Both the position numbers and the translations under genes were made by a program. From positions 1-64,000 of the forward strand of contig CAJTDN010000010.1 of NCBI GenBank assembly GCA_910574865.1: a stretch of 64,000 nucleotides of DNA, given 5' to 3'. Each line of letters begins with the position of its first letter. Position 1 is the stretch's first letter. The notes under the pieces are model-generated. The model made no database searches, was not told the origin of the DNA, and was given only the letters and a program-made list of their open reading frames with translations. Below are positions 1-64,000 of the stretch, one piece after another. Source of the DNA: Lachnospiraceae bacterium (GTDB taxonomy: Bacteria; Bacillota; Clostridia; Lachnospirales; Lachnospiraceae).

Positions 1-570
1 TGGTTTTCCGAGGTGTCCTTTTTGCCGGATGATGAGCTTGCTTCTTATGAGGAACAAGCCTGGCGGTATTATGAACTTTTTTCACGGACAGGCATCACGT
101 TTCCTGACGTGGAATTTTACATGGGACGTTTCCTGTTGCGCATGGGAAAGGAAACGGACGGGGCGCGGTTTTTCGAGTGCACGCTGGAAAAGCTGGAACA
201 TCATAATGGAAGTTCCTCATTAAAGGCACCCGGCAGGCTGGATTTGATTTACAATGTGCTGCAGGCGTGGCACGAAGGGCAAGGCGATGCGTCCAAGGCC
301 GTCTATTACGGTACGCTGTCCCTACGCTTCAACCGCTATCAGGAAGAGACACTGGCCAGGCTGCTGGCAACGTTTAAAAATGACCAGAACACGACGGCGG
401 AGCAGGTTTATGGGTTCCTGGCGGGAATGTATCGGTTTGAAAATTTGAAAGATAAGCTGTTTGTACTGAAAACGGCTATGAAGATAGAATATAAAGAATT
501 GGAAGAACGTGTCAGACGATGTCTGACAGAAAATGAATTGGACTGGTTGGAATCAGGACAAGGAAATTGA
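1..570 (+). CDS. C-terminal part of a TPR-like glycosyltransferase-associated protein (5' truncated)
   Basis: The frame is open through the window start, so the true N-terminus lies outside; the first in-window GTG (13) is probably internal. About 189 residues are visible. They are helical and rich in aromatic and leucine residues, with spacing like tetratricopeptide helices (for example the stretch around YYELFSRTG and YYGTLSLRFN). This resembles the helical C-terminal halves that follow GT2 domains in Lachnospiraceae surface-glycan proteins, but no catalytic domain is in view. It is followed by glycosyltransferase remnants and the glycan operon, which supports a glycan role. The family assignment is inference. 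Confidence 0.5.
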   Translation, partial: WFSEVSFLPDDELASYEEQAWRYYELFSRTGITFPDVEFYMGRFLLRMGKETDGARFFECTLEKLEHHNGSSSLKAPGRLDLIYNVLQAWHEGQGDASKAVYYGTLSLRFNRYQEETLARLLATFKNDQNTTAEQVYGFLAGMYRFENLKDKLFVLKTAMKIEYKELEERVRRCLTENELDWLESGQGN

Positions 571-627
571 TAAAGGAAAATCATAAAGAAAACTATTGTA
601 GAAAAATCAGTGAAGGGAATCACGGTT

Positions 628-1236
628 ATGAGACAAGCAGGGAAGCGTCAAGCAGTGGAATTGTTGCGGGCAATGTCAAATGCCCATGTTGAAATTAAAA
701 AGAATTTTGAACGTCAAATGCAACAGCCCGTGTTGGACGCGCTGACCCGGTGTCAGGAGACGGCCATCGAGCTGGGCAATCTGATTGAGACTTTGGAAGG
801 CGAAGGCTTTATCACCGTGTCCTATCTTGAGGAATATTGCGAACTTGTATTTCAGATTTATGATAAATTGTCAAAATTTAATGACGCGCAGAGCGATAAT
901 GCGCAAATTGGCGGCACGCAAGATGGATATATCCGGAACGATGGCGTGCAGATCAAAGAAGTGCGAACCGGCAATGAAACATTTGCCGATATCAATCCCA
1001 ACAGAGTATATAAAAATTTGAATAAGTTTGTCATCAAGGTGGAAAACAGTATTAAAAATGACATTAATATAAGGAACGAAGCGGTATTTCTTCCTTACAA
1101 AGCATCCATGTGGGACTCGCTGGAAAGTGTTTGGCAGGCGGCGGAGGCGGATCCGGACTGTGACGCCTATGTGATTCCAATTCCAACGCATGGTATGGTT
1201 CCAATGTCTTGCGTTTGCCTTGGTGAACGCGTCTGA
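628..1236 (+). pseudogene. N-terminal fragment of a CDP-glycerol-transferase-like protein, paralogue of the gene at 1677
   Basis: About 200 residues align with the N-terminal half of the intact gene at 1677-3038. Both share an N-terminal helical region, the phrase LEEYCE, and the block PYKASMWDSLE followed by D-C-D-A-Y and PIP. Similarity stops abruptly after PIPTHG, where the intact copy continues for about 270 residues. Here the frame runs into an unrelated tail and a stop. The ATG at 628 is preceded by AAGGGA and is preferred over the upstream GTG at 610. This is best read as a truncated duplicate produced by a deletion. Confidence 0.7.
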
Positions 1237-1519
1237 ATGGAAAGCGGACGACAATGGAGAAGGAATGGCAGTGGCCCGATTTTTTGTGCGGGTGGAAAGC
1301 ACATTTGGGGAGAAAGGATTCAGCACGGAGGAAAAAGAAAATATGCCATTACAACAAAGTGGACATTGTTTGGGGTGGCACTGTATACGCGCGTTTGAAG
1401 CGTTGGAGGCGGGAAATCCCGCAGGATACGTGAGGGAGCTTCAAGAAGGTCTTGAAGAGAATCCGGCAATTGCCGTCCTAAAAGTAGCCCTGCATATCAA
1501 AAGGTGGCATGGCTGTTAG
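1190..1519 (+). pseudogene. C-terminal remnant of a helical glycosyltransferase-type protein
   Basis: This frame starts in the middle of the preceding fragment and has no ribosome site of its own. It encodes about 109 residues ending in IRAFEALEAGNPAGYVRELQ-type sequence. That looks like the C-terminal cap of TPR-containing GT2 proteins common in Lachnospiraceae. The abrupt fusion to the preceding CDP-glycerol-transferase fragment near 1185-1195, in another frame, suggests a deletion joined two glycosyltransferase genes. It is unlikely to be translated. The family call comes from pattern recognition only. Confidence 0.45.
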
Positions 1520-1676
1520 ATGATGAAAAATCTTGGAAATGAAGTTTAAGTAAAGAAAATCACGATAATGGGAAAAGCTACACATAGATAATTATTAGTC
1601 AAATAAACAATCTTCTCAAAAGACAATACAAGAAAAAACAAGTAGGATATGCTTGTCGTTAGGAAATGGGAATGAT

Positions 1677-3038
1677 ATGAGAAAAAAACAAAAACAAGAG
1701 ATTTTGGAAATCTTTGAAACGCTTCATGCGGCGCATGAAGCGGTAAAAAGTGCCATAGAGAAGGGAAATATCCGGGAAGCGTGCGATATGCTCGCAGAAT
1801 GTCAGCAGGCTGCTGTCGCAGTGGGTACAAATATTGAACAGTTCGAAGGAGAAGGACATGTGGCGGTTTCTTGTCTGGAAGAATATTGCGAGGCGGTATT
1901 CCACGCTTATGAGGAGTTGGGGAAATCCGATTACAGTGGCAGCAAGGTATATAGGGTTTTACGTCGGCTGATTATAAAAGCTGAAAACGTGGTAAGAAAT
2001 AGCATATGCGTCAGAAAAGAGGTCGCTTTTTTCCCTTATAAGGCAAGTATGTGGGATTCTCTGGAAACCGTGTATCTTGCGGCAAAAGCCAATCCAGAAT
2101 GCGACGCCTACTGTGTGCCGATTCCTTACTTTGATCTCAATCCCGACCATAGCTTCGGCACAATGCATTATGAGGGCGAGGAATATCCGAAAGACATCGA
2201 GATTACGGACTGGCAGACTTATGATTTTGAGAAGCGAATGCCCGATGAAATATATATCCATAACGCTTATGATGATTGCAACTTCGTCACCAGCGTGCAT
2301 CCGCGGTTTTATTCACGCAATTTGAAGAAATATACAGACAAACTAATATACATCCCCTATTTTGTGTTAGGGGAGATTGAGCCGGATGACCAAAAGGCGA
2401 CGGATTTTATAAAGCATTTTGTCTGGTTGCCGGGTGTCATCCTTGCGGATCAGGTTATCGTCCAATCCGTAAAAATGAAACAAATTTACGTGAATGAATA
2501 CCTAAAGGCAGCGAAAGAAAGTGGTTTAAAGGGCAATCATCTTGACAAGAAATATTTGGAACAGAAAATAAGCGGGGCTGGTTCTCCGAAGTTGGATAGG
2601 GTGCGAAAAATTAAAAAAGAGGATTTGGAGATACCTCGGGATTGGCTTAAAATCATTCAGAAAGCCGATGGTACATACAGAAAGATTATTTTTTACAACA
2701 CAAGCATTAGTGCGTTGCTGGAGCATGGAGATAAGATGCTTGAGAAAATAGAACGTACATTTGAGATATTGAAAGAGTATAAGGATGAAGTGGCGCTCTT
2801 GTGGCGTCCCCACCCACTGATGCCGTCCACGATTCGCGCCATGCGCCCGTATTTATGGGCGGAATATAGCCGGATTGTGGAAAGATTCAAAAAAGAAGGC
2901 TGGGGAATTTACGACGACAGCCCGGATATTGACCGTGCGGTTATCATAAGCGATGCCTATTATGGCGATGGGAGCAGCGTGGTGCAGCTCTGTAAAATAA
3001 GGGAAATGCCTATTATGATACAGAATGTGGATGTGTGA
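1677..3038 (+). CDS. CDP-glycerol glycerophosphotransferase-like protein
   Basis: A 453-residue protein. The C-terminal half has features of GT-B polyol-phosphate transferases: RPHPLM (residues about 380-385), then D-S-P-D-I-D, then SDAYYGDGSSVVQL, matching the D-x-x-x-D/S-D-x-x-x-x-S-S pattern of the CDP-glycerol glycerophosphotransferase family. The N-terminal half is a helical and Rossmann-like region shared with the truncated copy just upstream. It probably transfers a polyol phosphate (glycerol or ribitol type) to a lipid-linked or surface glycan at the inner membrane face. The ATG at 1677 is preferred to a TTG at 1653. The stop overlaps the next start by 4 bases. A CDP-pentitol supply module lies at 23.6-26.3 kb. 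Confidence 0.65.
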   Translation: MRKKQKQEILEIFETLHAAHEAVKSAIEKGNIREACDMLAECQQAAVAVGTNIEQFEGEGHVAVSCLEEYCEAVFHAYEELGKSDYSGSKVYRVLRRLIIKAENVVRNSICVRKEVAFFPYKASMWDSLETVYLAAKANPECDAYCVPIPYFDLNPDHSFGTMHYEGEEYPKDIEITDWQTYDFEKRMPDEIYIHNAYDDCNFVTSVHPRFYSRNLKKYTDKLIYIPYFVLGEIEPDDQKATDFIKHFVWLPGVILADQVIVQSVKMKQIYVNEYLKAAKESGLKGNHLDKKYLEQKISGAGSPKLDRVRKIKKEDLEIPRDWLKIIQKADGTYRKIIFYNTSISALLEHGDKMLEKIERTFEILKEYKDEVALLWRPHPLMPSTIRAMRPYLWAEYSRIVERFKKEGWGIYDDSPDIDRAVIISDAYYGDGSSVVQLCKIREMPIMIQNVDV

Positions 3039-4300
3039 AAAATCACGTGGAAGCGAAAGCCAAGCGCATATTGCAAATAAAAAAGGATAGAAGACAGATG
3101 CAAGAAAAACCAGACGTTATGTATGTGGAAGGCAATGCGGGGGTTGAATATAAGGGAAAAGTTTATTTTTCATCATTTAATCCCACAGGATGCCTATTTT
3201 GTTTTGATATAGAAAAAGGGACAACGACATTTATTAAGCAATTTTCAGTAGAAATCAGCCGGGGAATGTGTCATATAGACGCTTTCCTTTGTGAAAACGA
3301 AGCTTGGTTTATTCCGTGGGGCGCACGCAGGCTGGTATGCGTAAATTTGGACAACTTTGAAGAGGAGTATTTTGAAATAGCGGGTCACGACTACACAAAT
3401 GAACATGCCTTTATCGATTACCTGCCTTTCGGAGATGACAAACTCATCTTGATTCCTTGTGGACATAGACTCGACACAATGGTAATTGTAGACTTAAAAA
3501 GACATTCAACAGAAGAATTCTTTCATGTAATTCCAAAAGGAAAATGTATCGGAGCTTATATATGGGAAAATAAGTTGCATTTTCTGTCAGTATATGGTGA
3601 CGTGATTTCTCTGTTCGACTTAAAGAAAATGGAAATCAAACATTTATGTGAGGAAGTTGAGGGCGATGGCTGGAGGTATTCTTCTCTGATTCAAAATGGT
3701 TCAATTGTATATTTAATTCCACGTGAAGCGGATAACGTTCAGGTTATTAATCTTTGTACGAATGCCCGGAGACAAATCATGCTTCCGTTCGTGGAAGAAC
3801 CATTCTGTGGTGGAACACTAATTAATGGCGGCGTATTACTGTTTGCATGTTGCTATGGTGGTGGGGATTCTTCAGGTAAGAAAATGACAGATAGCGGTAT
3901 GATCCGATGCCTGAAGATTCATGGTGAAGACGACCCTGCGGAGATTTGCAATTTTCCACATGGTCGTTCAACGAGATTTCAATATTATATGAGAAAGATA
4001 TATTCAACGCAAGAGCAAAGTTACCAGTTCATTATAGGGAGTGGTGGTAATTTATTTCAAATCGATAAAAATGGATGCATTGTAAATACTTGGGATTATA
4101 GCATAGAAATCGCTTCGAGCTGGTTAAAACCAAGGTTTGATCGTCGGATAACCATGCAGGATATTAGAAAGCATAATCCTAAAGTAATTATGGAAAACGA
4201 AAAACTTGGCATAAGGGATTTCGCGTCAGTGCTTATAAAAGAATCGTCGGTTGATAATCAAGCGGGAAACAAAAACGTAATGACGCTGGAGGAAAATTAA
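3035..4300 (+). CDS. uncharacterised protein, probable beta-propeller
   Basis: A 421-residue protein starting at a GTG that overlaps the previous stop (GTGTGA). No signal peptide is visible. The sequence is a run of beta-rich repeats of about 45-50 residues with recurring hydrophobic-G-x-hydrophobic-Y/F and 'L-F-D-L' or 'V-D-L' turns (for example CFDIEKG, VCVNLDNFE, VIVDLKRHS, SLFDLKKME, QVINLCTN, FQIDKNG). This pattern fits a six- or seven-bladed propeller of Kelch/WD type. It lies between a polyol-phosphate-transferase-like gene and a sulfotransferase, so it may act as a cytosolic scaffold or cofactor in glycan decoration. No enzymatic motif is evident and the function is unknown. Confidence 0.55.
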   Translation: MKNHVEAKAKRILQIKKDRRQMQEKPDVMYVEGNAGVEYKGKVYFSSFNPTGCLFCFDIEKGTTTFIKQFSVEISRGMCHIDAFLCENEAWFIPWGARRLVCVNLDNFEEEYFEIAGHDYTNEHAFIDYLPFGDDKLILIPCGHRLDTMVIVDLKRHSTEEFFHVIPKGKCIGAYIWENKLHFLSVYGDVISLFDLKKMEIKHLCEEVEGDGWRYSSLIQNGSIVYLIPREADNVQVINLCTNARRQIMLPFVEEPFCGGTLINGGVLLFACCYGGGDSSGKKMTDSGMIRCLKIHGEDDPAEICNFPHGRSTRFQYYMRKIYSTQEQSYQFIIGSGGNLFQIDKNGCIVNTWDYSIEIASSWLKPRFDRRITMQDIRKHNPKVIMENEKLGIRDFASVLIKESSVDNQAGNKNVMTLEEN

Positions 4301-4301
4301 G

Positions 4302-5684
4302 ATGTATAAAAACACATTACTAATACACATAGGTACGCCTAAAACCGGTAGCAGTAGTATACAACATTTTTGTTATCAGAATAATGAATTACTGATGTCT
4401 TATGGGTGGTGCTATCCACGATTTGAGAATTTTTTTAATAAGCAGTATCACGAAATAAACGGAGGTGTATTCTGCTATCCGGATGAGTTTCACATTATGG
4501 ATGAAAATCATCCTCGTTGTGAAACGATTTGGGGGAATATACTTCATGATTTAGAATCCTATAGTGTGATTTTATCAAATGAAGTGTTCTGGTATCATGA
4601 GAATTGGGAAATAATAAAAGAAGCTGTCAAGAAATGGGATAATGTAAAAGTATTAGTCTATTTAAGAAGGCAGGATTTGTATTTGGAATCACATTATGCG
4701 AACCATATAAGGAGCGGCGAGACAAAGGATTTTGACGAGTGGATGGAAATTTTTTTGAATGGAGATTATAGAACTCCAGACACGGAACATAGAGAAGGTA
4801 TTAATTATTTGCAGGACTTGAAGAATATAGAGAAAATCGTTGGAATCGAAAATTTGCATGTCAGAACATTTGATAAAGCTCAGTGGAGACATGGAAATTT
4901 AATAGAAGATTTCATGGATGTGTTAGGAATAAAGGAAATAAGTGGGAAGAAAATTGTAGAGAATATAATTGAAAACAGAGCTTTATCGATGGAAAAATTG
5001 GAGTTATACCGTGAACTGAATCGAAGCATCTCACAAGGGGAACGAAATGCGTATGGTTTTTTCAGAGCATCAGGGACGGCTAAACTAGACGCTTTATTTT
5101 ATCCTGATATGGTAGGGAGGAAAAAATATCTGTTGATGAACCAGGAACAGAGGGGGGATATTTGGGAAAGGTTTAAAAAGGAGAACGAAGAGATTGCCTC
5201 CCGGTACCGGGATGGAAAGGCGTTGTTCGAATACAAGATGCCTGACGGAGTAGTCTGGCAACCAATGCTTTCCAACATGCAAAGGGCGATGATAGGAGCG
5301 GCTTTTAAGTTTCATCTGAATGAATATGCAGAAATGCATAGGCACGGGGTATTGCTTACGATGAAGGCTTTGTGCGGCGACAGACAAATGGCCCTTTACG
5401 GAATTGGAAGATGCGGGAAAGAGCTTCTTGAAAAATACATACTTCCGTTTGAGATTGTGATTGACAACAATCCGAATGTGGAAAAACATGTTCTGCCGGG
5501 ACTAAAAGTGATTTCGTCGCATGAGATTGAGGACTGGAAGAGTTTGTTTTTTGTAATTGCCATAAGAGATTCTGATGAGATAGAGAGGCAGATGCGTGGG
5601 CATCAGCTTATAAGAAATAAAGATTATGTATTAGGTATAGACTTTTTTGAACTGGTAAATTGGGATATGAGTAAATTTCGTTGA
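4302..5684 (+). CDS. PAPS-dependent sulfotransferase with C-terminal Rossmann-like module
   Basis: A 460-residue protein. The N-terminus HIGTPKTGSSSIQ (residues 9-21) is the 5'-phosphosulfate-binding loop of sulfotransferases. LVYLRRQDLYLESHY (residues 118-132) fits the 3'-phosphate-binding segment with Arg and Ser. It should transfer sulfate from PAPS to a glycan or glycan precursor in the cytoplasm. From about residue 362 there is an extra module beginning ALYGIGRCGKELLEKY and continuing VIDNNP. The same type of module ends the two GT2 enzymes at 5706 and 17300. AAAATTAAG with GGAGG sits just before the ATG. PAPS-making genes cysD and cysNC lie in the same locus (20.7-23.5 kb), strongly supporting the call. 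Confidence 0.88.
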   Translation: MYKNTLLIHIGTPKTGSSSIQHFCYQNNELLMSYGWCYPRFENFFNKQYHEINGGVFCYPDEFHIMDENHPRCETIWGNILHDLESYSVILSNEVFWYHENWEIIKEAVKKWDNVKVLVYLRRQDLYLESHYANHIRSGETKDFDEWMEIFLNGDYRTPDTEHREGINYLQDLKNIEKIVGIENLHVRTFDKAQWRHGNLIEDFMDVLGIKEISGKKIVENIIENRALSMEKLELYRELNRSISQGERNAYGFFRASGTAKLDALFYPDMVGRKKYLLMNQEQRGDIWERFKKENEEIASRYRDGKALFEYKMPDGVVWQPMLSNMQRAMIGAAFKFHLNEYAEMHRHGVLLTMKALCGDRQMALYGIGRCGKELLEKYILPFEIVIDNNPNVEKHVLPGLKVISSHEIEDWKSLFFVIAIRDSDEIERQMRGHQLIRNKDYVLGIDFFELVNWDMSKFR

Positions 5685-5705
5685 AAGTATAGGAGACGGG
5701 TTCAG

Positions 5706-6878
5706 ATGAAGGAAAACATTAAGATAACCATTGTAATTGCCGTCCGCAACATGCCGGAAACTTTAGGCAGGGCGATAGAAAGCGTATTAAACCAGACATA
5801 TCCATATAAGGAACTAATCGTGATGGACGGAGCTTCCACGGATGATACGGTTGACGTTATCAGAAAATATGAAAATCAATTGACATATTGGGTGTCCGAA
5901 CAAGATCGCGGGCCGTCTGACGCGATTTCAAAGGCTTTGCCTCATGCAAGTGGTGAATTGATTGGCTTTTTAGGGGCGGATGACTGGTATGAACCATATG
6001 CGCTGGAACTTGTGGCAGCCGCATATCAGGAATCACATGCGGATTTATGCTATGGAAACATGATGACGCGCGACGGCGAGATATGTGAACTTAAGAATCT
6101 GAAAAAGTTCAGCCCTGACAAGCTCTTTATGGAGGGAACGCAGTGGTTGGGCGCCGTATGCGCGTTCGCGAAGAAAGAGTTGCTTGAAGCAAATTACAAA
6201 AAGAAAAACGACGTGCTTCTGACGGACTATCTGTTTTTCTTGAGATTATACGCGGAGGGGCGTACGTTCACGCATATTGGTGATGACCGGCACATTACGA
6301 ACTTTTCCATAGGAGGCAGAACCACGGCTGGCATTTATCGTGCCATTCGTGATACCGAGGTAGTTAGAAAACAGTTTCTTGAGGAATACCCCCATATGCG
6401 TGAAAAATATATGAAACACGCAGAACGTATGGAGAAGGCATATGCCATGGGAATCGCGGATTACTACCGGCAGGTTCTAAGTAAAGAACAGTATAGGGAA
6501 TATGTGAAAGAACTTCCGTGCTCAGGTGAGGATTGTATTTTGTTTGGCTCCGGGAAGCAAGGGAGGGAATGTGCAAAGTTGATGAAAATATTCAATATTA
6601 AGATAGAATGTTTTGTTGACAATGACAATTCGAAGTGGGGACAAGACGCAGAAGGGTTTCCAATTAAGAATCCAGAAATATTGAAAGAGGCTGTCAGTAA
6701 ATGCGTTGTGGTAACACCATCTTGGGATTTTGAGGAGCAGATTATGAAACAGCTCCATACAATGGGAATTGAGAAGAAGTGTCGCATAATACATTATTCG
6801 GATATTGCGATTCAGGTATACCACGTATTAGGTGAGGAAGTGCTTGATGACGCGTGGAATAAGGGGCTGATTTCTTAG
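5706..6878 (+). CDS. GT2 family glycosyltransferase with C-terminal Rossmann-like module
   Basis: A 390-residue protein. The GT-A fold is shown by TIVIAVRNMPETLGRAIES, the nucleotide-sugar motif VMDGASTDDT (residues about 38-47) and the metal-binding stretch GADDWY (about 93-98). This matches the GT2 subgroup typified by WcaA/WbbD-like enzymes. The last 110 residues form a second module starting CILFGSGKQGRECAKL with FVDNDNSKWG, ending in LGEEVLDDAWNKG. The paralogue at 17300 has the same layout and nearly the same ending. AGGAG precedes the ATG and the gene lies 21 bases after the sulfotransferase. The donor sugar is unknown; GDP-heptose derivatives made by the locus are candidates. Confidence 0.87.
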   Translation: MKENIKITIVIAVRNMPETLGRAIESVLNQTYPYKELIVMDGASTDDTVDVIRKYENQLTYWVSEQDRGPSDAISKALPHASGELIGFLGADDWYEPYALELVAAAYQESHADLCYGNMMTRDGEICELKNLKKFSPDKLFMEGTQWLGAVCAFAKKELLEANYKKKNDVLLTDYLFFLRLYAEGRTFTHIGDDRHITNFSIGGRTTAGIYRAIRDTEVVRKQFLEEYPHMREKYMKHAERMEKAYAMGIADYYRQVLSKEQYREYVKELPCSGEDCILFGSGKQGRECAKLMKIFNIKIECFVDNDNSKWGQDAEGFPIKNPEILKEAVSKCVVVTPSWDFEEQIMKQLHTMGIEKKCRIIHYSDIAIQVYHVLGEEVLDDAWNKGLIS

Positions 6879-6888
6879 GAGAGAGACG

Positions 6889-7890
6889 ATGATTATTACA
6901 AGAACACCATTACGTATATCTTTCTTTGGCGGCGGTACGGATCTTCCCGGTTATTATTTAAAACATGAGGGGGAGGTCTTGTCAACAACGATGGATAAAT
7001 ACTTATACATTACTTGCAGGCATATGCCGCCTTTTTGGGACTATAAGCATAGGTTTGTGTATGGCTCGAAAACAGAACTTGTATCGGATATCGAAGAGAT
7101 TGAACACCCTTCTATTCGAGAGACACTCCGTTTTATGAATATAGATTACGGCGTGGACATGCACTATAATACGGACATTCCGGCCAGATCGGGAATAGGG
7201 TCAAGTTCATCATTTACGGTCGGACTGTTAAATGCCTTAAACGGGCTTGAAGGAAAAATTTCATCGAAACACCAACTGATGCGTGACAGCATCCATATCG
7301 AGCAGAACATGATCAAAGAGCCGGTCGGGGCACAAGATCAGACCGCGGCGGCATATGGCGGTTTTAATCATATTATTTTTCGGAAAAATGGCGAGATTGA
7401 GGTATCGCCGATAACCATACGCGAGGATAGAATAAGGGAACTGAACGATTGCCTGCTTTTAGTTTTCACGGGGTTTCAAAGATACTCCAAGAATATCGAG
7501 AAAAAGAAAATGGAACGAATCGATAAAAATACAAAATCTCTTAACATAATGAAGCGGTATGTCTCGGACGCCCTGGCAATCCTTAATTCAAACGAGGACA
7601 TACTTGAATTTGGTTCACTTCTGAATGAAACATGGAAAATGAAAAAAATTCTTGCTGACAATGTGACGGATGAAAGAATCGATGCAATGTACCGTATGGG
7701 GATGGAAAATGGCGCCGTGGGGGGAAAGCTTTTAGGCGCAGGAGGCGGAGGTTTTATGTTGTTCTTTGTATCAAGGGAGAGGCGGGAAGAATTAAAGAAG
7801 GCGATGAGAAACTATGTCCGTGTACCTTTCCGGTTTGAAAATTCCGGAAGCCAGGTAATATACTACAAGCAGGAGGATGAAAGAGGTTGA
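6889..7890 (+). CDS. hddA: D-glycero-alpha-D-manno-heptose 7-phosphate kinase
   Basis: A 333-residue GHMP kinase. The N-terminal PLRISFFGGGTDLP is characteristic of HddA/WcbL-type sugar kinases. The ATP-binding loop is GIGSSSSF (residues 102-109), and the C-terminal GHMP motif is GGKLLGAGGGGFML. The family phosphorylates D-glycero-D-manno-heptose 7-phosphate at C1 to give the 1,7-bisphosphate. The isomerase (16653) and a fused phosphatase/guanylyltransferase (15325) complete the route to GDP-heptose. TAGGAGAG stands before the ATG. The stop overlaps the TTG start of the next gene by 4 bases. Fucokinase-like GHMP enzymes are the main alternative, but the neighbours favour the heptose kinase. 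Confidence 0.9.
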   Translation: MIITRTPLRISFFGGGTDLPGYYLKHEGEVLSTTMDKYLYITCRHMPPFWDYKHRFVYGSKTELVSDIEEIEHPSIRETLRFMNIDYGVDMHYNTDIPARSGIGSSSSFTVGLLNALNGLEGKISSKHQLMRDSIHIEQNMIKEPVGAQDQTAAAYGGFNHIIFRKNGEIEVSPITIREDRIRELNDCLLLVFTGFQRYSKNIEKKKMERIDKNTKSLNIMKRYVSDALAILNSNEDILEFGSLLNETWKMKKILADNVTDERIDAMYRMGMENGAVGGKLLGAGGGGFMLFFVSRERREELKKAMRNYVRVPFRFENSGSQVIYYKQEDERG

Positions 7891-8792
7891 ATGTAAGGGA
7901 CAGATTTTTTTATGAAATATATGGCCAGGTAAAATCCGGGGAGGATGTTTCCCTGGTCAGTACGGATCTTGGAGCTCCCAGTCTGGATGATTTTCGGCGG
8001 GATTTTCCCCAGCGGTTTGTCAACGTGGGGATTGCCGAGCAGAATGCCATTGCCGTGGCCGGGGGACTTTGTCTTGCCGGAAAAAAAGTTGTTACCTATG
8101 GGTTAAATCCTTTTCCGGTCACCAGGGCTTTTGATCAGATTCGAAACCTGATGGCCTCCCTCGAGCTGCCCATTACCGTGGCCGCGTTGAAAGCGGGTAC
8201 CGCAACGGCCGAGGCAGGAATGTCACATATGGCTCTGGAAAATATATCACTGCTTCGTACCTTAAAGAATGTCAGGATTATCAGTCCGTCAGACGAAACC
8301 ATTTCAAAGATGGCGGTGGATGAGATGATAAGCCGGCCCGCACCGCGGTATATACAGTTCGACCCCTTTATCACGGACACACTTTATGACGAAGCAGAAA
8401 TTGATTATAAAAAGGGATTTGCCCTAAGCGGGCCTAAAAGTGATGTTGCGATTGTGGCTACGGGAATCTGGGCCCACAAGCTGAAAAAAGAAAATCTGCC
8501 GGTCAGGCTCATCGACTGCTTCGCGTTGCCGCTGTGTGAAAAGGAGTTTTGCGACGAATTGAAACAATATAAGCGGATAATAACCATCGAAGATGGCGTG
8601 GACCGTGGCGGTATTGGAAGTATGACGTTGGAAATTTTAAATGATTTTGGAGCGGTCATTCCGGTAGAACGCATGGCGCTTAAGTTCGGGAATGGATATC
8701 CCCGTGTATTTTCGAACCGAAATCTGATTTTTGAGCAGGAAGGACTTACTCTGGATCATCTTAAGAAAAAACTGGAAGGCAGGGAATCATAA
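7887..8792 (+). CDS. transketolase-like enzyme, C-terminal (pyrimidine-binding) subunit
   Basis: A 301-residue protein corresponding to the C-terminal half of transketolase-like TPP enzymes. The segment FVNVGIAEQNAIAVAGGL carries the conserved activating Glu (E51) that contacts the thiamine pyrimidine ring. It starts at TTG (7887), overlapping the hddA stop, with AGGAGG at 7871-7876 upstream. The TPP-diphosphate-binding half is encoded immediately downstream, so the gene order is reversed relative to the usual N-then-C order of split transketolases. Within a heptose locus it could raise sedoheptulose 7-phosphate supply. Alternatively it could attach a two-carbon ketol unit to a keto-sugar nucleotide. 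Confidence 0.85.
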   Translation: MNVRDRFFYEIYGQVKSGEDVSLVSTDLGAPSLDDFRRDFPQRFVNVGIAEQNAIAVAGGLCLAGKKVVTYGLNPFPVTRAFDQIRNLMASLELPITVAALKAGTATAEAGMSHMALENISLLRTLKNVRIISPSDETISKMAVDEMISRPAPRYIQFDPFITDTLYDEAEIDYKKGFALSGPKSDVAIVATGIWAHKLKKENLPVRLIDCFALPLCEKEFCDELKQYKRIITIEDGVDRGGIGSMTLEILNDFGAVIPVERMALKFGNGYPRVFSNRNLIFEQEGLTLDHLKKKLEGRES

Positions 8793-9640
8793 TGACGGAA
8801 GCAGGAACACGTGCGGTAAAGGCATTTGATGAAATAAAAAGCTATTATGAAAAATCCTTTAAAATGCGTCAAAGGTTTATTGAACTTTTTTCCAATTTGG
8901 GATTTGGCCATCTGACGACGGCATTTTCTGAGACAGAGATTCTGATTGCACTGTTTGAAAAGGTGATGCGATTTGATGAAGACAGGAAGCCGATAGACAA
9001 ATTTGTTTTAAGCAAAGGACATGGAGCCGGGATGGTGTATCCAATCTTAGAAGATATGGGGATATTTTCTAAAGAAGAGACCGATGAAATGGTGCAAATT
9101 GGCGGAGATTTGGCAAAGATACGCGAATTTGTGTATCCGGGATTCGAGTTTTATGGAGGTTCCCTTGGTATCGGAATTGGTATGGCAGCCGGTCTCGCAT
9201 TGGGTCTTAAGCAAAACAGGGAGGATCGTATCGTTTTCTGTCTGTGCGGGGACGCGGAATGCTATGAAGGTTCCGTGTGGGAGGCGATGCTTTTTGCGGC
9301 ACATAATAGGTTGAATAACCTTGTAGTAATCGTGGACAGGAATTATCTGGGCGTGTCTGATTTTACGGAAAACATGTGTGCTTTTGAACCGTTTGCAGAC
9401 AAGTGGAAAAGCTGCAATTGGGACGTCCGCGAAATCAACGGACATTCTTATGAAGAATTGTTCGATACGCTAGTGAACGTCTATAAGAGACCCTCCTCCA
9501 AACCGCTGTGTATCATAGCGGATACCGTGAAGGGAAAAGGGGTTGGCGATTTATGCAATATTCCGCTAAGGCATGGCTATATGCCGACGGGAGAAAATGC
9601 GGATAACACAATAAAGAAATTGGAGCGATTTGGTATATGA
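8792..9640 (+). CDS. transketolase-like enzyme, N-terminal (TPP-binding) subunit
   Basis: A 282-residue protein that is the N-terminal half of a transketolase. SKGHGAG (residues 74-80) is the transketolase signature. GDAECYEGSVWEA (153-165), followed by NN (175-176) and VDRN, forms the TPP/metal-binding motif. Its ATG shares a base with the stop of the C-terminal subunit (TAATG), indicating translational coupling and a heteromeric enzyme. The N-terminus is about as short as other split bacterial transketolases. With the epimerase at 23611 it could convert ribulose 5-phosphate-derived pentoses to sedoheptulose 7-phosphate, the GmhA substrate. Use of a nucleotide-sugar acceptor cannot be excluded. 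Confidence 0.87.
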   Translation: MTEAGTRAVKAFDEIKSYYEKSFKMRQRFIELFSNLGFGHLTTAFSETEILIALFEKVMRFDEDRKPIDKFVLSKGHGAGMVYPILEDMGIFSKEETDEMVQIGGDLAKIREFVYPGFEFYGGSLGIGIGMAAGLALGLKQNREDRIVFCLCGDAECYEGSVWEAMLFAAHNRLNNLVVIVDRNYLGVSDFTENMCAFEPFADKWKSCNWDVREINGHSYEELFDTLVNVYKRPSSKPLCIIADTVKGKGVGDLCNIPLRHGYMPTGENADNTIKKLERFGI

Positions 9641-11142
9641 GTGTATATAAAACGGATTTGTTGTTGATTCATCCCAATGATCAAAAGGCCGTCTATGGGG
9701 ACACGATAAGATACACGGCATGTGAACCGCCGTATTGGTGCGCGATAGTGGCGCAGTATTGCCTTGATAAGGGCGTGTCGGTTCGAATCGTGGACGCCGA
9801 GGCGGAGAACATTTCCTTTGATCAGGTGGCGGACAAGGTCAGGGAATACGCCCCGGCGCTGACGGGAATTTTTGTTACGGGGACAAATCTTTCCGCGTCT
9901 ACACAGAAAATGCAAGGGGCGGATGCAACCTGCAAAGCGATAAAGGAAATAGGCGACTATCCTGTTTTCTTATGGGGACTCCATCCTTCTGCACTGCCGG
10001 AGCGAACCTTAATGGAAAATGATGCTGATTATATCGTGGCAGGTGAAGGTTTTGAGACTATCGTGAATCTCACGCGTTTTCATAAAGGCAAAGAAGTAAT
10101 GTTTTCGACAGAGTCACTTGGCGGCTTGTGTTATCGAAAAGCTGACAAAATCGAACGCTTTGGCACTTCAAAACTACTTGATACAACGCAGATGCCGATG
10201 CCGGCATGGGATTTACTTCCCATGAAAAAATATATGCCGCATAATTGGCACATCATGGGTGAGGACCGACCGGAGGATGCGAAGGGAAGGTATGCCGTCG
10301 TTTCCACATCCATAGGATGCCCCTTCAACTGCTCCTACTGTGCCATATCGGCATTGTTTGGAACAAAGAAGCTTCGGTTTTGGGATATTGACCGGGTAAT
10401 GGATGAGTTTGACCGCCTGGTAAATGTATATAACGTGAAATACATAAAGATTTTGGATGAATGCTTCGTACTGAAAAAGGCTTATGTGAGCGAGCTTTGT
10501 GACAAGCTTGCAGAAAAAAAATATGACTTGAATATCTGGGCATATGCCAGGGTGGACACCGTGGATCAGGCGATATTGGAAAAATTGAGAAAAGCAGGGA
10601 TTCGATGGCTTGCATATGGGATTGAAAGCGCGGATGACGACGTCCTTTCTGAAGTGTCAAAAGCACAGTACGACGCTGACAGAACAAGGACGGTCATGCA
10701 ATGGACAAAAGACGCCGGAATCCATATACTTGCGAACTTTATGTTCGGACTGCCGGACGATACAAAGGAGTCCATGGAAAAGACACTGCGACTTTGCAGA
10801 GAAATCAATCCGCAGTGGATTAATTTTTATGTAACGATGCCATATCCGGGATCAAGAGATTACTTTGCGGCCGTGAAAAACGGAAACATCAAAAACGACC
10901 GTTGGATTGAATATGCACAATACAGTTATGAATGCCGCCCTGCCGGAGGAAAGTACCTGACACCCAAGGAAATACTTGCATTCAGGGATTATGCGTTTAA
11001 CGCTTTTTTCGAGGGGAATGACCAATATTTTGACATGATACGGCGGAAGTTTGGCCAGCAATATGCAGACAATATACGGGAGATGACCAAAAACAAACTT
11101 CGAAGGAAGCTACTAGAAGACGAAGGTGGTGTTTCTATATGA
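9637..11142 (+). CDS. B12-binding-domain radical SAM enzyme, class B-like
   Basis: A 501-residue protein. Residues 1-140 form a cobalamin-binding-type Rossmann domain, with FLWGLHPSALPERTL at 111-125 and AGEGFE at 135-140. The radical SAM core carries C228-x3-C232-x2-C235 (IGCPFNCSYC), which ligates a [4Fe-4S] cluster. GIESADDDVL and the NFMFGLPDDT stretch follow, typical of B12-radical SAM methyltransferases and related enzymes. The start overlaps the transketolase stop by 4 bases, and the gene sits between sugar-modifying enzymes. The likely substrate is therefore a sugar or sugar nucleotide, with C-methylation or another radical C-H change as the chemistry. The exact reaction is not inferable from sequence. 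Confidence 0.85.
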   Translation: MSVYKTDLLLIHPNDQKAVYGDTIRYTACEPPYWCAIVAQYCLDKGVSVRIVDAEAENISFDQVADKVREYAPALTGIFVTGTNLSASTQKMQGADATCKAIKEIGDYPVFLWGLHPSALPERTLMENDADYIVAGEGFETIVNLTRFHKGKEVMFSTESLGGLCYRKADKIERFGTSKLLDTTQMPMPAWDLLPMKKYMPHNWHIMGEDRPEDAKGRYAVVSTSIGCPFNCSYCAISALFGTKKLRFWDIDRVMDEFDRLVNVYNVKYIKILDECFVLKKAYVSELCDKLAEKKYDLNIWAYARVDTVDQAILEKLRKAGIRWLAYGIESADDDVLSEVSKAQYDADRTRTVMQWTKDAGIHILANFMFGLPDDTKESMEKTLRLCREINPQWINFYVTMPYPGSRDYFAAVKNGNIKNDRWIEYAQYSYECRPAGGKYLTPKEILAFRDYAFNAFFEGNDQYFDMIRRKFGQQYADNIREMTKNKLRRKLLEDEGGVSI

Positions 11143-12116
11143 CAAGTATGAAGCAAATGGATAAGCAGAGCAAAATATATGTCGCCGGAGACACGGGACT
11201 CGTAGGTTCTGCCATTGTCCGAGAGTTGAGAAGGCAGGGATATGGCAATCTTCTTATAATGCCGCATAAAGAACTTGATCTTCGGAATCAACAAGAAGTA
11301 AATGACTGGTTTAAAAAGGAAAGACCAGAGTATGTATTCCTTGCCGCCGCAACGGTAGGCGGGGTTGTCGTAAATGACCGGTTTCCGGGTACGTTTTTTT
11401 ATGACAATCTGGCAATCGGGATGAACGCCATTCATGCGGCCCATGAAAACGGCGTGAAGAAACTCTTGTATTTTGGGAGCAACTGCATCTATCCACGGGC
11501 AGCGCCTCAGCCCTACAAGGAGGAATCGCTTCTTACAGGACTTCCCGAAAAAACAAACGAGGCGTATGCCGTTGCAAAGATTGCTTGTGTAAAAATGTGT
11601 GAGTTTTATAATCGGCAATATGGGACAGACTTTATTTCCTGCATGCCCTGCAGCGCCTATGGCCCCGGAGACAATTTTGACCCGGAAGGCTCCCATGTCG
11701 TGCCGGCATTGATTCGAAAATTTCACGAGGCAAAAGGGTCTGGTGCTTCAGAGGTAGTGATGTGGGGAACGGGGAAACCGTATCGGGAATTCATATATAT
11801 CGATGATATTGCCAAAGCAGCGATATTTTTGATGAATCAATATTCCGGAAACGAACCGGTTAACATAGGCACGGGAGCGGAATATACCATAGGAGAATTG
11901 GCAGAAATCATAAGGCGTGTAGTTGGATTCGAAGGCGAAATCGTGAATGATACGTCAAAACCGGACGGAACACCAAAGAAGCTTCTGGATTCCTCAAAGA
12001 TTTTTTCGCTTGGATGGAGACCAGAAACAGATTTTGAAACCGGTATCCGTATCACATATGAGGATTTTGTAAAAAATAAGCAAAAACACATTAAAAAGGG
12101 AGGAAAACTAAAATGA
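11139..12116 (+). CDS. GDP-L-fucose-synthase-like SDR (4-keto-sugar epimerase/reductase)
   Basis: A 325-residue extended SDR. The Rossmann motif VAGDTGLVGSAI (15-26) is followed by GSNCIYPR (113-120), Y143-x3-K147, and H186 in EGSHVVPALIRK. These match the Ser/Tyr/Lys triad plus the Cys (C116) and His used for epimerisation in GDP-L-fucose synthase. Family members include ColC and the GDP-heptose C4-reductases of Campylobacter (WcaG/Cj1428 type). Here it probably reduces the C4 keto group, with or without C3/C5 epimerisation, of a modified GDP-heptose. It overlaps the radical SAM gene (ATGA) and the next SDR gene. No typical GDP-mannose 4,6-dehydratase is in the window, arguing against plain GDP-fucose. 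Confidence 0.82.
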   Translation: MTSMKQMDKQSKIYVAGDTGLVGSAIVRELRRQGYGNLLIMPHKELDLRNQQEVNDWFKKERPEYVFLAAATVGGVVVNDRFPGTFFYDNLAIGMNAIHAAHENGVKKLLYFGSNCIYPRAAPQPYKEESLLTGLPEKTNEAYAVAKIACVKMCEFYNRQYGTDFISCMPCSAYGPGDNFDPEGSHVVPALIRKFHEAKGSGASEVVMWGTGKPYREFIYIDDIAKAAIFLMNQYSGNEPVNIGTGAEYTIGELAEIIRRVVGFEGEIVNDTSKPDGTPKKLLDSSKIFSLGWRPETDFETGIRITYEDFVKNKQKHIKKGGKLK

Positions 12117-13048
12117 GTAAAATACTTGTTACAGGCGGGGCGGGATATATTGGATCAGTGCTGGTTCCCATGCTCCTTGACGAAGGACACGACGTTACCG
12201 TGTTAGATAATTTCTACTACAATCAGCCAACGCTTCTTGACCAGTGCATCAGGGAAGGCTTTTACATTGTACGAGGTGACGTCCGTGATAGGAAACTGAT
12301 GAAAGACTTGATGGCGGATAAAGACTATATCATTCCCCTCGCGGCCATGGTAGGGTTTCCTCTATGTAAAAAGGATGAAACGGCGGCAAAAACCATCAAT
12401 CTTGACGCCGTTCGCATGATTATTGAATTGAGGAGGCCTGAACAGAAAATCATTTATCCTTGTACAAACAGTGGATATGGCATCGGACAAGGAGACAAAT
12501 TCTGTACCGAAGATACGCCAATGAATCCCATATCGCTTTATGGAATCACGAAATCGGAAGCCGAAAAGGCCGTACTGGACTCCGGCAATTCCCTTACCTT
12601 CCGCTTTGCAACGGTGTTCGGGGCCTCTCCTCGCATGAGGCTCGATCTTTTGGTTAATGACTTTGTATACCGGGCGGTCTTTGATAAAACCGCCGTAATC
12701 TTCCAAGGGGAATTCAAGCGAAATTACATCCACATCAGGGATGCGGCGGCGGCTTTTATTTTCGCCATAGAGCACTTTGAAGAGATGAAAGGTAAACCAT
12801 ATAACTGTGGATTGTCATCAGCCAATCTTTCGAAAATCGAATTATGTGAAAAGATAAAGGAACATATACCGGATTTTATATATCTGGAAGCCCCGGTCGG
12901 GGAAGATCCAGACAAAAGAGATTATATTGTTTCAAATGAACGCTTGGAGAAGGCAGGATGGACGCCAAGGTATTCTCTTGACGACGGAATTGAAGAGCTG
13001 ATTAAGGTATATACGATTATTAAGAAAAATCAGTATTCAAACATCTAA
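12113..13048 (+). CDS. NAD-dependent nucleotide-sugar dehydrogenase/epimerase (SDR)
   Basis: A 311-residue extended SDR with a glycine-rich NAD loop VTGGAGYIGS (6-15) and catalytic Y143-x3-K147 (SLYGITKSEAEKA). It lacks the gmd signature (no GQDG near the N-terminus) and resembles the general UDP-glucose epimerase-like/4-dehydrogenase group, into which the Campylobacter GDP-heptose 4-dehydrogenase Cj1427 also falls. It could generate the 4-keto intermediate needed by the adjacent 3-dehydratase-like (14119) and reductase-like (11139) enzymes. Its start overlaps the previous stop by 4 bases (ATGAG). The reaction is inferred from context; a plain C4 epimerase is the alternative. Confidence 0.75.
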   Translation: MSKILVTGGAGYIGSVLVPMLLDEGHDVTVLDNFYYNQPTLLDQCIREGFYIVRGDVRDRKLMKDLMADKDYIIPLAAMVGFPLCKKDETAAKTINLDAVRMIIELRRPEQKIIYPCTNSGYGIGQGDKFCTEDTPMNPISLYGITKSEAEKAVLDSGNSLTFRFATVFGASPRMRLDLLVNDFVYRAVFDKTAVIFQGEFKRNYIHIRDAAAAFIFAIEHFEEMKGKPYNCGLSSANLSKIELCEKIKEHIPDFIYLEAPVGEDPDKRDYIVSNERLEKAGWTPRYSLDDGIEELIKVYTIIKKNQYSNI

Positions 13049-13059
13049 GCGGAGGAACG

Positions 13060-13998
13060 ATGGAATCAGTAGCTGTAACGATACGTGTATGTTTGCCAAT
13101 TTATATCATGATCGCGGTTGGATATGCGGCAAATAGACGCGGCATAGTAAGCCGACCTACGCTCAAAGAGTTAAATGCAGGTGTATTTCGCATTTTTCTT
13201 CCGCTTCTGCTCTTTGAGAATATGTATACCTCGCACCTGGACGTGACCAACATAAAGGCTCTCTTGTTTGCAGTTGCAAGTGTAATTCTTATATTCCTGA
13301 TATGCCATGTGGTCGTTTTTCATGTGATTGGAACTAAATCGAGGGCGGCAACGATTGTCCAGGGAATGTATCGGAGTAATTTTGCGCTCCTTGGAATTGC
13401 GCTTACCGAGACGCTGTATGGCTCAGGAGAAACGGACGTCACGGGAATGCTCGTGGCGGTAATTATACCGTTGTACAACGTGCTTGCAGTAATACTTTTT
13501 GAAAGTAGCTGCCAGAACGGGAAAACAAAGATAGGAAAGATTGTGAAAGGAATCCTAAAGAATCCGCTGATTTTATGGACATGTACAGGATTGGTTCTCA
13601 ACCTTCTTCATATCACTATTCCGGTTGCAGTCAACAGCGTGGTAACTTCCTTAGGACAAGTTGCGACGCCGCTGGCACTGTTTGTAATGGGAGGTAATTT
13701 TGAGGCCGCAAAGACAAAAAAGAATAGGAATCCTTTAATAGCCGTATCAACAACAAGACTTATTATAATACCGATTTTATGCACGGCAATGTCCATCATC
13801 TTAGGATTCAGGGGGAAATCGTTATATGCATTATTTTTGATGTATGCGACGCCGACTGCGGTTGCATCTTATGCAATGGCATCGTCAATGGGCGGGGATG
13901 AGGATCTTGCGGGAGAAATCGTTCTTGTAACGACAGCTATATCCATGGTTTCCATCGGGCTTGGTGTGTATGTGCTCACCGCGTTGCGGCTCATATAG
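13060..13998 (+). CDS. AEC-family permease (auxin efflux carrier-like)
   Basis: A 312-residue integral membrane protein with about ten hydrophobic segments. The N-terminal helix LPIYIMIAVGYAANRRGIVS, the following LNAGVFRIFLPLLLF, and the C-terminal TPTAVASYAMASSMGGDEDLA are hallmarks of the AEC (auxin efflux carrier/malate permease) family, which exports organic anions or small metabolites. GGAGGA precedes the ATG, 12 bases after the SDR stop, so it is part of the operon. A carboxylate transporter is unexpected among sugar-nucleotide enzymes. It might handle a by-product such as 2-oxoglutarate from the PLP dehydratase, but that is speculative. The substrate is unknown. Confidence 0.85.
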   Translation: MESVAVTIRVCLPIYIMIAVGYAANRRGIVSRPTLKELNAGVFRIFLPLLLFENMYTSHLDVTNIKALLFAVASVILIFLICHVVVFHVIGTKSRAATIVQGMYRSNFALLGIALTETLYGSGETDVTGMLVAVIIPLYNVLAVILFESSCQNGKTKIGKIVKGILKNPLILWTCTGLVLNLLHITIPVAVNSVVTSLGQVATPLALFVMGGNFEAAKTKKNRNPLIAVSTTRLIIIPILCTAMSIILGFRGKSLYALFLMYATPTAVASYAMASSMGGDEDLAGEIVLVTTAISMVSIGLGVYVLTALRLI

Positions 13999-14009
13999 AT
14001 GAATACGGA

Positions 14010-14097
14010 AGTTACGCTGCACCAGGTTCGAAAAAACCTCGCCAAGTTGCAGGTAACTACATTCGCACTTAGTGCTTAAAAGATAAGCACTAAGTGC
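14010..14097 (+). promoter_or_regulatory. structured leader with two hairpins upstream of the dehydratase-like gene
   Basis: The 120-base gap before 14119 holds two nested or stacked hairpins. The first pairs AGTTAC-CTGC (about 14011-14021) with GCAGGTAACT (about 14049-14058) around an inner AGGTT/AACCT stem. The second is a perfect 14-base inverted repeat, GCACTTAGTGCTTA (14065-14078) and TAAGCACTAAGTGC (14084-14097), with a 5-base loop. There is no T-run, so it is not a plain terminator; an attenuator, RNA processing site or protein-binding palindrome are options. A 26-codon frame (13999-14079) also spans part of it. Confidence 0.5.
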
Positions 14098-14118
14098 TCA
14101 TGGTAAGGGAGAGGAAAA

Positions 14119-15288
14119 ATGCTAAACATACCATTGATGCAAAACAATATTGACAAGGATGACGTAAATATATTGGTTGATTTTTTGAAATCATCGGATC
14201 GATTTACGAATGGTCCGAAAGTACGTGAATTTGAAGAGGCATGGTCGAAGTGGCTGGGCGGAGGATACTACTGCGTGTTCGTCAATTCCGGCTCCTCCGC
14301 GAACTATATTACGATGACGGCACTCAAGGAGAGATACGGGGACGGTGAGATTATCGTTCCTCCGATAGGATGGACAAGCGATATCGCCTCGGTCATTACG
14401 GCCGGGTTCAAGCCGGTATTTGCTGACGTAAATCTCCATAATCTCGCCATCAATGTGAATGAGATTGAATCAAAAATCACCGACAACACCAGGGCGGTAT
14501 TGCTGACTCATGTATTAGGATATAACGGTCTGTCGGACAAAATCATTGATATATGCAAAAACAAAAATATTACCTTGATTGAAGATGCCTGCGAGTCCCA
14601 CGGGGCGGTCTTTCGAGGGAAAAAATGTGGTTCCTTCGGGGACATTTCCAATTTTTCTTTTTACTATGCACATCATATGAGCACGATTGAAGGCGGCATG
14701 ATTTGCACGAAGGATAAAGAAATGTACCGTCTGATGAGGATGATCCGTTCCCATGGCATGCTCAGGGAATGTGATGACGAAAGTTATATGGCGGAAATTG
14801 CGAAGAAGTACCCCGAGGTTCATCCGGAATTCTTATTTACCGTTCCGGGATTTAATATGAGGAGTACCGAATTGAACGCCGTAATCGGATTAAACCAATT
14901 AAAACGTCTGGATGCCAACGTGGAAAAAAGAAGAAAAAACTATGATTTGTTTATCAACAAGCTGGATGGCAGCAAGTATTATACAGAATTTGCACATGAA
15001 GGAAACAGTAATTACGCCTTTGTCGTTATGCCACATGCGTCCGTGACTGGTTTGTATGACAGAATGATTCAGGGCTTTCGTGATGAAAACGTGGAATTTC
15101 GGAGAGGCACGGCAGGCGGCGGCAACATGGCAAGACAGCCCTATATAAGAAAAAGATATCCCCATATTAACCCTGCCGATTATCCAAACGCCGAATATAT
15201 CCATGAAAATGGCGTGTACATAGGCAATTATCCTGATTTGCCAAAGGAGAAGATAGAAGGATTATGCGAGATGTTAAATTCTCTGTAA
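14119..15288 (+). CDS. DegT-fold PLP/PMP-dependent sugar 3-dehydratase-like enzyme (ColD/RfbH type)
   Basis: A 389-residue DegT/DnrJ/EryC1 fold protein: GSSANYITMTAL (58-69), IEDACESHGA (154-163) and FYYAHHMSTIEGG (181-193). At the place of the PLP Schiff-base lysine of sugar aminotransferases the protein has H185 (codon 14671-14673), followed by H186. This HH signature is known from GDP-4-keto-6-deoxymannose 3-dehydratase (ColD) and CDP-4-keto-6-deoxyglucose 3-dehydrase (RfbH/E1), which remove the C3 hydroxyl using PMP. RfbH needs a ferredoxin-type reductase, which is absent here, so ColD-type chemistry with glutamate is more likely. Predicted role: 3-deoxygenation of a 4-keto GDP-heptose. 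The ATG follows GGGAGAGG. Confidence 0.83.
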   Translation: MLNIPLMQNNIDKDDVNILVDFLKSSDRFTNGPKVREFEEAWSKWLGGGYYCVFVNSGSSANYITMTALKERYGDGEIIVPPIGWTSDIASVITAGFKPVFADVNLHNLAINVNEIESKITDNTRAVLLTHVLGYNGLSDKIIDICKNKNITLIEDACESHGAVFRGKKCGSFGDISNFSFYYAHHMSTIEGGMICTKDKEMYRLMRMIRSHGMLRECDDESYMAEIAKKYPEVHPEFLFTVPGFNMRSTELNAVIGLNQLKRLDANVEKRRKNYDLFINKLDGSKYYTEFAHEGNSNYAFVVMPHASVTGLYDRMIQGFRDENVEFRRGTAGGGNMARQPYIRKRYPHINPADYPNAEYIHENGVYIGNYPDLPKEKIEGLCEMLNSL

Positions 15289-15324
15289 TAGGATGTTTTG
15301 AATTTCGATGAAGGAGGACGTCTG

Positions 15325-16677
15325 ATGATAGCGGTTATTATGGCAGGCGGAAAGGGAACCCGCATTTCTTCTGTTGCTTCAGACGTTCCCAAACCGATGA
15401 TTGCCGTAAATGGAATGCCTGTGATGGAGTATCAGATTGAACGGTTAAGAACGCAGGGAATAAGGGATATCGTCATTACCGTGTCACATAAAAAGGAAAT
15501 GATAATGGATTACTTTGGAGATGGTAAAAAAACATCTCCGGCAACGGCAAAGCCGTTTGACGTCAGCATTTCATACTACGAGGAGGACGTACCCCTTGGA
15601 AACGCGGGCGCTCTGTTCCGGCTGAGAAATCGGCTGAGCAGTGATTTTTTACTTATCAATGCGGACGTGGTATTTGATATTGATATAGAAAGATTTGTTG
15701 ACTTTCATAAAAGCACGGGCGGTCTTGTAACACTGTTTACACATCCCAACAACCACCCGTTTGATAGTGGATTGCTTCTTGCAGACAAGGACAAAGCACT
15801 AACCGCATGGCTATCCAAGGAGGACGGGCGGCCCAAGTATTACAAAAACAAAGTAAATGCCGGTCTTCATATCATGGCTCCTAAAGTCCTTGACGTCACA
15901 AGCGAGAGGCTTATAAAAAAATACGGACGTCTGCCTGAGAGGATTGACTTGGACAGAGATTTGCTAAAGCCTCTTGCCGGAACCGGAATGGCGTATTGTT
16001 ATGACAGTTGCGAATATGTCAGGGACATGGGTACCCCGAAACGGTATGAACAAGTTTGTCGCGATATGGCGTCGGGGCGTATTGACATGAGGAACCTTCA
16101 TAAAAAACAGAAAGCAATTTTTCTTGACCGGGATGGAACGATAAATAAAGAAGTGGGATTTCTCAGTGATATTGACCGATTTGAGCTTCTTCCAGGTGTC
16201 GGGGAGGCAATTCAAAAGATTAATCAGTCAGGCTATCTTGCAATTGTCATCACAAATCAGCCGGTGATTGCAAGAGGAGAATTGTCCCGCGAAGGATTGG
16301 AAGAAATTCACAATAAAATGGAAACGCTTTTGGGAAAAGAAAGCGCATACCTTGACGGAATTTATTACTGCCCGCATCACCCACACGGCGGATACGAGGG
16401 CGAGGTCAGGAAATTAAAGATAGACTGTGACTGCCGAAAGCCCAAGCCGGGGATGTTGTATGCGGCGGCAGAAGCGTTTCATATAGATTTGAAAAATTCG
16501 TGGATGATAGGGGACGGAGAACGGGACATTGCCGCGGGGAAAAGCGCGGGCTGCAAGACGGTCTTGATAGGAAAGGAAAATTGGGGACAAGATATGAGTG
16601 TGAATTCGTTGCCGGAAGCAGTTCGGATGATACTGGAAGGAGAAAGTGAAGAATGCGTGATCCGGGGAAATACATAA
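15325..16677 (+). CDS. hddC-gmhB: bifunctional heptose 1-phosphate guanylyltransferase / heptose 1,7-bisphosphate phosphatase
   Basis: A 450-residue fusion. Residues 1 to about 235 are a nucleotidyltransferase (MAGGKGTR at 6-13, DVPKPM, DSGLLLAD), like HddC. Residues about 262-440 are a HAD phosphatase with FLDRDGTINKE (D268 nucleophile, D270) and the zinc-loop CPHHPH...CDCRKPKPGM typical of GmhB histidinol-phosphatase-like enzymes. It would dephosphorylate the heptose 1,7-bisphosphate and then activate heptose 1-phosphate to GDP-heptose in one chain. The ATG at 15325, eight bases after AAGGAGG, is chosen over a TTG at 15298. The C-terminus overlaps gmhA by 25 bases. Confidence 0.87.
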   Translation: MIAVIMAGGKGTRISSVASDVPKPMIAVNGMPVMEYQIERLRTQGIRDIVITVSHKKEMIMDYFGDGKKTSPATAKPFDVSISYYEEDVPLGNAGALFRLRNRLSSDFLLINADVVFDIDIERFVDFHKSTGGLVTLFTHPNNHPFDSGLLLADKDKALTAWLSKEDGRPKYYKNKVNAGLHIMAPKVLDVTSERLIKKYGRLPERIDLDRDLLKPLAGTGMAYCYDSCEYVRDMGTPKRYEQVCRDMASGRIDMRNLHKKQKAIFLDRDGTINKEVGFLSDIDRFELLPGVGEAIQKINQSGYLAIVITNQPVIARGELSREGLEEIHNKMETLLGKESAYLDGIYYCPHHPHGGYEGEVRKLKIDCDCRKPKPGMLYAAAEAFHIDLKNSWMIGDGERDIAAGKSAGCKTVLIGKENWGQDMSVNSLPEAVRMILEGESEECVIRGNT

Positions 16678-17303
16678 ATGACTTATTTGTCAGATATCCC
16701 AAGCTGGAGGAAACAAGAAGCGATTTGCTGGATGCCTATGATCTGCTGCGGCAGTGCTTTGAGTCCGGTTGCAAACTGCTTGTTGCGGGAAACGGAGGTT
16801 CCGCGGCAGATGCAGAGCATATTGCAGGAGAATTAATGAAAGGATTTCTGAGTAAACGCCCCCTTCCCGAGGATTTGCGACATCGTTTTGCGGAAGTAGA
16901 ACCAGTAAAAGGCAGGGAAATATCAAAGCGGCTTCAAGGCGCGTTGGCGGTTCTTCCATTGACGTCACAAGACGCGCTTTCCACGGCTTTTTTAAACGAC
17001 GTAGATGCGGGGGACATATTTGCGCAGAAGCTTATGGGCTATGGCAAAAAGGGGGATGTTTTTCTGGGGATTTCCACTAGTGGCGACAGTGTAAGCATCA
17101 TTAATGCGGCAATTACTGCGAAGGCATTGGATATAAAGGTCATTGGGCTGACGGGAAGTACGGGCGGCAAACTGAAAAACTACTGCGACGTGCTGGTGAG
17201 GGCGCCTGAAAGTGAGACCTATAAAATTCAAGAGCTTCATGTACCAATTTACCATAGCTGGTGCATGATGCTTGAGGAATATTTCTTTGGTATAGGAGAA
17301 TGA
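16653..17303 (+). CDS. gmhA: phosphoheptose isomerase (sedoheptulose 7-phosphate isomerase)
   Basis: A 216-residue single SIS-domain protein. LLVAGNGGSAADAEHIAGEL (42-61) carries the SIS loop with H56 and E60, and the C-terminal QELHVPIYHSWCMMLE is the GmhA signature helix providing a further metal/catalytic His. GmhA isomerises sedoheptulose 7-phosphate to D-glycero-D-manno-heptose 7-phosphate, the first step to GDP-heptose. A long insertion (about residues 66-92) resembles that of longer GmhA homologues. The ATG lies within the end of the preceding fusion gene, with AAGGAGAAA upstream. The stop overlaps the next GT2 start (ATGA). Confidence 0.92.
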   Translation: MRDPGKYINDLFVRYPKLEETRSDLLDAYDLLRQCFESGCKLLVAGNGGSAADAEHIAGELMKGFLSKRPLPEDLRHRFAEVEPVKGREISKRLQGALAVLPLTSQDALSTAFLNDVDAGDIFAQKLMGYGKKGDVFLGISTSGDSVSIINAAITAKALDIKVIGLTGSTGGKLKNYCDVLVRAPESETYKIQELHVPIYHSWCMMLEEYFFGIGE

Positions 17304-18478
17304 ACATGGACGAACCACGGATTACAGTAATGATTCCGGTGTTTAATATGCAGGAAACGATTACAAGAGCCATAGACAGCTTTTTTAGGCAGGATTATGA
17401 AAACAAGGAAATTTTGGTTTTGGACGGAGGTTCGACGGACAACACCGTGAATCTCGTTAAACAATATGGCGGTTCCATTGACTATTTTGTGTCGCAAAAA
17501 GATGGCGGGCCTTCCGACACAATGGCAAAAAATTTAAAACATGCCACGGGTGACCTGGTTGCAATACTTGGCGCAGATGACTGGTATAACCCGGGCGCGC
17601 TTACGGCAGCGGCAAATACGTATAAGGAGCACCAGGCTGACGTTCTTTATGGAGACTGCCGTTGCATACACCCTACTGGTGAAAGAGTGATTAAGAGTGC
17701 AAAAAAACGGGTGTTGGAAGACTTGTATTACTATAATGCCGTCTTTACCAATGCGGCCTTTGTAAAAAGAGATTTGTTAGAGAAGTACTATGAACAATAC
17801 TGGCATAAAAATAAGAAGAAACTCCATATCTCAACCGATCATTATCTGTGGCTCCTTCTTTATCATCAGGGAAAGCATTTTGAATATATAGAATCAAAGG
17901 ATGCTTTGACCAATTATTCGGTTTCAGGAAGATCCGCGGAAAACGAGTATGAGGGCTGCATGGACGATGCGGAAATCTTTCGACTGGTTGTAGGAAATGA
18001 CAGCAAAGCCGTAAAAAAATATTTGCCCAAATTCAAAAGATATTTTGCGGCACGTACAATCTTATATTATGAAGATACCATGGCGAAAAAAGACTTTGAG
18101 TTTGAACTTAAGAAATACCTGACAGAAGGGGAACGTTATGTGATTTTTGGTACGGGACATATAGGAAAAAAGGCCGAGCGGTTAGTGAGGTTATGTAAGG
18201 GAAGGCTGGAATACTTTGTTGACAATAATTATTTTGCCAATACGGGAGAATATTTGAATTGTAAGGTTTGTTCGCCGGAAAGTATAAAACAAGAAAAAAA
18301 CCTATCTGTCATTATTTCTGCATTGGGGTGTGAAAATGCCATAATGAGGCAACTGGCAGGAATGGGATTGGACTCTTCCATAAAGGTGATAGATTATTCT
18401 GATATATGCGAGAACATACAAAATACGTTGGGCGTGGAGATTTTGGCAGATGCATGGAAAAAGGGAGTTATCCGGTAG
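17300..18478 (+). CDS. GT2 family glycosyltransferase with C-terminal Rossmann-like module
   Basis: A 392-residue paralogue of the enzyme at 5706. The GT-A core has TVMIPVFNMQETITRAIDS, LDGGSTDNT and GADDWYN. The C-terminal module begins YVIFGTGHIGKKAERL (about 277-292) with YFVDNNYF, and ends NTLGVEILADAWKKG, nearly matching the ending of the 5706 protein. It is presumably cytosolic or membrane-peripheral, adding one residue to a lipid-linked glycan repeat. The start overlaps the gmhA stop by 4 bases. The donor sugar is unknown. Confidence 0.87.
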   Translation: MNMDEPRITVMIPVFNMQETITRAIDSFFRQDYENKEILVLDGGSTDNTVNLVKQYGGSIDYFVSQKDGGPSDTMAKNLKHATGDLVAILGADDWYNPGALTAAANTYKEHQADVLYGDCRCIHPTGERVIKSAKKRVLEDLYYYNAVFTNAAFVKRDLLEKYYEQYWHKNKKKLHISTDHYLWLLLYHQGKHFEYIESKDALTNYSVSGRSAENEYEGCMDDAEIFRLVVGNDSKAVKKYLPKFKRYFAARTILYYEDTMAKKDFEFELKKYLTEGERYVIFGTGHIGKKAERLVRLCKGRLEYFVDNNYFANTGEYLNCKVCSPESIKQEKNLSVIISALGCENAIMRQLAGMGLDSSIKVIDYSDICENIQNTLGVEILADAWKKGVIR

Positions 18479-18479
18479 A

Positions 18480-18869
18480 ATGGAAGAAATGAAGAAACTC
18501 TACATAGCGGGGGCACATTCCCGTTCCCGTACTTTGAAAGCATACTTGAATTATCTTTACCCGGACGTGGAGGTTTTGGCCTATCTTGTCAGCGAGGAAT
18601 TACAAGATGAAAATCCTGATTTTGTTGATGGAATTCCCGTTTTTCCTATTGTATATGGTAAACCGGGGCGGGTCATGGATAAAGATTTTCCGGTTTATCT
18701 CGGTACACGGGGGATGAATCATTCCAAGTTAATGAGAGAATTGTCAGCGGCGGGATTTCCTAAAATCATTCCCATGACGGTGGACATGGATATGGAACTT
18801 CGCAATGCATATATGGAAAAATGGTATAGGGAGCATGGAAGAGAATTTATTCTGATAGACAATCTTTAA
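18480..18869 (+). CDS. small stand-alone Rossmann-like protein related to the GT2/sulfotransferase C-terminal module
   Basis: A 129-residue protein from the ATG at 18480, two bases after the previous stop. It opens KLYIAGAHSRSRTLKAYLNY and has the pattern of the PglD-N-like module: a glycine-containing beta-alpha-beta turn, then DGIPVFPI (compare DGIPIIRL in the acetyltransferase at 19696), then a conserved alternation of strands and helices. No catalytic motif is seen. Similar modules are fused to three other enzymes of this locus, so it may be a nucleotide-binding or protein-docking unit. Function unknown. Confidence 0.5.
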   Translation: MEEMKKLYIAGAHSRSRTLKAYLNYLYPDVEVLAYLVSEELQDENPDFVDGIPVFPIVYGKPGRVMDKDFPVYLGTRGMNHSKLMRELSAAGFPKIIPMTVDMDMELRNAYMEKWYREHGREFILIDNL

Positions 18870-18877
18870 GCATCAAG

Positions 18878-18911
18878 GTTACTATCAAGACCTACGGCCG
18901 TGAATAGTAAC
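18878..18911. repeat. repeat family B, copy 1 (hairpin)
   Basis: The inverted repeat GTTACTAT (18878-18885) and ATAGTAAC (18904-18911) encloses a segment with GGCCGTGAA. The right arm GGCCGTGAATAGTAAC is the complement of the GTTACTATTCACGG arm found at 53445-53458. It lies in the 83-base gap between the small Rossmann-like gene and the DUF4422 gene. Confidence 0.6.
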
Positions 18912-18952
18912 ACATTAAGGAACTATGAAAAAATAAGCATGAAACAAGAACG

Positions 18953-19669
18953 ATGAGCAGGTGTATGAAAGAAAACAAAACGGCGAGGATTTATGTGGCA
19001 AGTTCCATTTATGACAAGGCAATAAAGGGAAAAGGTTATAATCTGATGAAAGATGAGACTGTCTTGCAAGTTGGATCCGCACTAACAGATAAAAGGATTT
19101 ATAGCGGGGTAATGACAGATGATACGGGCGAGAATATTTCCGAAAAAAACCAACAGTATTGTGAATTGACGGGTCTATATTGGATATGGAAAAATGCCAA
19201 GGAAGATTATGTCGGGCTGGTACAGTACCGTAGACATTTCCTCTTGCCGGAAAACTGGCTGGAAAGGATGATGGCTAATGACATCGACGTGATTTTACCG
19301 GTACCGCTTTATGTCGTTCCATGCCTTTCAAAGAATTATAGAGAGCGGCACGTAGCATCGGATTGGGATTTCTTGATGGAGTATATCCAAAAAAACCTTT
19401 CGACGGAGTACGATATGGCAACGGAATTTTTTAATGGCGGCCTATATTCACCATGCAATATGCTAATTGCTAAAAAACGTGTCCTTGATGAATTATGTTC
19501 GTGGCTGTTTCCGATTTTAGACGCAGTGACCATGCATATTGGGAAAAAGGAAGACAAGTATCAAAATCGCTACCCTGGTTTCATTTCGGAAAGACTCATG
19601 ACTTATTTTTTTGAGGGACGGAAACATCGATATAACATAGTATACGCAAATAAATCTTTTTGGAGTTGA
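18953..19669 (+). CDS. DUF4422-type glycosyltransferase
   Basis: A 238-residue protein with the features of DUF4422 proteins of capsular clusters. ISEKNQQYCELTGLYWIWKN (about 62-81) and VGLVQYRRHF (about 87-96) match the family's NIS-x-K-N and V-G-x-x-x-Y-R-R-Y/H-F blocks, and NMLIAKK occurs later. The family is regarded as nucleotide-sugar-dependent glycosyltransferases of galactosyl or related type. The start is uncertain: ATG at 18953 has no clear ribosome site, and ATG at 18965 follows AGCAGGTG at short spacing. It is preceded by a repeat-bearing gap, so it may begin a sub-operon with the acetyltransferase and cysD. Confidence 0.75.
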   Translation: MSRCMKENKTARIYVASSIYDKAIKGKGYNLMKDETVLQVGSALTDKRIYSGVMTDDTGENISEKNQQYCELTGLYWIWKNAKEDYVGLVQYRRHFLLPENWLERMMANDIDVILPVPLYVVPCLSKNYRERHVASDWDFLMEYIQKNLSTEYDMATEFFNGGLYSPCNMLIAKKRVLDELCSWLFPILDAVTMHIGKKEDKYQNRYPGFISERLMTYFFEGRKHRYNIVYANKSFWS

Positions 19670-19695
19670 AAGAACGGATAATCGAGGAATTTATA

Positions 19696-20715
19696 ATGGA
19701 TATCAAGAACAATTTAAAAAAGTATCATGCAATCATAGGATATGGCATAGGGCAAGATTATAATAAAATGAAACGGTTTTTTGACGGGAAACTGGTATTT
19801 GATTACCTGGCTGACAAAAAGTGGGAAGATTCAAATATGGAAGAATATGACGGAATCCCAATTATACGGTTACGGCAATTGAAACAAATGAAGGGCGCTT
19901 TAATTGTCTTGTTTCCAAGATTTGCTTCTGTCAGAGATGTTATTTTGCGGGAATTGGAAGGAGTGAAATCCGAAATATGTTATGTCCATGACATATTTCC
20001 CACAGAGCGTTGTATCCGAAGCGAGGAACTGATTGAATTGCTTCCTAAAACAGAATTGAGCCGCTTCGTTTCAAGCGGCGATACGAGCAACAGGCGGAGC
20101 GTTTGCGAGCCGACTTGTGTTAACAAACTGGAATTTGTGGATGATTTTCAAAACAAGGTCGTATATGATGAGACGATTCCTGCAAATATCAAGATTTTTT
20201 TCACGGGCAGAAATAGCATGGTTAAGATAGGCCATAATCTGGCGGTCAATCATCTGGAAATCTATTGTGAAAATGACGGAATTTGTCTAATTGGGAATCG
20301 GACATCCGTGGAAGAGGCAAGGCTTTATGTGTCAGGAGCCAAGCTGCAATTAGGTGAAGACTGTATGGTTTCCCGCGGAGTCAGGATACGCACGCATGAC
20401 AAGCACCATATTTTTGACAAGTCGACTCATAAAAGGATTAATTATCCGCAAGACGTGGTGATTGGAAATAAAGTATGGATTGGCCAGGATGTAGTACTTC
20501 TTGCCGGTTCCAATATTGGTACCGGCTCTATAGTCGGGGAAAGGGCGGTGACCTCTTCTGTTTTTGGAAAACATGTAATTATCGCAGGATGTCCGGCCAA
20601 AGTAATCAGGGAAGACATATGTTGGAGTAGAGATGGCACTGGATTTTTCAATCATGAACGGTTGGAAGAATGTTACGATGATACCGCGTTTAAATATATG
20701 AGTGAGAACGATTAG
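19696..20715 (+). CDS. hexapeptide-repeat O-acetyltransferase with N-terminal Rossmann-like module
   Basis: A 339-residue protein. The N-terminal 100 residues (HAIIGYGIGQDYNKMK...FDYLADKKW) resemble the Rossmann-like module seen in neighbouring genes and the N-domain of PglD/NeuD-type enzymes. From about residue 165 a left-handed beta-helix follows, with IRTHDKHHIF carrying the acceptor-activating His, then VVIGNKVWIGQDVVLLAG and IIAGCPAKVIRE. This is typical of LbetaH acetyltransferases using acetyl-CoA. It would O- or N-acetylate a sugar of the glycan. The ATG at 19696 follows GAGGA; a TTG at 19660 overlapping the previous stop is less likely. Confidence 0.83.
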   Translation: MDIKNNLKKYHAIIGYGIGQDYNKMKRFFDGKLVFDYLADKKWEDSNMEEYDGIPIIRLRQLKQMKGALIVLFPRFASVRDVILRELEGVKSEICYVHDIFPTERCIRSEELIELLPKTELSRFVSSGDTSNRRSVCEPTCVNKLEFVDDFQNKVVYDETIPANIKIFFTGRNSMVKIGHNLAVNHLEIYCENDGICLIGNRTSVEEARLYVSGAKLQLGEDCMVSRGVRIRTHDKHHIFDKSTHKRINYPQDVVIGNKVWIGQDVVLLAGSNIGTGSIVGERAVTSSVFGKHVIIAGCPAKVIREDICWSRDGTGFFNHERLEECYDDTAFKYMSEND

Positions 20716-20727
20716 GGGAAATGGAAA

Positions 20728-21669
20728 ATGAAAATGATGAATTTTGAATCGATGGACTCCATGGCGCGTGCCGATTACGGCAATCTGGACAAGCTGGAGG
20801 CGGAAGCCATATATATCATGCGGGAGGTTGCGGCCGAGTGTGAAAAGCCGGTGATGCTTTACTCCATCGGAAAAGACAGTTCCGTCATGCTACATCTTGC
20901 ATTGAAGGCCTTTTACCCGGAGAAACCGCCATTCCCATTTATGCATATTGACACAACCTGGAAGTTCCATGAGATGATTACCTTTCGTAATCGGATGGCA
21001 AAAAAGTATGGTCTGGACATGATTGTTTATACCAATGAAGACGGTGTGAAAAAAGGAATCAATCCTTTCGAACACGGGGCGGCATATACGGATATCATGA
21101 AGACAGAGGCTCTGAGGCAGGCTCTTACAAAGTACGGATTTACAGCGGCGTTTGGCGGCGGAAGAAGAGACGAAGAAAAATCAAGGGCAAAGGAGCGGGT
21201 CTTTTCCTTCCGAAACGGTGCGCAAGCCTGGGAGCCGAAGAACCAGCGCCCGGAGCTATGGAAGCTTTACAACACTCATATTAAAAAGGGCGAGAGTATG
21301 CGGGTTTTTCCGCTTTCCAATTGGACGGAAAGGGATATATGGCAATATATCCGCAGAGAAAACATTGAGATTGTGCCGCTGTATTTTGCCAAAGAACGGC
21401 CGGTGGTTTATCGGGACGAAAATATCATCATGGTGGATGATGACAGGATAAAGCTGCTCCCCGGAGAGGAAATACAGTATAAGAAGGTACGCTTCAGGAC
21501 ACTTGGATGCTACCCCCTGACTGGCGGAGTTGAATCCGAGGCGGGTACCTTGGATTCCATAGTGGATGAGATTCTTGGAGCCGTCACGTCGGAGCGCACC
21601 AGCCGCGTCATAGATAAGGACGGCGGCAGTTCAAGCATGGAAAAGAGGAAGAGAGAGGGGTACTTTTGA
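20728..21669 (+). CDS. cysD: sulfate adenylyltransferase subunit 2 (ATP sulfurylase small subunit)
   Basis: A 313-residue PP-loop protein. [13 protein letters not shown] (45-57) is the pyrophosphatase loop, and [22 protein letters not shown] and [11 protein letters not shown] are CysD hallmarks. With CysN it adenylates sulfate to APS. AGGGGAA precedes the ATG, 12 bases after the acetyltransferase. The next gene is the CysN-CysC fusion, so APS and PAPS are made by adjacent products. No PAPS or APS reductase is nearby; together with the sulfotransferase at 4302 this indicates use in glycan sulfation, not cysteine synthesis. Confidence 0.95.
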
Positions 21670-21670
21670 A

Positions 21671-23506
21671 ATGAGCGACCTTTTGAAATTTATCACGTGC
21701 GGCAGCGTGGATGACGGAAAGTCAACGCTTATTGGACATATGCTATATGATGCAAAACTGATTTTTGCCGATCAGAAACAAGCTTTGGAACTTGACAGCA
21801 AGGTAGGAAGCCGGGGAGGCATCGTCGATTATTCCCTTCTGCTGGACGGTTTGATGGCGGAACGTGAGCAGGGAATTACAATCGATGTCGCATACCGCTA
21901 TTTTACGACGGAGAAACGGAGTTTTATCGTCGCGGATACGCCGGGACACGAGGAATATACAAGGAACATGGCAGTGGGAGCTTCCTTTGCGGATCTTGCA
22001 GTTATTTTGGTGGACGCTTCGAAAGGGATTCTGACTCAGACAAGAAGGCACGCAAGAATCTGTGCGCTGATGGGAATCCGATATTTTTGCTTTGCCGTGA
22101 ACAAGATGGATCTCTTGCAGTATAGGCGGAAGGAATTCGAGAAAATTGAGAAGGACATAAAGAAGCTTTCTATTGACCTTGATTTATTCAACGTGACCGT
22201 GATTCCCGTTTCCGCCACGGAGGGAGATAACATCACAAAGCCATCCGGGGACATGCCGTGGTATCAGGGGAAAACACTTCTTGACTACCTGGAAACGATA
22301 GACGTCATGGAAACGGATATGGAAAGCGGATTTATCCTTCCAATCCAGAGGGTATGCCGACCGAATCATAATTTTCGTGGTTTTGAGGGGCAGGTGGAAA
22401 CCGGAGATATCCGCACGGGTGACGAGATAATGGTTCTGCCAAGCGGCGAAGGGGCGCTGGTAAAGTCAATTCTTGTCGCGGGAAGAAAAGCCTCTGAAGC
22501 GAAAAAAGGAATGCCGGTTACAATTTCATTGGACAGAGAGATTGATGTTTCAAGAGGATGTGTGATTGCCTCAAACACAAAGCTTCATATGGGCCATTTG
22601 TTTACGGCGCAGCTTTTGTGGATGGACGACGAGCATCTGATGGAGGGAAGGAATTATCTCCTTAAACTTGGTACAAAAGAAATCCCCGCATCCATAATGA
22701 AAATTAAATACAAGCTGGATGTCAACAGCGGAGAACAGTTGACTGCAAAAAAGCTCTACAAGAATGAGATTGGCGTGTGTGATATCAGTACGTCCCAGAC
22801 AATTGTTTATGAGGAGTTTCGCATCTGCAAATCTATGGGCAGCTTTATCCTGATTGACCGGATATCGGATATGACCTCTGGTTGTGGGGTGATTCTTCAT
22901 CCTTTAAGGCGCTCCGAGAATCTTACTCCGCAAAGGACGGATATTACAAGAAGTCTTCGAGAAGAGCATATGCTTCAGAAAGCCTTGACCATATGGTTTA
23001 CGGGCTTGTCAGGCTCCGGGAAATCAACTCTCGCCAACGAGCTTGAAAAGAGACTTTTCAAGCAGGGACGGTATACGATGCTTTTAGATGGCGACAACAT
23101 CCGCATGGGGCTCAATAAAAATCTGGGATTCGAACCGGAAGATCGTATTGAAAATATCCGCCGCATCGCCGAAACGGCAAAGCTTTTAAATGATGCGGGA
23201 TTAATCGTGATTACGGCCTTTATTTCCCCCTTTGAGAGTGATCGTCTGAGCGCGCGAGAAATTATCGGAAATGAAAATTTCATTGAAGTATATGTAAGTA
23301 CGTCTCTTGAGGAATGTGAGAGGCGGGACGTAAAGGGACTGTACAAAAAGGCAAGGGATGGCGACATTCCGAATTTCACCGGTATTACAAGCCCGTATGA
23401 AAAGCCACAGAATCCAGATATTCTCATAGACACGGAACAAACTGGTTTCGAGGAAGCTACGGATTTGATATTACAAAAGCTAGACGCTTATTTGTGGGGT
23501 AGGTAA
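21671..23506 (+). CDS. cysNC: sulfate adenylyltransferase subunit 1 / adenylylsulfate kinase fusion
   Basis: A 611-residue fusion. Residues 1 to about 430 are an EF-Tu-like GTPase: GSVDDGKSTLIGHM (11-24), DTPGHEEYTRN, NKMDL. Residues about 437-611 are APS kinase, with the P-loop GLSGSGKST (443-451), DGDNIRMGLN and PYEKPQNPDI. Together with CysD it makes APS driven by GTP hydrolysis, then phosphorylates it to PAPS. The fused form is the NodQ-type arrangement known from rhizobial Nod-factor sulfation. The start follows a GAGAGAGGGG site, one base after the cysD stop. Confidence 0.95.
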   Translation: MSDLLKFITCGSVDDGKSTLIGHMLYDAKLIFADQKQALELDSKVGSRGGIVDYSLLLDGLMAEREQGITIDVAYRYFTTEKRSFIVADTPGHEEYTRNMAVGASFADLAVILVDASKGILTQTRRHARICALMGIRYFCFAVNKMDLLQYRRKEFEKIEKDIKKLSIDLDLFNVTVIPVSATEGDNITKPSGDMPWYQGKTLLDYLETIDVMETDMESGFILPIQRVCRPNHNFRGFEGQVETGDIRTGDEIMVLPSGEGALVKSILVAGRKASEAKKGMPVTISLDREIDVSRGCVIASNTKLHMGHLFTAQLLWMDDEHLMEGRNYLLKLGTKEIPASIMKIKYKLDVNSGEQLTAKKLYKNEIGVCDISTSQTIVYEEFRICKSMGSFILIDRISDMTSGCGVILHPLRRSENLTPQRTDITRSLREEHMLQKALTIWFTGLSGSGKSTLANELEKRLFKQGRYTMLLDGDNIRMGLNKNLGFEPEDRIENIRRIAETAKLLNDAGLIVITAFISPFESDRLSAREIIGNENFIEVYVSTSLEECERRDVKGLYKKARDGDIPNFTGITSPYEKPQNPDILIDTEQTGFEEATDLILQKLDAYLWGR

Positions 23507-23587
23507 ATGTGGAATATAGAGCTTGAGAACGCGAAGAAAGCGGCGAGACATTATTGGGAAAGCAATATTTTAATTAAAGGTGATTAG
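23507..23587 (+). CDS. possible 26-residue peptide between cysNC and the epimerase
   Basis: An ATG immediately after the cysNC stop opens a 26-codon frame (MWNIELENAKKAARHYWESN then ILIKGD) ending TAG. GGGGTAGG precedes it at reasonable spacing. It could be a tiny translated peptide or the stub of a decayed gene. Composition does not settle it and no family is recognised. Confidence 0.25.
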   Translation: MWNIELENAKKAARHYWESNILIKGD

Positions 23588-23610
23588 AGGGGTAATGGGG
23601 AGACATAGAA

Positions 23611-24288
23611 ATGAATTTTGAATTAACGGCATCCATGATGTGCGCAAACTATGGTAACTTAGAAAAAGAAATCAAAGAACTCGATGAGGGTGGTATCGAT
23701 TCTTTTCATATTGATATTATGGACGGACGCTTTGTACCAAACTTTTCCATGTCCTTAAACGATATGAAATACATAGCCGGTGCGACGAAAAAGCCGCTTG
23801 ACGTGCACTTGATGATTGAACATCCAAACAACAACGTGCAATTATTTTTAGATTATTTAAGGCCCGGCGATACTGTATACATTCACCCGGAAGCAGAGTA
23901 CCATCCCTCCACAACCCTGCAGAAGATTATTAATGCCGGCGTGATTCCAGGCATAGCGATTAACCCAGGCACAAGCGTGGAGACTGTTTATGAGATGCTG
24001 CGGATTGTCAGGAAAGTCCTGATCATGACGGTCAATCCCGGCAATGCGGGGCAGATGTTTATGCCTTATGTCGGGGAAAAGATTGCACGTCTACTAAACC
24101 TGAAATCTGAGATGAAATTCAGAGCCTATTGGGACGGGGCGTGTGGCGCGGACAAGATTATAAAGTATGCGCCGTTGGGAATGGACGGTTTTGTGTTGGG
24201 TACAACACTATTATTTGGAAAAGACAAACCTTATAGGGAGGTCATCCAGGAAATCCGTAGGTATTGTGGTGATGAGGATAGAAACTGA
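23611..24288 (+). CDS. ribulose-phosphate 3-epimerase family protein
   Basis: A 225-residue TIM-barrel protein. It has the substrate/metal-binding blocks of ribulose-phosphate 3-epimerases: HIDIMDGRFVPNFSMS (about 33-48), DVHLMIEHP (about 69-77), IMTVNPGNAGQMF (about 140-152) and YWDGACGADK, which replaces the usual V-D-G-G. The usual S-x-x-S-x-x-F near the N-terminus is changed to TASMMCANY, so it belongs to a divergent branch found in capsule clusters. It would interconvert ribulose and xylulose 5-phosphate, or related pentulose phosphates, feeding the pentitol module downstream or the split transketolase. GGGGAG precedes the ATG. Confidence 0.8.
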   Translation: MNFELTASMMCANYGNLEKEIKELDEGGIDSFHIDIMDGRFVPNFSMSLNDMKYIAGATKKPLDVHLMIEHPNNNVQLFLDYLRPGDTVYIHPEAEYHPSTTLQKIINAGVIPGIAINPGTSVETVYEMLRIVRKVLIMTVNPGNAGQMFMPYVGEKIARLLNLKSEMKFRAYWDGACGADKIIKYAPLGMDGFVLGTTLLFGKDKPYREVIQEIRRYCGDEDRN

Positions 24289-24360
24289 TAGGGAGAGTTT
24301 GCAACGGAAACTATGGAAAACGTGGCGGCAGCCATGCATCAAACTTTAGGATTCAAGACA

Positions 24361-25134
24361 ATGAACATGGCAATTTTATTATCAGGCGGTGTTGGAAACC
24401 GCATACATTCGGACGTACCCAAACAGTATATATCTATCGGCGGCAGGATGCTGATTACATATGCGCTTGCAACACTTACAGAGGCTTCTGCCATTGACAA
24501 GATATTGATCGTGGCGGGGTATGGGTGGCGTGAATTTATCATGGCAAATGCTAAGAAGAACCGAATTTCCACGGATAAAATCATGGGATTTGCCACTCCG
24601 GGTTTTAACAGGCAGGCATCCATATTGAGTGGGATGCAGGAAATATTGCGTCAAATTGATTCTGGAATGCTAGGCGATTGCCCAAACTGCGACGAAAATC
24701 GGAAAGGTATTACGAGTGCTGACACGGTTTTTATTCATGATGCCGCCCGTCCGATGCTGTCGCCAAAACAAGTACAAGATTGTTTTGCCGCTCTTGCAGG
24801 GCATGACGGTGTAATGCCCGTGCTCCCAATGAAGGATACGGTATATTTAAGCCGGGATGGAAAAATGGTCTCTAATCTGTTAGATAGGAGTCAGATCTTT
24901 GCCGGACAAGCCCCGGAGTTGTTCCGTTTCAAAAAATATTATCAGGCAAATATGGCGCTGATGCCGGGTTGTCTGGCATCAGTCAATGGCTCTACAGAGC
25001 CTGCGGTGCTTGCGGGTATGGACATCGTTATGATTCCCGGTGACGAAAAAAACTTCAAGATTACAACGTTGGAAGACTTGGAACGTTTCCGCAGTCTGAA
25101 AAGCCGCAATGAGACTGACGCCAAGGAACCGTAA
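24361..25134 (+). CDS. IspD/TarI-like cytidylyltransferase
   Basis: A 257-residue nucleotidyltransferase. MAILLSGGVGNRIHSDVPKQ (3-22) is the CTP-binding signature of the IspD/TarI group, and VFIHDAARPMLSP is the conserved central motif. A short insertion with two Cys (NCDE region) precedes it. In gut and oral Gram-positives such enzymes next to a zinc-dehydrogenase make CDP-ribitol or other CDP-pentitols for teichoic-acid-like polymers. IspD itself is less likely given the neighbours. The ATG at 24361 is chosen over 24313 because family members start directly at this hydrophobic strand. Confidence 0.8.
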   Translation: MNMAILLSGGVGNRIHSDVPKQYISIGGRMLITYALATLTEASAIDKILIVAGYGWREFIMANAKKNRISTDKIMGFATPGFNRQASILSGMQEILRQIDSGMLGDCPNCDENRKGITSADTVFIHDAARPMLSPKQVQDCFAALAGHDGVMPVLPMKDTVYLSRDGKMVSNLLDRSQIFAGQAPELFRFKKYYQANMALMPGCLASVNGSTEPAVLAGMDIVMIPGDEKNFKITTLEDLERFRSLKSRNETDAKEP

Positions 25135-25179
25135 ATAAATAATTTGTATAGTTCCTTGGTGGCAAAAAGGGGGAATGTG

Positions 25180-26259
25180 ATGAATGCATGGGTTTTACGA
25201 AATATAGGAGAAATTACATATGTTGACGTACCTATGCCGGAACCGGGTGAAGCGGAAGTGTTGGTTCGAGTAAAGGCGGCCGGGATTTGTGGTTCTGACA
25301 TTCCGCGCATTTATCGCGACGGCGCACATAAAATGCCATTGATTCCCGGACACGAGTTCGCCGGGGAAGTTGTGGGGCTTGGAAAGCGGTCGGATAAAGG
25401 ATGGTTGCACAAGCGCGTCGGTATATATCCGCTGATTCCATGTCATTCTTGTACGGCTTGTCAGAAAGGTCAGCATGAGATGTGCAGACAGTATGGCTAT
25501 CTCGGATCAAGGCGTGACGGCGGGTTTGCCGAATATGTGGTTGTTCCGCAAAATAATCTGATTGCGTTGCCCGGGTGTGTGTCATATGAGCAGGCGGCCA
25601 TGCTGGAGCCTTTGTCAGTGGCAATACATGCCATGCGCAGAGTTCCCGTCGTGCAAAACGATACGGTTACAGTGTGCGGACTGGGAACGATTGGCATGCT
25701 GCTTGTAATGCTTTTGTGGGAGCGCGGCATAGAGAATCTTTTACTCATAGGAAATAAAGAATATCAAAAACAGAAAGTACTGGCAATGGGAATACCAAAG
25801 GAACATTATTGCGACTGCAGAAATGAGGATGTGGAAGAATGGCTGGCGCAGCATACAGACGGAAACGGTACAGACGTATTTTTCGAATGCGTCGGCAGGA
25901 ATCTGACGGTTTCACGGGCGGTGAACCTGACGGCGGCAGGCGGAAGGATATGCCTTGTGGGAAATCCCCATACGGATATGACACTGGACAAACCGACTTA
26001 CTGGAAGATTCTTAGAAATCAGCTTTTGATGGCGGGCACATGGAATTCATCATTTTTTACGTCCGATGATACGGAAGAATCGGAAGGTACGGACTGGGAG
26101 TATGCGCTGATTATGTTGGAGCAGGGACGAATTCTGCCAAAGCAGCTGATATCACATCGGTTTGGTATGGCGCAACTGGATAAAGGACTGCGTATTATGC
26201 GGGATAAGACGGAAGGATATTTGAAAATTATGATGTGTGAAAACGGAGAACATTTATGA
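25180..26259 (+). CDS. zinc-dependent MDR dehydrogenase (polyol-phosphate dehydrogenase type)
   Basis: A 359-residue medium-chain dehydrogenase. CGSDIPRIY and [16 protein letters not shown] hold the catalytic Cys and the GHE motif, and a four-Cys structural zinc site is visible at [15 protein letters not shown]. The NAD(P)-binding stretch is [15 protein letters not shown]. It looks like the galactitol-1-phosphate/sorbitol dehydrogenase subgroup that also includes TarJ-like ribulose-5-phosphate reductases. Next to the IspD/TarI-like gene it likely reduces a pentulose 5-phosphate to a pentitol 5-phosphate. The ATG at 25180 follows AAAGGGGG. The stop overlaps the next gene by 4 bases. Confidence 0.82.
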
Positions 26260-27278
26260 AAAAATTAGTATGCATGCTTTTTATGATTGCCACTACCGCC
26301 CTCTTGGTGGCGGGTTGTGGAAACGGTTCGGCTTCGTCAGACGACAATTCAAAAACCGAACTTTTAAACGTTTCCTACGACCCCACGCGGGAGTTTTATT
26401 CGCAATATAATGAATTATTTTGCGCTCATTGGAAAAACGAGACGGGCGAGGACGTGGTTGTCACCCAGTCCCACGGCGGGTCGGGCTCGCAAGCGCGTTC
26501 CGTCATCGAGGGCAACGAAGCCGACGTGGTGACGCTCGCGCTCGCACACGACGTCGCGGCCATCGAGGAGGCCGGGCTGATTGACAACGGCTGGTCGAAG
26601 GAGTTTGACCTCGACAGCTCGCCATACACCTCGACCATTGTGTTCCTGGTGCGGGCGGGAAACGAAAAAAATATCAGGGACTGGGACGACCTGGTGAAGG
26701 ACGGAATTGAGATTATCACGCCGAACCCGAAGACGTCCGGCGGGGCCTGCTGGAACTTCCTGGCCGCCTGGGCCTACCGGCAGGAGCAAAACGGCGGGGA
26801 CGAGAAGGACACGGTTAAATTTATGGAAAAACTGTATAGGAACGTGCTGGTCTTGGATTCCGGCGCACGGGGGGCGACGAACACGTTCGTGGAGAACGGG
26901 CAGGGCGACGTGCTGATTGCCTGGGAGAACGAGGCGTACCTGGCGATGCGCGAGCACCCGGGCGAGTTCGAAATCGTGGCGCCGAGCGTCAGCATTTTGG
27001 CGCAGCCGTCCGTGGCCGTGGTGGACGAAAACGCCAGGGCGCATGGAACCGGGGAACTAGCCAAGGCGTATCTGGAATACCTTTACAGCGACGAGGCGCA
27101 GCGGCTGGCCGGGGAGAACTTTTACCGCCCGTCAAACGAGGAAGTCTTGCGGGAGTTTTCCGACCAGTTCGACCTGGAAATGAACCTCGTCACGATTGAG
27201 GACTTTGGCGGGTGGGATAAGGCCTATGAGACGTACTTTGCCGACGGGGCGGTGTTCGACCAGATTTACGCGCAGTAA
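26256..27278 (+). CDS. sbp: sulfate ABC transporter substrate-binding lipoprotein
   Basis: A 340-residue protein. The signal peptide ends in a lipobox LVAGC (C21), so the mature protein is a membrane-anchored lipoprotein. [42 protein letters not shown] and [18 protein letters not shown] are signatures of the Sbp/CysP family that binds sulfate. It is followed by the permease and ATPase genes. From about 26400 on, codons become strongly GC-rich compared with the preceding cluster; the first ~100 bases are AT-rich like the glycan locus. The start overlaps the preceding stop (ATGA), so it appears co-transcribed with it. Confidence 0.94.
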
Positions 27279-27292
27279 GAAAGGAACTTTTC

Positions 27293-29026
27293 ATGGAGCA
27301 ACCAATCGTAAAGGTGAAAAATAAGAGGGGGGTCAGGGTCATTCCGGGGTTCGGGCTTTCCCTTGGCGTGACCATGGCGATGCTTGGCTGCGTAGTCTTA
27401 ATTCCTCTCGCTTCCCTCTTCTTAAGCGCGGGCAAGCTCGGGCTTGGGGAATTTTGGGCGGTGGTCACGTCGCCGCACGTCGTGTTTGGGTACGTGGTCA
27501 GCCTTTCCTGCGCCCTCGCGGCAGCCCTCATAAACGCGGTGTCCGGGATGATCCTGGCCTGGGTGCTGGTACGCTATGATTTTCCGGGGAAACGGCTGAT
27601 GGATGGGCTGGTCGAGTTGCCGTTTGCGTTGCCCACGGCGGTGGCCGGGATTTCCCTGACCTACCTTTATTCGGATCAGGGATGGATTGGGGGGCTGTTT
27701 GCCAAGATGGGAATTCCCATCGCGTACACGCGCGTCGGCATCACCATCGCCATGACCTTCGTGGGGATTCCCTTCGTCGTGCGGGCGGTGCAGCCGGTGC
27801 TGGAAAAGCTGGATAGGCAGTACGAGGAGGCCGCGACGATGCTGGGGGCCGGAAGGACACGCATTTTCTTTAAGGTGATATTGCCAGAGCTTTTCCCGGC
27901 ATTGCTTGCCGGGTTCGGGCTCGCCCTCGCCCGGGGCATCGGGGAATACGGGAGCGTGGTGTTCATCGCCGGGAACATTCCCTACAAGACGCAGATTGCC
28001 CCGCTCTTGATCATGTCGAAGCTGGAACAATATAAATATGGGGACGCGACGGCTATCGCTCTGGTGTTGCTGCTGGTTTCGTTTTTACTGATGCTGTCCA
28101 TTAATTCGGTGCAGATATACATGCAGAGGTTCAGCCATGGGCAGGATGCAGCCGGGGACGGCCTCAGTTCCCTGCGGAAGGTGACGGAACCGCACCACGA
28201 CGAGGGAAGCCCGCTTGTCAAGTACGTATTGGTTGGTGCCGGCGCCTTGTTCTTGGCGGTCATGCTCGTTCTGCCCTTGTGCGTGGTGGTGGTAAACGCG
28301 CTGAAGGACGGAATTGATGCGTATATGGAGGCGGTTCTGGATGAATACACGGTAAGGGCGTTCGGACTCACGGCGCTTTCCACGCTCGTCGCCGTCCTCG
28401 TGAACACGGTGTTCGGGATGTTCGCCGCGTTCTTGCTGTCGAAGTTTTATTTTCGCGGGCGGCAGGTCATCGCCACATTAATTGACCTCCCATTTTCCAT
28501 TTCGCCGGTCATTGCCGGCCTGGTGTTCATTTTGACGTTCGGAAATATCGGGTGGATGGGTGACTTTTTGAAAGTGCACGGAATAAAGATCGTGTTCGCG
28601 GTTCCAGGGGTCATACTGGCCACGGTCTTCGTGACGTTTCCCTTCGTCTTTCGCGAGTTGTTCCCCGTCATGAACGCACAAGGGAAGGACGAGGAAGAGG
28701 CGGCGGCCTTGATGGGCGCGGGCGGGTTCACCATTTTTCGGAAGATTACGTTCCCGCATGTTAAGTGGGCGTTGTTGTACGGGATGGTTCTTTGCGCCGC
28801 GCGGGCGATGGGCGAGTTCGGCGCCGTGTCGGTCATCTCGGGCCACTTGCGGGGGAAGACCAACACGCTCCCGCTCCACGTGGAAATCTTGTACAACGAA
28901 TTTCAAACGACGGCGGCCTTCGCGGTGTCTTCAATCCTGGTGATTTTGGCAGTTGTCATTTTGATTGTGAGGAACCTGGTCGAGTGGAAGAAGAAGGGGT
29001 ATGGTTCAGTCAGGGCGGCGCGGTAA
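27293..29026 (+). CDS. cysTW: fused sulfate ABC transporter permease (CysT-CysW in one chain)
   Basis: A 577-residue membrane protein with about twelve hydrophobic segments and two complete permease domains. Residues about 20-280 correspond to CysT (EAA loop EEAATMLGAGRTRIFFKVIL). After a polar linker (about 283-305), residues about 306-570 correspond to CysW (EAA loop EEEAAALMGAGGFTIFRKIT). The two are separate genes in most bacteria; here no stop or restart separates them. It forms the sulfate channel with the CysA homologue just downstream. The SD is AAAGGAAC, 14 bases after the sbp stop. Confidence 0.92.
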   Translation: MEQPIVKVKNKRGVRVIPGFGLSLGVTMAMLGCVVLIPLASLFLSAGKLGLGEFWAVVTSPHVVFGYVVSLSCALAAALINAVSGMILAWVLVRYDFPGKRLMDGLVELPFALPTAVAGISLTYLYSDQGWIGGLFAKMGIPIAYTRVGITIAMTFVGIPFVVRAVQPVLEKLDRQYEEAATMLGAGRTRIFFKVILPELFPALLAGFGLALARGIGEYGSVVFIAGNIPYKTQIAPLLIMSKLEQYKYGDATAIALVLLLVSFLLMLSINSVQIYMQRFSHGQDAAGDGLSSLRKVTEPHHDEGSPLVKYVLVGAGALFLAVMLVLPLCVVVVNALKDGIDAYMEAVLDEYTVRAFGLTALSTLVAVLVNTVFGMFAAFLLSKFYFRGRQVIATLIDLPFSISPVIAGLVFILTFGNIGWMGDFLKVHGIKIVFAVPGVILATVFVTFPFVFRELFPVMNAQGKDEEEAAALMGAGGFTIFRKITFPHVKWALLYGMVLCAARAMGEFGAVSVISGHLRGKTNTLPLHVEILYNEFQTTAAFAVSSILVILAVVILIVRNLVEWKKKGYGSVRAAR

Positions 29027-29056
29027 GCCGGGGGACGACGAATGGAGGGTCAATTC

Positions 29057-29788
29057 ATGTACGTGGAAATGAAGCACATTTTCAAGACGTTTGACGGGTT
29101 TTGTGCCTCGAACGACGTGAGTTTTGGAGTAAAAAAAGGACAGCTTGCGGCATTGCTCGGCCCTAGCGGGAGCGGGAAGACGACAATCCTGCGTATGATT
29201 GCCGGGCTTGACGCGCCGGATTCGGGTGACATCATGATTGACGGGGAACGGGTAAACCGCCTGCCGGGAAGCAGGCGCGGCATCGGCTTCGTGTTCCAGA
29301 ACTACGCGCTGTTCCGCTACATGACCGTGGCCGAGAACATCGCCTTCGGCCTGCAGGTGCAGAAAAAACCGAAAAACGAAATCCGGGAGCGGGTGGACCA
29401 GCTTTTGGAACTCATTTCCATGCCAGACCTGGGAAAGCGTTACCCGCACCAGCTTTCCGGCGGGCAGAAGCAGCGGGTAGCGTTCGCCCGCGCGTTGGCC
29501 CCGAACCCGCAGCTGCTTTTGCTGGACGAGCCGTTCGCGGCAATCGACGCGAAGGTGCGGCGGGAACTGCGGGGGTGGCTTAAGGACATGATCGCCCGGG
29601 TTGGCATCACGAGCATCTTCGTGACGCATGACCAGGAGGAGGCGATGGAGGTGGCGGACGTCATCATCCTCATGAACCGGGGCGGAATCGAGCAGATGGG
29701 AAGCGCGGGGGAGATTTGTGGGAATCCCCGCACGGACTTCGTCAGGGATTTTATCGACGCGGGACGGTACGAAGACATGAAGTTGTAA
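29057..29788 (+). CDS. cysA: sulfate ABC transporter ATP-binding protein, short form
   Basis: A 243-residue ABC ATPase with Walker A GPSGSGKTT, signature LSGGQKQR, Walker B LLLLDEPF and the H-loop VTHDQEEAM. The ATG at 29057, seven bases after GGAGGG (29044-29049), is preferred to the ATG at 29042. Typical CysA proteins are about 350 residues with a C-terminal regulatory TOBE domain; here the chain ends soon after the ATPase core, so that domain is missing. It energises the fused permease. Confidence 0.92.
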   Translation: MYVEMKHIFKTFDGFCASNDVSFGVKKGQLAALLGPSGSGKTTILRMIAGLDAPDSGDIMIDGERVNRLPGSRRGIGFVFQNYALFRYMTVAENIAFGLQVQKKPKNEIRERVDQLLELISMPDLGKRYPHQLSGGQKQRVAFARALAPNPQLLLLDEPFAAIDAKVRRELRGWLKDMIARVGITSIFVTHDQEEAMEVADVIILMNRGGIEQMGSAGEICGNPRTDFVRDFIDAGRYEDMKL

Positions 29789-29828
29789 GAATTTCCCCTG
29801 GCACAAGAAAGGCGGGGTATTCTCCTAC

Positions 29829-30842
29829 TCACTCAAGCAAGTCCGCGTACATTTCCCCCAGCCCTTTCGTCGGCCGCCATCCCAGTTCGCGCAATTTCTC
29901 CGAACTGAGGCGCAGGCCGGTGCTTGCGGCGTAACCGTGGACATTTTCTTCGGGAATGTCAAAGATAACATGGCTTTTTCCGGCGGAAAATCGTGCGCAA
30001 ACCAGATTTGCCATCTCGCGAATCGACATGGTGCAGGACTCGTTCACGACGTTGTACGCCTCTCCATCCGCGCCGCGCTCCAATATCGTGAGGATTCCGG
30101 CCACGGCATCCTCGATGGCACAGTAATTGCCCATGGATCTGCCATCCGTATGCAAAACGACATCCCTGCCTTCTTTTATGGCACGGGTAAACTGGGAAAA
30201 GACACGGTTATCCCCCGCGGGCACGCCGTGGCCGAAAGTCTGCGCGAGCCGGGCGATTTTAACGGGAAGCCCGTATTCTTTATAATTGGAAAAACAAACG
30301 TTCTCCGCCATGCGCTTGCCCAGCGGATAACAGCTCCGCGCGTTTAAAATGTCCACTTCCCCCTTGGAAACGTCCTCTTCCACGGCCAACTCTCCCGCCG
30401 GACAATCGAGGCTTCCATACACCTCCATCGAGGAAAGGTACACGACGCTCCTGGCATTGGCGTGTCTCGCCAGTTCCAGGACGTTTTGCGTCCCGACGAC
30501 GATGCCGCGCCCCACCTCCACCGGATGCGCCGCCATCTCCGCCGAGCTGGTGACTGCGGCACAGTGGATGACGTAATCGAACGAACGGCGGCTTGACGTT
30601 TGTACGGTTGATGCTTCCTCAAACGGGGCGGTTTCATCCACGGCCCGGGCCGCCGCTTCCAGTGCCGCCCAGTCGCATATGTCCGCCCGCGCAAATGTCA
30701 CGCCGCCCGGGAGTACCCGCCGCGCCTTGTCCAGGTCGCGCACCACCGCCGTAATCCGCGTGCCGGGATTTTCTTTTAATAAACGTTTTACCAGCATGGA
30801 GCCAATGTAGCCGGAGGCTCCCGTTATCAGATAATGTGCCAT
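29829..30842 (-). CDS. NAD-dependent nucleotide-sugar epimerase/dehydratase (SDR)
   Basis: A 337-residue extended SDR with a Rossmann loop LITGASGYIGSML (5-17), a Y-x3-K-type site in SCYPLGKRMAE and VIHCAAVTSS. It fits the general 4-epimerase/dTDP-4-dehydrorhamnose reductase group but no specific substrate motif is seen. The start at 30842 is set by AAAGGAG at 30849-30855. It is convergent with the sulfate transporter and reads toward it. Its 5' side carries a large inverted repeat and a family A repeat. It is GC-rich, like the resident genes. Confidence 0.8.
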   Translation of the reverse strand: MAHYLITGASGYIGSMLVKRLLKENPGTRITAVVRDLDKARRVLPGGVTFARADICDWAALEAAARAVDETAPFEEASTVQTSSRRSFDYVIHCAAVTSSAEMAAHPVEVGRGIVVGTQNVLELARHANARSVVYLSSMEVYGSLDCPAGELAVEEDVSKGEVDILNARSCYPLGKRMAENVCFSNYKEYGLPVKIARLAQTFGHGVPAGDNRVFSQFTRAIKEGRDVVLHTDGRSMGNYCAIEDAVAGILTILERGADGEAYNVVNESCTMSIREMANLVCARFSAGKSHVIFDIPEENVHGYAASTGLRLSSEKLRELGWRPTKGLGEMYADLLE

Positions 30843-30870
30843 GCCATGCTCCTTTATATTATGATGTTCG

Positions 30871-30965
30871 GGCTGTCGGGTAATGACTGCAGGCCCACAA
30901 TATATGCCGTGGCGCATCTGGATTTGCCGCCATATATTGTGGGTTTTCCGCATTACCCGACAGCC
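30871..30965. repeat. large perfect inverted repeat in the 5' region of the epimerase gene
   Basis: GGCTGTCGGGTAATG (30871-30885) is exactly complementary to CATTACCCGACAGCC (30951-30965). Inside it, CCCACAATATATG (30894-30906) pairs exactly with CATATATTGTGGG (30931-30943). The ~95-base unit would form a long interrupted hairpin in DNA or RNA. It directly abuts the family A repeat at 30968. The gap 30843-31345 contains, in order, this hairpin, the family A repeat, and an AT-rich stretch with a -10-like box. Confidence 0.75.
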
Positions 30966-30967
30966 CC

Positions 30968-31133
30968 ATGATACCCACGAGTTGCTCCGCACTACGTGCT
31001 CCCGCAACTCTAAAACACCTCAAATCCGCTCATTTTCCTACGGGAAATGGCTGCTTTTCGGTGTTTTGCGGGTCTCAAAGTCATGTATCGACATGCAAGC
31101 ATGTCATACATGGCCTTTTGACCCTGGTATCAT
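30968..31133. repeat. repeat family A, copy 1 (three-hairpin element)
   Basis: A 166-base element bounded by TGATACCCA and TGGTATCA. It contains three hairpins: GAGTTGC/GCAACTC (30979-31010); AAAACACC/GGTGTTTT (31012-31067) with an inner CATTTTCC/GGGAAATG; and CATGTAT-CGACATG/CATGTC-ATACATG (about 31082-31111). A second full copy lies at 38359-38522 with stem bases changed on both sides. No long coding frame is evident. It lies between the divergent epimerase and GH2 genes. Confidence 0.8.
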
Positions 31134-31292
31134 ATTATGAAAAAAAGCCAATCAATACAAATAGTCTACCATAGTGGTTTATCGTATACAAGTCCTTTTT
31201 CAAACTCCCAAAACATTTTTATTTTCGCAAAATACCACAAATTTTCTAACACAAAAGCAAATTTCTAGTCCCCCGCTCTCCTCTTTTTATTT

Positions 31293-31298
31293 TATAAT
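31293..31298 (+). promoter_or_regulatory. -10-like box upstream of the GH2 gene
   Basis: TATAAT at 31293-31298 lies about 48 bases before the GH2 start, in an AT-rich run. No convincing -35 is seen at the right distance (the -35 region is C-rich), so an activator or an extended -10 would be needed. Ribosome site AGAGGAGG is at 31332-31339. Confidence 0.4.
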
Positions 31299-31345
31299 AT
31301 TTATACATTATACACTCCGCCTTTTGGCGGAAGAGGAGGCATGAC

Positions 31346-33652
31346 ATGAGAAAGACAGAATTATTCAACGATAATTGGATTTTCCAATTGGAGGGCAAGG
31401 ATTGTGAGACGGTGAAGCTGCCCCATACGTGGAACGCGGTGGACGGCCAGGACGGCGGAGATGATTATTTCCGTGGTATCGGTACTTATCGAAAGACGTT
31501 TGCAAAACCGGACCTGAATGAAGGACAACGCTTATACGTGGAATTTCGCGGCGTGAATTCTTCGTCCGAAGTAAAAATCAACGGCAAGTCCGCCGCCACC
31601 CACGACGGCGGTTATTCCACGTTCCGCGTGGACGTAACGGACGAGTTGAAAGATGAAAACGTGTTGGAAGTCATTGCCGACAACAAGGCGAACGACCACG
31701 TTTACCCACAGCGGGCGGACTTCACGTTCTACGGCGGCATTTACCGCGACGTTTATCTGGTCACGGTGGACGCGGCGCATTTCAACCTTGATTATTATGG
31801 CGGAAACGGCTTCAAAATCACCCCTGTGGTAAATGGCGTGGCCGGCGCGATCCGCGGCACCGCCGATACGGCAGCGGACACGGGGTTCGCATCAGACGGC
31901 GCGACCGCCGAAGTCAAGCTAGAAGCCTACGTCACCGGCAAGGCCGACAGCGTGACGTTTACCATTCCCGGCGCGGGCACGGTAAGCGCGCCGGTCACCT
32001 ACGGTTTTGACGGTACGAACACGGCTGATGGCGCTGTCTGCGGCTACGCGGCAGCCAACATCACGATTGAAAACGTACATCTGTGGGACGGCCTTGACGA
32101 CCCATACTGCTACGACGCCAAGGCCGAACTAGTCGTAAGCGGACAGGTGACGGACACGGTGGATTCCTATTTCGGTTGCCGCACCTATTATGTTGACCCG
32201 GAGAAGGGCTTCTTCCTGAATGGCAGGAGTTATCCGCTGCACGGTGTTTCCCGCCATCAGGACCGCAGGGGCGTCGGGAACGCCCTGACGAAGGAAATGC
32301 ACGCGGAAGACATTGACATGATTCTCTCCATGGGAACGAACGCGATCCGTCTGGCGCATTACCAGCATGACCAGTATTTTTATGAGCTGTGCGACCGCAA
32401 AGGCCTGGTTGCCTGGGCGGAAATCCCCTATATTTCCATGCATTTGCCGAACGCCCGTGAAAATACCATCAGCCAGATGAGGGAACTGATCACGCAGAAT
32501 TACAACCACCCGTGTATCATTTGCTGGGCCTTGTCCAACGAAATCAGCCTGACCGGCGTGACGGACGACCTGATGGAAAACCACGTCATTTTGAACGACC
32601 TGGCACATGAAATGGATCCGACGCGTTTAACGACGATGGCCAACTTGTTCATGCTGGAAATTGATTCGCCGCTGGTTGACGTGCCGGACATCCGCTCCTA
32701 CAACTTGTACTATGGCTGGTACGTGGGCGAATTGGAGCAGAATGACGAATTTTTTGACGAATTCCATGCCAAATATCCGAACAAGGCAATCGGGTTATCC
32801 GAATACGGGGCGGACACGCATTACACGATCCAATCGCCAAACCCGGTGAAGGGTGATTATTCCGAGCAGTACCAAGCGTTATACCACGAGCACATGCTGG
32901 AAATGTTCTCGACGAGGCCGTACCTCTGGTCCACATTTGTCTGGAACATGTTCGACTTTGCCGCGGACGCCCGGGAAGAAGCCGGTGACAACGGCGTCAA
33001 CCACAAAGGCCTGATTTCTTTCGACCGCAAGGTGAAAAAAGACGCGTTTTACATTTACAAGGCATGGTGGAGCAAGGAGCCGTTCGTCCATGTATGCGGC
33101 AGCCGTTACGTGGACCGCGTGGAAGACGAGACGGAAATCAAGGTGTACACGAACCAGCCGAAGGTGGCCCTCTACGTGGACGGCTCGCTCGTGGAAGAAC
33201 AAGAAGGAAACCACGTTTTTACTTTCAAAATCTCCAACGTCGGCGAGCAGGCCGTTGAGGCGAAGGCTGGCGATTTAAGCGACCGCATTTCCATCCGCAA
33301 GGTGGACACGCCGAACCCGGCTTACGCTTTCAAGGAGCAGACTTCCGTAAAGAACTGGTTCGAGGAGGAAGGAATGGAAATCATTCCGGGATATTATTCC
33401 ATCAAGGACACGTTGGGCGACATTTGCAAGTCCCCGGAGGGAGCCGCCTTCGTCGAACAAATGCAGGCGCAGATGGCGAAGAATTCTTCCATGGCCTCCA
33501 TGGCCGAGGGCGTGGTCATGACCGACCAGATTAAGAAGATGATGGCACGCTTCACGGTCGAAAACTTGTTGAAGCAGGCAGGCGGCGACCCGGATCCACA
33601 GATGGTGGTGGCCATCAACAAGCAGCTGAGCAAGATTAAGAAGGTAGATTGA
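31346..33652 (+). CDS. glycoside hydrolase family 2 (beta-galactosidase-like)
   Basis: A 768-residue cytosolic enzyme (no signal peptide). The N-terminal jelly-roll domain has FNDNWIF, LPHTWN and YRKTF. The immunoglobulin-like domain is followed by a TIM barrel with the acid/base E399 in ALSNEIS and nucleophile E486 in GLSEYGAD. Other family marks are HGVSRHQDR and NAIRLAHYQ. The C-terminal ~80 residues are helical and not typical of GH2 catalysis. It hydrolyses a beta-linked sugar, most often beta-galactoside; beta-glucuronidase and mannosidase cannot be excluded without a substrate-specific motif. A strong terminator follows. Confidence 0.87.
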   Translation: MRKTELFNDNWIFQLEGKDCETVKLPHTWNAVDGQDGGDDYFRGIGTYRKTFAKPDLNEGQRLYVEFRGVNSSSEVKINGKSAATHDGGYSTFRVDVTDELKDENVLEVIADNKANDHVYPQRADFTFYGGIYRDVYLVTVDAAHFNLDYYGGNGFKITPVVNGVAGAIRGTADTAADTGFASDGATAEVKLEAYVTGKADSVTFTIPGAGTVSAPVTYGFDGTNTADGAVCGYAAANITIENVHLWDGLDDPYCYDAKAELVVSGQVTDTVDSYFGCRTYYVDPEKGFFLNGRSYPLHGVSRHQDRRGVGNALTKEMHAEDIDMILSMGTNAIRLAHYQHDQYFYELCDRKGLVAWAEIPYISMHLPNARENTISQMRELITQNYNHPCIICWALSNEISLTGVTDDLMENHVILNDLAHEMDPTRLTTMANLFMLEIDSPLVDVPDIRSYNLYYGWYVGELEQNDEFFDEFHAKYPNKAIGLSEYGADTHYTIQSPNPVKGDYSEQYQALYHEHMLEMFSTRPYLWSTFVWNMFDFAADAREEAGDNGVNHKGLISFDRKVKKDAFYIYKAWWSKEPFVHVCGSRYVDRVEDETEIKVYTNQPKVALYVDGSLVEEQEGNHVFTFKISNVGEQAVEAKAGDLSDRISIRKVDTPNPAYAFKEQTSVKNWFEEEGMEIIPGYYSIKDTLGDICKSPEGAAFVEQMQAQMAKNSSMASMAEGVVMTDQIKKMMARFTVENLLKQAGGDPDPQMVVAINKQLSKIKKVD

Positions 33653-33679
33653 CCAAGGAAATTTTCTTTTCAACCAGAT

Positions 33680-33722
33680 AAGGGAGGCACGGTTCACAAG
33701 AACCATGGCCTCCCTTATTTTT
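33680..33722 (+). terminator. intrinsic terminator after the GH2 gene
   Basis: AAGGGAGGC (33680-33688) pairs with GGCCTCCCTT (33707-33716), with an inner GGTTC/GAACC stem, followed by TTATTTTTAT. It is in the convergent gap between the GH2 and phosphoglucomutase genes. Confidence 0.85.
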
Positions 33723-33748
33723 ATGGCGGCGCGGATTACCCGTCAAGA

Positions 33749-35482
33749 TTACGCCAGCATCGCGTCTATCATGGCCAGCACTTCCTTGCCCATCGCGGCG
33801 GATTTCGCATCCGCGTCTTCCAGGGAAATACCTTTCACGCCATAATAGAACTTCACCTTCGGCTCGGTTCCCGACGGCCTCACGCAAAGCCATGTGCCGT
33901 CCGGCATGTCATAATAAAGCACGTTGGAACTGGGCAGCCCGGTCGGGGTCACCTCGCCCGTCTCCATGTCCTTCACCGTGTCCGCCATGTAGTCCCTCGC
34001 CTTCAACACCTTGTAGCCGGCAATCTCGGCCGGCGGGTTCTTGCGCAGCGTGTCGAGGATTTCCTGAATCTTGGCAAGCCCCTCGATGCCCTTAAGCGTG
34101 ATGGACTTGATGTCGTCCTTGTAATATCCATACCGCTCGTACATCGCCACCATCGCGTCCCATAGGTTCATGCCTATGCTCTTATAATACGCGGCCGCCT
34201 CCGCAAGCGCCATGGTCGCCACGATGGCATCCTTGTCCCTCGCGTGCGTCCCGATCAGGCAGCCGTAGCTTTCCTCGAAACCGAACAAGTACTCGCCCTT
34301 GCCTGAATTCTCAAAACCGAGAATCTGCTGCCCGATGTACTTGAACCCGGTCAGGCATTCAATCACGCCCACCCCGTAATACTTGGCAATCGCGTCGGCC
34401 ATGTTGGTCGTCACGATAGTCTTGATCAAATACCCGTCCTTTGGCAGGCCGCGAAGCTCCTTGCGCTCACCAATCTCGTAATCCGCCAGCAGGCAGCCCG
34501 ACATGTTTCCCGTCAGGGTATGGTACTCGCCGTTTTTGTCCCTCACGCGCACGCCCAGCCTGTCGGCATCCGGGTCGGTCGCCAGCACGAGGTCGGCATC
34601 CAGTTCCTTTGCCAGCTTCAACCCCAGCTCGAACGCCTCGTCCGCCTCCGGGTTCGGATAGGAGACGGTCGGGAACTCGCCGTTTGGCAGCTCCTGCTCC
34701 GGCACCACGTACACATTCTCGAAACCAAGCTCTTTAAGCACCCGGCGGGCCGGAATATTTCCCGTGCCGTGCAGCGGGGAATAGACAATCTTGATGTCCT
34801 TCGCCACGGCGTCGATGGCGTCCTGGTGGAGCACTTGTTTCTTCAGTTCCGCCATGTACGCGTCGTCCACTTCCTGGCCAATCACCTCGTAAAGGCCGGC
34901 GGCTTTGGCCGCTTCCAAATCCATGGTCTTTAACGTCGTGTAATCCGTAATCGCTTTCACGTCGGCCATGATGCCCTTGTCATGCGGCGGCGTGATCTGC
35001 GCGCCATCCTCCCAGTACACCTTGTAACCGTTGTACTCTGGAGGGTTGTGGCTGGCCGTGATGTTGATGCCGGCGATGCAGCCTAACTTCCTCACCGCGA
35101 ACGACAGCTCCGGCGTCGGGCGGAGCGACTCGAACACATAAGCCTTGATGCCGTTTGCCGCCAGGCAAAGCGCCGCCACGTCGGCAAACTCCGGGGACAT
35201 ACGGCGGGAATCATAGGCGATGGCCACGCCCTGGGCCTCTTTCCCGCTCTTCTTGATATAATTCGCCAACCCTTGCGTCGCCTTGCGCACCACATATGTA
35301 TTCATGCGGTTCGTACCGGCCCCAATAATGCCGCGAAGGCCCGCGGTCCCGAATTCCAAATCCTGGTAAAAACGCTCCTTGATCTCGTTTTCATTATCTT
35401 TAATGCTGTTGAGCTCTGCCTTCGTGTCCGCGTCAAAATACGGATTCGACAGCCATTCCTGATACTTTTCCATGTACTCCAT
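33749..35482 (-). CDS. pgcA: alpha-phosphoglucomutase
   Basis: A 577-residue phosphohexomutase. GINITASHNPPEYNGYKVYW (residues 138-157) carries the phosphoserine S144. The metal-binding ATDPDADRLGVRV and the substrate loop GFEESYG follow, and the phosphate-binding end RPSGTEPKVKFYYG completes the PgcA-type set. It interconverts glucose 6-phosphate and glucose 1-phosphate, a feed to nucleotide sugars. AGGAGGT lies before the ATG. A family B hairpin (35512-35568) sits in its 5' leader, just upstream of the ribosome site. Confidence 0.93.
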   Translation of the reverse strand: MEYMEKYQEWLSNPYFDADTKAELNSIKDNENEIKERFYQDLEFGTAGLRGIIGAGTNRMNTYVVRKATQGLANYIKKSGKEAQGVAIAYDSRRMSPEFADVAALCLAANGIKAYVFESLRPTPELSFAVRKLGCIAGINITASHNPPEYNGYKVYWEDGAQITPPHDKGIMADVKAITDYTTLKTMDLEAAKAAGLYEVIGQEVDDAYMAELKKQVLHQDAIDAVAKDIKIVYSPLHGTGNIPARRVLKELGFENVYVVPEQELPNGEFPTVSYPNPEADEAFELGLKLAKELDADLVLATDPDADRLGVRVRDKNGEYHTLTGNMSGCLLADYEIGERKELRGLPKDGYLIKTIVTTNMADAIAKYYGVGVIECLTGFKYIGQQILGFENSGKGEYLFGFEESYGCLIGTHARDKDAIVATMALAEAAAYYKSIGMNLWDAMVAMYERYGYYKDDIKSITLKGIEGLAKIQEILDTLRKNPPAEIAGYKVLKARDYMADTVKDMETGEVTPTGLPSSNVLYYDMPDGTWLCVRPSGTEPKVKFYYGVKGISLEDADAKSAAMGKEVLAMIDAMLA

Positions 35483-35511
35483 CTTTACAGTACCTCCTGA
35501 ATAGTGTATTC

Positions 35512-35568
35512 GTTACCCTCCACGGAGCTGTGCGCCCCGCCCCGCGGCCTAAGGTCGTGGATGGTAAC
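35512..35568. repeat. repeat family B, copy 2 (hairpin)
   Basis: GTTACCCTCCACG (35512-35524) pairs with CGTGGATGGTAAC (35556-35568), one mismatch. The loop side contains AGCTGTGCGCCCCGCC, the same core as GGCTGTGCGCCCCGCC in the copy at 53459. The unit lies in the leader of the phosphoglucomutase gene. Confidence 0.7.
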
Positions 35569-35594
35569 CCATATCCTTAGTATACACCACTTGC

Positions 35595-36758
35595 TTACAA
35601 ATGAAAAGAGAATATCTTTTCTAAAAAGCGTATTTTTTCATCCGTCTGGGTGACGGAGAGCATCAATTTCTCCACGTTCTTTTCCGGAACCCACACTTTG
35701 TTGGAGTGGTAGTAGGAATTCATCGTCTTCCAAAATTTTTCAGGATACGCCAGCTTCAAGGCCATGTACTCCAGTTCCTCCCGCTTAAGCGGACGGATTT
35801 TCCCATAGGTTCCCAGCATGGCGTCGCCAAGTCCCTCGTTCCATTGGTGCTTTTCCATCACCTTGCGCAGAAAGTAACACAAGTCCTGCACCTGGACGTC
35901 CAGGCAAAAATGCTCGAAATTGGTCGTCGCCACCTCCGCGGCGGGGAGCATCAGCACGTTATGGTAATTGTAATCCCCGTGGACCAGGCAGTTGCCCGTG
36001 ACACTGGCAAGATACAACTCATCGTATCCCGATTGTTTCAATTGATCCGTCACTTGTTCCGCCACCGAGAACATCCGGTCAAAATGTGCAAGGAACAGGT
36101 AGTCAAACGAGTCCTTGCTGCTCTTCTTCCGCACGAACCCGCGGATTTTTTTCAATTCGCGGTTATGGCAGAGGAACTCTTCCAACAAATGCCGACCCGT
36201 CGGCGGATGCACTTCCCCATCCGCCGCAAGCCGCGGTTTTGCCCCGCGCCCTTCCTCATTTTCACACATAGACTGCGATTCCGCCCCGCGCCCTTCCGCA
36301 TTTTCACGCATAGACTGCGGTTCCGCCCCACATCCTTCCACATTTTCACGCATAGACTGCATTCCAGCCTCTCCCGCGATTTCACATTGCGGCTGCCAGC
36401 GCAGCTTCTCGTGCAGCCCAGCCAAATTTGCCACGGCCTCCAGCACGTCGCTTTCCCTGCGCACGTCACATTCCCGCCCGCCGTACCATTTTTTCAGGAT
36501 ATACCGCCTGCCTTCCCGCGAAGTGGCAATAAGCTTTCCTTCCTTCGTGAAGACCGGGGTATCCACGTGCGCATAGCCTTCCGCCTCCAAATGGGTGAGG
36601 AGGAGATACAATAGAGGCGCGCGCCGGTCGGAAATGTCCGTCTCCCTCAAAAGCATCGTACCTTCATTCGTGTCGATAAAAAACGCACCCCTTATTTTGC
36701 GGGTGCTTATCACTTCCATATGATATTGATCCAGTACTTCCAGTTCATACTCCCTCAT
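35595..36758 (-). CDS. CotS-like spore coat/aminoglycoside-phosphotransferase-fold protein
   Basis: A 387-residue kinase-fold protein. VHGDYNYHNVLM (H-G-D-x-x-x-x-N, the catalytic loop) and the later LDVQVQDLCYFL (metal-binding D) match the APH/CotS family, whose members sit in Bacillus and Clostridium spore coats. An N-terminal beta region with ILKKWYGG provides a candidate lysine. The linker between about residues 130 and 175 holds three 14-residue tandem repeats (see repeat at 36241). The gene is followed by a family B repeat and phosphoglucomutase. Antibiotic resistance is unlikely; a coat or small-molecule kinase role fits best. Confidence 0.75.
   Translation of the reverse strand: MREYELEVLDQYHMEVISTRKIRGAFFIDTNEGTMLLRETDISDRRAPLLYLLLTHLEAEGYAHVDTPVFTKEGKLIATSREGRRYILKKWYGGRECDVRRESDVLEAVANLAGLHEKLRWQPQCEIAGEAGMQSMRENVEGCGAEPQSMRENAEGRGAESQSMCENEEGRGAKPRLAADGEVHPPTGRHLLEEFLCHNRELKKIRGFVRKKSSKDSFDYLFLAHFDRMFSVAEQVTDQLKQSGYDELYLASVTGNCLVHGDYNYHNVLMLPAAEVATTNFEHFCLDVQVQDLCYFLRKVMEKHQWNEGLGDAMLGTYGKIRPLKREELEYMALKLAYPEKFWKTMNSYYHSNKVWVPEKNVEKLMLSVTQTDEKIRFLEKIFSFHL
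36241..36366 (-). repeat. in-frame 42-base tandem repeat (3 copies) inside the CotS-like gene
   Basis: Three 42-base units (36241-36282, 36283-36324, 36325-36366) share about 80-90 percent of their bases by eye. In the protein each gives a 14-residue unit of the type QSMRENAEGRGAES. The unit length is a multiple of three, so copy number can vary without a frameshift. Confidence 0.85.
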
Positions 36759-36905
36759 GGCCGCCCCCTGTTTTTATTCGATTCATAACTCTTTTCAATT
36801 TATGAAGGGGACGGCCAGAATATGACTATACAATAAAATTTTGTAGCAATTCGGCCAAAGCCGGACCACTTCCTTTCCGGCCAGCCGCATGCAAGCCCTG
36901 CATTC

Positions 36906-38240
36906 TCACAAGTTCAACTTTTCTTTCACGTATTGGCACAATATTTCCTTCTTGTTGCAGGAAGGTTCGTCAATCACCCATTCCAGCAACTCGTTAAGCA
37001 TGACGCCAAGTTCACGCCCGGGCTTCATTCCCAGCGCCAGAAGGTCACGCCCGCCCACCGCCAAATCCTTTAGCGTCACGCATTCCCCCCTGTCCAGCAC
37101 CTCCTGGTAGACTTCCCGCATGGCAATGATGTTCTCAATCTTTTCCCGCCGCTTGTACGGGCTTTGCGCCTTCACGTCCGCCAGCCGTATCGCCAGATAA
37201 TAGGGGAACAAGTCCACGCCAATCCGGTTCATGGCCCGGCGGACGTTTCGTTCCGTCGCCTCAACGCGGTAATCATGAAAACAGACGAGACGCGTCACTT
37301 TCTTCATCGTCTCATTGTCAAACCGCAGGCGCGTCATGACGTTCCTGGCAATCTCCTCACTGACGAGGGCGTGCTTCTTAAAATGATCCCGCCCGTTTTC
37401 ATCCGTCGTCTTCATCTGCGGCTTGCCCATGTCATGGAACAACATCACCAGGCGCAATATCTTGTCTTTCTTGACATTCTTCATGGCATGTATCGTGTGC
37501 TCCGCCACGTCATATTTGTGATGCGGGGTATTTTGCCCCACGGCGACCATGGCATCCCACTCCGGGAGGACGACCTTCGTGATTCCCAACTCATAAGCGT
37601 CCTGTATCCGCTCAGGGTGGTCGGATGTCAGCAGCTTGACCAACTCGGCCTGGATGCGTTCCGCGCTAATGACCGACAAGGTCGGGGCCAACTGGCGGAT
37701 TGCCTCCGCGGTCGCCGGTTCGATAGGGAAATCGAGCTGCGCCGAAAAACGCACCGCCCGCAACATGCGCAGGGCATCCTCGGAAAAACGTTCCCGCGCG
37801 TCGCCGACGCAACGAATCAAGTGGCGGTTCAAGTCCTGCATTCCCCCGAAAACGTCCACCAGGCGCACCTCGTCATTATAGGCCATGGCGTTGATGGTGA
37901 AATCGCGCCTTTTCAAGTCCTCCTCCAGCCTCCTGGTAAACCGGACCTCCTTCGGGTGCCGGCCATCCTCGTAGGCGCCGTCCACGCGGTAGGTCGTCAC
38001 CTCGAAGCTTTCCCTGCCGAGCAGCACGGTCACCGTCCCGTGCTCGATGCCGGTATCCACCGTGCGCGGGAACAGCCGCTTAATCTGTTCCGGCCGGGCC
38101 GATGTCGTGATGTCCCAATCCTTCGGGGTAATCGCCAATATGGAATCGCGCACGCACCCGCCGACCGCATAGGCCTCGAACCCATGCATCCGCAAATTTT
38201 CAATAATCAAAATCACCTTGTTCGGCAAAACAATCTTCAT
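36906..38240 (-). CDS. cca: CCA tRNA nucleotidyltransferase
   Basis: A 444-residue protein. VGGCVRDSIL and PKDWDITT are the class II nucleotidyltransferase G-G-x-V-R-D and D-x-D motifs (D of DWD is metal-binding). RRDFTINAMAYN and RMLRAVRFSAQL follow, and an HD domain (FHDMGKPQM) sits in the middle of the chain. It adds or repairs the 3'-CCA end of tRNAs. The HD domain is also seen in many Firmicute CCA enzymes. It is divided from asnS by a family A repeat region. Confidence 0.95.
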   Translation of the reverse strand: MKIVLPNKVILIIENLRMHGFEAYAVGGCVRDSILAITPKDWDITTSARPEQIKRLFPRTVDTGIEHGTVTVLLGRESFEVTTYRVDGAYEDGRHPKEVRFTRRLEEDLKRRDFTINAMAYNDEVRLVDVFGGMQDLNRHLIRCVGDARERFSEDALRMLRAVRFSAQLDFPIEPATAEAIRQLAPTLSVISAERIQAELVKLLTSDHPERIQDAYELGITKVVLPEWDAMVAVGQNTPHHKYDVAEHTIHAMKNVKKDKILRLVMLFHDMGKPQMKTTDENGRDHFKKHALVSEEIARNVMTRLRFDNETMKKVTRLVCFHDYRVEATERNVRRAMNRIGVDLFPYYLAIRLADVKAQSPYKRREKIENIIAMREVYQEVLDRGECVTLKDLAVGGRDLLALGMKPGRELGVMLNELLEWVIDEPSCNKKEILCQYVKEKLNL

Positions 38241-38299
38241 AAAATACCAATTCCTCTTTCTAGGTTAAACATGCAGGCATGTCGCACATGACCTTGGAG

Positions 38300-38350
38300 T
38301 CCCAAAGTCATGCGTTTTCATGTAAACATGAAACGCATGGCCTTTTGACC
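38300..38350. repeat. partial copy of repeat family A (hairpin 3 only)
   Basis: The 51 bases at 38300-38350 are identical to 38463-38513, the hairpin-3 part of family A copy 2. A more degenerate hairpin-3 half (ACATGCAGGCATGTCGCACATGACC) precedes it at about 38269-38293. This makes a small tandem array in the cca-asnS gap (38241-38519). Confidence 0.85.
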
Positions 38351-38358
38351 ACTCCCCC

Positions 38359-38522
38359 ATGATACCACGAATTGCTCCGCACTTTGTGCTTTCGCAATTC
38401 TAAAACACCTCAAATCCGCTCATTTTTCTACGAAAAATGGCTACTTTTCGGTGTTTTGCGGGTCCCAAAGTCATGCGTTTTCATGTAAACATGAAACGCA
38501 TGGCCTTTTGACCCTGGTATCA
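38359..38522. repeat. repeat family A, copy 2 (three-hairpin element)
   Basis: A 164-base element, full-length relative of 30968-31133. Hairpin stems: GAATTGC/GCAATTC (38369-38400), AAAACACC/GGTGTTTT with inner CATTTTTC/GAAAAATG, and CATGCGT-TTTCATG/CATGAA-ACGCATG. Compared with copy 1, both arms of each stem have changed together. The last three bases (38520-38522) are the stop codon of asnS read on the minus strand, so the element starts exactly at that gene's end. Confidence 0.85.
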
Positions 38523-39911
38523 CAATTCACAATTGTTCACGGTCCTCGGGAACGGCACCACGTCGCGGATGTTCTGCATTCCCGTCAAATACATCACACA
38601 ACGTTCAAAGCCCAGCCCGAATCCCGCGTGCCGGGTGGAACCGTATTTCCGCAAGTCCAAGTAAAAGCCGTAGTCCTCTTCTTTCAGTCCCAGCTCGTCC
38701 ATCCGCGCGAGGAGCTTCCCATAATCGTCCTCCCTCTGGCTGCCGCCAATAATTTCCCCGATGCCTGGAACCAGGCAATCCACCGCCGCCACCGTCTTCC
38801 CATCGTCATTTTGCTTCATGTAAAACGCCTTTATTTCCTTGGGGTAATCTGTCACGAACACCGGCCGTTTGTAAACCTGCTCGGTCAAATACCGCTCGTG
38901 CTCGGTCTGCAGGTCGGCCCCCCAGGACACCTTGTACTCGAACTTGTCATTGTTCTTCTGCAAAAGCTCCACCGCCTCGGTGTAGGTCACCCTCGCAAAA
39001 TCCGACTCCACCACGTTCTTCAGCCGCTCGATGAGTCCCTTGTCCACGAAGGAATTGAAGAAATTCATCTCCTCCGGCGCCTGCTCCATCACGTAATGGA
39101 TGACATACTTGAGCATGGACTCGGCCAGCTCCATGTCGTCCTGCAAGTCGGCGAAAGCAATTTCCGGCTCAATCATCCAAAATTCTGCCGCGTGTCTCGT
39201 CGTGTTGGAGTTTTCCGCCCGGAAGGTCGGCCCGAACGTATAAATGTCACGAAACGCTTGCGCGTACGTCTCGCCGTTCAACTGGCCGCTGACGGTCAGG
39301 CTGGTCTCCTTGCCGAAAAAGTCCCGCGTGTAGTCCACGTGGCCGTCCGCCGTCTTCGGCAGGTCGTCCATGTCAAGCGTGGTTACCCGAAACATCTCGC
39401 CCGCGCCCTCGCAGTCGCTGCCGGTAATCAATGGCGTGTGCACGTAGACGAAGCCCCTCTCCTGGAAGAACTTGTGAATCGCGTAGGCCGCCAGCGACCG
39501 CACGCGGAATACCGCCTGGAACGTGTTCGTGCGCGGACGCAAGTGGGAAATCGTCCGCAGGTACTCGAAACTGTGCCGTTTCTTCTGTAAAGGATAGTCC
39601 GGCGCGGACGAGCCCTCGACCTCGACGCGCTCCGCCTGGATCTCGAACGGCTGCTTTGCCTGCGGGGTGGCCGTCAGCGTCCCGCTCACGATAATTGCCG
39701 ATCCAACGTTCTGTTTGGAAATCTCCTGGAAATTTTCCATCTTGTCCGAATACACCACCTGCAGCGGCTCGAAATAAGAACCGTCATTTACCACGATGAA
39801 ACCAAACGTCTTAGAATCGCGGATACTGCGAATCCACCCGCCAACCGTGACCTTCTCTCCCAAATACTGCTCCCTGTTTTTAAAAATCTCCCGAATCGTA
39901 ACCAATTCCAT
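38520..39911 (-). CDS. asnS: asparaginyl-tRNA synthetase
   Basis: A 463-residue class IIb synthetase. The OB-fold anticodon-binding N-terminus has [24 protein letters not shown], and motif 2 is [21 protein letters not shown]. Motif 3 is [22 protein letters not shown]. The Asn specificity is suggested by the long NDG-type insertion and the overall resemblance to AsnS rather than AspS; it charges tRNA-Asn. The ATG at 39911 follows AAGGAG, ten bases upstream. Its stop codon is part of a family A repeat, which may end the transcript. Confidence 0.95.
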
Positions 39912-40166
39912 TTTCAAACTGCTCCTTTCCAATTGCAATTACATTCACACCTCGTAATGCGGGCCACTCATCTCCTGCCTGCCCGCACAGATATTTATGA
40001 TTATAAACCGAACCCGCCAGAAATACAATCCCATATCGCCATTTTTCAAGCCCGTCGCCCCTTAAAATAATCGAATATCCGTATCTCTTCCTATTTATAA
40101 ATGCAACTTGACGCGCTTCTTAAACAATATTTAAACGATTATTAATGAATTCCTTTCAGATGCCGG

Positions 40167-40196
40167 TTGACAAGCGGCGGCTTGTGGGAGTATAAT
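40167..40196 (+). promoter_or_regulatory. sigma-A-type promoter for the dlt-like operon
   Basis: TTGACA (40167-40172), an 18-base spacer and TATAAT (40191-40196). Both hexamers are consensus. Transcription would start near 40203, which excludes the TTG at 40202 as the gene start and supports the ATG at 40301 with AGTGAGGG upstream. The rest of the 39912-40300 gap is AT-rich with no other recognised feature. Confidence 0.85.
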
Positions 40197-40300
40197 TCCT
40201 ATTGTTTATGCTTATTCATGATTTCATTCACGGCCGCGTCGTGGATGTCCGTATGGGCGTGGCCGCCATTTATGCCATGCAAGTAGTGAGGGATTATCGT

Positions 40301-41797
40301 ATGTTTCAAAACGTGATGGACCACCTCGGTTTCGGGGAAAATTTAAAGGACGATTTTGATACCGTTTTATTCATAGACAAGGACGGACGGGTGACGTTTG
40401 GCGAGTTCTGCCAGAGGGTGGCAAGGGCCGCGTCCTATTTTATCGAGAAGGGGGTTTTGCACCAACCGGTCGCGGTCGTCGCCGACCATTGCACGGACAC
40501 GCTGGCCTGGTATCTGGGCGTGCTTGCCAGTGGCAACTATTACGTTCCGGTCAACCCCGATATCAAGGAGGAAAAGCTGGAAAAAATCAAGTCGCTTGCC
40601 GGCATCGAAATTGTCTGCAGGGGCGGCATCGACATGCCACGGCGCCTTTCCGGCGACGAGTTGGAAGCGGCCTTCCGTTCATTTCAAGAGATTTACCGAA
40701 ACGTTCCCGCCGGCTTGCCGATGTATGTCATTTTTACGTCGGGATCCACCGGGGAACCGAAAGGCATTATAAAGACTCATCAGGGCATGATGAGTTTTAT
40801 TGATGCCTACGTCCGTGAATTCCAATTTAACCGGGAAACTTGTCTCGGCAGCCAGACGCCGTTTTATTTCGACGCTTCCGCCAAGGATGTCTACACGGCC
40901 TTGAAAGTTCGCTGCCCGATGCACATGCTGGACTCGAAATTGTTCCTGACTCCGCTTAAGTTGGGCGAATATATTCGCGACAACCATATAAACACCCTGC
41001 AGTGGGTGCCGTCCGCGCTCTCCATCATTTCGACCTTGAAAGTATTTGAGAAGGCCGACCTGACGACGATACGCAAAGTCCTGTTCGTTGGCGAGGTATT
41101 TCCGCCCAAGCAGCTTCGGGCATGGATGGAGGCCTTGCCGGACACGGAGTTCGTTAACTTGTACGGCTCCTCGGAAATGTCCGGAATCTGCGCGTTTTAT
41201 CGGGTCGGGAAAGTTCCGGCAGAAGGAAACGTGCCAATTGGCTATCCGCTTTCCAATAGCCGCCTTTACCTGGTAGACGACGGTAAAGTGATCCGCGAAA
41301 CGGAAACGGTCGGGGAAATTTATGTCGCCAGCGACGCGCTCGCCGCCGGTTATTTGAATGACGCGGAAAAGACCGCCGCCGTGTTTACCGGGCCTCCTTC
41401 TCCCGAGTTGCCGGAGGGCACGTACTATAGAAGCGGCGACTTGGCAAAATACGGGCCGAACGAAGAACTTGTTTTCGTCTCCCGCAGGGACTACCAGATC
41501 AAGCACATGGGACACCGCATCGAGCTGGGCGAAATCGAGGCCATCACCCTCGACGTTGCCGGCGTGGAAAAATGTTGCTGCGTTTATCAAAATTCAAAAA
41601 TTATTTTGTTTTACACGGGGGACATCGACAAGGCAGACTTAAGCCGCCAGCTTAGGGAACGGCTTTTGTCCTACATGGTTCCAAACAAGCTTGTGCCAAT
41701 GGAAACCCTGCCGTTAAACGCGAATGGAAAGATTGACAGAACCCGGTTGTTGGACAAGGTCATGGATAAAGCGATTGGCCGTAAAGGAATCAAGTGA
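40301..41797 (+). CDS. DltA-like D-alanine/acyl-carrier-protein ligase (AMP-forming)
   Basis: A 498-residue adenylate-forming enzyme. Core motifs: FTSGSTGEPKGI (P-loop), LYGSSEMSG, YRSGDLAKY, SRRDYQIKHMGHRIELGEIE and NGKIDR with the A10 Lys. These match DltA, which activates D-alanine as an adenylate and loads it on DltC. The chain is followed by a carrier protein, an MBOAT and a DltD-like gene, so it charges the carrier for acylation of an envelope polymer. Amino acid specificity cannot be read from the sequence. No condensation domain is present, so it is not an NRPS. Confidence 0.83.
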   Translation: MFQNVMDHLGFGENLKDDFDTVLFIDKDGRVTFGEFCQRVARAASYFIEKGVLHQPVAVVADHCTDTLAWYLGVLASGNYYVPVNPDIKEEKLEKIKSLAGIEIVCRGGIDMPRRLSGDELEAAFRSFQEIYRNVPAGLPMYVIFTSGSTGEPKGIIKTHQGMMSFIDAYVREFQFNRETCLGSQTPFYFDASAKDVYTALKVRCPMHMLDSKLFLTPLKLGEYIRDNHINTLQWVPSALSIISTLKVFEKADLTTIRKVLFVGEVFPPKQLRAWMEALPDTEFVNLYGSSEMSGICAFYRVGKVPAEGNVPIGYPLSNSRLYLVDDGKVIRETETVGEIYVASDALAAGYLNDAEKTAAVFTGPPSPELPEGTYYRSGDLAKYGPNEELVFVSRRDYQIKHMGHRIELGEIEAITLDVAGVEKCCCVYQNSKIILFYTGDIDKADLSRQLRERLLSYMVPNKLVPMETLPLNANGKIDRTRLLDKVMDKAIGRKGIK

Positions 41798-41806
41798 GGT
41801 GTAAAT

Positions 41807-43435
41807 ATGGCGAACAATGGACAACAGAGAAACCGTGAAGGCGGCTATAGGAGCCCCGGCCGCACGGGTTCCACCCGCGCGGGGCACGACAGGGCTCCTT
41901 CTTCCGGGCGAAGCCGCGGCACGATTTCGTCAAGGAACATGGAGCACGGCAGGGTTTCGTCTTCCAGAAACGAACGGCATGATAATTTTTTTGAGGAAGA
42001 TTATGACTCCCGCCCTTCCAGAAGCACGGGACGGGGCGCAGGATCCACGCGCAGGAACGCGGGACATGATGCCGGAAGTCCAACGAGGAATCCGGAGCGT
42101 ACCACCAATTCCTCCCGAAGGGGAACGGGACGGGGCGGCAGTTCCTCGCCGTCAAGAAACGGCGGGCGGGGTACCACACAACGCAGGAATGCCCCTGGCC
42201 CGTCTTCCGGCCGCAGAAAGCCGAAAAATAAGTTTTCCAGGATTTTCCAGGGCGGGCCGCTAGGCATCGCACTTGTCCTCCTGGCCGTCGTCGTCCTCAT
42301 TTTCCTGGCCGTTTTTTTGATTAAGAGCTTTCTCTGCAAAGGCACCGTCACCATCGAGGCCGGTGAAAGCTATAGCATCTCGGACTTTTTGAAGCAGGAC
42401 AACCCGGACGCGTCATTTGCCTCGAACAGTGACGCCGTGGACACCAATGTCCCCGGAAAGTATAAGTTAATCATTAAAAACGGCATTTTCACGCATAAAT
42501 GCACGCTGGAAGTAAAAGATACCATTGCCCCCCAAGGCACGGCCAACGACATGTCGACCGTGCTCGGGAAGGAACTGGAGGCTTCGGCCTTTGTCACGGA
42601 CATCGTGGACGTGACCCCGGTGACCGTTTCCTATGCGGTGAAGCCGGACTTCACGCAGGAGGGCTCGCAGAGCGTGGAACTGGTTTTGGAGGACTCTTCA
42701 AAAAATAAGACGACCCTGACGGCCACGCTGACGCTGATGCGCGACACGGAGGCTCCGGTCATCACCGGCGTGAGGGACATCACGCACAGCATCGGCAGCG
42801 GCATTTCCTACAAGGCGAACGTCAACGTCACGGACAACCTTGACCCGGACGTGGAGTTGGAGGTCAACACCGACGGCGTGGACCTGAACACGGAAGGAAC
42901 CTACCAAGTCACCTATTCCGCCACGGACTTTTCCGGCAATTCCACGTCGCAGGCCGCGACCGTGACCGTCATCCGCTCGAACCACACCGAAGAGGAAATC
43001 ATGGGCATTGCAAATGACATCCTGGCGGAGATTACCACCGAGGACATGACGCCTTATGACAAAGCTTCCGCCATCTACGACTGGGTACGCGGCCATGTCG
43101 GTTACGCGAGCACAAGCAGCGAGGCGTGGACGGATGCCGCCTATGAGGGAATGGTGCAGGGCAGGGGCGACTGCTGGGCTTACACGAGCGCGTCCCGGGC
43201 GCTTCTGACCGCCGCCGGAATCGAGAACATGGTCATCCGCAAGATTCCGTCCGACACGACCCACGCCTGGAACCTGGTGGACCTGGGCGAAGGCTGGTAT
43301 CACTTCGACACCACCCCGAGGGCCTCCCACAATGAACGGTTCTTTATGTGGACGGACGCGCAACTGATGGACTACTCGAACGCCTATGGGCTGACGCACA
43401 ACTATGACAAGGCGCAATACCCGAACATAAATTAA
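41807..43435 (+). CDS. single-pass membrane protein with Ig-like repeats and transglutaminase-like domain
   Basis: A 542-residue protein. Residues 1 to about 145 are a low-complexity, Arg/Ser/Gly-rich cytoplasmic region (SRNMEH, SGRGTTQRR-type phrases). A transmembrane helix (about 151-175) follows. Extracellular residues about 185-385 hold two or three DUF5011-like Ig repeats (SISDFLKQDNP, YKLIIKNG, VTVSYAVKPDF, TYQVTYSATDFSGNS). The C-terminus is a transglutaminase-like cysteine fold with C456 (GDCWAYTSA), H486 (THAWNLV) and D501 (YHFDTTP). It lies inside the dlt-like operon, nine bases after the ligase, so it may act on the cell wall or the modified polymer. No signal peptidase site is evident. 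Confidence 0.8.
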   Translation: MANNGQQRNREGGYRSPGRTGSTRAGHDRAPSSGRSRGTISSRNMEHGRVSSSRNERHDNFFEEDYDSRPSRSTGRGAGSTRRNAGHDAGSPTRNPERTTNSSRRGTGRGGSSSPSRNGGRGTTQRRNAPGPSSGRRKPKNKFSRIFQGGPLGIALVLLAVVVLIFLAVFLIKSFLCKGTVTIEAGESYSISDFLKQDNPDASFASNSDAVDTNVPGKYKLIIKNGIFTHKCTLEVKDTIAPQGTANDMSTVLGKELEASAFVTDIVDVTPVTVSYAVKPDFTQEGSQSVELVLEDSSKNKTTLTATLTLMRDTEAPVITGVRDITHSIGSGISYKANVNVTDNLDPDVELEVNTDGVDLNTEGTYQVTYSATDFSGNSTSQAATVTVIRSNHTEEEIMGIANDILAEITTEDMTPYDKASAIYDWVRGHVGYASTSSEAWTDAAYEGMVQGRGDCWAYTSASRALLTAAGIENMVIRKIPSDTTHAWNLVDLGEGWYHFDTTPRASHNERFFMWTDAQLMDYSNAYGLTHNYDKAQYPNIN

Positions 43436-43505
43436 GGCAGCGGTTTGGCCAAAATCAAACCGTTGCCGGAAATTATAAAACCAATTATGAAAGGATGAAA
43501 AAACA

Positions 43506-43736
43506 ATGGATGAATTACTGGAATTTCTTGAGGAGCTGCACCCGGACGTGGATTACGAGACCTGCGACACGCTGATTGATGACGGCATACTGGACTCGTT
43601 CGACATCATCAGCATCATTTCGGAGGTCGCGGACATGTTCGACGTGACAATTTCCGCGGAATACATCGTTCCGGAGAACTTTAATTCCGCCCAGGCACTC
43701 TATGACTTGATTACCTATTTGGAAGACGAGGGTTAA
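43506..43736 (+). CDS. acyl/peptidyl carrier protein (DltC-like)
   Basis: A 76-residue acidic, four-helix protein. ILDSFDIISI (28-37) is the phosphopantetheine site with S31 in the D-S pattern typical of DltC. It lies between the transglutaminase-like and MBOAT genes, with AAGGATG before the ATG. It would carry the amino-acyl or acyl group from the ligase at 40301 to the membrane acyltransferase. Confidence 0.88.
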   Translation: MDELLEFLEELHPDVDYETCDTLIDDGILDSFDIISIISEVADMFDVTISAEYIVPENFNSAQALYDLITYLEDEG

Positions 43737-43742
43737 TGCATA

Positions 43743-45332
43743 ATGCAATTTGTTTCCTATGGTTTTTTACTTTTTTTGACGGTCGTCTTTATCGTGTATT
43801 ATTTGGTACCGGGACGTTTCCAGTGGATGGTCCTGCTCGCGGCAAGTTACGTGTTCTACCTTTTCGCCGGACCCAAATACTTGATTTACATCGTGGCGAC
43901 CACGTTGACGACCTGGCTTGCCGCAAGGCAGATTGACCTGCTCAAGAACCGGCAGGACGTTTATCTTGAAGAAAACAAGAAGAGCCTGGGCAGGGAAGAA
44001 AAGAAGCTGTATAAGGCGGCCACGAAGAAAAAACAGCGTTTCATGATGTTGGGAGCCTTGCTTTTGAACCTTGGCATCCTGGCCGTCGTGAAGTACACGA
44101 ATTTTGCCATTTCCAACATTAACGCCGTCATCGGGCTGGCCGGCGGGGAGCCAATCGGCCTTGTCAGCCTCGTGTTGCCCCTTGGTATTTCCTTTTATAC
44201 CTTCCGGGCATTAAGCTACCTGATTGACGTTTACCGCAAGACGATACCGGCCGAGAAGAACGTGTTCAAGTTCGCGCTGTTCGTGTCGTTCTTCCCACAA
44301 CTCATACAAGGGCCAATCAGCCGTTTCAACCAGTTGGAATCTGGGTTGTTCACCCCCCACCGGCTGAACTGGAAACGGGTTTCCTTCGGGCTTCAGAGAA
44401 TGCTCTGGGGCTACGTGAAGAAGATGGTGATAGCCGACCGCATCGTGATCGGTCTGACCACGATGACTGGCGACACCGCCACCTATACCGGCGCCTACGT
44501 GTTGGTGGAAGTGTTCTTCTACGCCATCCAGCTTTACGCGGACTTTTCCGGCGGCCTTGACATGGCCATCGGGGCCGGACAGATTTTCGGCGTCACGTTG
44601 CCCGAAAACTTCGAACGGCCATTCTTTTCCAAGTCCATCAAGGAATATTGGAACCGGTGGCACATCACCATGGGCGCGTGGTTTACGGATTATATCTTTT
44701 ACCCGATTTCGGTCTGCAAACCGATGCTGAACCTCTCCAAATGGAGCAGGACGCACCTCGGCCCCGTGCTTGGCAGGAGGCTTAGCGTGTACTTGTCCTC
44801 GTTCGCGGTCTGGCTGGCCACCGGCGTATGGCACGGCGCAAGCTGGAACTTCGTGTTCTGGGGTCTTTCCAACTACCTCGTGATCATGGTTTCACAAGAG
44901 TTTGAACCCTTGTACCGGCGTTTCCACCAGAGGTTCAACGTGGACGGGAACTTGCTTTACAAGGTGTTCCAAGTGGCAAGGACATTTTTGTTAATGGGTT
45001 TCTTGCGCATGTACGACTGCTATGACAGCGTGCTCACCACCTGGCGCATGGTGGCGGGCGTGCCCTTTGGCGGAAATTGGAACGTCCTCTGGGACGGCTC
45101 GCTGATGCAAATCGGGCTGACGACGGCGGACTACGTAATCCTGGCGGCGGGAATTCTCCTCATGTTCCTCGTCAGCATGTCGCAGCGGAGCGGCTCCGTG
45201 CGGGAAAAGATTCACGCGAAGCCTTTTGCCGTCCGCTTCGTCATCTGGACCACGCTATTCATGGCGGTGCTGCTGGCGGGCGCATATGGAATCGGTTATG
45301 ACGCTTCCAATTTTATTTACAATCAGTTCTGA
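43743..45332 (+). CDS. MBOAT acyltransferase (DltB/AlgI-like)
   Basis: A 529-residue polytopic membrane protein of the MBOAT family: SFYTFRALSYLIDVYR, FFPQLIQGPISRF, RWHITMGAWFTDYIFYP and the active-site His in WHGASWNFVFWGL. It moves the carried group across the membrane and onto the envelope acceptor. It resembles AlgI/DltB-like proteins of Clostridia in length. The gene follows the carrier protein with a seven-base gap. Confidence 0.92.
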   Translation: MQFVSYGFLLFLTVVFIVYYLVPGRFQWMVLLAASYVFYLFAGPKYLIYIVATTLTTWLAARQIDLLKNRQDVYLEENKKSLGREEKKLYKAATKKKQRFMMLGALLLNLGILAVVKYTNFAISNINAVIGLAGGEPIGLVSLVLPLGISFYTFRALSYLIDVYRKTIPAEKNVFKFALFVSFFPQLIQGPISRFNQLESGLFTPHRLNWKRVSFGLQRMLWGYVKKMVIADRIVIGLTTMTGDTATYTGAYVLVEVFFYAIQLYADFSGGLDMAIGAGQIFGVTLPENFERPFFSKSIKEYWNRWHITMGAWFTDYIFYPISVCKPMLNLSKWSRTHLGPVLGRRLSVYLSSFAVWLATGVWHGASWNFVFWGLSNYLVIMVSQEFEPLYRRFHQRFNVDGNLLYKVFQVARTFLLMGFLRMYDCYDSVLTTWRMVAGVPFGGNWNVLWDGSLMQIGLTTADYVILAAGILLMFLVSMSQRSGSVREKIHAKPFAVRFVIWTTLFMAVLLAGAYGIGYDASNFIYNQF

Positions 45333-45349
45333 CCGAAAGCAACTGGCAT

Positions 45350-45481
45350 TGAACACTGAATGAGCGCGTAAAGCGCGAGTTTAGTGAGAAAGCCCATCCC
45401 GAAACTTGGCGAGGTTCTTCACGAGCCTAGTTGAGTGGATGTTACGACGTTGTAAGCGATGCTTCCTGGACGCTAGTTCAA
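45350..45481. other. possible structured intergenic element after the MBOAT gene
   Basis: TTGAAC (45350-45355) at one end is complementary to GTTCAA (45476-45481) at the other. In between are CGCG-TAAAG-CGCG (about 45365-45377), a GCGAGGTTCTTCACGAGC region and TTACGACGTTGTAA, which can pair with itself using G-U pairs. The sequence has the look of a conserved intergenic RNA or repeat seen in Lachnospiraceae genomes. I cannot name it. It lies in the 243-base gap before the DltD-like gene. Confidence 0.35.
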
Positions 45482-45575
45482 GAAGAAAGAAATTGAAGCG
45501 AAAAGAACTTCCTTTTTAGTAAATAAAAAGAAAATTTGAGTAATAAAAAATGAGAAAATTTGAGGTATTTTAGAA

Positions 45576-46637
45576 TTGAAACGTAAAAAAATTTTTTGGC
45601 GCCGGTTTTTACGCGTCACCGTTTCCGGCATCATCATTTGCAGCATGCTCTTCCTGCTCCAGCGTCTGCTCGTTCCAAAATATTCGGTGGGAACGCAGGA
45701 CGGCGCGATGATTGCCGAATATTACGACGATGCGCCGAAGCATAATTTAATCATCATCGGCGACAGCGAGATGTATGAAAATATTTCCCCGCTCGTCCTA
45801 TGGCAAAACTACGGCATCAATTGCTACATCCGCGGCAGCGCGCAGCAATTAATTTGGCAGTCTTGTTATTTGCTGGAGGACACGCTGCGGCACGAAACCC
45901 CGGAGGCCGTCATCATCAACATTACCTCCATGCAGTACGCCGAGCCGCAAAAGGAGAGTTACAACCGGATGACGCTCGAGGGCATGCGCTGGTCCACCTC
46001 CAAAGTAAAGGCGATTTTCGCCTCCATGACGGAGGAGGAAAGCTTTTGGGAGTATGTATTTCCTTTGTTACGCTACCATAGCCGCTGGAACGACTTAAGC
46101 GACGACGATTTCCGGCTGATGTTTTCCGAGGAACCCGTTTCCTTGAACGGATACATGATGCAGGTCGGCGTGAAGCCCGCGGAAAACGTTCCCGAAGGAC
46201 GGCCCTTGGCCGATTACACGTTCAGCGACACGTGTTACGAATATTTGGACAAGATTACCGCGCTGTGCAAGGAACATGGCGTGGAGCTGATATTGATGAA
46301 GTCCCCTAGCGTCTATCCCGTCTGGTATGATGAATGGGACGCGCAGATGAAGGAATATGCACAAAAGAACCAGATAAAGTACCTCAACTGCGTCAACAAT
46401 GACGAAATCGGCCTCAACTTCCGGACCGACACCTTTGACGGCGGCTTGCACTTGAACGTGGGCGGGGCGGAAATTTACAGCAATTTCTTGGGAAAATGGC
46501 TGCAAAGTGAAACCGGGATTTCAGATCTTCGCGACGATGCCGAACTCTCCAAGGAATGGGAGCAAAAGGCGGCCGACTATGACGCGAAAAAATCTGAAAA
46601 ATACAAAGAATTGGCTATGGATAGTGACGATTCGTGA
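45576..46637 (+). CDS. DltD/SGNH-like membrane-anchored protein
   Basis: A 353-residue protein with an N-terminal signal-anchor (about 10-30: VTVSGIIICSMLFLL) and an extracytoplasmic SGNH-like fold. IIIGDSEMYENI holds the GDS catalytic block and DTFDGGLHLNVGGAEIY holds the D-x-x-H-type block. It resembles the DltD-like partner found after MBOAT genes, which completes acyl transfer outside. It starts at TTG (45576) after a weak GAGG. The C-terminal ~40 residues are charged and helical. Confidence 0.8.
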   Translation: MKRKKIFWRRFLRVTVSGIIICSMLFLLQRLLVPKYSVGTQDGAMIAEYYDDAPKHNLIIIGDSEMYENISPLVLWQNYGINCYIRGSAQQLIWQSCYLLEDTLRHETPEAVIINITSMQYAEPQKESYNRMTLEGMRWSTSKVKAIFASMTEEESFWEYVFPLLRYHSRWNDLSDDDFRLMFSEEPVSLNGYMMQVGVKPAENVPEGRPLADYTFSDTCYEYLDKITALCKEHGVELILMKSPSVYPVWYDEWDAQMKEYAQKNQIKYLNCVNNDEIGLNFRTDTFDGGLHLNVGGAEIYSNFLGKWLQSETGISDLRDDAELSKEWEQKAADYDAKKSEKYKELAMDSDDS

Positions 46638-46724
46638 CCGAACCGCCGCGTTAACGGCTGACGGCCGTGCGGCGGGAAAACTTCCCGCAAATGGCAACAA
46701 ACAATTAAGAAAAAGAAAGGATGT

Positions 46725-47279
46725 ATGAAAATGAAAAAGAAACTGGTAAGTCTCATGTTGGTAGTTATGGTTTGCATGTTCTCACTCGTCGCCTGCGGCG
46801 GCGGTGATGACAAAGGAAACGACGGGAACAATGGTGGAGGCGGCGACGCGGCCAATACGCCGAACGGTTCTTCCTCGGGCTACACGTTCGAGTACAAAGG
46901 AACAAGCATCAGCGTGAATACGGCCATCGAGCCCGTCATAGAAAAGATTGGCGAACCGTCCTCCAAGTTTGAAGCCCCAAGCTGCGCCGGACAAGGAACG
47001 GACTTCATTTACACCTACAGTGGATTCGAGATTGACACGTCGCCGGCGGAAAACATCACGAACGCCATCGCCGCCATCATCATCGTGTCCGACGAGGTGG
47101 AGACGCCGGAGGGCATCACGATTGGCAACACGAAGGAAGAAGTCGAAGCCGCCTACGGCACCGATTACACCGAGAGCAACGGCATGATGACCTACGCGAA
47201 GGGAGACATGAAATTGAACTTCCTGATCAAGAACAACGTCGTGGACTCCGTACAATACATGTCGAATGCATTGAACTGA
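46725..47279 (+). CDS. small surface lipoprotein of unknown function
   Basis: A 184-residue protein with a signal peptide ending in lipobox LVAC (LVACGGG, Cys at about 25), a Gly/Asn/Asp-rich linker, then a 130-residue beta-rich domain. The domain resembles a repeated BLIP/DUF-like unit (ISVNTAIEPVIEKIGEPSS, ITIGNTKEEVEAAYG). It follows the DltD-like gene by about 90 bases and ends at a strong terminator. Function unknown. Confidence 0.75.
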   Translation: MKMKKKLVSLMLVVMVCMFSLVACGGGDDKGNDGNNGGGGDAANTPNGSSSGYTFEYKGTSISVNTAIEPVIEKIGEPSSKFEAPSCAGQGTDFIYTYSGFEIDTSPAENITNAIAAIIIVSDEVETPEGITIGNTKEEVEAAYGTDYTESNGMMTYAKGDMKLNFLIKNNVVDSVQYMSNALN

Positions 47280-47292
47280 CGTACTGCTCATA

Positions 47293-47335
47293 AAAAAAGA
47301 CGGGCGAAAAGATATTTTTCGCCCGTCTTTTTTAC
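47293..47335. terminator. bidirectional intrinsic terminator
   Basis: AAAAAAGACGGGCGAAAA pairs with TTTTTCGCCCGTCTTTTTT around a GATA loop. A/T runs flank both sides, so it can serve the lipoprotein gene on the + strand and the convergent membrane protein gene on the - strand. Confidence 0.9.
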
Positions 47336-47350
47336 GGTAAATGCAAAATA

Positions 47351-48451
47351 TCAGTTTGGCGTGTTGCCAGACATCACTGGACGATACTTCAAGTCCATGA
47401 ATGCCGGGAAATTCTTCTTCCAAGTCTTCTCCAAGTCATCCGAATATCCAAGAATCATCTGCGGCTGTTCGTTTGCATAATAGCCAAGCGCCTCTTTCGT
47501 CTGCTCCTCACTCAGGCTCACACAAGTAACCTTCCCGTCCGTCGTGTACAAGCGCATCTCGCTCACGCTGTTCCTGCCCGTGCGCCGGAAATAGTACGCC
47601 CAAATCAGGTTGCGGTTCGTCACGATGGAGGCCTTCGTGCCACGGATGTATACCGTCCAGCGCCTGCCTACCCAGGTCTCCTTGCCAACCGGGTGGGCCG
47701 TCTCGAAGTCCGCCTCGATGTCCGACAGGGAAACCGCACTGTTCTCACGCAGGTACTTATGTATCTGGGACGCGTACTGGTTGCCGAAGAAACCGATAAT
47801 GTTATAAATGCCCATGATAATCAGCCCAAGAGCCACAACCTGCAATACCCAGAAAAACACGTAATACACGCCACCGAGCTTGTCGGTTTCAAGGTTGTAG
47901 AAGTAGAACTTGTCGGTCGCGCCCTCTTCAAAACCATACTCCGCCAAAGTTTCCCTATAATAGCGTTCCATGTCCGACTCCATCGGCGTCCACGTCCCTT
48001 TGAACTTCGTGGACTCCGGCGGGGCGACCGTCCCGGTCTCGTCGGCAAAATAATCCCAAGTCTGGTTCATCAGGCTGTACATCTTGTCCTGTTCGGACTT
48101 CCTCGTATAAATGCTATAGAAATACCAAACCTCCGTGTCGTTATCATGATCCGGAATCGACGTAAACGCGATGTAGCTATAGCCGTCCGTGCTCGTGCTG
48201 CTGCCGCCATACTTGCGCGTCGTCGTGGTCGTGTGCTCCACGTACTCCTCCAGGATACAGTCCGCCTCGACTTCCACGTATTTCCACTCGTAGGTGGACG
48301 GATCCTTCTCAACGTCAAGGTCTATCGCCCCGGTTATCACGTTGAACACCGCAAACTTCGTAAAAAATAAAATCGCGATTGCACCCACGATGGTTACGAT
48401 TGCCCAAATGACATGCGACTTTCTGGCCTTCTTTCTTAATATCTCAAGCAT
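47351..48451 (-). CDS. uncharacterised membrane protein
   Basis: A 366-residue protein with an N-terminal transmembrane helix (about 14-36), an extracytoplasmic domain rich in Thr/Tyr (TTTTTRKYGG), a second helix pair (about 195-225, VFFWVLQVVALGLIIMGIYNIIGF), and a C-terminal cytosolic domain. The C-terminal part (WTVYIRGTKASIVTNRNLIWAYYFRRTGRNSVSEMRLY) resembles a PH-like fold seen in Lachnospiraceae membrane families (DUF6709-like by pattern). Function is unknown. The 48452-48728 gap after it shows no feature. Confidence 0.6.
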   Translation of the reverse strand: MLEILRKKARKSHVIWAIVTIVGAIAILFFTKFAVFNVITGAIDLDVEKDPSTYEWKYVEVEADCILEEYVEHTTTTTRKYGGSSTSTDGYSYIAFTSIPDHDNDTEVWYFYSIYTRKSEQDKMYSLMNQTWDYFADETGTVAPPESTKFKGTWTPMESDMERYYRETLAEYGFEEGATDKFYFYNLETDKLGGVYYVFFWVLQVVALGLIIMGIYNIIGFFGNQYASQIHKYLRENSAVSLSDIEADFETAHPVGKETWVGRRWTVYIRGTKASIVTNRNLIWAYYFRRTGRNSVSEMRLYTTDGKVTCVSLSEEQTKEALGYYANEQPQMILGYSDDLEKTWKKNFPAFMDLKYRPVMSGNTPN

Positions 48452-48728
48452 TTTTCTGTCACCCTTCCTCTCGTACGCCCGCGCGGGTCATGCTTGGAAT
48501 CCATGCGAACGTCGTCTTTTTTATGAAGATGCCCTCAACGGCATCTTTTAGTGGAAACGCCGCCATGCGCCGGCATTTCCCATACCTTTACATATTATCA
48601 TTTATTTCCCTAAAAAACAATAATTTTTATTTGTTTTTTAATTTAAATTTTCATTTTCTTTAATAAATCCAAATCGTCCCCGGCCAATGGATCCATGTAC
48701 CGCGCCGCGGGCATAAGCCGCGCTAAAT

Positions 48729-49805
48729 TTAAGAACATACGGTCGGTAAACTTTTCTCGTACGGGGCGCGCACGATTCCATTCTCCGTGACGATTCCGGC
48801 AATCAGTTCATGGCTCGTCACGTCAAAGCACGGGTTCCACACTTTCACCCCCTCCGGTGCCATGCGTTCCCGATACCACATTTCCGTGACCTCCTCGCCG
48901 GCACGCTCCTCTATCGGGATGTCAGTGCCGCTCTTTATCGCCATGTCAATCGTGGAGGTCGGCGCACAGACGTACACCGGCACGCCATACTGCTTTGCCA
49001 CACAAGCCACGACCGACGTCCCGATTTTGTTGGCCACGTCGCCGTTCGCCGCCACCCGGTCGCATCCGACGAAGACCGCGTCCACCAAACCTTTTTGCAT
49101 GAGGGCGGACGACATGCCGTCGCAAACCAACGTCACGTCCATCCCCGCCGCCTGCAGTTCAAACGCCGTCAAGCGCGCCCCTTGTAAAAGCGGCCTCGTC
49201 TCGTCGGCATAAATGCGGAAACGGTATCCCCTCTCCTGCCCCAAATACATCGGCGCGGTGGCCGTCCCATACTTCACCGCCGCCAGCCGCCCCGCGTTGC
49301 AATGTGTCAAAAGTCCGTCGCCCGGGCGTACGAGCGTCAACGCGTGCTCCCCGATTTTTCTGCACACTTCGACGTCCTCGTCATGGATCTTTACCGCTTC
49401 GTCATGCAAAAGGCGCAAAAGCACCGCCACCGAATCTCCTTCGTATCCCGTCACCACGCCCTCCATCCGGTTCAGCGCCCAGAAAAGGTTGACCGCCGTC
49501 GGACGGGAGGTTTCCAAATATTCCTTCGCCCTTCGAAACCGAGATTGAAACATAGCCACGTCCGTCCCGGCAATGCCATCATTCCCGAAACGGACCGCCG
49601 CCACGTAAATCCCGATGGCCGCCGCCACGCCGATGGCCGGAGCCCCCCGTACCTTCAATTGATAAATGGCCTCCCAAACGTCCTCCACCTTTGTCAGGGA
49701 AAGCATCTCGATTCGTCCCGGCAGCTTCGTCTGGTCGATAATGACCAATGCCTTGGCCTCCTCGTCCAACGCCACCGTCTCCTGATGAAACTCCATCTCT
49801 GTCAT
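48729..49805 (-). CDS. mtnA: S-methyl-5-thioribose-1-phosphate isomerase
   Basis: A 358-residue enzyme of the eIF2B-like isomerase family. THCNAGRLAAVKYG holds the catalytic Cys, and VGCDRVAANGDVANKIGT holds the catalytic Asp; VRGAPAIGVAAAIGIY is the substrate loop. It acts in methionine salvage. The start at 49805 is set by AAGGAGGGG on the minus strand; an ORF extension to 49958 is probably not translated. Other methionine-salvage genes are not adjacent, so a broader ribose-1,5-bisphosphate isomerase role is possible. Confidence 0.9.
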   Translation of the reverse strand: MTEMEFHQETVALDEEAKALVIIDQTKLPGRIEMLSLTKVEDVWEAIYQLKVRGAPAIGVAAAIGIYVAAVRFGNDGIAGTDVAMFQSRFRRAKEYLETSRPTAVNLFWALNRMEGVVTGYEGDSVAVLLRLLHDEAVKIHDEDVEVCRKIGEHALTLVRPGDGLLTHCNAGRLAAVKYGTATAPMYLGQERGYRFRIYADETRPLLQGARLTAFELQAAGMDVTLVCDGMSSALMQKGLVDAVFVGCDRVAANGDVANKIGTSVVACVAKQYGVPVYVCAPTSTIDMAIKSGTDIPIEERAGEEVTEMWYRERMAPEGVKVWNPCFDVTSHELIAGIVTENGIVRAPYEKSLPTVCS

Positions 49806-50024
49806 ATTATCCCCTCCTTCTTTTCGCATCGTCATATACAAGGGCGAATGCATCACGTCTTCCTTTACCATGATGTCTTTCGTATACAAAATATAGGCCC
49901 GGCCAATTCGCCCTTTAAACTTTGTCCTGAACGTCATCATTATATACTGGAAAGGCATCTCTATTCAACATGTTTTTTCACGAAATGGCACTTTCATTTT
50001 TTCTCATTTGCACGAAAAAAACTC

Positions 50025-50053
50025 TTGCATTCAACTTGGAATACTGGTAAACT
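50025..50053 (+). promoter_or_regulatory. promoter upstream of the SGNH hydrolase gene
   Basis: TTGCAT (50025-50030), 17-base spacer, TAAACT (50048-50053). It lies in the 331-base gap (49806-50136) between divergent mtnA and the SGNH gene. TGATATGGTATCA just downstream (50093-50105) is a small palindrome that could be an operator. Confidence 0.5.
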
Positions 50054-50136
50054 GGCGATAACGCAATGACGGACATGAAAAAACACCGATACTTATGATA
50101 TGGTATCATTTTCATCCATGCAGATTGGAGGACAAC

Positions 50137-50865
50137 ATGAAATCAAAAACAAAGAAAATCATCATCATCGTCCTGCTCGCCATCATAATCCTCATCGCCA
50201 TCTTGTTCATCGGCGGCAGGATATATTTAAAGAACGTAGAGTTCCCCCGTCCCCCGAAGGTGGACACGGGCAAAAGACGCATTGCCTGCATTGGCGACAG
50301 CGTCACCTACGGCGCGGGCGTATTGGGCAAGAGGGGCACTTCCACTTACCCGGTATATTTACAAGGGCTGGTCGGCGACGACTGGCAGGTGCTCAATTAC
50401 GGCCTGACCGGACGGACGCTGATGAACTCCGCGGACGTGCCTTACATGAAAGAGGAAATGTACCCCGAAACACTTGCCTGCGAAGCGGACGTCTACCTCG
50501 TCATGCTTGGGACGAACGATGCGAAACATTATAACTGGAACGCGGAAAATTATGAAAAGGATTTGAAGGTTCTTCTGGAAAATTACATCGAAATTGCCGG
50601 AATCGACGGCGTGTACGCCATGAAGCCGTTAAAATGCTTCGTCGTGGAAGGCAAGACGGAAGTCGGACACAACATCAAGAACGAAAACGTCATCGAGGCA
50701 TGCGAAATCATCGAACGCGTCGCCAAAGAATTGCAGGTAAACGTCATCGACCTCTATACGTTCAGCGAGGACCATCCCGAATGGCTTCCCGACGGCATCC
50801 ATCCAAACGCCGAGGGCAACCGTGAAATCGCGGACTACATTTATGAACACCTGGACTTGGATTAG
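50137..50865 (+). CDS. membrane-anchored SGNH/GDSL hydrolase
   Basis: A 242-residue protein with an N-terminal signal-anchor (about 6-28). CIGDSVTYGAGVLG is block I with the catalytic Ser, MLGTNDAKHYN the N block, and LPDGIHPNAEGN the Asp/His block. It is an extracytoplasmic esterase or acetylhydrolase of the GDSL type. The ATG at 50137 follows TTGGAGG. An intrinsic terminator follows at 50898. Confidence 0.86.
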   Translation: MKSKTKKIIIIVLLAIIILIAILFIGGRIYLKNVEFPRPPKVDTGKRRIACIGDSVTYGAGVLGKRGTSTYPVYLQGLVGDDWQVLNYGLTGRTLMNSADVPYMKEEMYPETLACEADVYLVMLGTNDAKHYNWNAENYEKDLKVLLENYIEIAGIDGVYAMKPLKCFVVEGKTEVGHNIKNENVIEACEIIERVAKELQVNVIDLYTFSEDHPEWLPDGIHPNAEGNREIADYIYEHLDLD

Positions 50866-50897
50866 CAAAATCCTGCCTAAAGCGCTTTCAAACTCAA

Positions 50898-50932
50898 AAC
50901 CGGCGGGAAGATTACTCCCCGCCGGCTTTCCT
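50898..50932 (+). terminator. intrinsic terminator after the SGNH gene
   Basis: CCGGCGGG (50900-50907) pairs with CCCGCCGG (50918-50925), followed by a CTTTCCTT run. Confidence 0.8.
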
Positions 50933-51050
50933 TGTCATATTTTCCCATTCTCGAAGTTGCAATTTACATACGCTTAACCGCATAATCGAATCGTTCAATT
51001 CCCACGTCCGAACAAGCAAACGAAACGCTCGCCGCCCACGGAAAAATGAA

Positions 51051-51860
51051 TCACGCCACCGCCAGGAACCCGCCGTTATATCCCGCGTTCTCCTGCGCCT
51101 GCTTCATCGCCGGACTCTGCTGCGCGGCCGTCACGGTACGGGTCGTCCCGCCGGACACGTACACGTCGCCACACTCCGGGCAAATGTTCGTCTGATACGT
51201 GACGGACTGGCTCACGACCTCGCGGCCTTCCCGCATCGCCTCGGCACGTTCCCTTCCCACGTGCTCCAACTCATGCCCGCGCACCTTCGAAGCCGACTGC
51301 TCCGGCGCGATATGCGTCGCCGTCTTGAAAGACACGCCTGGATCGTCCGATCCGTCCTGGTACTTGCGGTTCTCGCACGTCTGGCACTCCGCCTCTTTCG
51401 CTATCTCCTGGGCCGTCTTGGACTCGGAAACGTCCTGCGCCCTGTCCTTCAGCACCGTCTTGGACTCGGAAGCGTCCTGCAACTTGTCATCCAATGCCGC
51501 CCTGCGCTCTATGGCCGACTTGTTCCCGTCCAGATACTCGATCCTGCTGCGAACCGCCATCGCGGTCGTGTCTGACAAGAGCTTACGCATAAGCTCCGTC
51601 TTGTCCACCGGCGCTTCCATCACCTGCCTGACCGGGTTGACCGGCTGTACCGGCGTGCCCGTCTGCGCTTCGGGTATGACCGCCATGCGAATCTGCGGCG
51701 TGTCAGACGTCCCCGATGCCGCGCGAACCTGTGCCGCCTGCGTCTCAGCCGCGTATGCCGCACGGTTAATCGAGCTCTCAACGCTCCCCTGCACGGAAGA
51801 AATCGGCTTATACGGAGTTACATACGGTGTATAACCCACGTTTGATACCGCCCCTATCAT
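51051..51860 (-). CDS. SprA-like putative zinc metalloprotease
   Basis: A 269-residue protein. CQTCENRKYQDGSDDPGVSF, HIAPEQSASKVRGHELEHVGRERA and a later Cys pair in NICPECGDVYVSGGTTRT match the SprA-related/CJM1_0395 group of Firmicutes. HELEH is the H-E-x-E-H zinc site of that group. The N-terminal half is Ala/Ser/Gln-rich and unstructured, with a short internal repeat around QDASESKT/QDVSESKT. The role is unknown; the family often accompanies flagellar or secretory functions. The ATG at 51860 follows GGGAGG; the GTG at 51875 is discarded. Confidence 0.8.
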   Translation of the reverse strand: MIGAVSNVGYTPYVTPYKPISSVQGSVESSINRAAYAAETQAAQVRAASGTSDTPQIRMAVIPEAQTGTPVQPVNPVRQVMEAPVDKTELMRKLLSDTTAMAVRSRIEYLDGNKSAIERRAALDDKLQDASESKTVLKDRAQDVSESKTAQEIAKEAECQTCENRKYQDGSDDPGVSFKTATHIAPEQSASKVRGHELEHVGRERAEAMREGREVVSQSVTYQTNICPECGDVYVSGGTTRTVTAAQQSPAMKQAQENAGYNGGFLAVA

Positions 51861-51999
51861 AAAAACACCTCCCACGTAGTATCACACCAACGCCCCGCCC
51901 CCCTTTCACAAACCCAGAGGGGTGTCGCGTTACAACCACTTTGCTTTTCCTTTGCAAATAGTATAACTCCGCTTTTCAAAAAAGGCAAGAGAAATTTTC

Positions 52000-52440
52000 T
52001 TACTTTCCGCTAAGCACCATGCCCGCGACAAGATCAACCGTCGCGGAGTATCCGCTGTCCTCTTTTGTTACCTCGAATTTCATGTCGCCCTTGCTCGACG
52101 TGCCATTCGCTATAATATACACGTCATCGCCAAACTCCCACGTACCTGTCAGGTCCTCTCCGTTGGCGCTGCCGCTTACTGTTCCGTCCGGATTGATTTC
52201 CAACGTAATCATGACTTGTCCGCTATAATAAGAACCTGACAACGTAATCGTTTCCGTAATTTCACCATCAGCAGCTCCACTTCCCGACTCATCCGACGCG
52301 TCTGCCTTGTCATCCGTCTTGTCATCTTGGACTTCCTGCTTCGCGTCATCCTTCTTGTCATCTCCACCCGAACCGCATCCTACCATCATTCCCATACATA
52401 ACATGGCGGCCATCAGTAAACACAACACTTTTTTCTTCAT
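52000..52440 (-). CDS. lipoprotein of unknown function
   Basis: A 146-residue protein with a signal peptide and lipobox MMVGC (Cys at about 22), an Asp/Lys-rich linker, then a small beta domain (GSYYSGQVMITLEINPDGTVSGSANG, GTWEFGDDVYIIA). The pattern is that of lipocalin-like/DUF lipoproteins of Clostridia. AGGAGGA precedes the ATG at 52440; an upstream start at 52473 is less likely. Confidence 0.75.
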   Translation of the reverse strand: MKKKVLCLLMAAMLCMGMMVGCGSGGDDKKDDAKQEVQDDKTDDKADASDESGSGAADGEITETITLSGSYYSGQVMITLEINPDGTVSGSANGEDLTGTWEFGDDVYIIANGTSSKGDMKFEVTKEDSGYSATVDLVAGMVLSGK

Positions 52441-52607
52441 TTTCTTGTTCCTCCTAAATTTTTTTAAGCTCATCTTCTTCGATGTAAGCTTTCTAATAAA
52501 ATAGTATCAGAATTTTATTTCATCAACAAGATGTCGCGTTTAAGTTAATGCCGCCCATTCGCAAGTTGTCGCAAAATAGTTCAAATGAAATCAAATTTTG
52601 GTCCATA

Positions 52608-52790
52608 TCATTCCGACCAAAAACGAAAGCAACCGTAACTCCCCTTCTTCTCCTCCGTTTTTTCGCCGCTCGCCACTACCATCAGCACTGCGGCCAGTAT
52701 CAGCACGATTCCGCCAATCTGCACCGGGCTGACGCTCTCGTCAAGGGCGAACCATCCCACGAGCAGGGCGACCACCTCCCAGATTTTGTC
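52608..52790 (-). pseudogene. C-terminal fragment of a DMT/EamA-family transporter
   Basis: About 55 residues ending the minus-strand frame (VALLVGWFALDESVSPVQIGGIVLILAAVLMV) form the last two helices of an EamA/DMT transporter. The preceding residues are unrelated polar sequence, so only the end is preserved. Nothing else readable is seen in 52441-52607 apart from AT-rich sequence. Confidence 0.65.
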
Positions 52791-53096
52791 GCGGCTTTCG
52801 TATGCCGGCTCCGGCGGCGGATACACGTCCGTCTCCCGCCTCGTCGGCACGTACGCCATGATAATCTTGCTTCTTTCCATGTCCACTCTTCCTCCTCTTA
52901 TCGTATTTCCGCAGCCCATTCGCGACGCCATCGCCTTAGGAACAAAGGCCATACCTCAAGTTACATGCTTCATAGATATTCGCTTTGCACGCCCTCCATA
53001 TTCACTGCGGTGCTTTTATATGAAAAATATACCACGATACGATTTCCGGCATAATGTAACCCACATACAAAAATATGTTTCATCTTTGTGATTTTT

Positions 53097-53369
53097 GCAC
53101 AATTCAAACTTGATAAAGGCCTGGCCCGGATTGATGACGCGCCAATACACGCCTCCCTGCACGAATGTTTAGCGAATTCTCTAATCCATGCCGACTACCA
53201 TGGCCGCCGCGGCACTGTAATCGATAAAGAATTCCGAAAAGTGACGATTTCAAATCCCGGAACTTTTCGCATCGGCATTGACGAAGCAATCGCCGGGGGT
53301 ATCAGCGATGCCAGAAATGGAAAGATTTTCAATATGTTTTCTCTCATCAATGCTGGCGAACGCTCCTGA
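53097..53369 (+). pseudogene. fragment of a RecG-like C-terminal (HATPase_c_4) / AlbA_2-type DNA-binding protein
   Basis: About 90 residues (RIDDAPIHASLHECLANSLIHADYHG, then RKVTISNPGTFRIGI and DARNGKIFNMFSLINAGERS) correspond to the middle of the HATPase_c_4 domain found after AlbA_2 domains in Firmicute putative transcriptional regulators. The N-terminal AlbA_2 part is missing and a stop interrupts where the domain should continue. It is a decayed internal fragment. Confidence 0.75.
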
Positions 53370-53422
53370 TTTGGTCTTTGCGATGTATACAATTTTCAAA
53401 GTTCTTAACTAACTGACATTGT

Positions 53423-53592
53423 CCGTGAATTGTAACCTCCTTCCGTTACTATTCACGGGGCTGTGCGCCCCGCCGCACAGCCACCGTCCGATAAAGTGAT
53501 GGTGCCAGTGGGCATCCAGCCCATTGCCGGAGGCAATTTTAGATGGCTGGATGCCGTTACAATCCACGGCCGGTTAGGCCGTGAATTGTAAC
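53423..53592. repeat. repeat family B, compound copy 3 (tandem hairpins)
   Basis: A palindrome-rich block in the 325-base gap 53370-53694. Hairpins: CCGTGAATTGTAAC/GTTACTATTCACGG (53423-53458); GGCTGTGC/GCACAGCC (53459-53482); ACCGTC/GATGGT (about 53483-53502); GGCATCCAGCC/GGCTGGATGCC with inner ATTGCC/GGCAAT (53511-53555); GTTACAATCCACGGCC/GGCCGTGAATTGTAAC (53556-53592). The flanking CTCCTTCCG-TTACTATTC occurs twice (about 53437-53454 and 53593-53610). Confidence 0.8.
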
Positions 53593-53632
53593 CTCCTTCC
53601 GATTACTATTCCCCCCTCATCCCACTTTTTTG

Positions 53633-53661
53633 TTGTAATAACGGGGCAATAAAGTTATAAT
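53633..53661 (+). promoter_or_regulatory. promoter upstream of the AAA-ATPase-like gene
   Basis: TTGTAA (53633-53638), 17-base spacer, TATAAT (53656-53661). The ATG is at 53695 with GCGAGGTG upstream. It directly follows the family B block. Confidence 0.65.
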
Positions 53662-53694
53662 AGAAACCAGTACGATGGATTGCGAGGTGTGAAT

Positions 53695-55386
53695 ATGGCC
53701 AGGACGGTTGCTATCGGCAAACAAAATTTTGAAAAAATAATTACGGAAGATATTTTCTACGTGGACAAGACGAACTTCCTCAAAGAATGGTGGGAAAACA
53801 AGGACGACGTGACTCTGATTACCCGCCCCAGACGATTCGGCAAGACCCTGACGCTTAGCATGGTGGAAAAGTTCTTTTCCGTCAAATACGCGGGCAGGGG
53901 GGACTTGTTTGAAGGCCTGTCTATCTGGAACGAACAAGAATACCGCGAACTGCAAGGGGCTTATCCCGTGATTATTCTAAGCCTCGCGGACGTGAAATAT
54001 ACACGCTTTTCCGACGCGTGGGAGACAATTTGCCAGCTTATCACGGACGTGTACAACCAATATGATTTTTTACTCGATGAAGGTTTTTTGAATGAAAAAG
54101 AAAAAGCCAATTATCAGAACGTTTCCCCCGGCATGAGCGTTTCCGTGGCGGCAGGTTCCCTGAAGGCATTGTCCGGCTACCTGGCACGCTATTATGGGAA
54201 AAATGTCATTATCTTGCTGGACGAGTATGACACGCCCATGCAGGAAGCCTATGTGTGCGGTTATTGGGATGAGCTTGCCACCTTTATGCGGGGGTTCTTT
54301 AATTCCACATTCAAATCGAACCCTTATCTGGAAAAGGCTCTGATGACGGGCATCACGCGGGTGAGCAGGGAATCCATCTTTTCGGATTTTAACAACCCGA
54401 AGGTAGTAACCACGACCTCGGAAAGCTATGAGGATTCTTTTGGCTTCACACAGGAGGAAGTCTGGGAAGCGTTAAAAGAATACGGGCTCTATGAAGAGCG
54501 CGAAAATGTCAGGGCATGGTATGACGGATTCACATTTGGCAGAAAACGTGATATTTATAACCCATGGTCCATTATCTGTTATCTGGATGAACGAAAGTTC
54601 ACCACATATTGGGCGAACACGAGCAGCAACAGCCTGATTGGCAAACTGATTCGTGAGGGCAGCGTGGACGTGAAACTTACCATGGAGGACCTGCTGGCGG
54701 GCGGGACGCTCCACACGAAGATTGACGAACAAATTGTGTACAACCAGTTGGACAACGTGGAGGACGCAATCTGGAGCATGCTTCTGGCAAGCGGGTATCT
54801 GCGCGTGGAGAACTATGAAAGCAATGCGGACGGGGAAGAAAAGTATGAGTTGAAACTCACTAACCAGGAAGTCGTATTCATGTTCAAGAAGATGATAAAC
54901 GGCTGGTTCCAAAAGCCCACGTCGGCATATAACGCGTTTATCAGGGCGTTGCTCAAAGGGGAAGTGGAGGCCATGAACGCCTATATGAACGATATCGCCT
55001 TGGCGACATTCAGCTTTTTTGACACGGGATACGGTATCGGCTCCCCCTCAAAACCAGAACGTTTCTACCATGGTTTCGTATTGGGACTGATGGTCGATTT
55101 GGCAGACCGTTATGAAATCACGTCCAACCGGGAAAGCGGTTACGGACGCTATGACGTGATGCTAAAACCACGGAACAAAGAAGACAACGCCATCATCATC
55201 GAGTTCAAGGTCTGCCGGAAGGCGAAAAACCAGACGCTCGAAGAGGCCGTCACAGAGGCCCTGAAACAGATTGAAGACAAGGGTTATGAGGCGACCCTGG
55301 TGGAGGCGGGGATTGCTTCGGAGCGGATTAAGAAATACGGGTTCGCGTTCGAGGGGAAGAAAGTGCTGATAGGCCCCGACCTATGA
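53695..55386 (+). CDS. AAA-ATPase-like protein with C-terminal PD-(D/E)XK nuclease-like domain
   Basis: A 563-residue protein of the DUF1703/PDDEXK_9-type group, a multicopy family in Clostridia. ITRPRRFGKTLTLSM (about 33-47) is the P-loop and VIILLDEYDTPMQEA the Walker B. A long helical middle region follows; the C-terminus has SGYGRYDVML and AIIIEFKVCRKAKN, the D and E-x-K of the nuclease fold. Members are thought to act in DNA or nucleic-acid processing or in mobile-element biology; the function is unknown. The C-terminal bases 55324-55365 recur at the window end (63956-64000). Confidence 0.9.
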   Translation: MARTVAIGKQNFEKIITEDIFYVDKTNFLKEWWENKDDVTLITRPRRFGKTLTLSMVEKFFSVKYAGRGDLFEGLSIWNEQEYRELQGAYPVIILSLADVKYTRFSDAWETICQLITDVYNQYDFLLDEGFLNEKEKANYQNVSPGMSVSVAAGSLKALSGYLARYYGKNVIILLDEYDTPMQEAYVCGYWDELATFMRGFFNSTFKSNPYLEKALMTGITRVSRESIFSDFNNPKVVTTTSESYEDSFGFTQEEVWEALKEYGLYEERENVRAWYDGFTFGRKRDIYNPWSIICYLDERKFTTYWANTSSNSLIGKLIREGSVDVKLTMEDLLAGGTLHTKIDEQIVYNQLDNVEDAIWSMLLASGYLRVENYESNADGEEKYELKLTNQEVVFMFKKMINGWFQKPTSAYNAFIRALLKGEVEAMNAYMNDIALATFSFFDTGYGIGSPSKPERFYHGFVLGLMVDLADRYEITSNRESGYGRYDVMLKPRNKEDNAIIIEFKVCRKAKNQTLEEAVTEALKQIEDKGYEATLVEAGIASERIKKYGFAFEGKKVLIGPDL

Positions 55387-55435
55387 GCGACAAAATCATT
55401 ATGCCAGTGGAGGAACGACGTTTCGCCAGGCACGT

Positions 55436-55490
55436 AATGAAACGCCGTTCGGTACTACAAACCGACACCGAGTGGCGTTTCATTTGCCGC
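55436..55490 (+). terminator. hairpin after the AAA-ATPase-like gene, probable terminator
   Basis: AATGAAACGCC (55436-55446) pairs exactly with GGCGTTTCATT (55474-55484), with an inner CGGT/ACCG stem. It is followed by a modest T-containing run. Confidence 0.6.
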
Positions 55491-55509
55491 TTCCCTGAAA
55501 AACGGCTCC

Positions 55510-55660
55510 AAATACACGCACGCCCCCATATGTAGGCAAGTCCCCGCCTTCGATAATCCTCCCTCGTGTCAATCTCGATCTCGATGCCGCGAACATAACT
55601 GGAATAAGACGAAGCCCCGGAAACAATCTCGCCATCCTTTTCCATGACCACGCCCATGCA
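55510..55660 (-). pseudogene. decayed GNAT acetyltransferase fragment
   Basis: Reading on the minus strand, VMEKDGEIVSGASSYSSYVRG, EIEIDTREDYRRRGLAY is the A-motif region (R-R-x-G-x-A) of a GNAT N-acetyltransferase. Both ends run into unrelated sequence, so only this core survives. Confidence 0.65.
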
Positions 55661-55661
55661 G

Positions 55662-56700
55662 CGCGTCACGTTCGTCTGCAGCGGCGGCGAGGATGAATAC
55701 TGCACCACGTTCGCCGTGTTCGGCTTCCGCTACGCGCTCATCGAGACGGATGTGGATTACAAGCCCGAAGACTTTCGCGCCATCGCGGTTTATTCCGACA
55801 TGGAAGCGAGGGGCGGCTTTTCCTGCTCCAATGAAAAGGTAAACCAGTTTTACAAGAACACGCTCTGGAGCATGAAGGGCAATTACCTCGACGTGCCGAC
55901 CGACTGCCCGACAAGGGAACGGCTGGACCGACGCGATTTACCTGCCGCCCTACCGTTATTATAAAATGTACGGTGACGAAAATATATTGGCGGAAACTTA
56001 CCCGGCCATGAAAAAATATACGGATTTCCTATTGAAAAACACGGGGCACAAGGACAAAAAAGCCGCCAAGGCCGACATTTACAACAAGTACGTTTATGAA
56101 AAAGGCGTACACCTGGGCGAATGGCTGGAGCCGGCGGAATTTGTGGAAAAGACAACCTGTTCCTGAAAACAATCCCGGACACGGACCGGCAGGCGAAGCT
56201 GGTGCGTCCGCTGGCCCTCGGATGCGTCCCGGAGGAAAAAACTCCCGCCGTGGCAAACCGTCTTTTTCAAGCGGTCGAAAACCGCGGCTACCGCATCGGC
56301 ACCGGCTTCTTGTCCACCCCGTTCGTGCTAAAGGTGCTGACAGAAAACGGCCGTGCGGACCTCGCCTACAAAATGTTGGAAAACGAAGAGGCGCCGGGCT
56401 GGCTGGCCGAGGTGAACGCCGGGGCCACCACGGTCTGGGAGGACTGGCTGGGTGACGCGAGCCATAACCATTACTCGCCCGGCGCGGTGTGCGAATGGAT
56501 GTTTGACACGATTCTCGGCATTCGCGTCGACGGGAAACGGCATTTCGCGATTCGGCCCATCGCCGGCGGGACGCTTGACCATGCCGAAGGGCATTACGAC
56601 AGCATTTACGGGAAAGTCACGTCCAAATGGACACGGAAAGACGGCTTATGAAATCACCATTCCGGAAAACACGGCGGCGACCATCGTGATTGGCGAAAAG
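55662..56700 (+). pseudogene. frameshifted alpha-L-rhamnosidase (GH78) pseudogene
   Basis: Three frames in sequence carry GH78 blocks: FAVFGFRYALIETDV...LDVPTDCPTRER (55700-55925), then after a frame change GWTDAIYLPPYRYYKMYGDE (55925-56000) and on to GEWLEPAEFVE, then after another change RQAKLVRPLALGCVPEEK, GFLSTPFVLKVLTENG, EEAPGWLAEVNAGATTVWEDW (56190-56450) and the C-terminal beta domain, ending in a third frame. At the GW motif about 90 family residues are missing, consistent with a deletion between two similar GW motifs. GH78 enzymes normally release L-rhamnose; this copy cannot be translated as one chain. Confidence 0.85.
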
Positions 56701-56726
56701 GCTGCCCGCCCGGGCAACCTTTTTCC
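56697..56726 (+). terminator. terminator-like hairpin after the GH78 pseudogene
   Basis: AAAAGG-C-TGCCCG (56697-56708) pairs with CGGGCA-A-CCTTTT, then a T-rich run. It probably ended the intact gene's transcript and can also serve the convergent AraC gene poorly. Confidence 0.55.
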
Positions 56727-56762
56727 TTTTACATTGGCCCCTTTTCCTTTTTTTCATTCCTT

Positions 56763-57695
56763 TCAGAAATGTAACTCCTCGAAATAATCCATGCTCTCCT
56801 CGTCAGAAAACATATACTGTATCGTCAACGCGCTGGTAACGGCCGGATTTTTCGAAAACTGCAGCGTCATCTTGCGGCACTCTTTCGCGGAACACCCGTA
56901 GGCCTTCTTGCACAGCCGGTTAAACGTCTTATAGTCGTTAAACCCCACTTCGATGCAAATGTCCAGAATCGAGCGGTTCGTGGTCGTAAGCAGGTACATC
57001 GCCTTTTCAAACCGATACGTGTTCAAATATTCGCGAAATGAAATATGGAAGTTATCATGGAAAAAATGTGACATATAAGTCAGCGTGACGTTTTCCCGCC
57101 CCGCCATTTTGGACAGGATATTGCGCTCCGCGTAATGCTGCTCTATAAAGGAAAGGATTCGATTCAGGCGCATCGTGTTTTTCTTGCTGGACGTGGATTC
57201 CGTGTCACTCATTTCCCGCCAGGCAAGACAAAGTTTCAACTGTTCCAGGATAAGGCAGGAAAACGCCACACAACGATAGTTCCCACTGATTCCGGAACAC
57301 CAGTACGACCTCGCTGCATGACAAAAAAGCTCCTTCAAATGGCTTTCCTGCACTTCATTCAAATCCGGACCGATGCAATGGTGGTAAAAGACCGTGTGGC
57401 TCCATGTGGGAAAATACTCCCTGCAAAAGTGTGCCGAAATCTGCATGCTGAGCAACACGGCGTTGTCATTCTCGGCCGTCAGCTCGTGAACCTCGTTTGC
57501 ATTGACCAAAACCATGTCCCCCGCACGGGCAACAAACGCCTCCTCTGAAATCTTCATCCGCAGCGACCCCCGTAAAATAAGGTTCAGTTCAAATGCGTTA
57601 TGGAGGTGCGGGTACCGGTAACGGATACTGACAATGTAAAACTTCACATGATTTATCTTCGGATACTGGATAATCGAATGCTCATTCTCGCTCAT
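56763..57695 (-). CDS. AraC-family transcriptional regulator
   Basis: A 310-residue protein. An N-terminal cupin-like sensor domain (HAFELNLILRGSLRMKI, DMVLVNANEVHEL) precedes a C-terminal double helix-turn-helix (LSKMAGRENVTLTYMSHFFH and ILDICIEVGFNDYKTFNRLCK). It binds near promoters and probably controls the divergent operon at 57963-62654. The start at 57695 is set by AGAGGGGG on the minus strand; a frame extension to 57872 lacks a site. The intergenic region holds a near-palindrome at 57789-57810. Confidence 0.9.
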   Translation of the reverse strand: MSENEHSIIQYPKINHVKFYIVSIRYRYPHLHNAFELNLILRGSLRMKISEEAFVARAGDMVLVNANEVHELTAENDNAVLLSMQISAHFCREYFPTWSHTVFYHHCIGPDLNEVQESHLKELFCHAARSYWCSGISGNYRCVAFSCLILEQLKLCLAWREMSDTESTSSKKNTMRLNRILSFIEQHYAERNILSKMAGRENVTLTYMSHFFHDNFHISFREYLNTYRFEKAMYLLTTTNRSILDICIEVGFNDYKTFNRLCKKAYGCSAKECRKMTLQFSKNPAVTSALTIQYMFSDEESMDYFEELHF

Positions 57696-57788
57696 GGCCG
57701 TCCCCCTCTTCCGACTGGTTTCCCCATGCATGGCAACACTTTCTCCACCTGCCTGGCTCTGCCCTATACGGAGTATACCATACCACGA

Positions 57789-57810
57789 AATGACATGTAA
57801 ACATGCCATT
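57789..57810. promoter_or_regulatory. near-palindrome in the AraC-transporter intergenic region
   Basis: AATGACATG (57789-57797) pairs with CATGCCATT (57802-57810) with one mismatch around TAAA. Between divergent regulator and transporter, it could be an operator. A TATAAT box at 57877-57882 lies further down for the transporter gene, with no strong -35. Confidence 0.4.
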
Positions 57811-57962
57811 GAAAAAACACAAGTTTTCCGTAAGCATACCGCAACAAAAGCATGGTTTTTCATGCCACGCATTGGTTATAATGAATGTACAATCCATGGA
57901 GTAGCAAGTGTTAAGGCACGATGTGCGCAGTCGTGTTCCACAAGGAAGAAAGAGGTAAAGCC

Positions 57963-59345
57963 ATGTCAGAAAAAAAAGGAATTATAATTGCCAAATGGCT
58001 CGTCTCAATCGGCGTACCGGCATTGTTGTTCTTGCTGGTTCCGGAGACGGGCGTCATCACGTACCAAATTAAAATGTACATCGCCATCACGTTATTCACG
58101 ATTTTAATGTGGATCATGAACACGTTGCCGCCGGTCATCACCGGATTGGTCATGAGCCTGTTGTACATTTTCCTGAACGTTTCAAACGGGAACACCGTAT
58201 TTTCATCGTGGACCAACCAGATCGTGTGGTTGTGCGTGGGCGGCGTGATTATCGCGCAAGCATTTGAAAAGACGGGATTGATGAAACGGATAGCTTACAA
58301 CATCATTTATCGGACGGGCTGCAGCTATAGGGGCATCGTCATCGGATTAATCGCGTCAGGACTGGTCATGACGGTCATCCTGCCGAACATTACCGCAAGA
58401 GTTACCTTATACGCCGCTCTGGCTTTCGGCATTTGCCGGGCGTTGGAGATCAAGCCGGGCACGAAGACCGGGGCCGGAATCATGACGGCCGGATTTATCG
58501 GGGCGATTGGTTCGCGGACGATGCTTCTGTCCGGCTGGGACAACCTGGTGTTGTCCTACGGGTTGATTGAAGATTTTACCGCCCCGTCAACCATACGGTT
58601 TTTCTTGTGCAACATCGTACCGACCTTGGTCTGGTGCGCGGTCATGGTCGTGACGGTTCTCTTCCTCTTCAAGCAGGACGTCCCGTTCGAGGGGAAGGAA
58701 TATTTTGCCGGGGAGGTAAAAAAGAGCGGAAAAATGTCCGTCAAGGAATGGAAATTTTTGGCCATCCTGTTAATCGCGGTACTGTTTTTGTTCTTCTCGG
58801 ATTACGCAATCGGCTGGCTGTTTTTGGCGGCGGCGTGCATTTGCTTTTTCCCGGGAGTGGACATTTTAGGCGGAGAGGATGTCAAGAACATCAACTTCAG
58901 CATCATTATCTTCATCGCCAGCGCAATGACGATTGGAAACGTGGCATCTGAGCTGCAGATTGGCGGAATGGTCGGAAACGTGCTGGTAAACGCTCTTCAG
59001 GGAATGGAAGTGTCAAACCTGCTCATGATGATGATTGCATGGCTGTTCGGCGTAATCATGGATTTTTTGATGACCCCGGTGGCGGCATTGTCCGCATTCT
59101 CCGTGCCAATCGCGAGCATCTGCACGCAGTTGGGACTTAGCGTCTCCTGCGTACTGTACAGCTTCATCTGGGGCGTGGAACAATTTATTTTCCCATACGA
59201 ATGGGCGCTGTTTTTGGTCGTGTACGGATATGGAATGGTCACGAACAAGGACACGCTGAAATTCGGGCTGGTGCGCATGGTGCTGAGCTTCATTTTCATG
59301 GTGGCAATCCTCGCCCCTTGCTGGATGCTATTCGGATTCATGTGA
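57963..59345 (+). CDS. DASS-family (SLC13-like) anion symporter
   Basis: A 460-residue polytopic membrane protein with about twelve hydrophobic segments. Paired SN/T-type segments (LPNITARVTLYAALAFGI, and MTPVAALSAFSVPIASI) match the re-entrant loops of sodium-driven DASS transporters for dicarboxylates or sulfate. It leads an operon with a sulfatase and sugar enzymes, so the substrate may be an anionic sugar derivative or sulfate. The ATG at 57963 follows GAAAGAGG. Not a permease of the ABC type. Confidence 0.85.
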   Translation: MSEKKGIIIAKWLVSIGVPALLFLLVPETGVITYQIKMYIAITLFTILMWIMNTLPPVITGLVMSLLYIFLNVSNGNTVFSSWTNQIVWLCVGGVIIAQAFEKTGLMKRIAYNIIYRTGCSYRGIVIGLIASGLVMTVILPNITARVTLYAALAFGICRALEIKPGTKTGAGIMTAGFIGAIGSRTMLLSGWDNLVLSYGLIEDFTAPSTIRFFLCNIVPTLVWCAVMVVTVLFLFKQDVPFEGKEYFAGEVKKSGKMSVKEWKFLAILLIAVLFLFFSDYAIGWLFLAAACICFFPGVDILGGEDVKNINFSIIIFIASAMTIGNVASELQIGGMVGNVLVNALQGMEVSNLLMMMIAWLFGVIMDFLMTPVAALSAFSVPIASICTQLGLSVSCVLYSFIWGVEQFIFPYEWALFLVVYGYGMVTNKDTLKFGLVRMVLSFIFMVAILAPCWMLFGFM

Positions 59346-59416
59346 CGTAAAACGCGTTTTCGGCCACTTCGCAAATGATTGGCCGAAACGCCCAAAACCA
59401 TCAAAAGGAGAACTTT

Positions 59417-60445
59417 ATGAAAACAGTTGGAATTGGCGTAATCGGATGTGGCATGATTGCGGAAACCTACCATTTGCCAGCACTTGCCAAATGTGAAGGG
59501 GCCAGGCTGATAACGGCATGTGACGCGCTTGCCGAACGTGGTGAATTCATAGGCCGAAAATTCAGATTTGAAAACTGGACGAATGATTATCACGACGTGT
59601 TAAATCACCCGGAAATCGAGGCCGTTTTCATCCTCACGAAATCAAGCACGCACCGGTTGCTTGCCGAGGCGGCCGCAAAAGCCGGAAAACATATTTTCAT
59701 GCAGAAATCCATTACGGACAATCTCGCGGACGCGGAGAAATTATTGGAAACCGTGAAAGCGTGCGGCGTTCAATTTACGGTATCGTTCATGCACCGTTAT
59801 TTTGACGAATGCGTGAAGGGGGCGGAACTTTTACGGCAAAACGTATTGGGCGAACTACAGCAAGTGCGCATACAAAATTGCACGAAAAACCCTTATGAAA
59901 CCGCGCCATCCTACGGCGGATGCATTTTGGACATCGGAAGCCACGGCATCGACCTGGTAAACGCACTGTTTGGTTCAAGAATCCAGGCCGTCCTGGCACT
60001 GGAATTCGACCGCCAGAGCGCGGCCATCGGAAGCGGAACGGACACGGAAAGCGAACTCGCCGGGACGGAACGCTTCGCCACGCTGCTTTATGAATTGGAG
60101 GACAAAAAACGTGTCCTCCACGAGATAAATTGGAGCAGCCCGTCCCACATTTCCCGCTTCCAAGTGGACATCGTGGGAAAGGATGCCAGCATGTATATCC
60201 GAAATCCGCAGGCCCAAGAAGGGCTGGCAATCGCGAAAATCCCTTCCAGGCAAGGGGAGCAAAGCGTCTGGGAATATCCGTCCTACGAAAAAACGGAACT
60301 CGGACAACGCCAGCACCAACTTTTTATCGACGACATTCGTTATGCAAAAACGGAAAGCCTGCCCGGGGAGGCGGCATACGAGGTGCTGAAAGTCGTGCGG
60401 GCGGCAAAGAAATCAATGCAAAGCGGGGCGTGGGAACGCGCCTAG
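59417..60445 (+). CDS. Gfo/Idh/MocA-family oxidoreductase
   Basis: A 342-residue NAD(P)-dependent oxidoreductase. GVIGCGMIAETYHLPALAK (about 6-24) is the Rossmann loop and ILTKSSTHRLLAEAAAKAGKHIFMQKSI has the typical EKP-like segment, here MQKS instead of EKP. GGCILDIGSHGIDLVNALFG has the catalytic D-x-G-x-H-x-x-D. It oxidises or reduces a sugar or sugar acid. The ATG follows AAAGGAG, and the next gene is a TIM-barrel isomerase. Confidence 0.88.
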   Translation: MKTVGIGVIGCGMIAETYHLPALAKCEGARLITACDALAERGEFIGRKFRFENWTNDYHDVLNHPEIEAVFILTKSSTHRLLAEAAAKAGKHIFMQKSITDNLADAEKLLETVKACGVQFTVSFMHRYFDECVKGAELLRQNVLGELQQVRIQNCTKNPYETAPSYGGCILDIGSHGIDLVNALFGSRIQAVLALEFDRQSAAIGSGTDTESELAGTERFATLLYELEDKKRVLHEINWSSPSHISRFQVDIVGKDASMYIRNPQAQEGLAIAKIPSRQGEQSVWEYPSYEKTELGQRQHQLFIDDIRYAKTESLPGEAAYEVLKVVRAAKKSMQSGAWERA

Positions 60446-60461
60446 AAGGAGGTTTTATAAA

Positions 60462-61250
60462 ATGAAATTAGGATGTTTGGTAAACTGGACGGAAAATCTC
60501 GAAGTGTGGGCAAAGGTTGCCGACGCGTTGGAAATCGAGGGGATTGACTATACCTTTGCCACGAAGGATGAGTATGTTTTTAACGCGGGCAAAATTAATG
60601 AAATACTGAAAAACAGGCGGGTGAAGCTCTGCGCGGCCAGCATGTTCCACGTCAACACGATTGACAAGGATTCCCAAAAAAGGGCATTGGCACGGGAACA
60701 AAATGAAAAGCTGATCCAGTTCGCCGCGGACACGAAGGCGCCTGTCGCGGTCATCAATCCGGGATTATTGGAGGGCGCGGGTCTTGAAGAAAATATACGC
60801 GAATTTAAGAAGGAGTTCGAGCATTACAAGGCATTTTCCGAAAAGCGGGGCGTGGAAATGACCTACTACCTGGGACATGATCCAAACTTCATCAAATCGG
60901 ACGAGGCCTTGGGGCGCGTGCTTGAGGCAATTCCCGACATGCACGTCAAGGTCGATCCGGTCGGCGTGATGCGAAACATGGACTGGGATCCGTATAAAAT
61001 CGTTTCCAAATATGCGGCCCGAATCAACCATTTTCATTGTAAGGATATTATCCGCAAGGAAAACTACGAAATCGAGCCGCCGGTAGGCCTGGGCGATTTG
61101 CACTGGAACGAATTCATCGCGATGCTGTACGAGGTGGACTATGACGGCTACCTGGTCATCGAGCCGCATGGACCGAAATGGAAAAACGAGGAGAGAATGG
61201 GCGATTACATCAAGTTGTCAAAGAGACATTTGGCACAATATATTCTTTAA
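60462..61250 (+). CDS. TIM-barrel sugar phosphate isomerase/epimerase-like protein
   Basis: A 262-residue protein of the AP-endonuclease-2/xylose isomerase-like TIM-barrel group. The metal-ligand pattern is HVKVDPVGVMRNMDWDP, NHFHCKDIIRKE and VIEPHGPKW. It likely isomerises or epimerises a keto-sugar made by the preceding oxidoreductase. AGAAGGAGG before the ATG and spacing of 16 bases support co-translation. Confidence 0.83.
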   Translation: MKLGCLVNWTENLEVWAKVADALEIEGIDYTFATKDEYVFNAGKINEILKNRRVKLCAASMFHVNTIDKDSQKRALAREQNEKLIQFAADTKAPVAVINPGLLEGAGLEENIREFKKEFEHYKAFSEKRGVEMTYYLGHDPNFIKSDEALGRVLEAIPDMHVKVDPVGVMRNMDWDPYKIVSKYAARINHFHCKDIIRKENYEIEPPVGLGDLHWNEFIAMLYEVDYDGYLVIEPHGPKWKNEERMGDYIKLSKRHLAQYIL

Positions 61251-61262
61251 GGAGCGGCCTAT

Positions 61263-62654
61263 ATGAACGTAATATATATACACACGCACGATAGTGGCAG
61301 GTATGTCGGTCCCTACGGATACCAGGGCATGACGCCCAATATTGACCGCCTGGGACACGACTCTGCCGTGTTCCGCCAATGTTACTGCGCAGGGCCGACG
61401 TGCTCGCCAAGCCGCGCCGCTTTGCTGACCGGGCGGTGGCCACATTGCAACGGCATGTTGGGACTCGCCCAGAGAGGGTTCGCGCTGTATGATTATGGAA
61501 TGCACGTCGTCCCGACATTTAACGCAAACGGATTTGAAACCGTACTGGCCGGAATCCAGCATGAAGCCGTAAACGCACAAAAAATCGGATACCAGGTAAT
61601 TTTAAACCAGCCCGAACGGGACGACATGTACATTCCCAACCCGGAAGAATACGACAAGGCATCCGTCAACGAAATTGAAAAATATTTGGCGGGGCGGAAC
61701 CCGGAGACGCCGTTTTTCATCTCCCTCGGCCTGATCAGCTGCCATCGCAACTTTCCGGAAAGCACGGTAGAGGCAGGGTACGTCGCGCCGCCGCCCCAGT
61801 TGTACGATTGTCCCCAGGCCAGGAAGGACATGGCCGGTTACCTGACAAGCGTCAAAATTGCCGACGAATGCGTGGGAAAAGCGGTTTCCATGTTAAAGGG
61901 ACACGGATTGTATGAAAATACCGTCATCTTGTTTACGACAGATCACGGCATCGCGTTTCCATGGATGAAATGCAACCTATATGATACCGGCATCGGTGTC
62001 GCCTGCATGCTGCGCGAACCCGGGGGAAGAATGAACGGGATGGTGAGTGACGCGTTAATTTCACACATCGACATCTTCCCCACCATTTTCGAGTTGTGCG
62101 GCATCGCCAAACCGCAATGGATGCAGGGGAAATCGCTGATGCCAATCCTTCGTGGGGAACGAGACGAGGTGAACGAAGAAATTTTTGCCGAGGTGACGTA
62201 TCACGCCTCTTACGAGCCGATGCGCTGCGTGAGAACTTCCAGGTACAAGCTGGTTCGGCGGTTTGACGATTATGACGGCATCGTCCCCTCCAACATCGAC
62301 AATGGACATAGCAAGCAATTTTTGTTAGATGCCGGGTTGTTAAAAAAGAAGCATCCAAAAGATTTGCTGTTCGATTTGTTCTTGGATCCCCTGGAACGGG
62401 AAAATTTGATGGAAAACGAGGATTACGCAGAAATCCGTCAAATGATGCAAGACAAGCTGGAAAACTGGATGGCCGAGACGGACGATCCACTGTTAAACGC
62501 GGGAAACCGGGCTGCCGCGCCCCCCGGGACGACAAGCCAAAGGCAGACGGCCACGCCCCCCGGGGCGATAAGCCAAAGACCAGTGGCCGCGCCCCCCGGG
62601 GCAAAAGTCAACAGGCAAAGCTGTCTCCACGCGGAAATACCCGATTATGAATAA
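61263..62654 (+). CDS. type I (S1 family) sulfatase
   Basis: A 463-residue sulfatase. GPTCSPSRAALLTGR (44-58) has the C-x-P-S-R signature, with C47 converted to formylglycine by an anaerobic maturase (none visible here). IHTHDSGRYVG and TTDHGIAFPW supply metal ligands. It resembles N-sulfoglucosamine/arylsulfatase-type subfamilies by its H-T-H-D-S-G start. No signal peptide, so it is cytosolic. A C-terminal tail after about residue 417 holds three 12-residue repeats (see 62514). It follows the isomerase by 12 bases with a GGAGCGG site. Confidence 0.9.
   Translation: MNVIYIHTHDSGRYVGPYGYQGMTPNIDRLGHDSAVFRQCYCAGPTCSPSRAALLTGRWPHCNGMLGLAQRGFALYDYGMHVVPTFNANGFETVLAGIQHEAVNAQKIGYQVILNQPERDDMYIPNPEEYDKASVNEIEKYLAGRNPETPFFISLGLISCHRNFPESTVEAGYVAPPPQLYDCPQARKDMAGYLTSVKIADECVGKAVSMLKGHGLYENTVILFTTDHGIAFPWMKCNLYDTGIGVACMLREPGGRMNGMVSDALISHIDIFPTIFELCGIAKPQWMQGKSLMPILRGERDEVNEEIFAEVTYHASYEPMRCVRTSRYKLVRRFDDYDGIVPSNIDNGHSKQFLLDAGLLKKKHPKDLLFDLFLDPLERENLMENEDYAEIRQMMQDKLENWMAETDDPLLNAGNRAAAPPGTTSQRQTATPPGAISQRPVAAPPGAKVNRQSCLHAEIPDYE
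62514..62621 (+). repeat. in-frame 36-base tandem repeat (3 copies) in the sulfatase tail
   Basis: Units 62514-62549, 62550-62585 and 62586-62621 encode AAPPGTTSQRQT, ATPPGAISQRPV and AAPPGAKVNRQS. Pro-Pro-Gly with Ser/Arg is typical of disordered tails. The length is a multiple of three, so the frame is kept if copy number changes. Confidence 0.88.
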
Positions 62655-62662
62655 GCTTTTTC

Positions 62663-62702
62663 AAAGGGAAAGGCTGCCCGGACGGGCAGCCTTTCCCTTA
62701 AT
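62663..62702 (+). terminator. strong intrinsic terminator after the sulfatase operon
   Basis: AAGGGAAAGGCTGCCC pairs with GGGCAGCCTTTCCCTT, followed by AATTT. It is symmetric enough to work for the minus-strand XRE gene as well. Confidence 0.85.
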
Positions 62703-62781
62703 TTAGGCGCTGGTTTTCCACATTGTCTACCCGCCCCTCCAACTTTATTTATCCTCCGCCATCCACGGCCCGCGGCCACAC

Positions 62782-63792
62782 TTACCTCCGCCCTCTCCGC
62801 GCATACGCGAACGCCCGCACGATTCCATAGACCGCCGCGAACAGCACGCCCGCCACCGGCCAGATAATCCACGTTTCGCGCCAGTTTTCCGTGCGGAAAC
62901 TAACCAGCAGGTAAATGGCAACCACGATGCACCAGTAGACCGGCGCGACGTAGGACGTGCGCCTGCCGATTTCCTTCTTCTCCGGCGTATAATCGCCCGT
63001 CTGGAGCAGCTTGTCGTAACTCTCCCGTACCATCCCGGAGGAAACCATCACGAAAACGCCTATCGCGACAAAAACAAGAAGGATACTCACACAAGTGACC
63101 AGGCCAAAATCCCCCACTTCCATCATTGTTCCGACAAACAACGGAATAATGGCCACGATGCAAATACACACGCCAACCGTGATATGCAGGCGGAAACTGT
63201 CTTCTTGCATCTGCTTCCTTCTCTCAACCATGCTTTTTACGCCATATTGCAACGAAAAAATTTCTTTTTCCATATATTCATATCTCGAAAACCGCATTCC
63301 GTTTAAAATGAAAATGGCGACCGCAATTACCACCATTCCGAGTAAAATAATCATCCCCAGTCCTCCGGCCGCATTCTCCGACAGACCTCCCTTGTACTCT
63401 GACACCGCGCCCAATTGAATCAGGCAAATTGGCGAGAGGATGCACAAGAGCACCCCGAAGGCGATTCGTTTCGATACTTTTTGTGTCAAATCCATGTACG
63501 TCTCCGCCTCTTGCATGGAAATGCTTCGCACCGACTCCGCCTCCGGCTCGTCAAACTGGCCGGGTACCGCGACGCCCGCTTGTTCACACTCCTCCAATTC
63601 CTCCTTGAGAAGATAATCCGTACTGACGCCAAACAACCCGCCCAACTTCAATATCTTGTCCAAATCCGGAATCGACATCCCTGACTCCCATTTCGAAACC
63701 GACTGCCTGGAAATCCCCAGCTTGTCGGCCAGTTCCTCCTGCGACCATCCTCTTTGCTTCCTAAGCTGTATAATCTTTTCCGCTAAAATCAT
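62782..63792 (-). CDS. XRE-family regulator with C-terminal membrane domain
   Basis: A 336-residue protein. Residues 1 to about 65 are a Cro/CI-type helix-turn-helix (LRKQRGWSQEELADKLGISR, QSVSKWESG). After a linker, four to six hydrophobic helices follow (IAFGVLLCILSPICLIQL, GLGMIILLGMVVIAVAIFIL, ITVGVCICIVAIIPLFVG, VTCVSILLVFVAIGVFVMV). Membrane-anchored XRE proteins are common in Lachnospiraceae and may sense envelope state. It is the last full gene of the window, with no clear partner. Confidence 0.87.
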   Translation of the reverse strand: MILAEKIIQLRKQRGWSQEELADKLGISRQSVSKWESGMSIPDLDKILKLGGLFGVSTDYLLKEELEECEQAGVAVPGQFDEPEAESVRSISMQEAETYMDLTQKVSKRIAFGVLLCILSPICLIQLGAVSEYKGGLSENAAGGLGMIILLGMVVIAVAIFILNGMRFSRYEYMEKEIFSLQYGVKSMVERRKQMQEDSFRLHITVGVCICIVAIIPLFVGTMMEVGDFGLVTCVSILLVFVAIGVFVMVSSGMVRESYDKLLQTGDYTPEKKEIGRRTSYVAPVYWCIVVAIYLLVSFRTENWRETWIIWPVAGVLFAAVYGIVRAFAYARRGRR

Positions 63793-63886
63793 TTTTTTCC
63801 TCGCTTTCTATTGTGGATACTTCTCAATTTTCTTTCAAAACACGTGTCATTCCTCTGAGCTCATGGCCTAATTTTAACGCAAAAAT

Positions 63887-63927
63887 CGGTTGACAACCAC
63901 CAAGTGCGCTTGGAAATTTGTCAACCG
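63887..63927. promoter_or_regulatory. inverted repeat upstream of the XRE gene
   Basis: CGGTTGACAA (63887-63896) pairs with TTGTCAACCG (63918-63927), with an inner CCAAG-TGCG-CTTGG stem. It could be an operator (contains a TTGACA box on both strands) or a hairpin of a mobile remnant. It lies about 95 bases upstream of the XRE start. Confidence 0.45.
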
Positions 63928-63955
63928 GCGGTTGCATTGCCATTAAAAACCGCGT

Positions 63956-64000
63956 CCAGAGAGGATTAAGAAATACGGGTTCGCCTTTGAAGGGAAAAAA
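63956..64000 (+). pseudogene. C-terminal fragment of a second AAA-ATPase-like/PD-(D/E)XK gene
   Basis: The last bases of the window read PERIKKYGFAFEGKK. The corresponding bases of the intact gene (55324-55365) encode the same RIKKYGFAFEGKK, with a 22-base identical core. Upstream of 63956 the similarity stops, so this is a short fragment or recombination scar that continues past the window. Confidence 0.6.

What the first reader, a model, noticed from the sequence alone, without database searches (positions are those of the whole stretch)
14119..15288. Histidine in place of the PLP lysine in a DegT-fold enzyme: predicted 3-dehydratase on a GDP-heptose
The catalytic segment reads FYYAHHMSTIEGG (H185-H186, codon 14671). 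Aminotransferases of this fold have Lys there; ColD and RfbH, which remove the C3 hydroxyl, have His. No 4,6-dehydratase (gmd) or E3-type reductase is present. With an SDR (12113), a ColC/Fcl-like SDR (11139) and GDP-heptose genes adjacent, the simplest product is a GDP-3-deoxy-heptose. I know of no described 3-deoxy-heptose route of this kind.
Basis: partly seen in the sequence, partly recalled or inferred. Interest (0 to 1): 0.8.

Follow-up and report, generated by a model that had tools for sequence, protein, structure and literature searches.

The report
Phage-shared cassette for an unusual heptose
The enzyme does look like a sugar deoxygenase rather than an aminotransferase, and it belongs to a gene set, also found on viral DNA, that probably builds an unusual seven-carbon sugar, perhaps with an extra carbon branch.

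Summary
The 389-residue protein has His185-His186 where aminotransferases have Lys, and its nearest solved relative is ColD, a GDP-4-keto-6-deoxymannose 3-dehydratase. The SDR at 12113 is the likely 4-keto maker: its best PDB match is an entry that I recall as Cj1427, the Campylobacter GDP-heptose C4-dehydrogenase. No 4,6-dehydratase is then needed, although the genome has gmd elsewhere. The chemistry is not new: Cj1427 mixed with a ColD-type enzyme made GDP-3-deoxy-heptoses in vitro (PMC10680097). Here homologues of both lie in one natural operon.

The operon also holds a split thiamine-diphosphate enzyme and a B12-radical-SAM protein, which belong to the same set. In 24 of 40 IMG/VR loci with a Cj1427-like and a His-DegT gene the order is radical SAM, thiamine enzyme, HddA, His-DegT, Cj1427-like; the thiamine enzyme is transketolase-type in 8 and pyruvate-dehydrogenase-E1-type in 16. 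The likeliest pathway oxidises C4, deoxygenates C3, then adds a two-carbon branch at C4, by the logic of yersiniose. Branching is inferred, not shown; a linear 3-deoxy-heptose remains possible.

The parts
14119..15288 (+). ColD-type PMP-dependent sugar 3-dehydratase (His185 in place of Lys); probable GDP-4-keto-heptose 3-dehydratase
   Evidence: tree
14671..14676 (+). codons of His185-His186
   Evidence: H185 in 11 of 11 gmd-linked DegT proteins examined and in 7 of 8 bacterial loci with Cj1427-like plus DegT genes
12113..13048 (+). Cj1427-type SDR, probable GDP-heptose C4-dehydrogenase
   Evidence: 6vo6, 383 bits; next 79; TNSGYG where Gmd has STSELYG; 11 of 11 bacterial loci with this gene hold at least one heptose-pathway gene within the fetched flanks
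11139..12116 (+). GDP-fucose-synthase/ColC-like SDR with the full S-Y-K and Cys/His epimerase set (S114, C116, Y143, K147, H186)
7887..8792 (+). C-terminal subunit of split transketolase-like ThDP enzyme; other residues at the places of TktA S385, H461, D469, R520; keeps E411, H473
8792..9640 (+). N-terminal (ThDP-binding) subunit of the split transketolase-like enzyme
9637..11142 (+). B12-binding radical SAM protein, function unassigned; part of the recurrent cassette
6889..7890 (+). HddA-type GHMP kinase (D-glycero-D-manno-heptose 7-phosphate kinase family)
   Evidence: (167.5 bits, cut-off 600)
15298..16677 (+). HddC-like nucleotidyltransferase fused to GmhB-like phosphatase
   Evidence: HddC 82.5 bits, cut-off 300; GmhB 170.9, cut-off 178
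16653..17303 (+). GmhA-like sedoheptulose 7-phosphate isomerase
   Evidence: (121 bits, cut-off 209)
13060..13998 (+). auxin-efflux-carrier-type membrane transporter between the SDR and DegT genes; role unknown
5706..6878 (+). family 2 glycosyltransferase of the same gene cluster
17300..18478 (+). family 2 glycosyltransferase of the same gene cluster

Best explanation
The protein is a ColD-type, PMP-dependent 3-dehydratase of a GDP-heptose pathway. [quoted passage not shown] SDR 12113 (Cj1427 type) oxidises C4. The DegT protein, recharged with glutamate, forms a ketimine at C4, eliminates the C3 hydroxyl and releases GDP-3-deoxy-4-keto-heptose plus ammonia, with His185 as the likely catalytic base. 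The split transketolase-like enzyme (7887-9640) then most likely adds a two-carbon unit to the C4 ketone, as YerE does for yersiniose. The Fcl-like SDR epimerises and/or reduces, and the B12-radical-SAM protein makes a further change that I cannot name. The product goes into a surface glycan. Shown by sequence: family, His, partner set, recurrence. Shown elsewhere in vitro: oxidation plus 3-deoxygenation by the C. jejuni homologues. Inferred: substrate in this organism, the branching step, the order of steps, the product.
For: ColD is the closest solved relative by sequence and by fold; H185 and no CxC motif. SDR 12113 matches 6vo6 far better than any other entry; 11 of 11 bacterial loci with this gene hold a heptose gene in the fetched flanks. 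In the DegT tree the window copy falls in a 20-row clade (97/97) with 17 Cj1427-linked rows, 3 with no partner in view and no gmd-linked row. Reciprocal IMG/VR scan with the Cj1427 alignment, which did not select for DegT: 40 of 65 distinct loci carry a His-DegT; with it radical SAM 34 of 40 against 0 of 25, HddA 32 of 40 against 4 of 25, ThDP enzyme 32 of 40 against 10 of 25, gmd over 400 bits 0 of 65. One per cluster at 80% identity: 26 clusters, 15 with His-DegT; radical SAM 13 of 15 against 0 of 11 (p 2e-5), ThDP enzyme 13 of 15 against 5 of 11 (p 0.04). Same gene order with E1-type (16) or TK-type (8) enzyme: E1-type enzymes work on 2-oxo acids (general knowledge) and should not supply sedoheptulose 7-phosphate, so the shared role is probably C2 transfer. 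His-DegT beside gmd: 0 of 11 loci have a ThDP enzyme in the fetched flanks; with Cj1427 in bacteria: 7 of 7. 19 of 20 cassette TK C-subunits group together (99/98). 1 of the 40 IMG/VR loci has an Fcl-like gene of 100 bits or more in view. In vitro precedent.
Against: No chemistry was measured. The genome has a gmd on C11 with ORFs that look like manA and manC, and a second Fcl, so GDP-4-keto-6-deoxymannose can exist in the cell; G790, the genome of L005, also has gmd. HddA, HddC, GmhB and GmhA score below their curated cut-offs. The window Fcl-like SDR has every residue for a linear epimerase/reductase route. 8 of 40 His-DegT loci show no ThDP enzyme in view, and 10 of 25 without His-DegT do; after clustering the HddA difference is not significant (8 of 15 against 2 of 11). 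Azospirillum sp. B510 has Cj1427, HddA and split TK but no DegT in 25 kb. Loss of TktA H461 is not special to the cassette: two other TK-like genes of the same genome have S there; B510 keeps D469, and R520 is lost only in the window copy and L005. The A. argentinense TK joins the cassette TKs only with 61/17 support. That 6vo6 is Cj1427 is recalled.
Confidence: 0.45

Rival explanations
1. [quoted passage not shown] The split transketolase only supplies sedoheptulose 7-phosphate.
For: The Fcl-like SDR keeps S/Y/K and the Cys/His dyad of GDP-fucose synthase, unlike the C. jejuni reductases DdahC and MlghC, which work with a separate epimerase. In vitro, C. jejuni enzymes made four such 3-deoxy-heptoses. 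A ribulose-phosphate 3-epimerase-like gene lies at 23611. S. magneticus also has an Fcl-like gene in its set.
Against: The window TK differs from TktA at S385, H461, D469 and R520; the housekeeping-like split TK on contig C1 of the same genome keeps H461, D469 and R520. E1-type enzymes stand at the place of the TK in 16 of 24 ordered IMG/VR cassettes, and 39 of 40 His-DegT loci there show no Fcl-like gene of 100 bits or more.
Confidence: 0.27
2. Colitose-type route in trans: the DegT and Fcl-like proteins act on GDP-4-keto-6-deoxymannose made by the gmd of contig C11 and yield GDP-colitose, while the heptose genes serve another sugar.
For: gmd on C11 beside manA- and manC-like ORFs; gmd also in G790; ColD is the closest solved relative; the cyanophage relative at 40% identity sits beside gmd.
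Against: In the 11 gmd-linked His-DegT loci examined gmd lies within about 3 kb of the DegT gene, whereas here it is on another contig; C11 has its own Fcl, 61% identical to the window one; the window clade has Cj1427 in 17 of 20 rows and gmd in none.
Confidence: 0.08
3. The His-DegT protein is no longer a dehydratase but an aminotransferase or a non-catalytic protein that kept the fold.
For: DegT fold is mostly used by aminotransferases; only 31% identity to ColD.
Against: D156, E159, S180, H185, H212 and R328 are the same in all 92 His proteins compared (74 IMG/VR, 7 Cj1427-linked, 11 gmd-linked; H185 partly by selection); the Lys that an aminotransferase needs is absent.
Confidence: 0.05

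Closest known systems
ColD, GDP-4-keto-6-deoxymannose 3-dehydratase (E. coli O55; PDB 2gms, 3b8x, 2r0t, 3gr9)
   Same: Fold, His for Lys, no CxC motif in the window protein, presumed PMP/glutamate mechanism
   Different: 31% identity; separate clade; partner is a C4-dehydrogenase-like SDR, not gmd; linked to ThDP and B12-radical-SAM genes
C. jejuni HS:5/HS:11 C3-dehydratase for GDP-3,6-dideoxy-heptose (PMC10440746)
   Same: ColD-type enzyme on a GDP-4-keto-heptose
   Different: That route starts with a 4,6-dehydratase and gives a 6-deoxy sugar; its enzymes are 62-67% identical to two characterised ColD-type enzymes; no carboligase in the four-enzyme route
[quoted passage not shown]
   Same: The first two steps proposed here
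   Different: Enzymes of two serotypes were mixed by the authors; here homologues of both lie in one natural operon with extra genes
Yersiniose (YerE) and avilamycin/paulomycin-type C4-branched sugars
   Same: 3-deoxy-4-keto nucleotide sugar plus ThDP carboligase (yersiniose); two-subunit enzyme AviB1/AviB2 proposed for avilamycin
   Different: YerE uses a CDP-hexose; GDP-heptose and a split transketolase here; a B12-radical-SAM partner is not part of those systems as far as I recall
Split-gene transketolases proposed to act on keto sugars (miharamycin, amipurimycin; PMC12247030 section 2.3)
   Same: Split TK next to sugar-oxidising genes
   Different: The review reports 13 putative cases, all from streptomycetes and none characterised; here Lachnospiraceae, Azospirillum and IMG/VR contigs
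C. jejuni HS:2 pathway with Cj1427 and Cj1428 (PMC10680097)
   Same: C4-dehydrogenase and C4-reductase on GDP-heptose
   Different: No 3-deoxygenation; a separate C3/C5-epimerase

Membership tests
ColD-type PMP-dependent 3-dehydratase | His at the position of the PLP lysine | tested here: met
ColD-type PMP-dependent 3-dehydratase | closest solved structure is ColD by sequence and fold | tested here: met
ColD-type PMP-dependent 3-dehydratase | no [2Fe-2S] cysteine motif (separates ColD from E1/RfbH) | tested here: met
   no CxC in P0001; RfbH-like L002 has the motif
ColD-type PMP-dependent 3-dehydratase | C3 deoxygenation of a GDP-4-keto sugar | not testable with these tools
   needs enzyme assay
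RfbH/E1 (NCBIfam NF011936) | score over the curated cut-off (423 bits) | tested here: not met
   210.6 bits
Colitose pathway | gmd in the same cluster | tested here: not met
   none in the window; gmd on another contig
Cj1427 GDP-heptose C4-dehydrogenase (SDR 12113) | best solved match is the Cj1427 entry, far above other SDRs | tested here: met
   that 6vo6 is Cj1427 is recalled
Cj1427 GDP-heptose C4-dehydrogenase (SDR 12113) | not a 4,6-dehydratase (lacks the Gmd motif) | tested here: met
   TNSGYG against STSELYG
Cj1427 GDP-heptose C4-dehydrogenase (SDR 12113) | alpha-ketoglutarate-supported oxidation of GDP-heptose | not testable with these tools
   needs enzyme assay
C. jejuni HS:5 3,6-dideoxy-heptose route | GDP-heptose 4,6-dehydratase in the cluster | tested here: not met
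Housekeeping transketolase (7887-9640) | sugar-phosphate and acceptor contacts S385, H461, D469, R520 (TktA numbering; roles recalled) | tested here: not met
   P, K, A, P
Housekeeping transketolase (7887-9640) | ThDP-binding and activating residues (H66, D155, E160, N185, E411) | tested here: met
ThDP C4-branching of a 3-deoxy-4-keto sugar (yersiniose type) | 3-dehydratase and ThDP enzyme in one recurrent set | tested here: met
   7 of 7 bacterial loci with Cj1427 and His-DegT; 32 of 40 IMG/VR loci
ThDP C4-branching of a 3-deoxy-4-keto sugar (yersiniose type) | carboligation onto the C4 ketone | not testable with these tools
   needs enzyme assay
GDP-fucose synthase / ColC (SDR 11139) | S107, Y136, K140 and C109/H179 dyad | tested here: met
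   S114, Y143, K147, C116, H186
GDP-fucose synthase (NCBIfam NF047922) | score over the curated cut-off (500 bits) | tested here: not met
   449.7 bits

The most novel reading that the evidence does not exclude
A mobile cassette, carried by T4-like and other phages and by bacteria of three phyla, makes an undescribed GDP-linked higher sugar: a 3-deoxy-heptose branched at C4 by a two-carbon unit. Either a split transketolase or an E1-type enzyme does the same ketone carboligation, and a B12-radical-SAM enzyme modifies the product. The window would then hold a transketolase that works on a sugar ketone, the reaction which the ThDP field has proposed but not shown.
Probability: 0.38. Interest if true: 0.8.

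Novelty: new variant of a known kind. Interest (0 to 1): 0.62.

Why it matters
It gives a candidate natural operon for a GDP-3-deoxy-heptose step that, in the papers I could see, had been made only by mixing enzymes of two C. jejuni serotypes. It names a concrete split transketolase to test for ketone-acceptor carboligation, an open question in the review PMC12247030. The same gene set on viral contigs, one of them shown here to be T4-like, suggests that phages make this sugar too; whether for their own or the host's surface or for DNA is unknown.

Tried and rejected
Family and phylum searches with the DegT protein found 2 of 397 and 1 of 398 genomes at E 1e-60 and 1e-55, the window genome included each time; with SDR 12113, 3 of 398 at 1e-60, the window genome included. 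Class searches around the two other hits found only those hits again (1 of 46 and 1 of 82). Gene context therefore came from plasmid, phage and IMG/VR records.

Rejected: (a) 'no gmd, so heptose', since gmd is elsewhere in the genome; (b) the split TK as a supplier of sedoheptulose 7-phosphate, because of the residue differences and the TK/E1 swap, though not excluded; (c) an E1/RfbH type, no CxC motif; (d) an SDR 4,6-dehydratase at 12113, since it lacks the Gmd motif. A function for the B12-radical-SAM protein could not be found: it matches BchE, HpnJ and AprD4 models, all far below their cut-offs.

Limits of the counts: one of the two patterns of the DegT scan requires HH, so H185 in 74 of 74 is partly by choice; the Cj1427 scan had no such pattern. 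The 7 Cj1427-linked bacterial loci were grouped for having a His-DegT. Rows dropped: 6 of 80 and 15 of 80 loci with identical proteins. Of the 25 Cj1427 loci counted as without His-DegT, two have a DegT cut off by the contig end and at least five begin within about 0.5 kb of a contig end. Hits were taken at E 1e-8 with profiles built here from few sequences; radical SAM over 150 bits, HddA over 100. The tree used every second distinct IMG/VR DegT plus chosen rows, 68 in all; E. coli ColD was labelled gmd-linked from knowledge of the pathway, its fetched piece holds no gmd. Of the 15 plasmid records with a DegT match 13 were fetched, of 50 phage records 1, of 7 plasmid records with a Cj1427 match 7, of 86 E. 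coli genomes 1. Only one IMG/VR locus (L069) was checked for phage genes.

Full report

OPERON. Genes 6889-17303 lie on one strand: HddA-type kinase, split transketolase C and N subunits, B12-binding radical SAM protein, Fcl-like SDR, a second SDR, an auxin-efflux-type transporter, the DegT gene, an HddC-GmhB fusion and GmhA. The order and 85-95% identity of nine of these proteins are kept in L005, a MAG recorded as an uncultured Faecalicatena. Glycosyltransferases flank it. HddA, HddC, GmhB and GmhA match below their curated cut-offs, so 'GDP' and 'heptose' are inferred from the set, not from one gene.

SDR 12113. Its best PDB match is 6vo6 (383 bits); the next is 79 bits. I recall 6vo6/6vo8 as Cj1427, the alpha-ketoglutarate-dependent GDP-heptose C4-dehydrogenase of C. 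jejuni; the papers I could read name Cj1427 and its structure paper, but I found the PDB code in none of them. Where Gmd has STSELYG this SDR has TNSGYG, so it is not a 4,6-dehydratase of that type. Relatives at 55-95% identity make up, with the window, 11 bacterial loci, and each holds at least one of HddA, HddC, GmhB or GmhA within the fetched flanks, adjacent or up to about 6 kb away.

WHAT IS ALREADY KNOWN. PMC10440746 (parts 1 and 3 of 5 of the text read) shows a ColD-type C3-dehydratase on GDP-6-deoxy-4-keto-heptose in C. jejuni HS:5 and HS:11. PMC10680097 (abstract and passages) mixes Cj1427 of HS:2 with the HS:5 C3-dehydratase and reports GDP-D-glycero-3-deoxy-4-keto-threo-heptose (m/z 616.08) and four reduced GDP-3-deoxy-heptoses, described as novel. 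What I did not find in print is a natural gene cluster with this pair. Searches: '3-deoxy-heptose' with 'polysaccharide' gave 1 paper, PMC10680097; a five-term search, three terms required, gave only those two papers; one search gave none, and the listings show no such cluster. Only open-licence PMC papers are covered.

GMD ELSEWHERE. The genome carries gmd on contig C11 beside ORFs that I read by eye as manA and manC and a further Fcl on the same contig, 61% identical to the window one; the genome of L005 also has gmd. Absence of gmd therefore cannot prove the heptose substrate. Gene context can be used instead.

His-DegT genes fall into two settings. Beside gmd: G306, a cyanophage, a Haladaptatus plasmid and eight bacterial plasmids, 11 loci; none has a ThDP enzyme in the fetched flanks. 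With a Cj1427-like gene: window, L005, four Azospirillum plasmids and Solidesulfovibrio magneticus pDMC1, 7 loci; all 7 have a two-subunit ThDP enzyme. These are not 7 independent events (L005 is a near copy; three Azospirillum loci are alike). In S. magneticus the genes are radical SAM (44% to the window one), a NUDIX gene, HddA, E1-alpha, E1-beta, Fcl, DegT, Cj1427-like, an HddC-like gene and, about 6 kb on, GmhA: the window set in another phylum, with an E1-type enzyme for the transketolase and a DegT that has H185, I186 and a Cys-rich stretch that resembles RfbH. In A. argentinense, HddA, Cj1427-like, a radical SAM protein 40% identical to the window one and a split transketolase lie together, with the His-DegT about 11 kb away. 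Cj1427-like loci without a His-DegT: G602 and G485 (no ThDP enzyme seen, G602 on a 12 kb contig), S. fredii (Lys-type DegT genes, no ThDP enzyme) and Azospirillum B510 (split TK and an aldo-keto reductase but no DegT).

CONTEXT TEST 2, IMG/VR. A scan with the DegT alignment, one of whose two patterns requires HH, returned 80 loci with 74 distinct proteins, 39-55% identical to the window protein, against 31% for ColD. A Cj1427-like gene was in view in 35 of 74, a ThDP enzyme in 52 of 74 (27 of the 35), a gmd of 400 bits or more in none. A reciprocal scan with the Cj1427 alignment returned 80 loci, 65 distinct: 40 have a His-DegT, 1 a weak Lys-type hit, 24 neither (two of these have a DegT cut off by the contig end). 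With His-DegT: radical SAM 34 of 40, HddA 32 of 40, ThDP enzyme 32 of 40. Without: 0 of 25, 4 of 25, 10 of 25. Clustered at 80% identity, 26 clusters remain: radical SAM 13 of 15 against 0 of 11 (p 2e-5), ThDP enzyme 13 of 15 against 5 of 11 (p 0.04), HddA 8 of 15 against 2 of 11 (p 0.11). Of the 40, 16 have the order radical SAM - E1 type - HddA - DegT - Cj1427 and 8 the same order with a TK type (in one of these HddA lies in two ORFs). One locus (L069) was checked and is a phage: late sigma factor, SbcCD-like nuclease and helicase PHROGs flank the cassette. The others are viral by the collection's label only.

TREE. In an IQ-TREE tree of 68 DegT proteins the window and L005 lie in a clade of 20 rows (97/97): 17 Cj1427-linked, 3 with no partner in view, none gmd-linked. 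By my reading, 17 of these 20 have a ThDP enzyme. Nine of the 12 gmd-linked rows, E. coli ColD among them, group together (87/35) and, with a 9-row Cj1427-linked clade of Azospirillum and IMG/VR proteins, form an 18-row clade (100/100), so the pairing with Cj1427 probably arose more than once. The other three gmd-linked rows lie elsewhere: Haladaptatus apart, the cyanophage and a long-branched Streptomyces protein on the window side.

THE THIAMINE ENZYME. The window subunits keep the ThDP residues but differ from TktA at S385, H461, D469 and R520, and at H100 of the N subunit; the split TK on contig C1 keeps H461, D469, R520 and H100. All 16 IMG/VR TKs aligned have G for H461 and S or A for D469, but keep R520. 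Two other TK-like genes of the same genome also lack H461, so that change alone says little; A. argentinense has G and S at 461 and 469, B510 has G and keeps D469. Roles of these residues are recalled. In a tree of TK C-subunits 19 of 20 cassette rows group together (99/98), the window pair on a long branch; the A. argentinense row joins them only with 61/17. The review PMC12247030 (passages and sections 2.2 and 2.3) says that split-gene TKs were proposed to put a hydroxyacetyl group on keto sugars, that 13 putative cases are all from streptomycetes, and that none was characterised in vitro; that E1-type (alpha-KADH2) enzymes put C2 branches on sugars of antibiotics; and that YerE does so on CDP-3,6-dideoxy-4-keto-glucose. 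PMC4753412 (passages) describes the reduction of such a branch.

CONCLUSION. The His-DegT protein is very probably a 3-dehydratase (about 0.9), its substrate probably GDP-4-keto-heptose (about 0.8 given that), and the further step probably two-carbon branching at C4 (about 0.6 given the rest), about 0.43 for the whole chain. The B12-radical-SAM step is unexplained.

Noticed in passing
L037:8047-11164 (Synechococcus phage ACG-2014f): Cyanophage with gmd, fcl-like and His-type DegT genes side by side, a GDP-colitose-type set; 49 Synechococcus phage records and one uncultured one hold the DegT.
   Followed up: partly
L069:2397-8119: T4-like phage carries radical SAM, mini E1-alpha (199 aa), mini E1-beta (176 aa), HddA, DegT and Cj1427-like genes between a helicase and the late sigma factor.
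   Followed up: partly
window 20728-29026: CysD and CysN/C (PAPS synthesis) and sulfate ABC transporter genes follow the sugar genes, and a sulfatase-family protein lies at 61263: the glycan may be sulfated.
   Followed up: no
window 23611-26259: Ribulose-phosphate 3-epimerase-like, IspD-like cytidylyltransferase and zinc alcohol dehydrogenase genes: possibly a CDP-ribitol or related alditol set.
   Followed up: no
window 13060-13998: Auxin-efflux-type transporter inside the heptose operon, kept in L005; odd place for a small-molecule carrier.
   Followed up: no
L045:5243-9806 (Azospirillum sp. B510): Split TK next to an SDR, an aldo-keto reductase and an O-methyltransferase; paulomycin uses an aldo-keto reductase on its C4 acetyl branch.
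   Followed up: no
L047:9935-14023 (Sinorhizobium fredii): Cj1427-like gene with HddA, HddC-GmhB and a Lys-type DegT in a long ORF (527 aa from its first possible start): perhaps a 4-amino-heptose route.
   Followed up: no
L064:4787-10695 and similar IMG/VR loci: Sister DegT clade with E1-type subunits and other SDRs but no Cj1427-like gene over 100 bits and no true gmd: perhaps another branched sugar.
   Followed up: no
L136, L137, L138, L153, L171, L203: DegT variants with SHQ in place of a second His next to Cj1427-like and radical SAM genes.
   Followed up: no
L002 (G000 contig C12, 45967-47097): The same genome has an RfbH-like DegT with HH and the Fe-S cysteine pattern.
   Followed up: no
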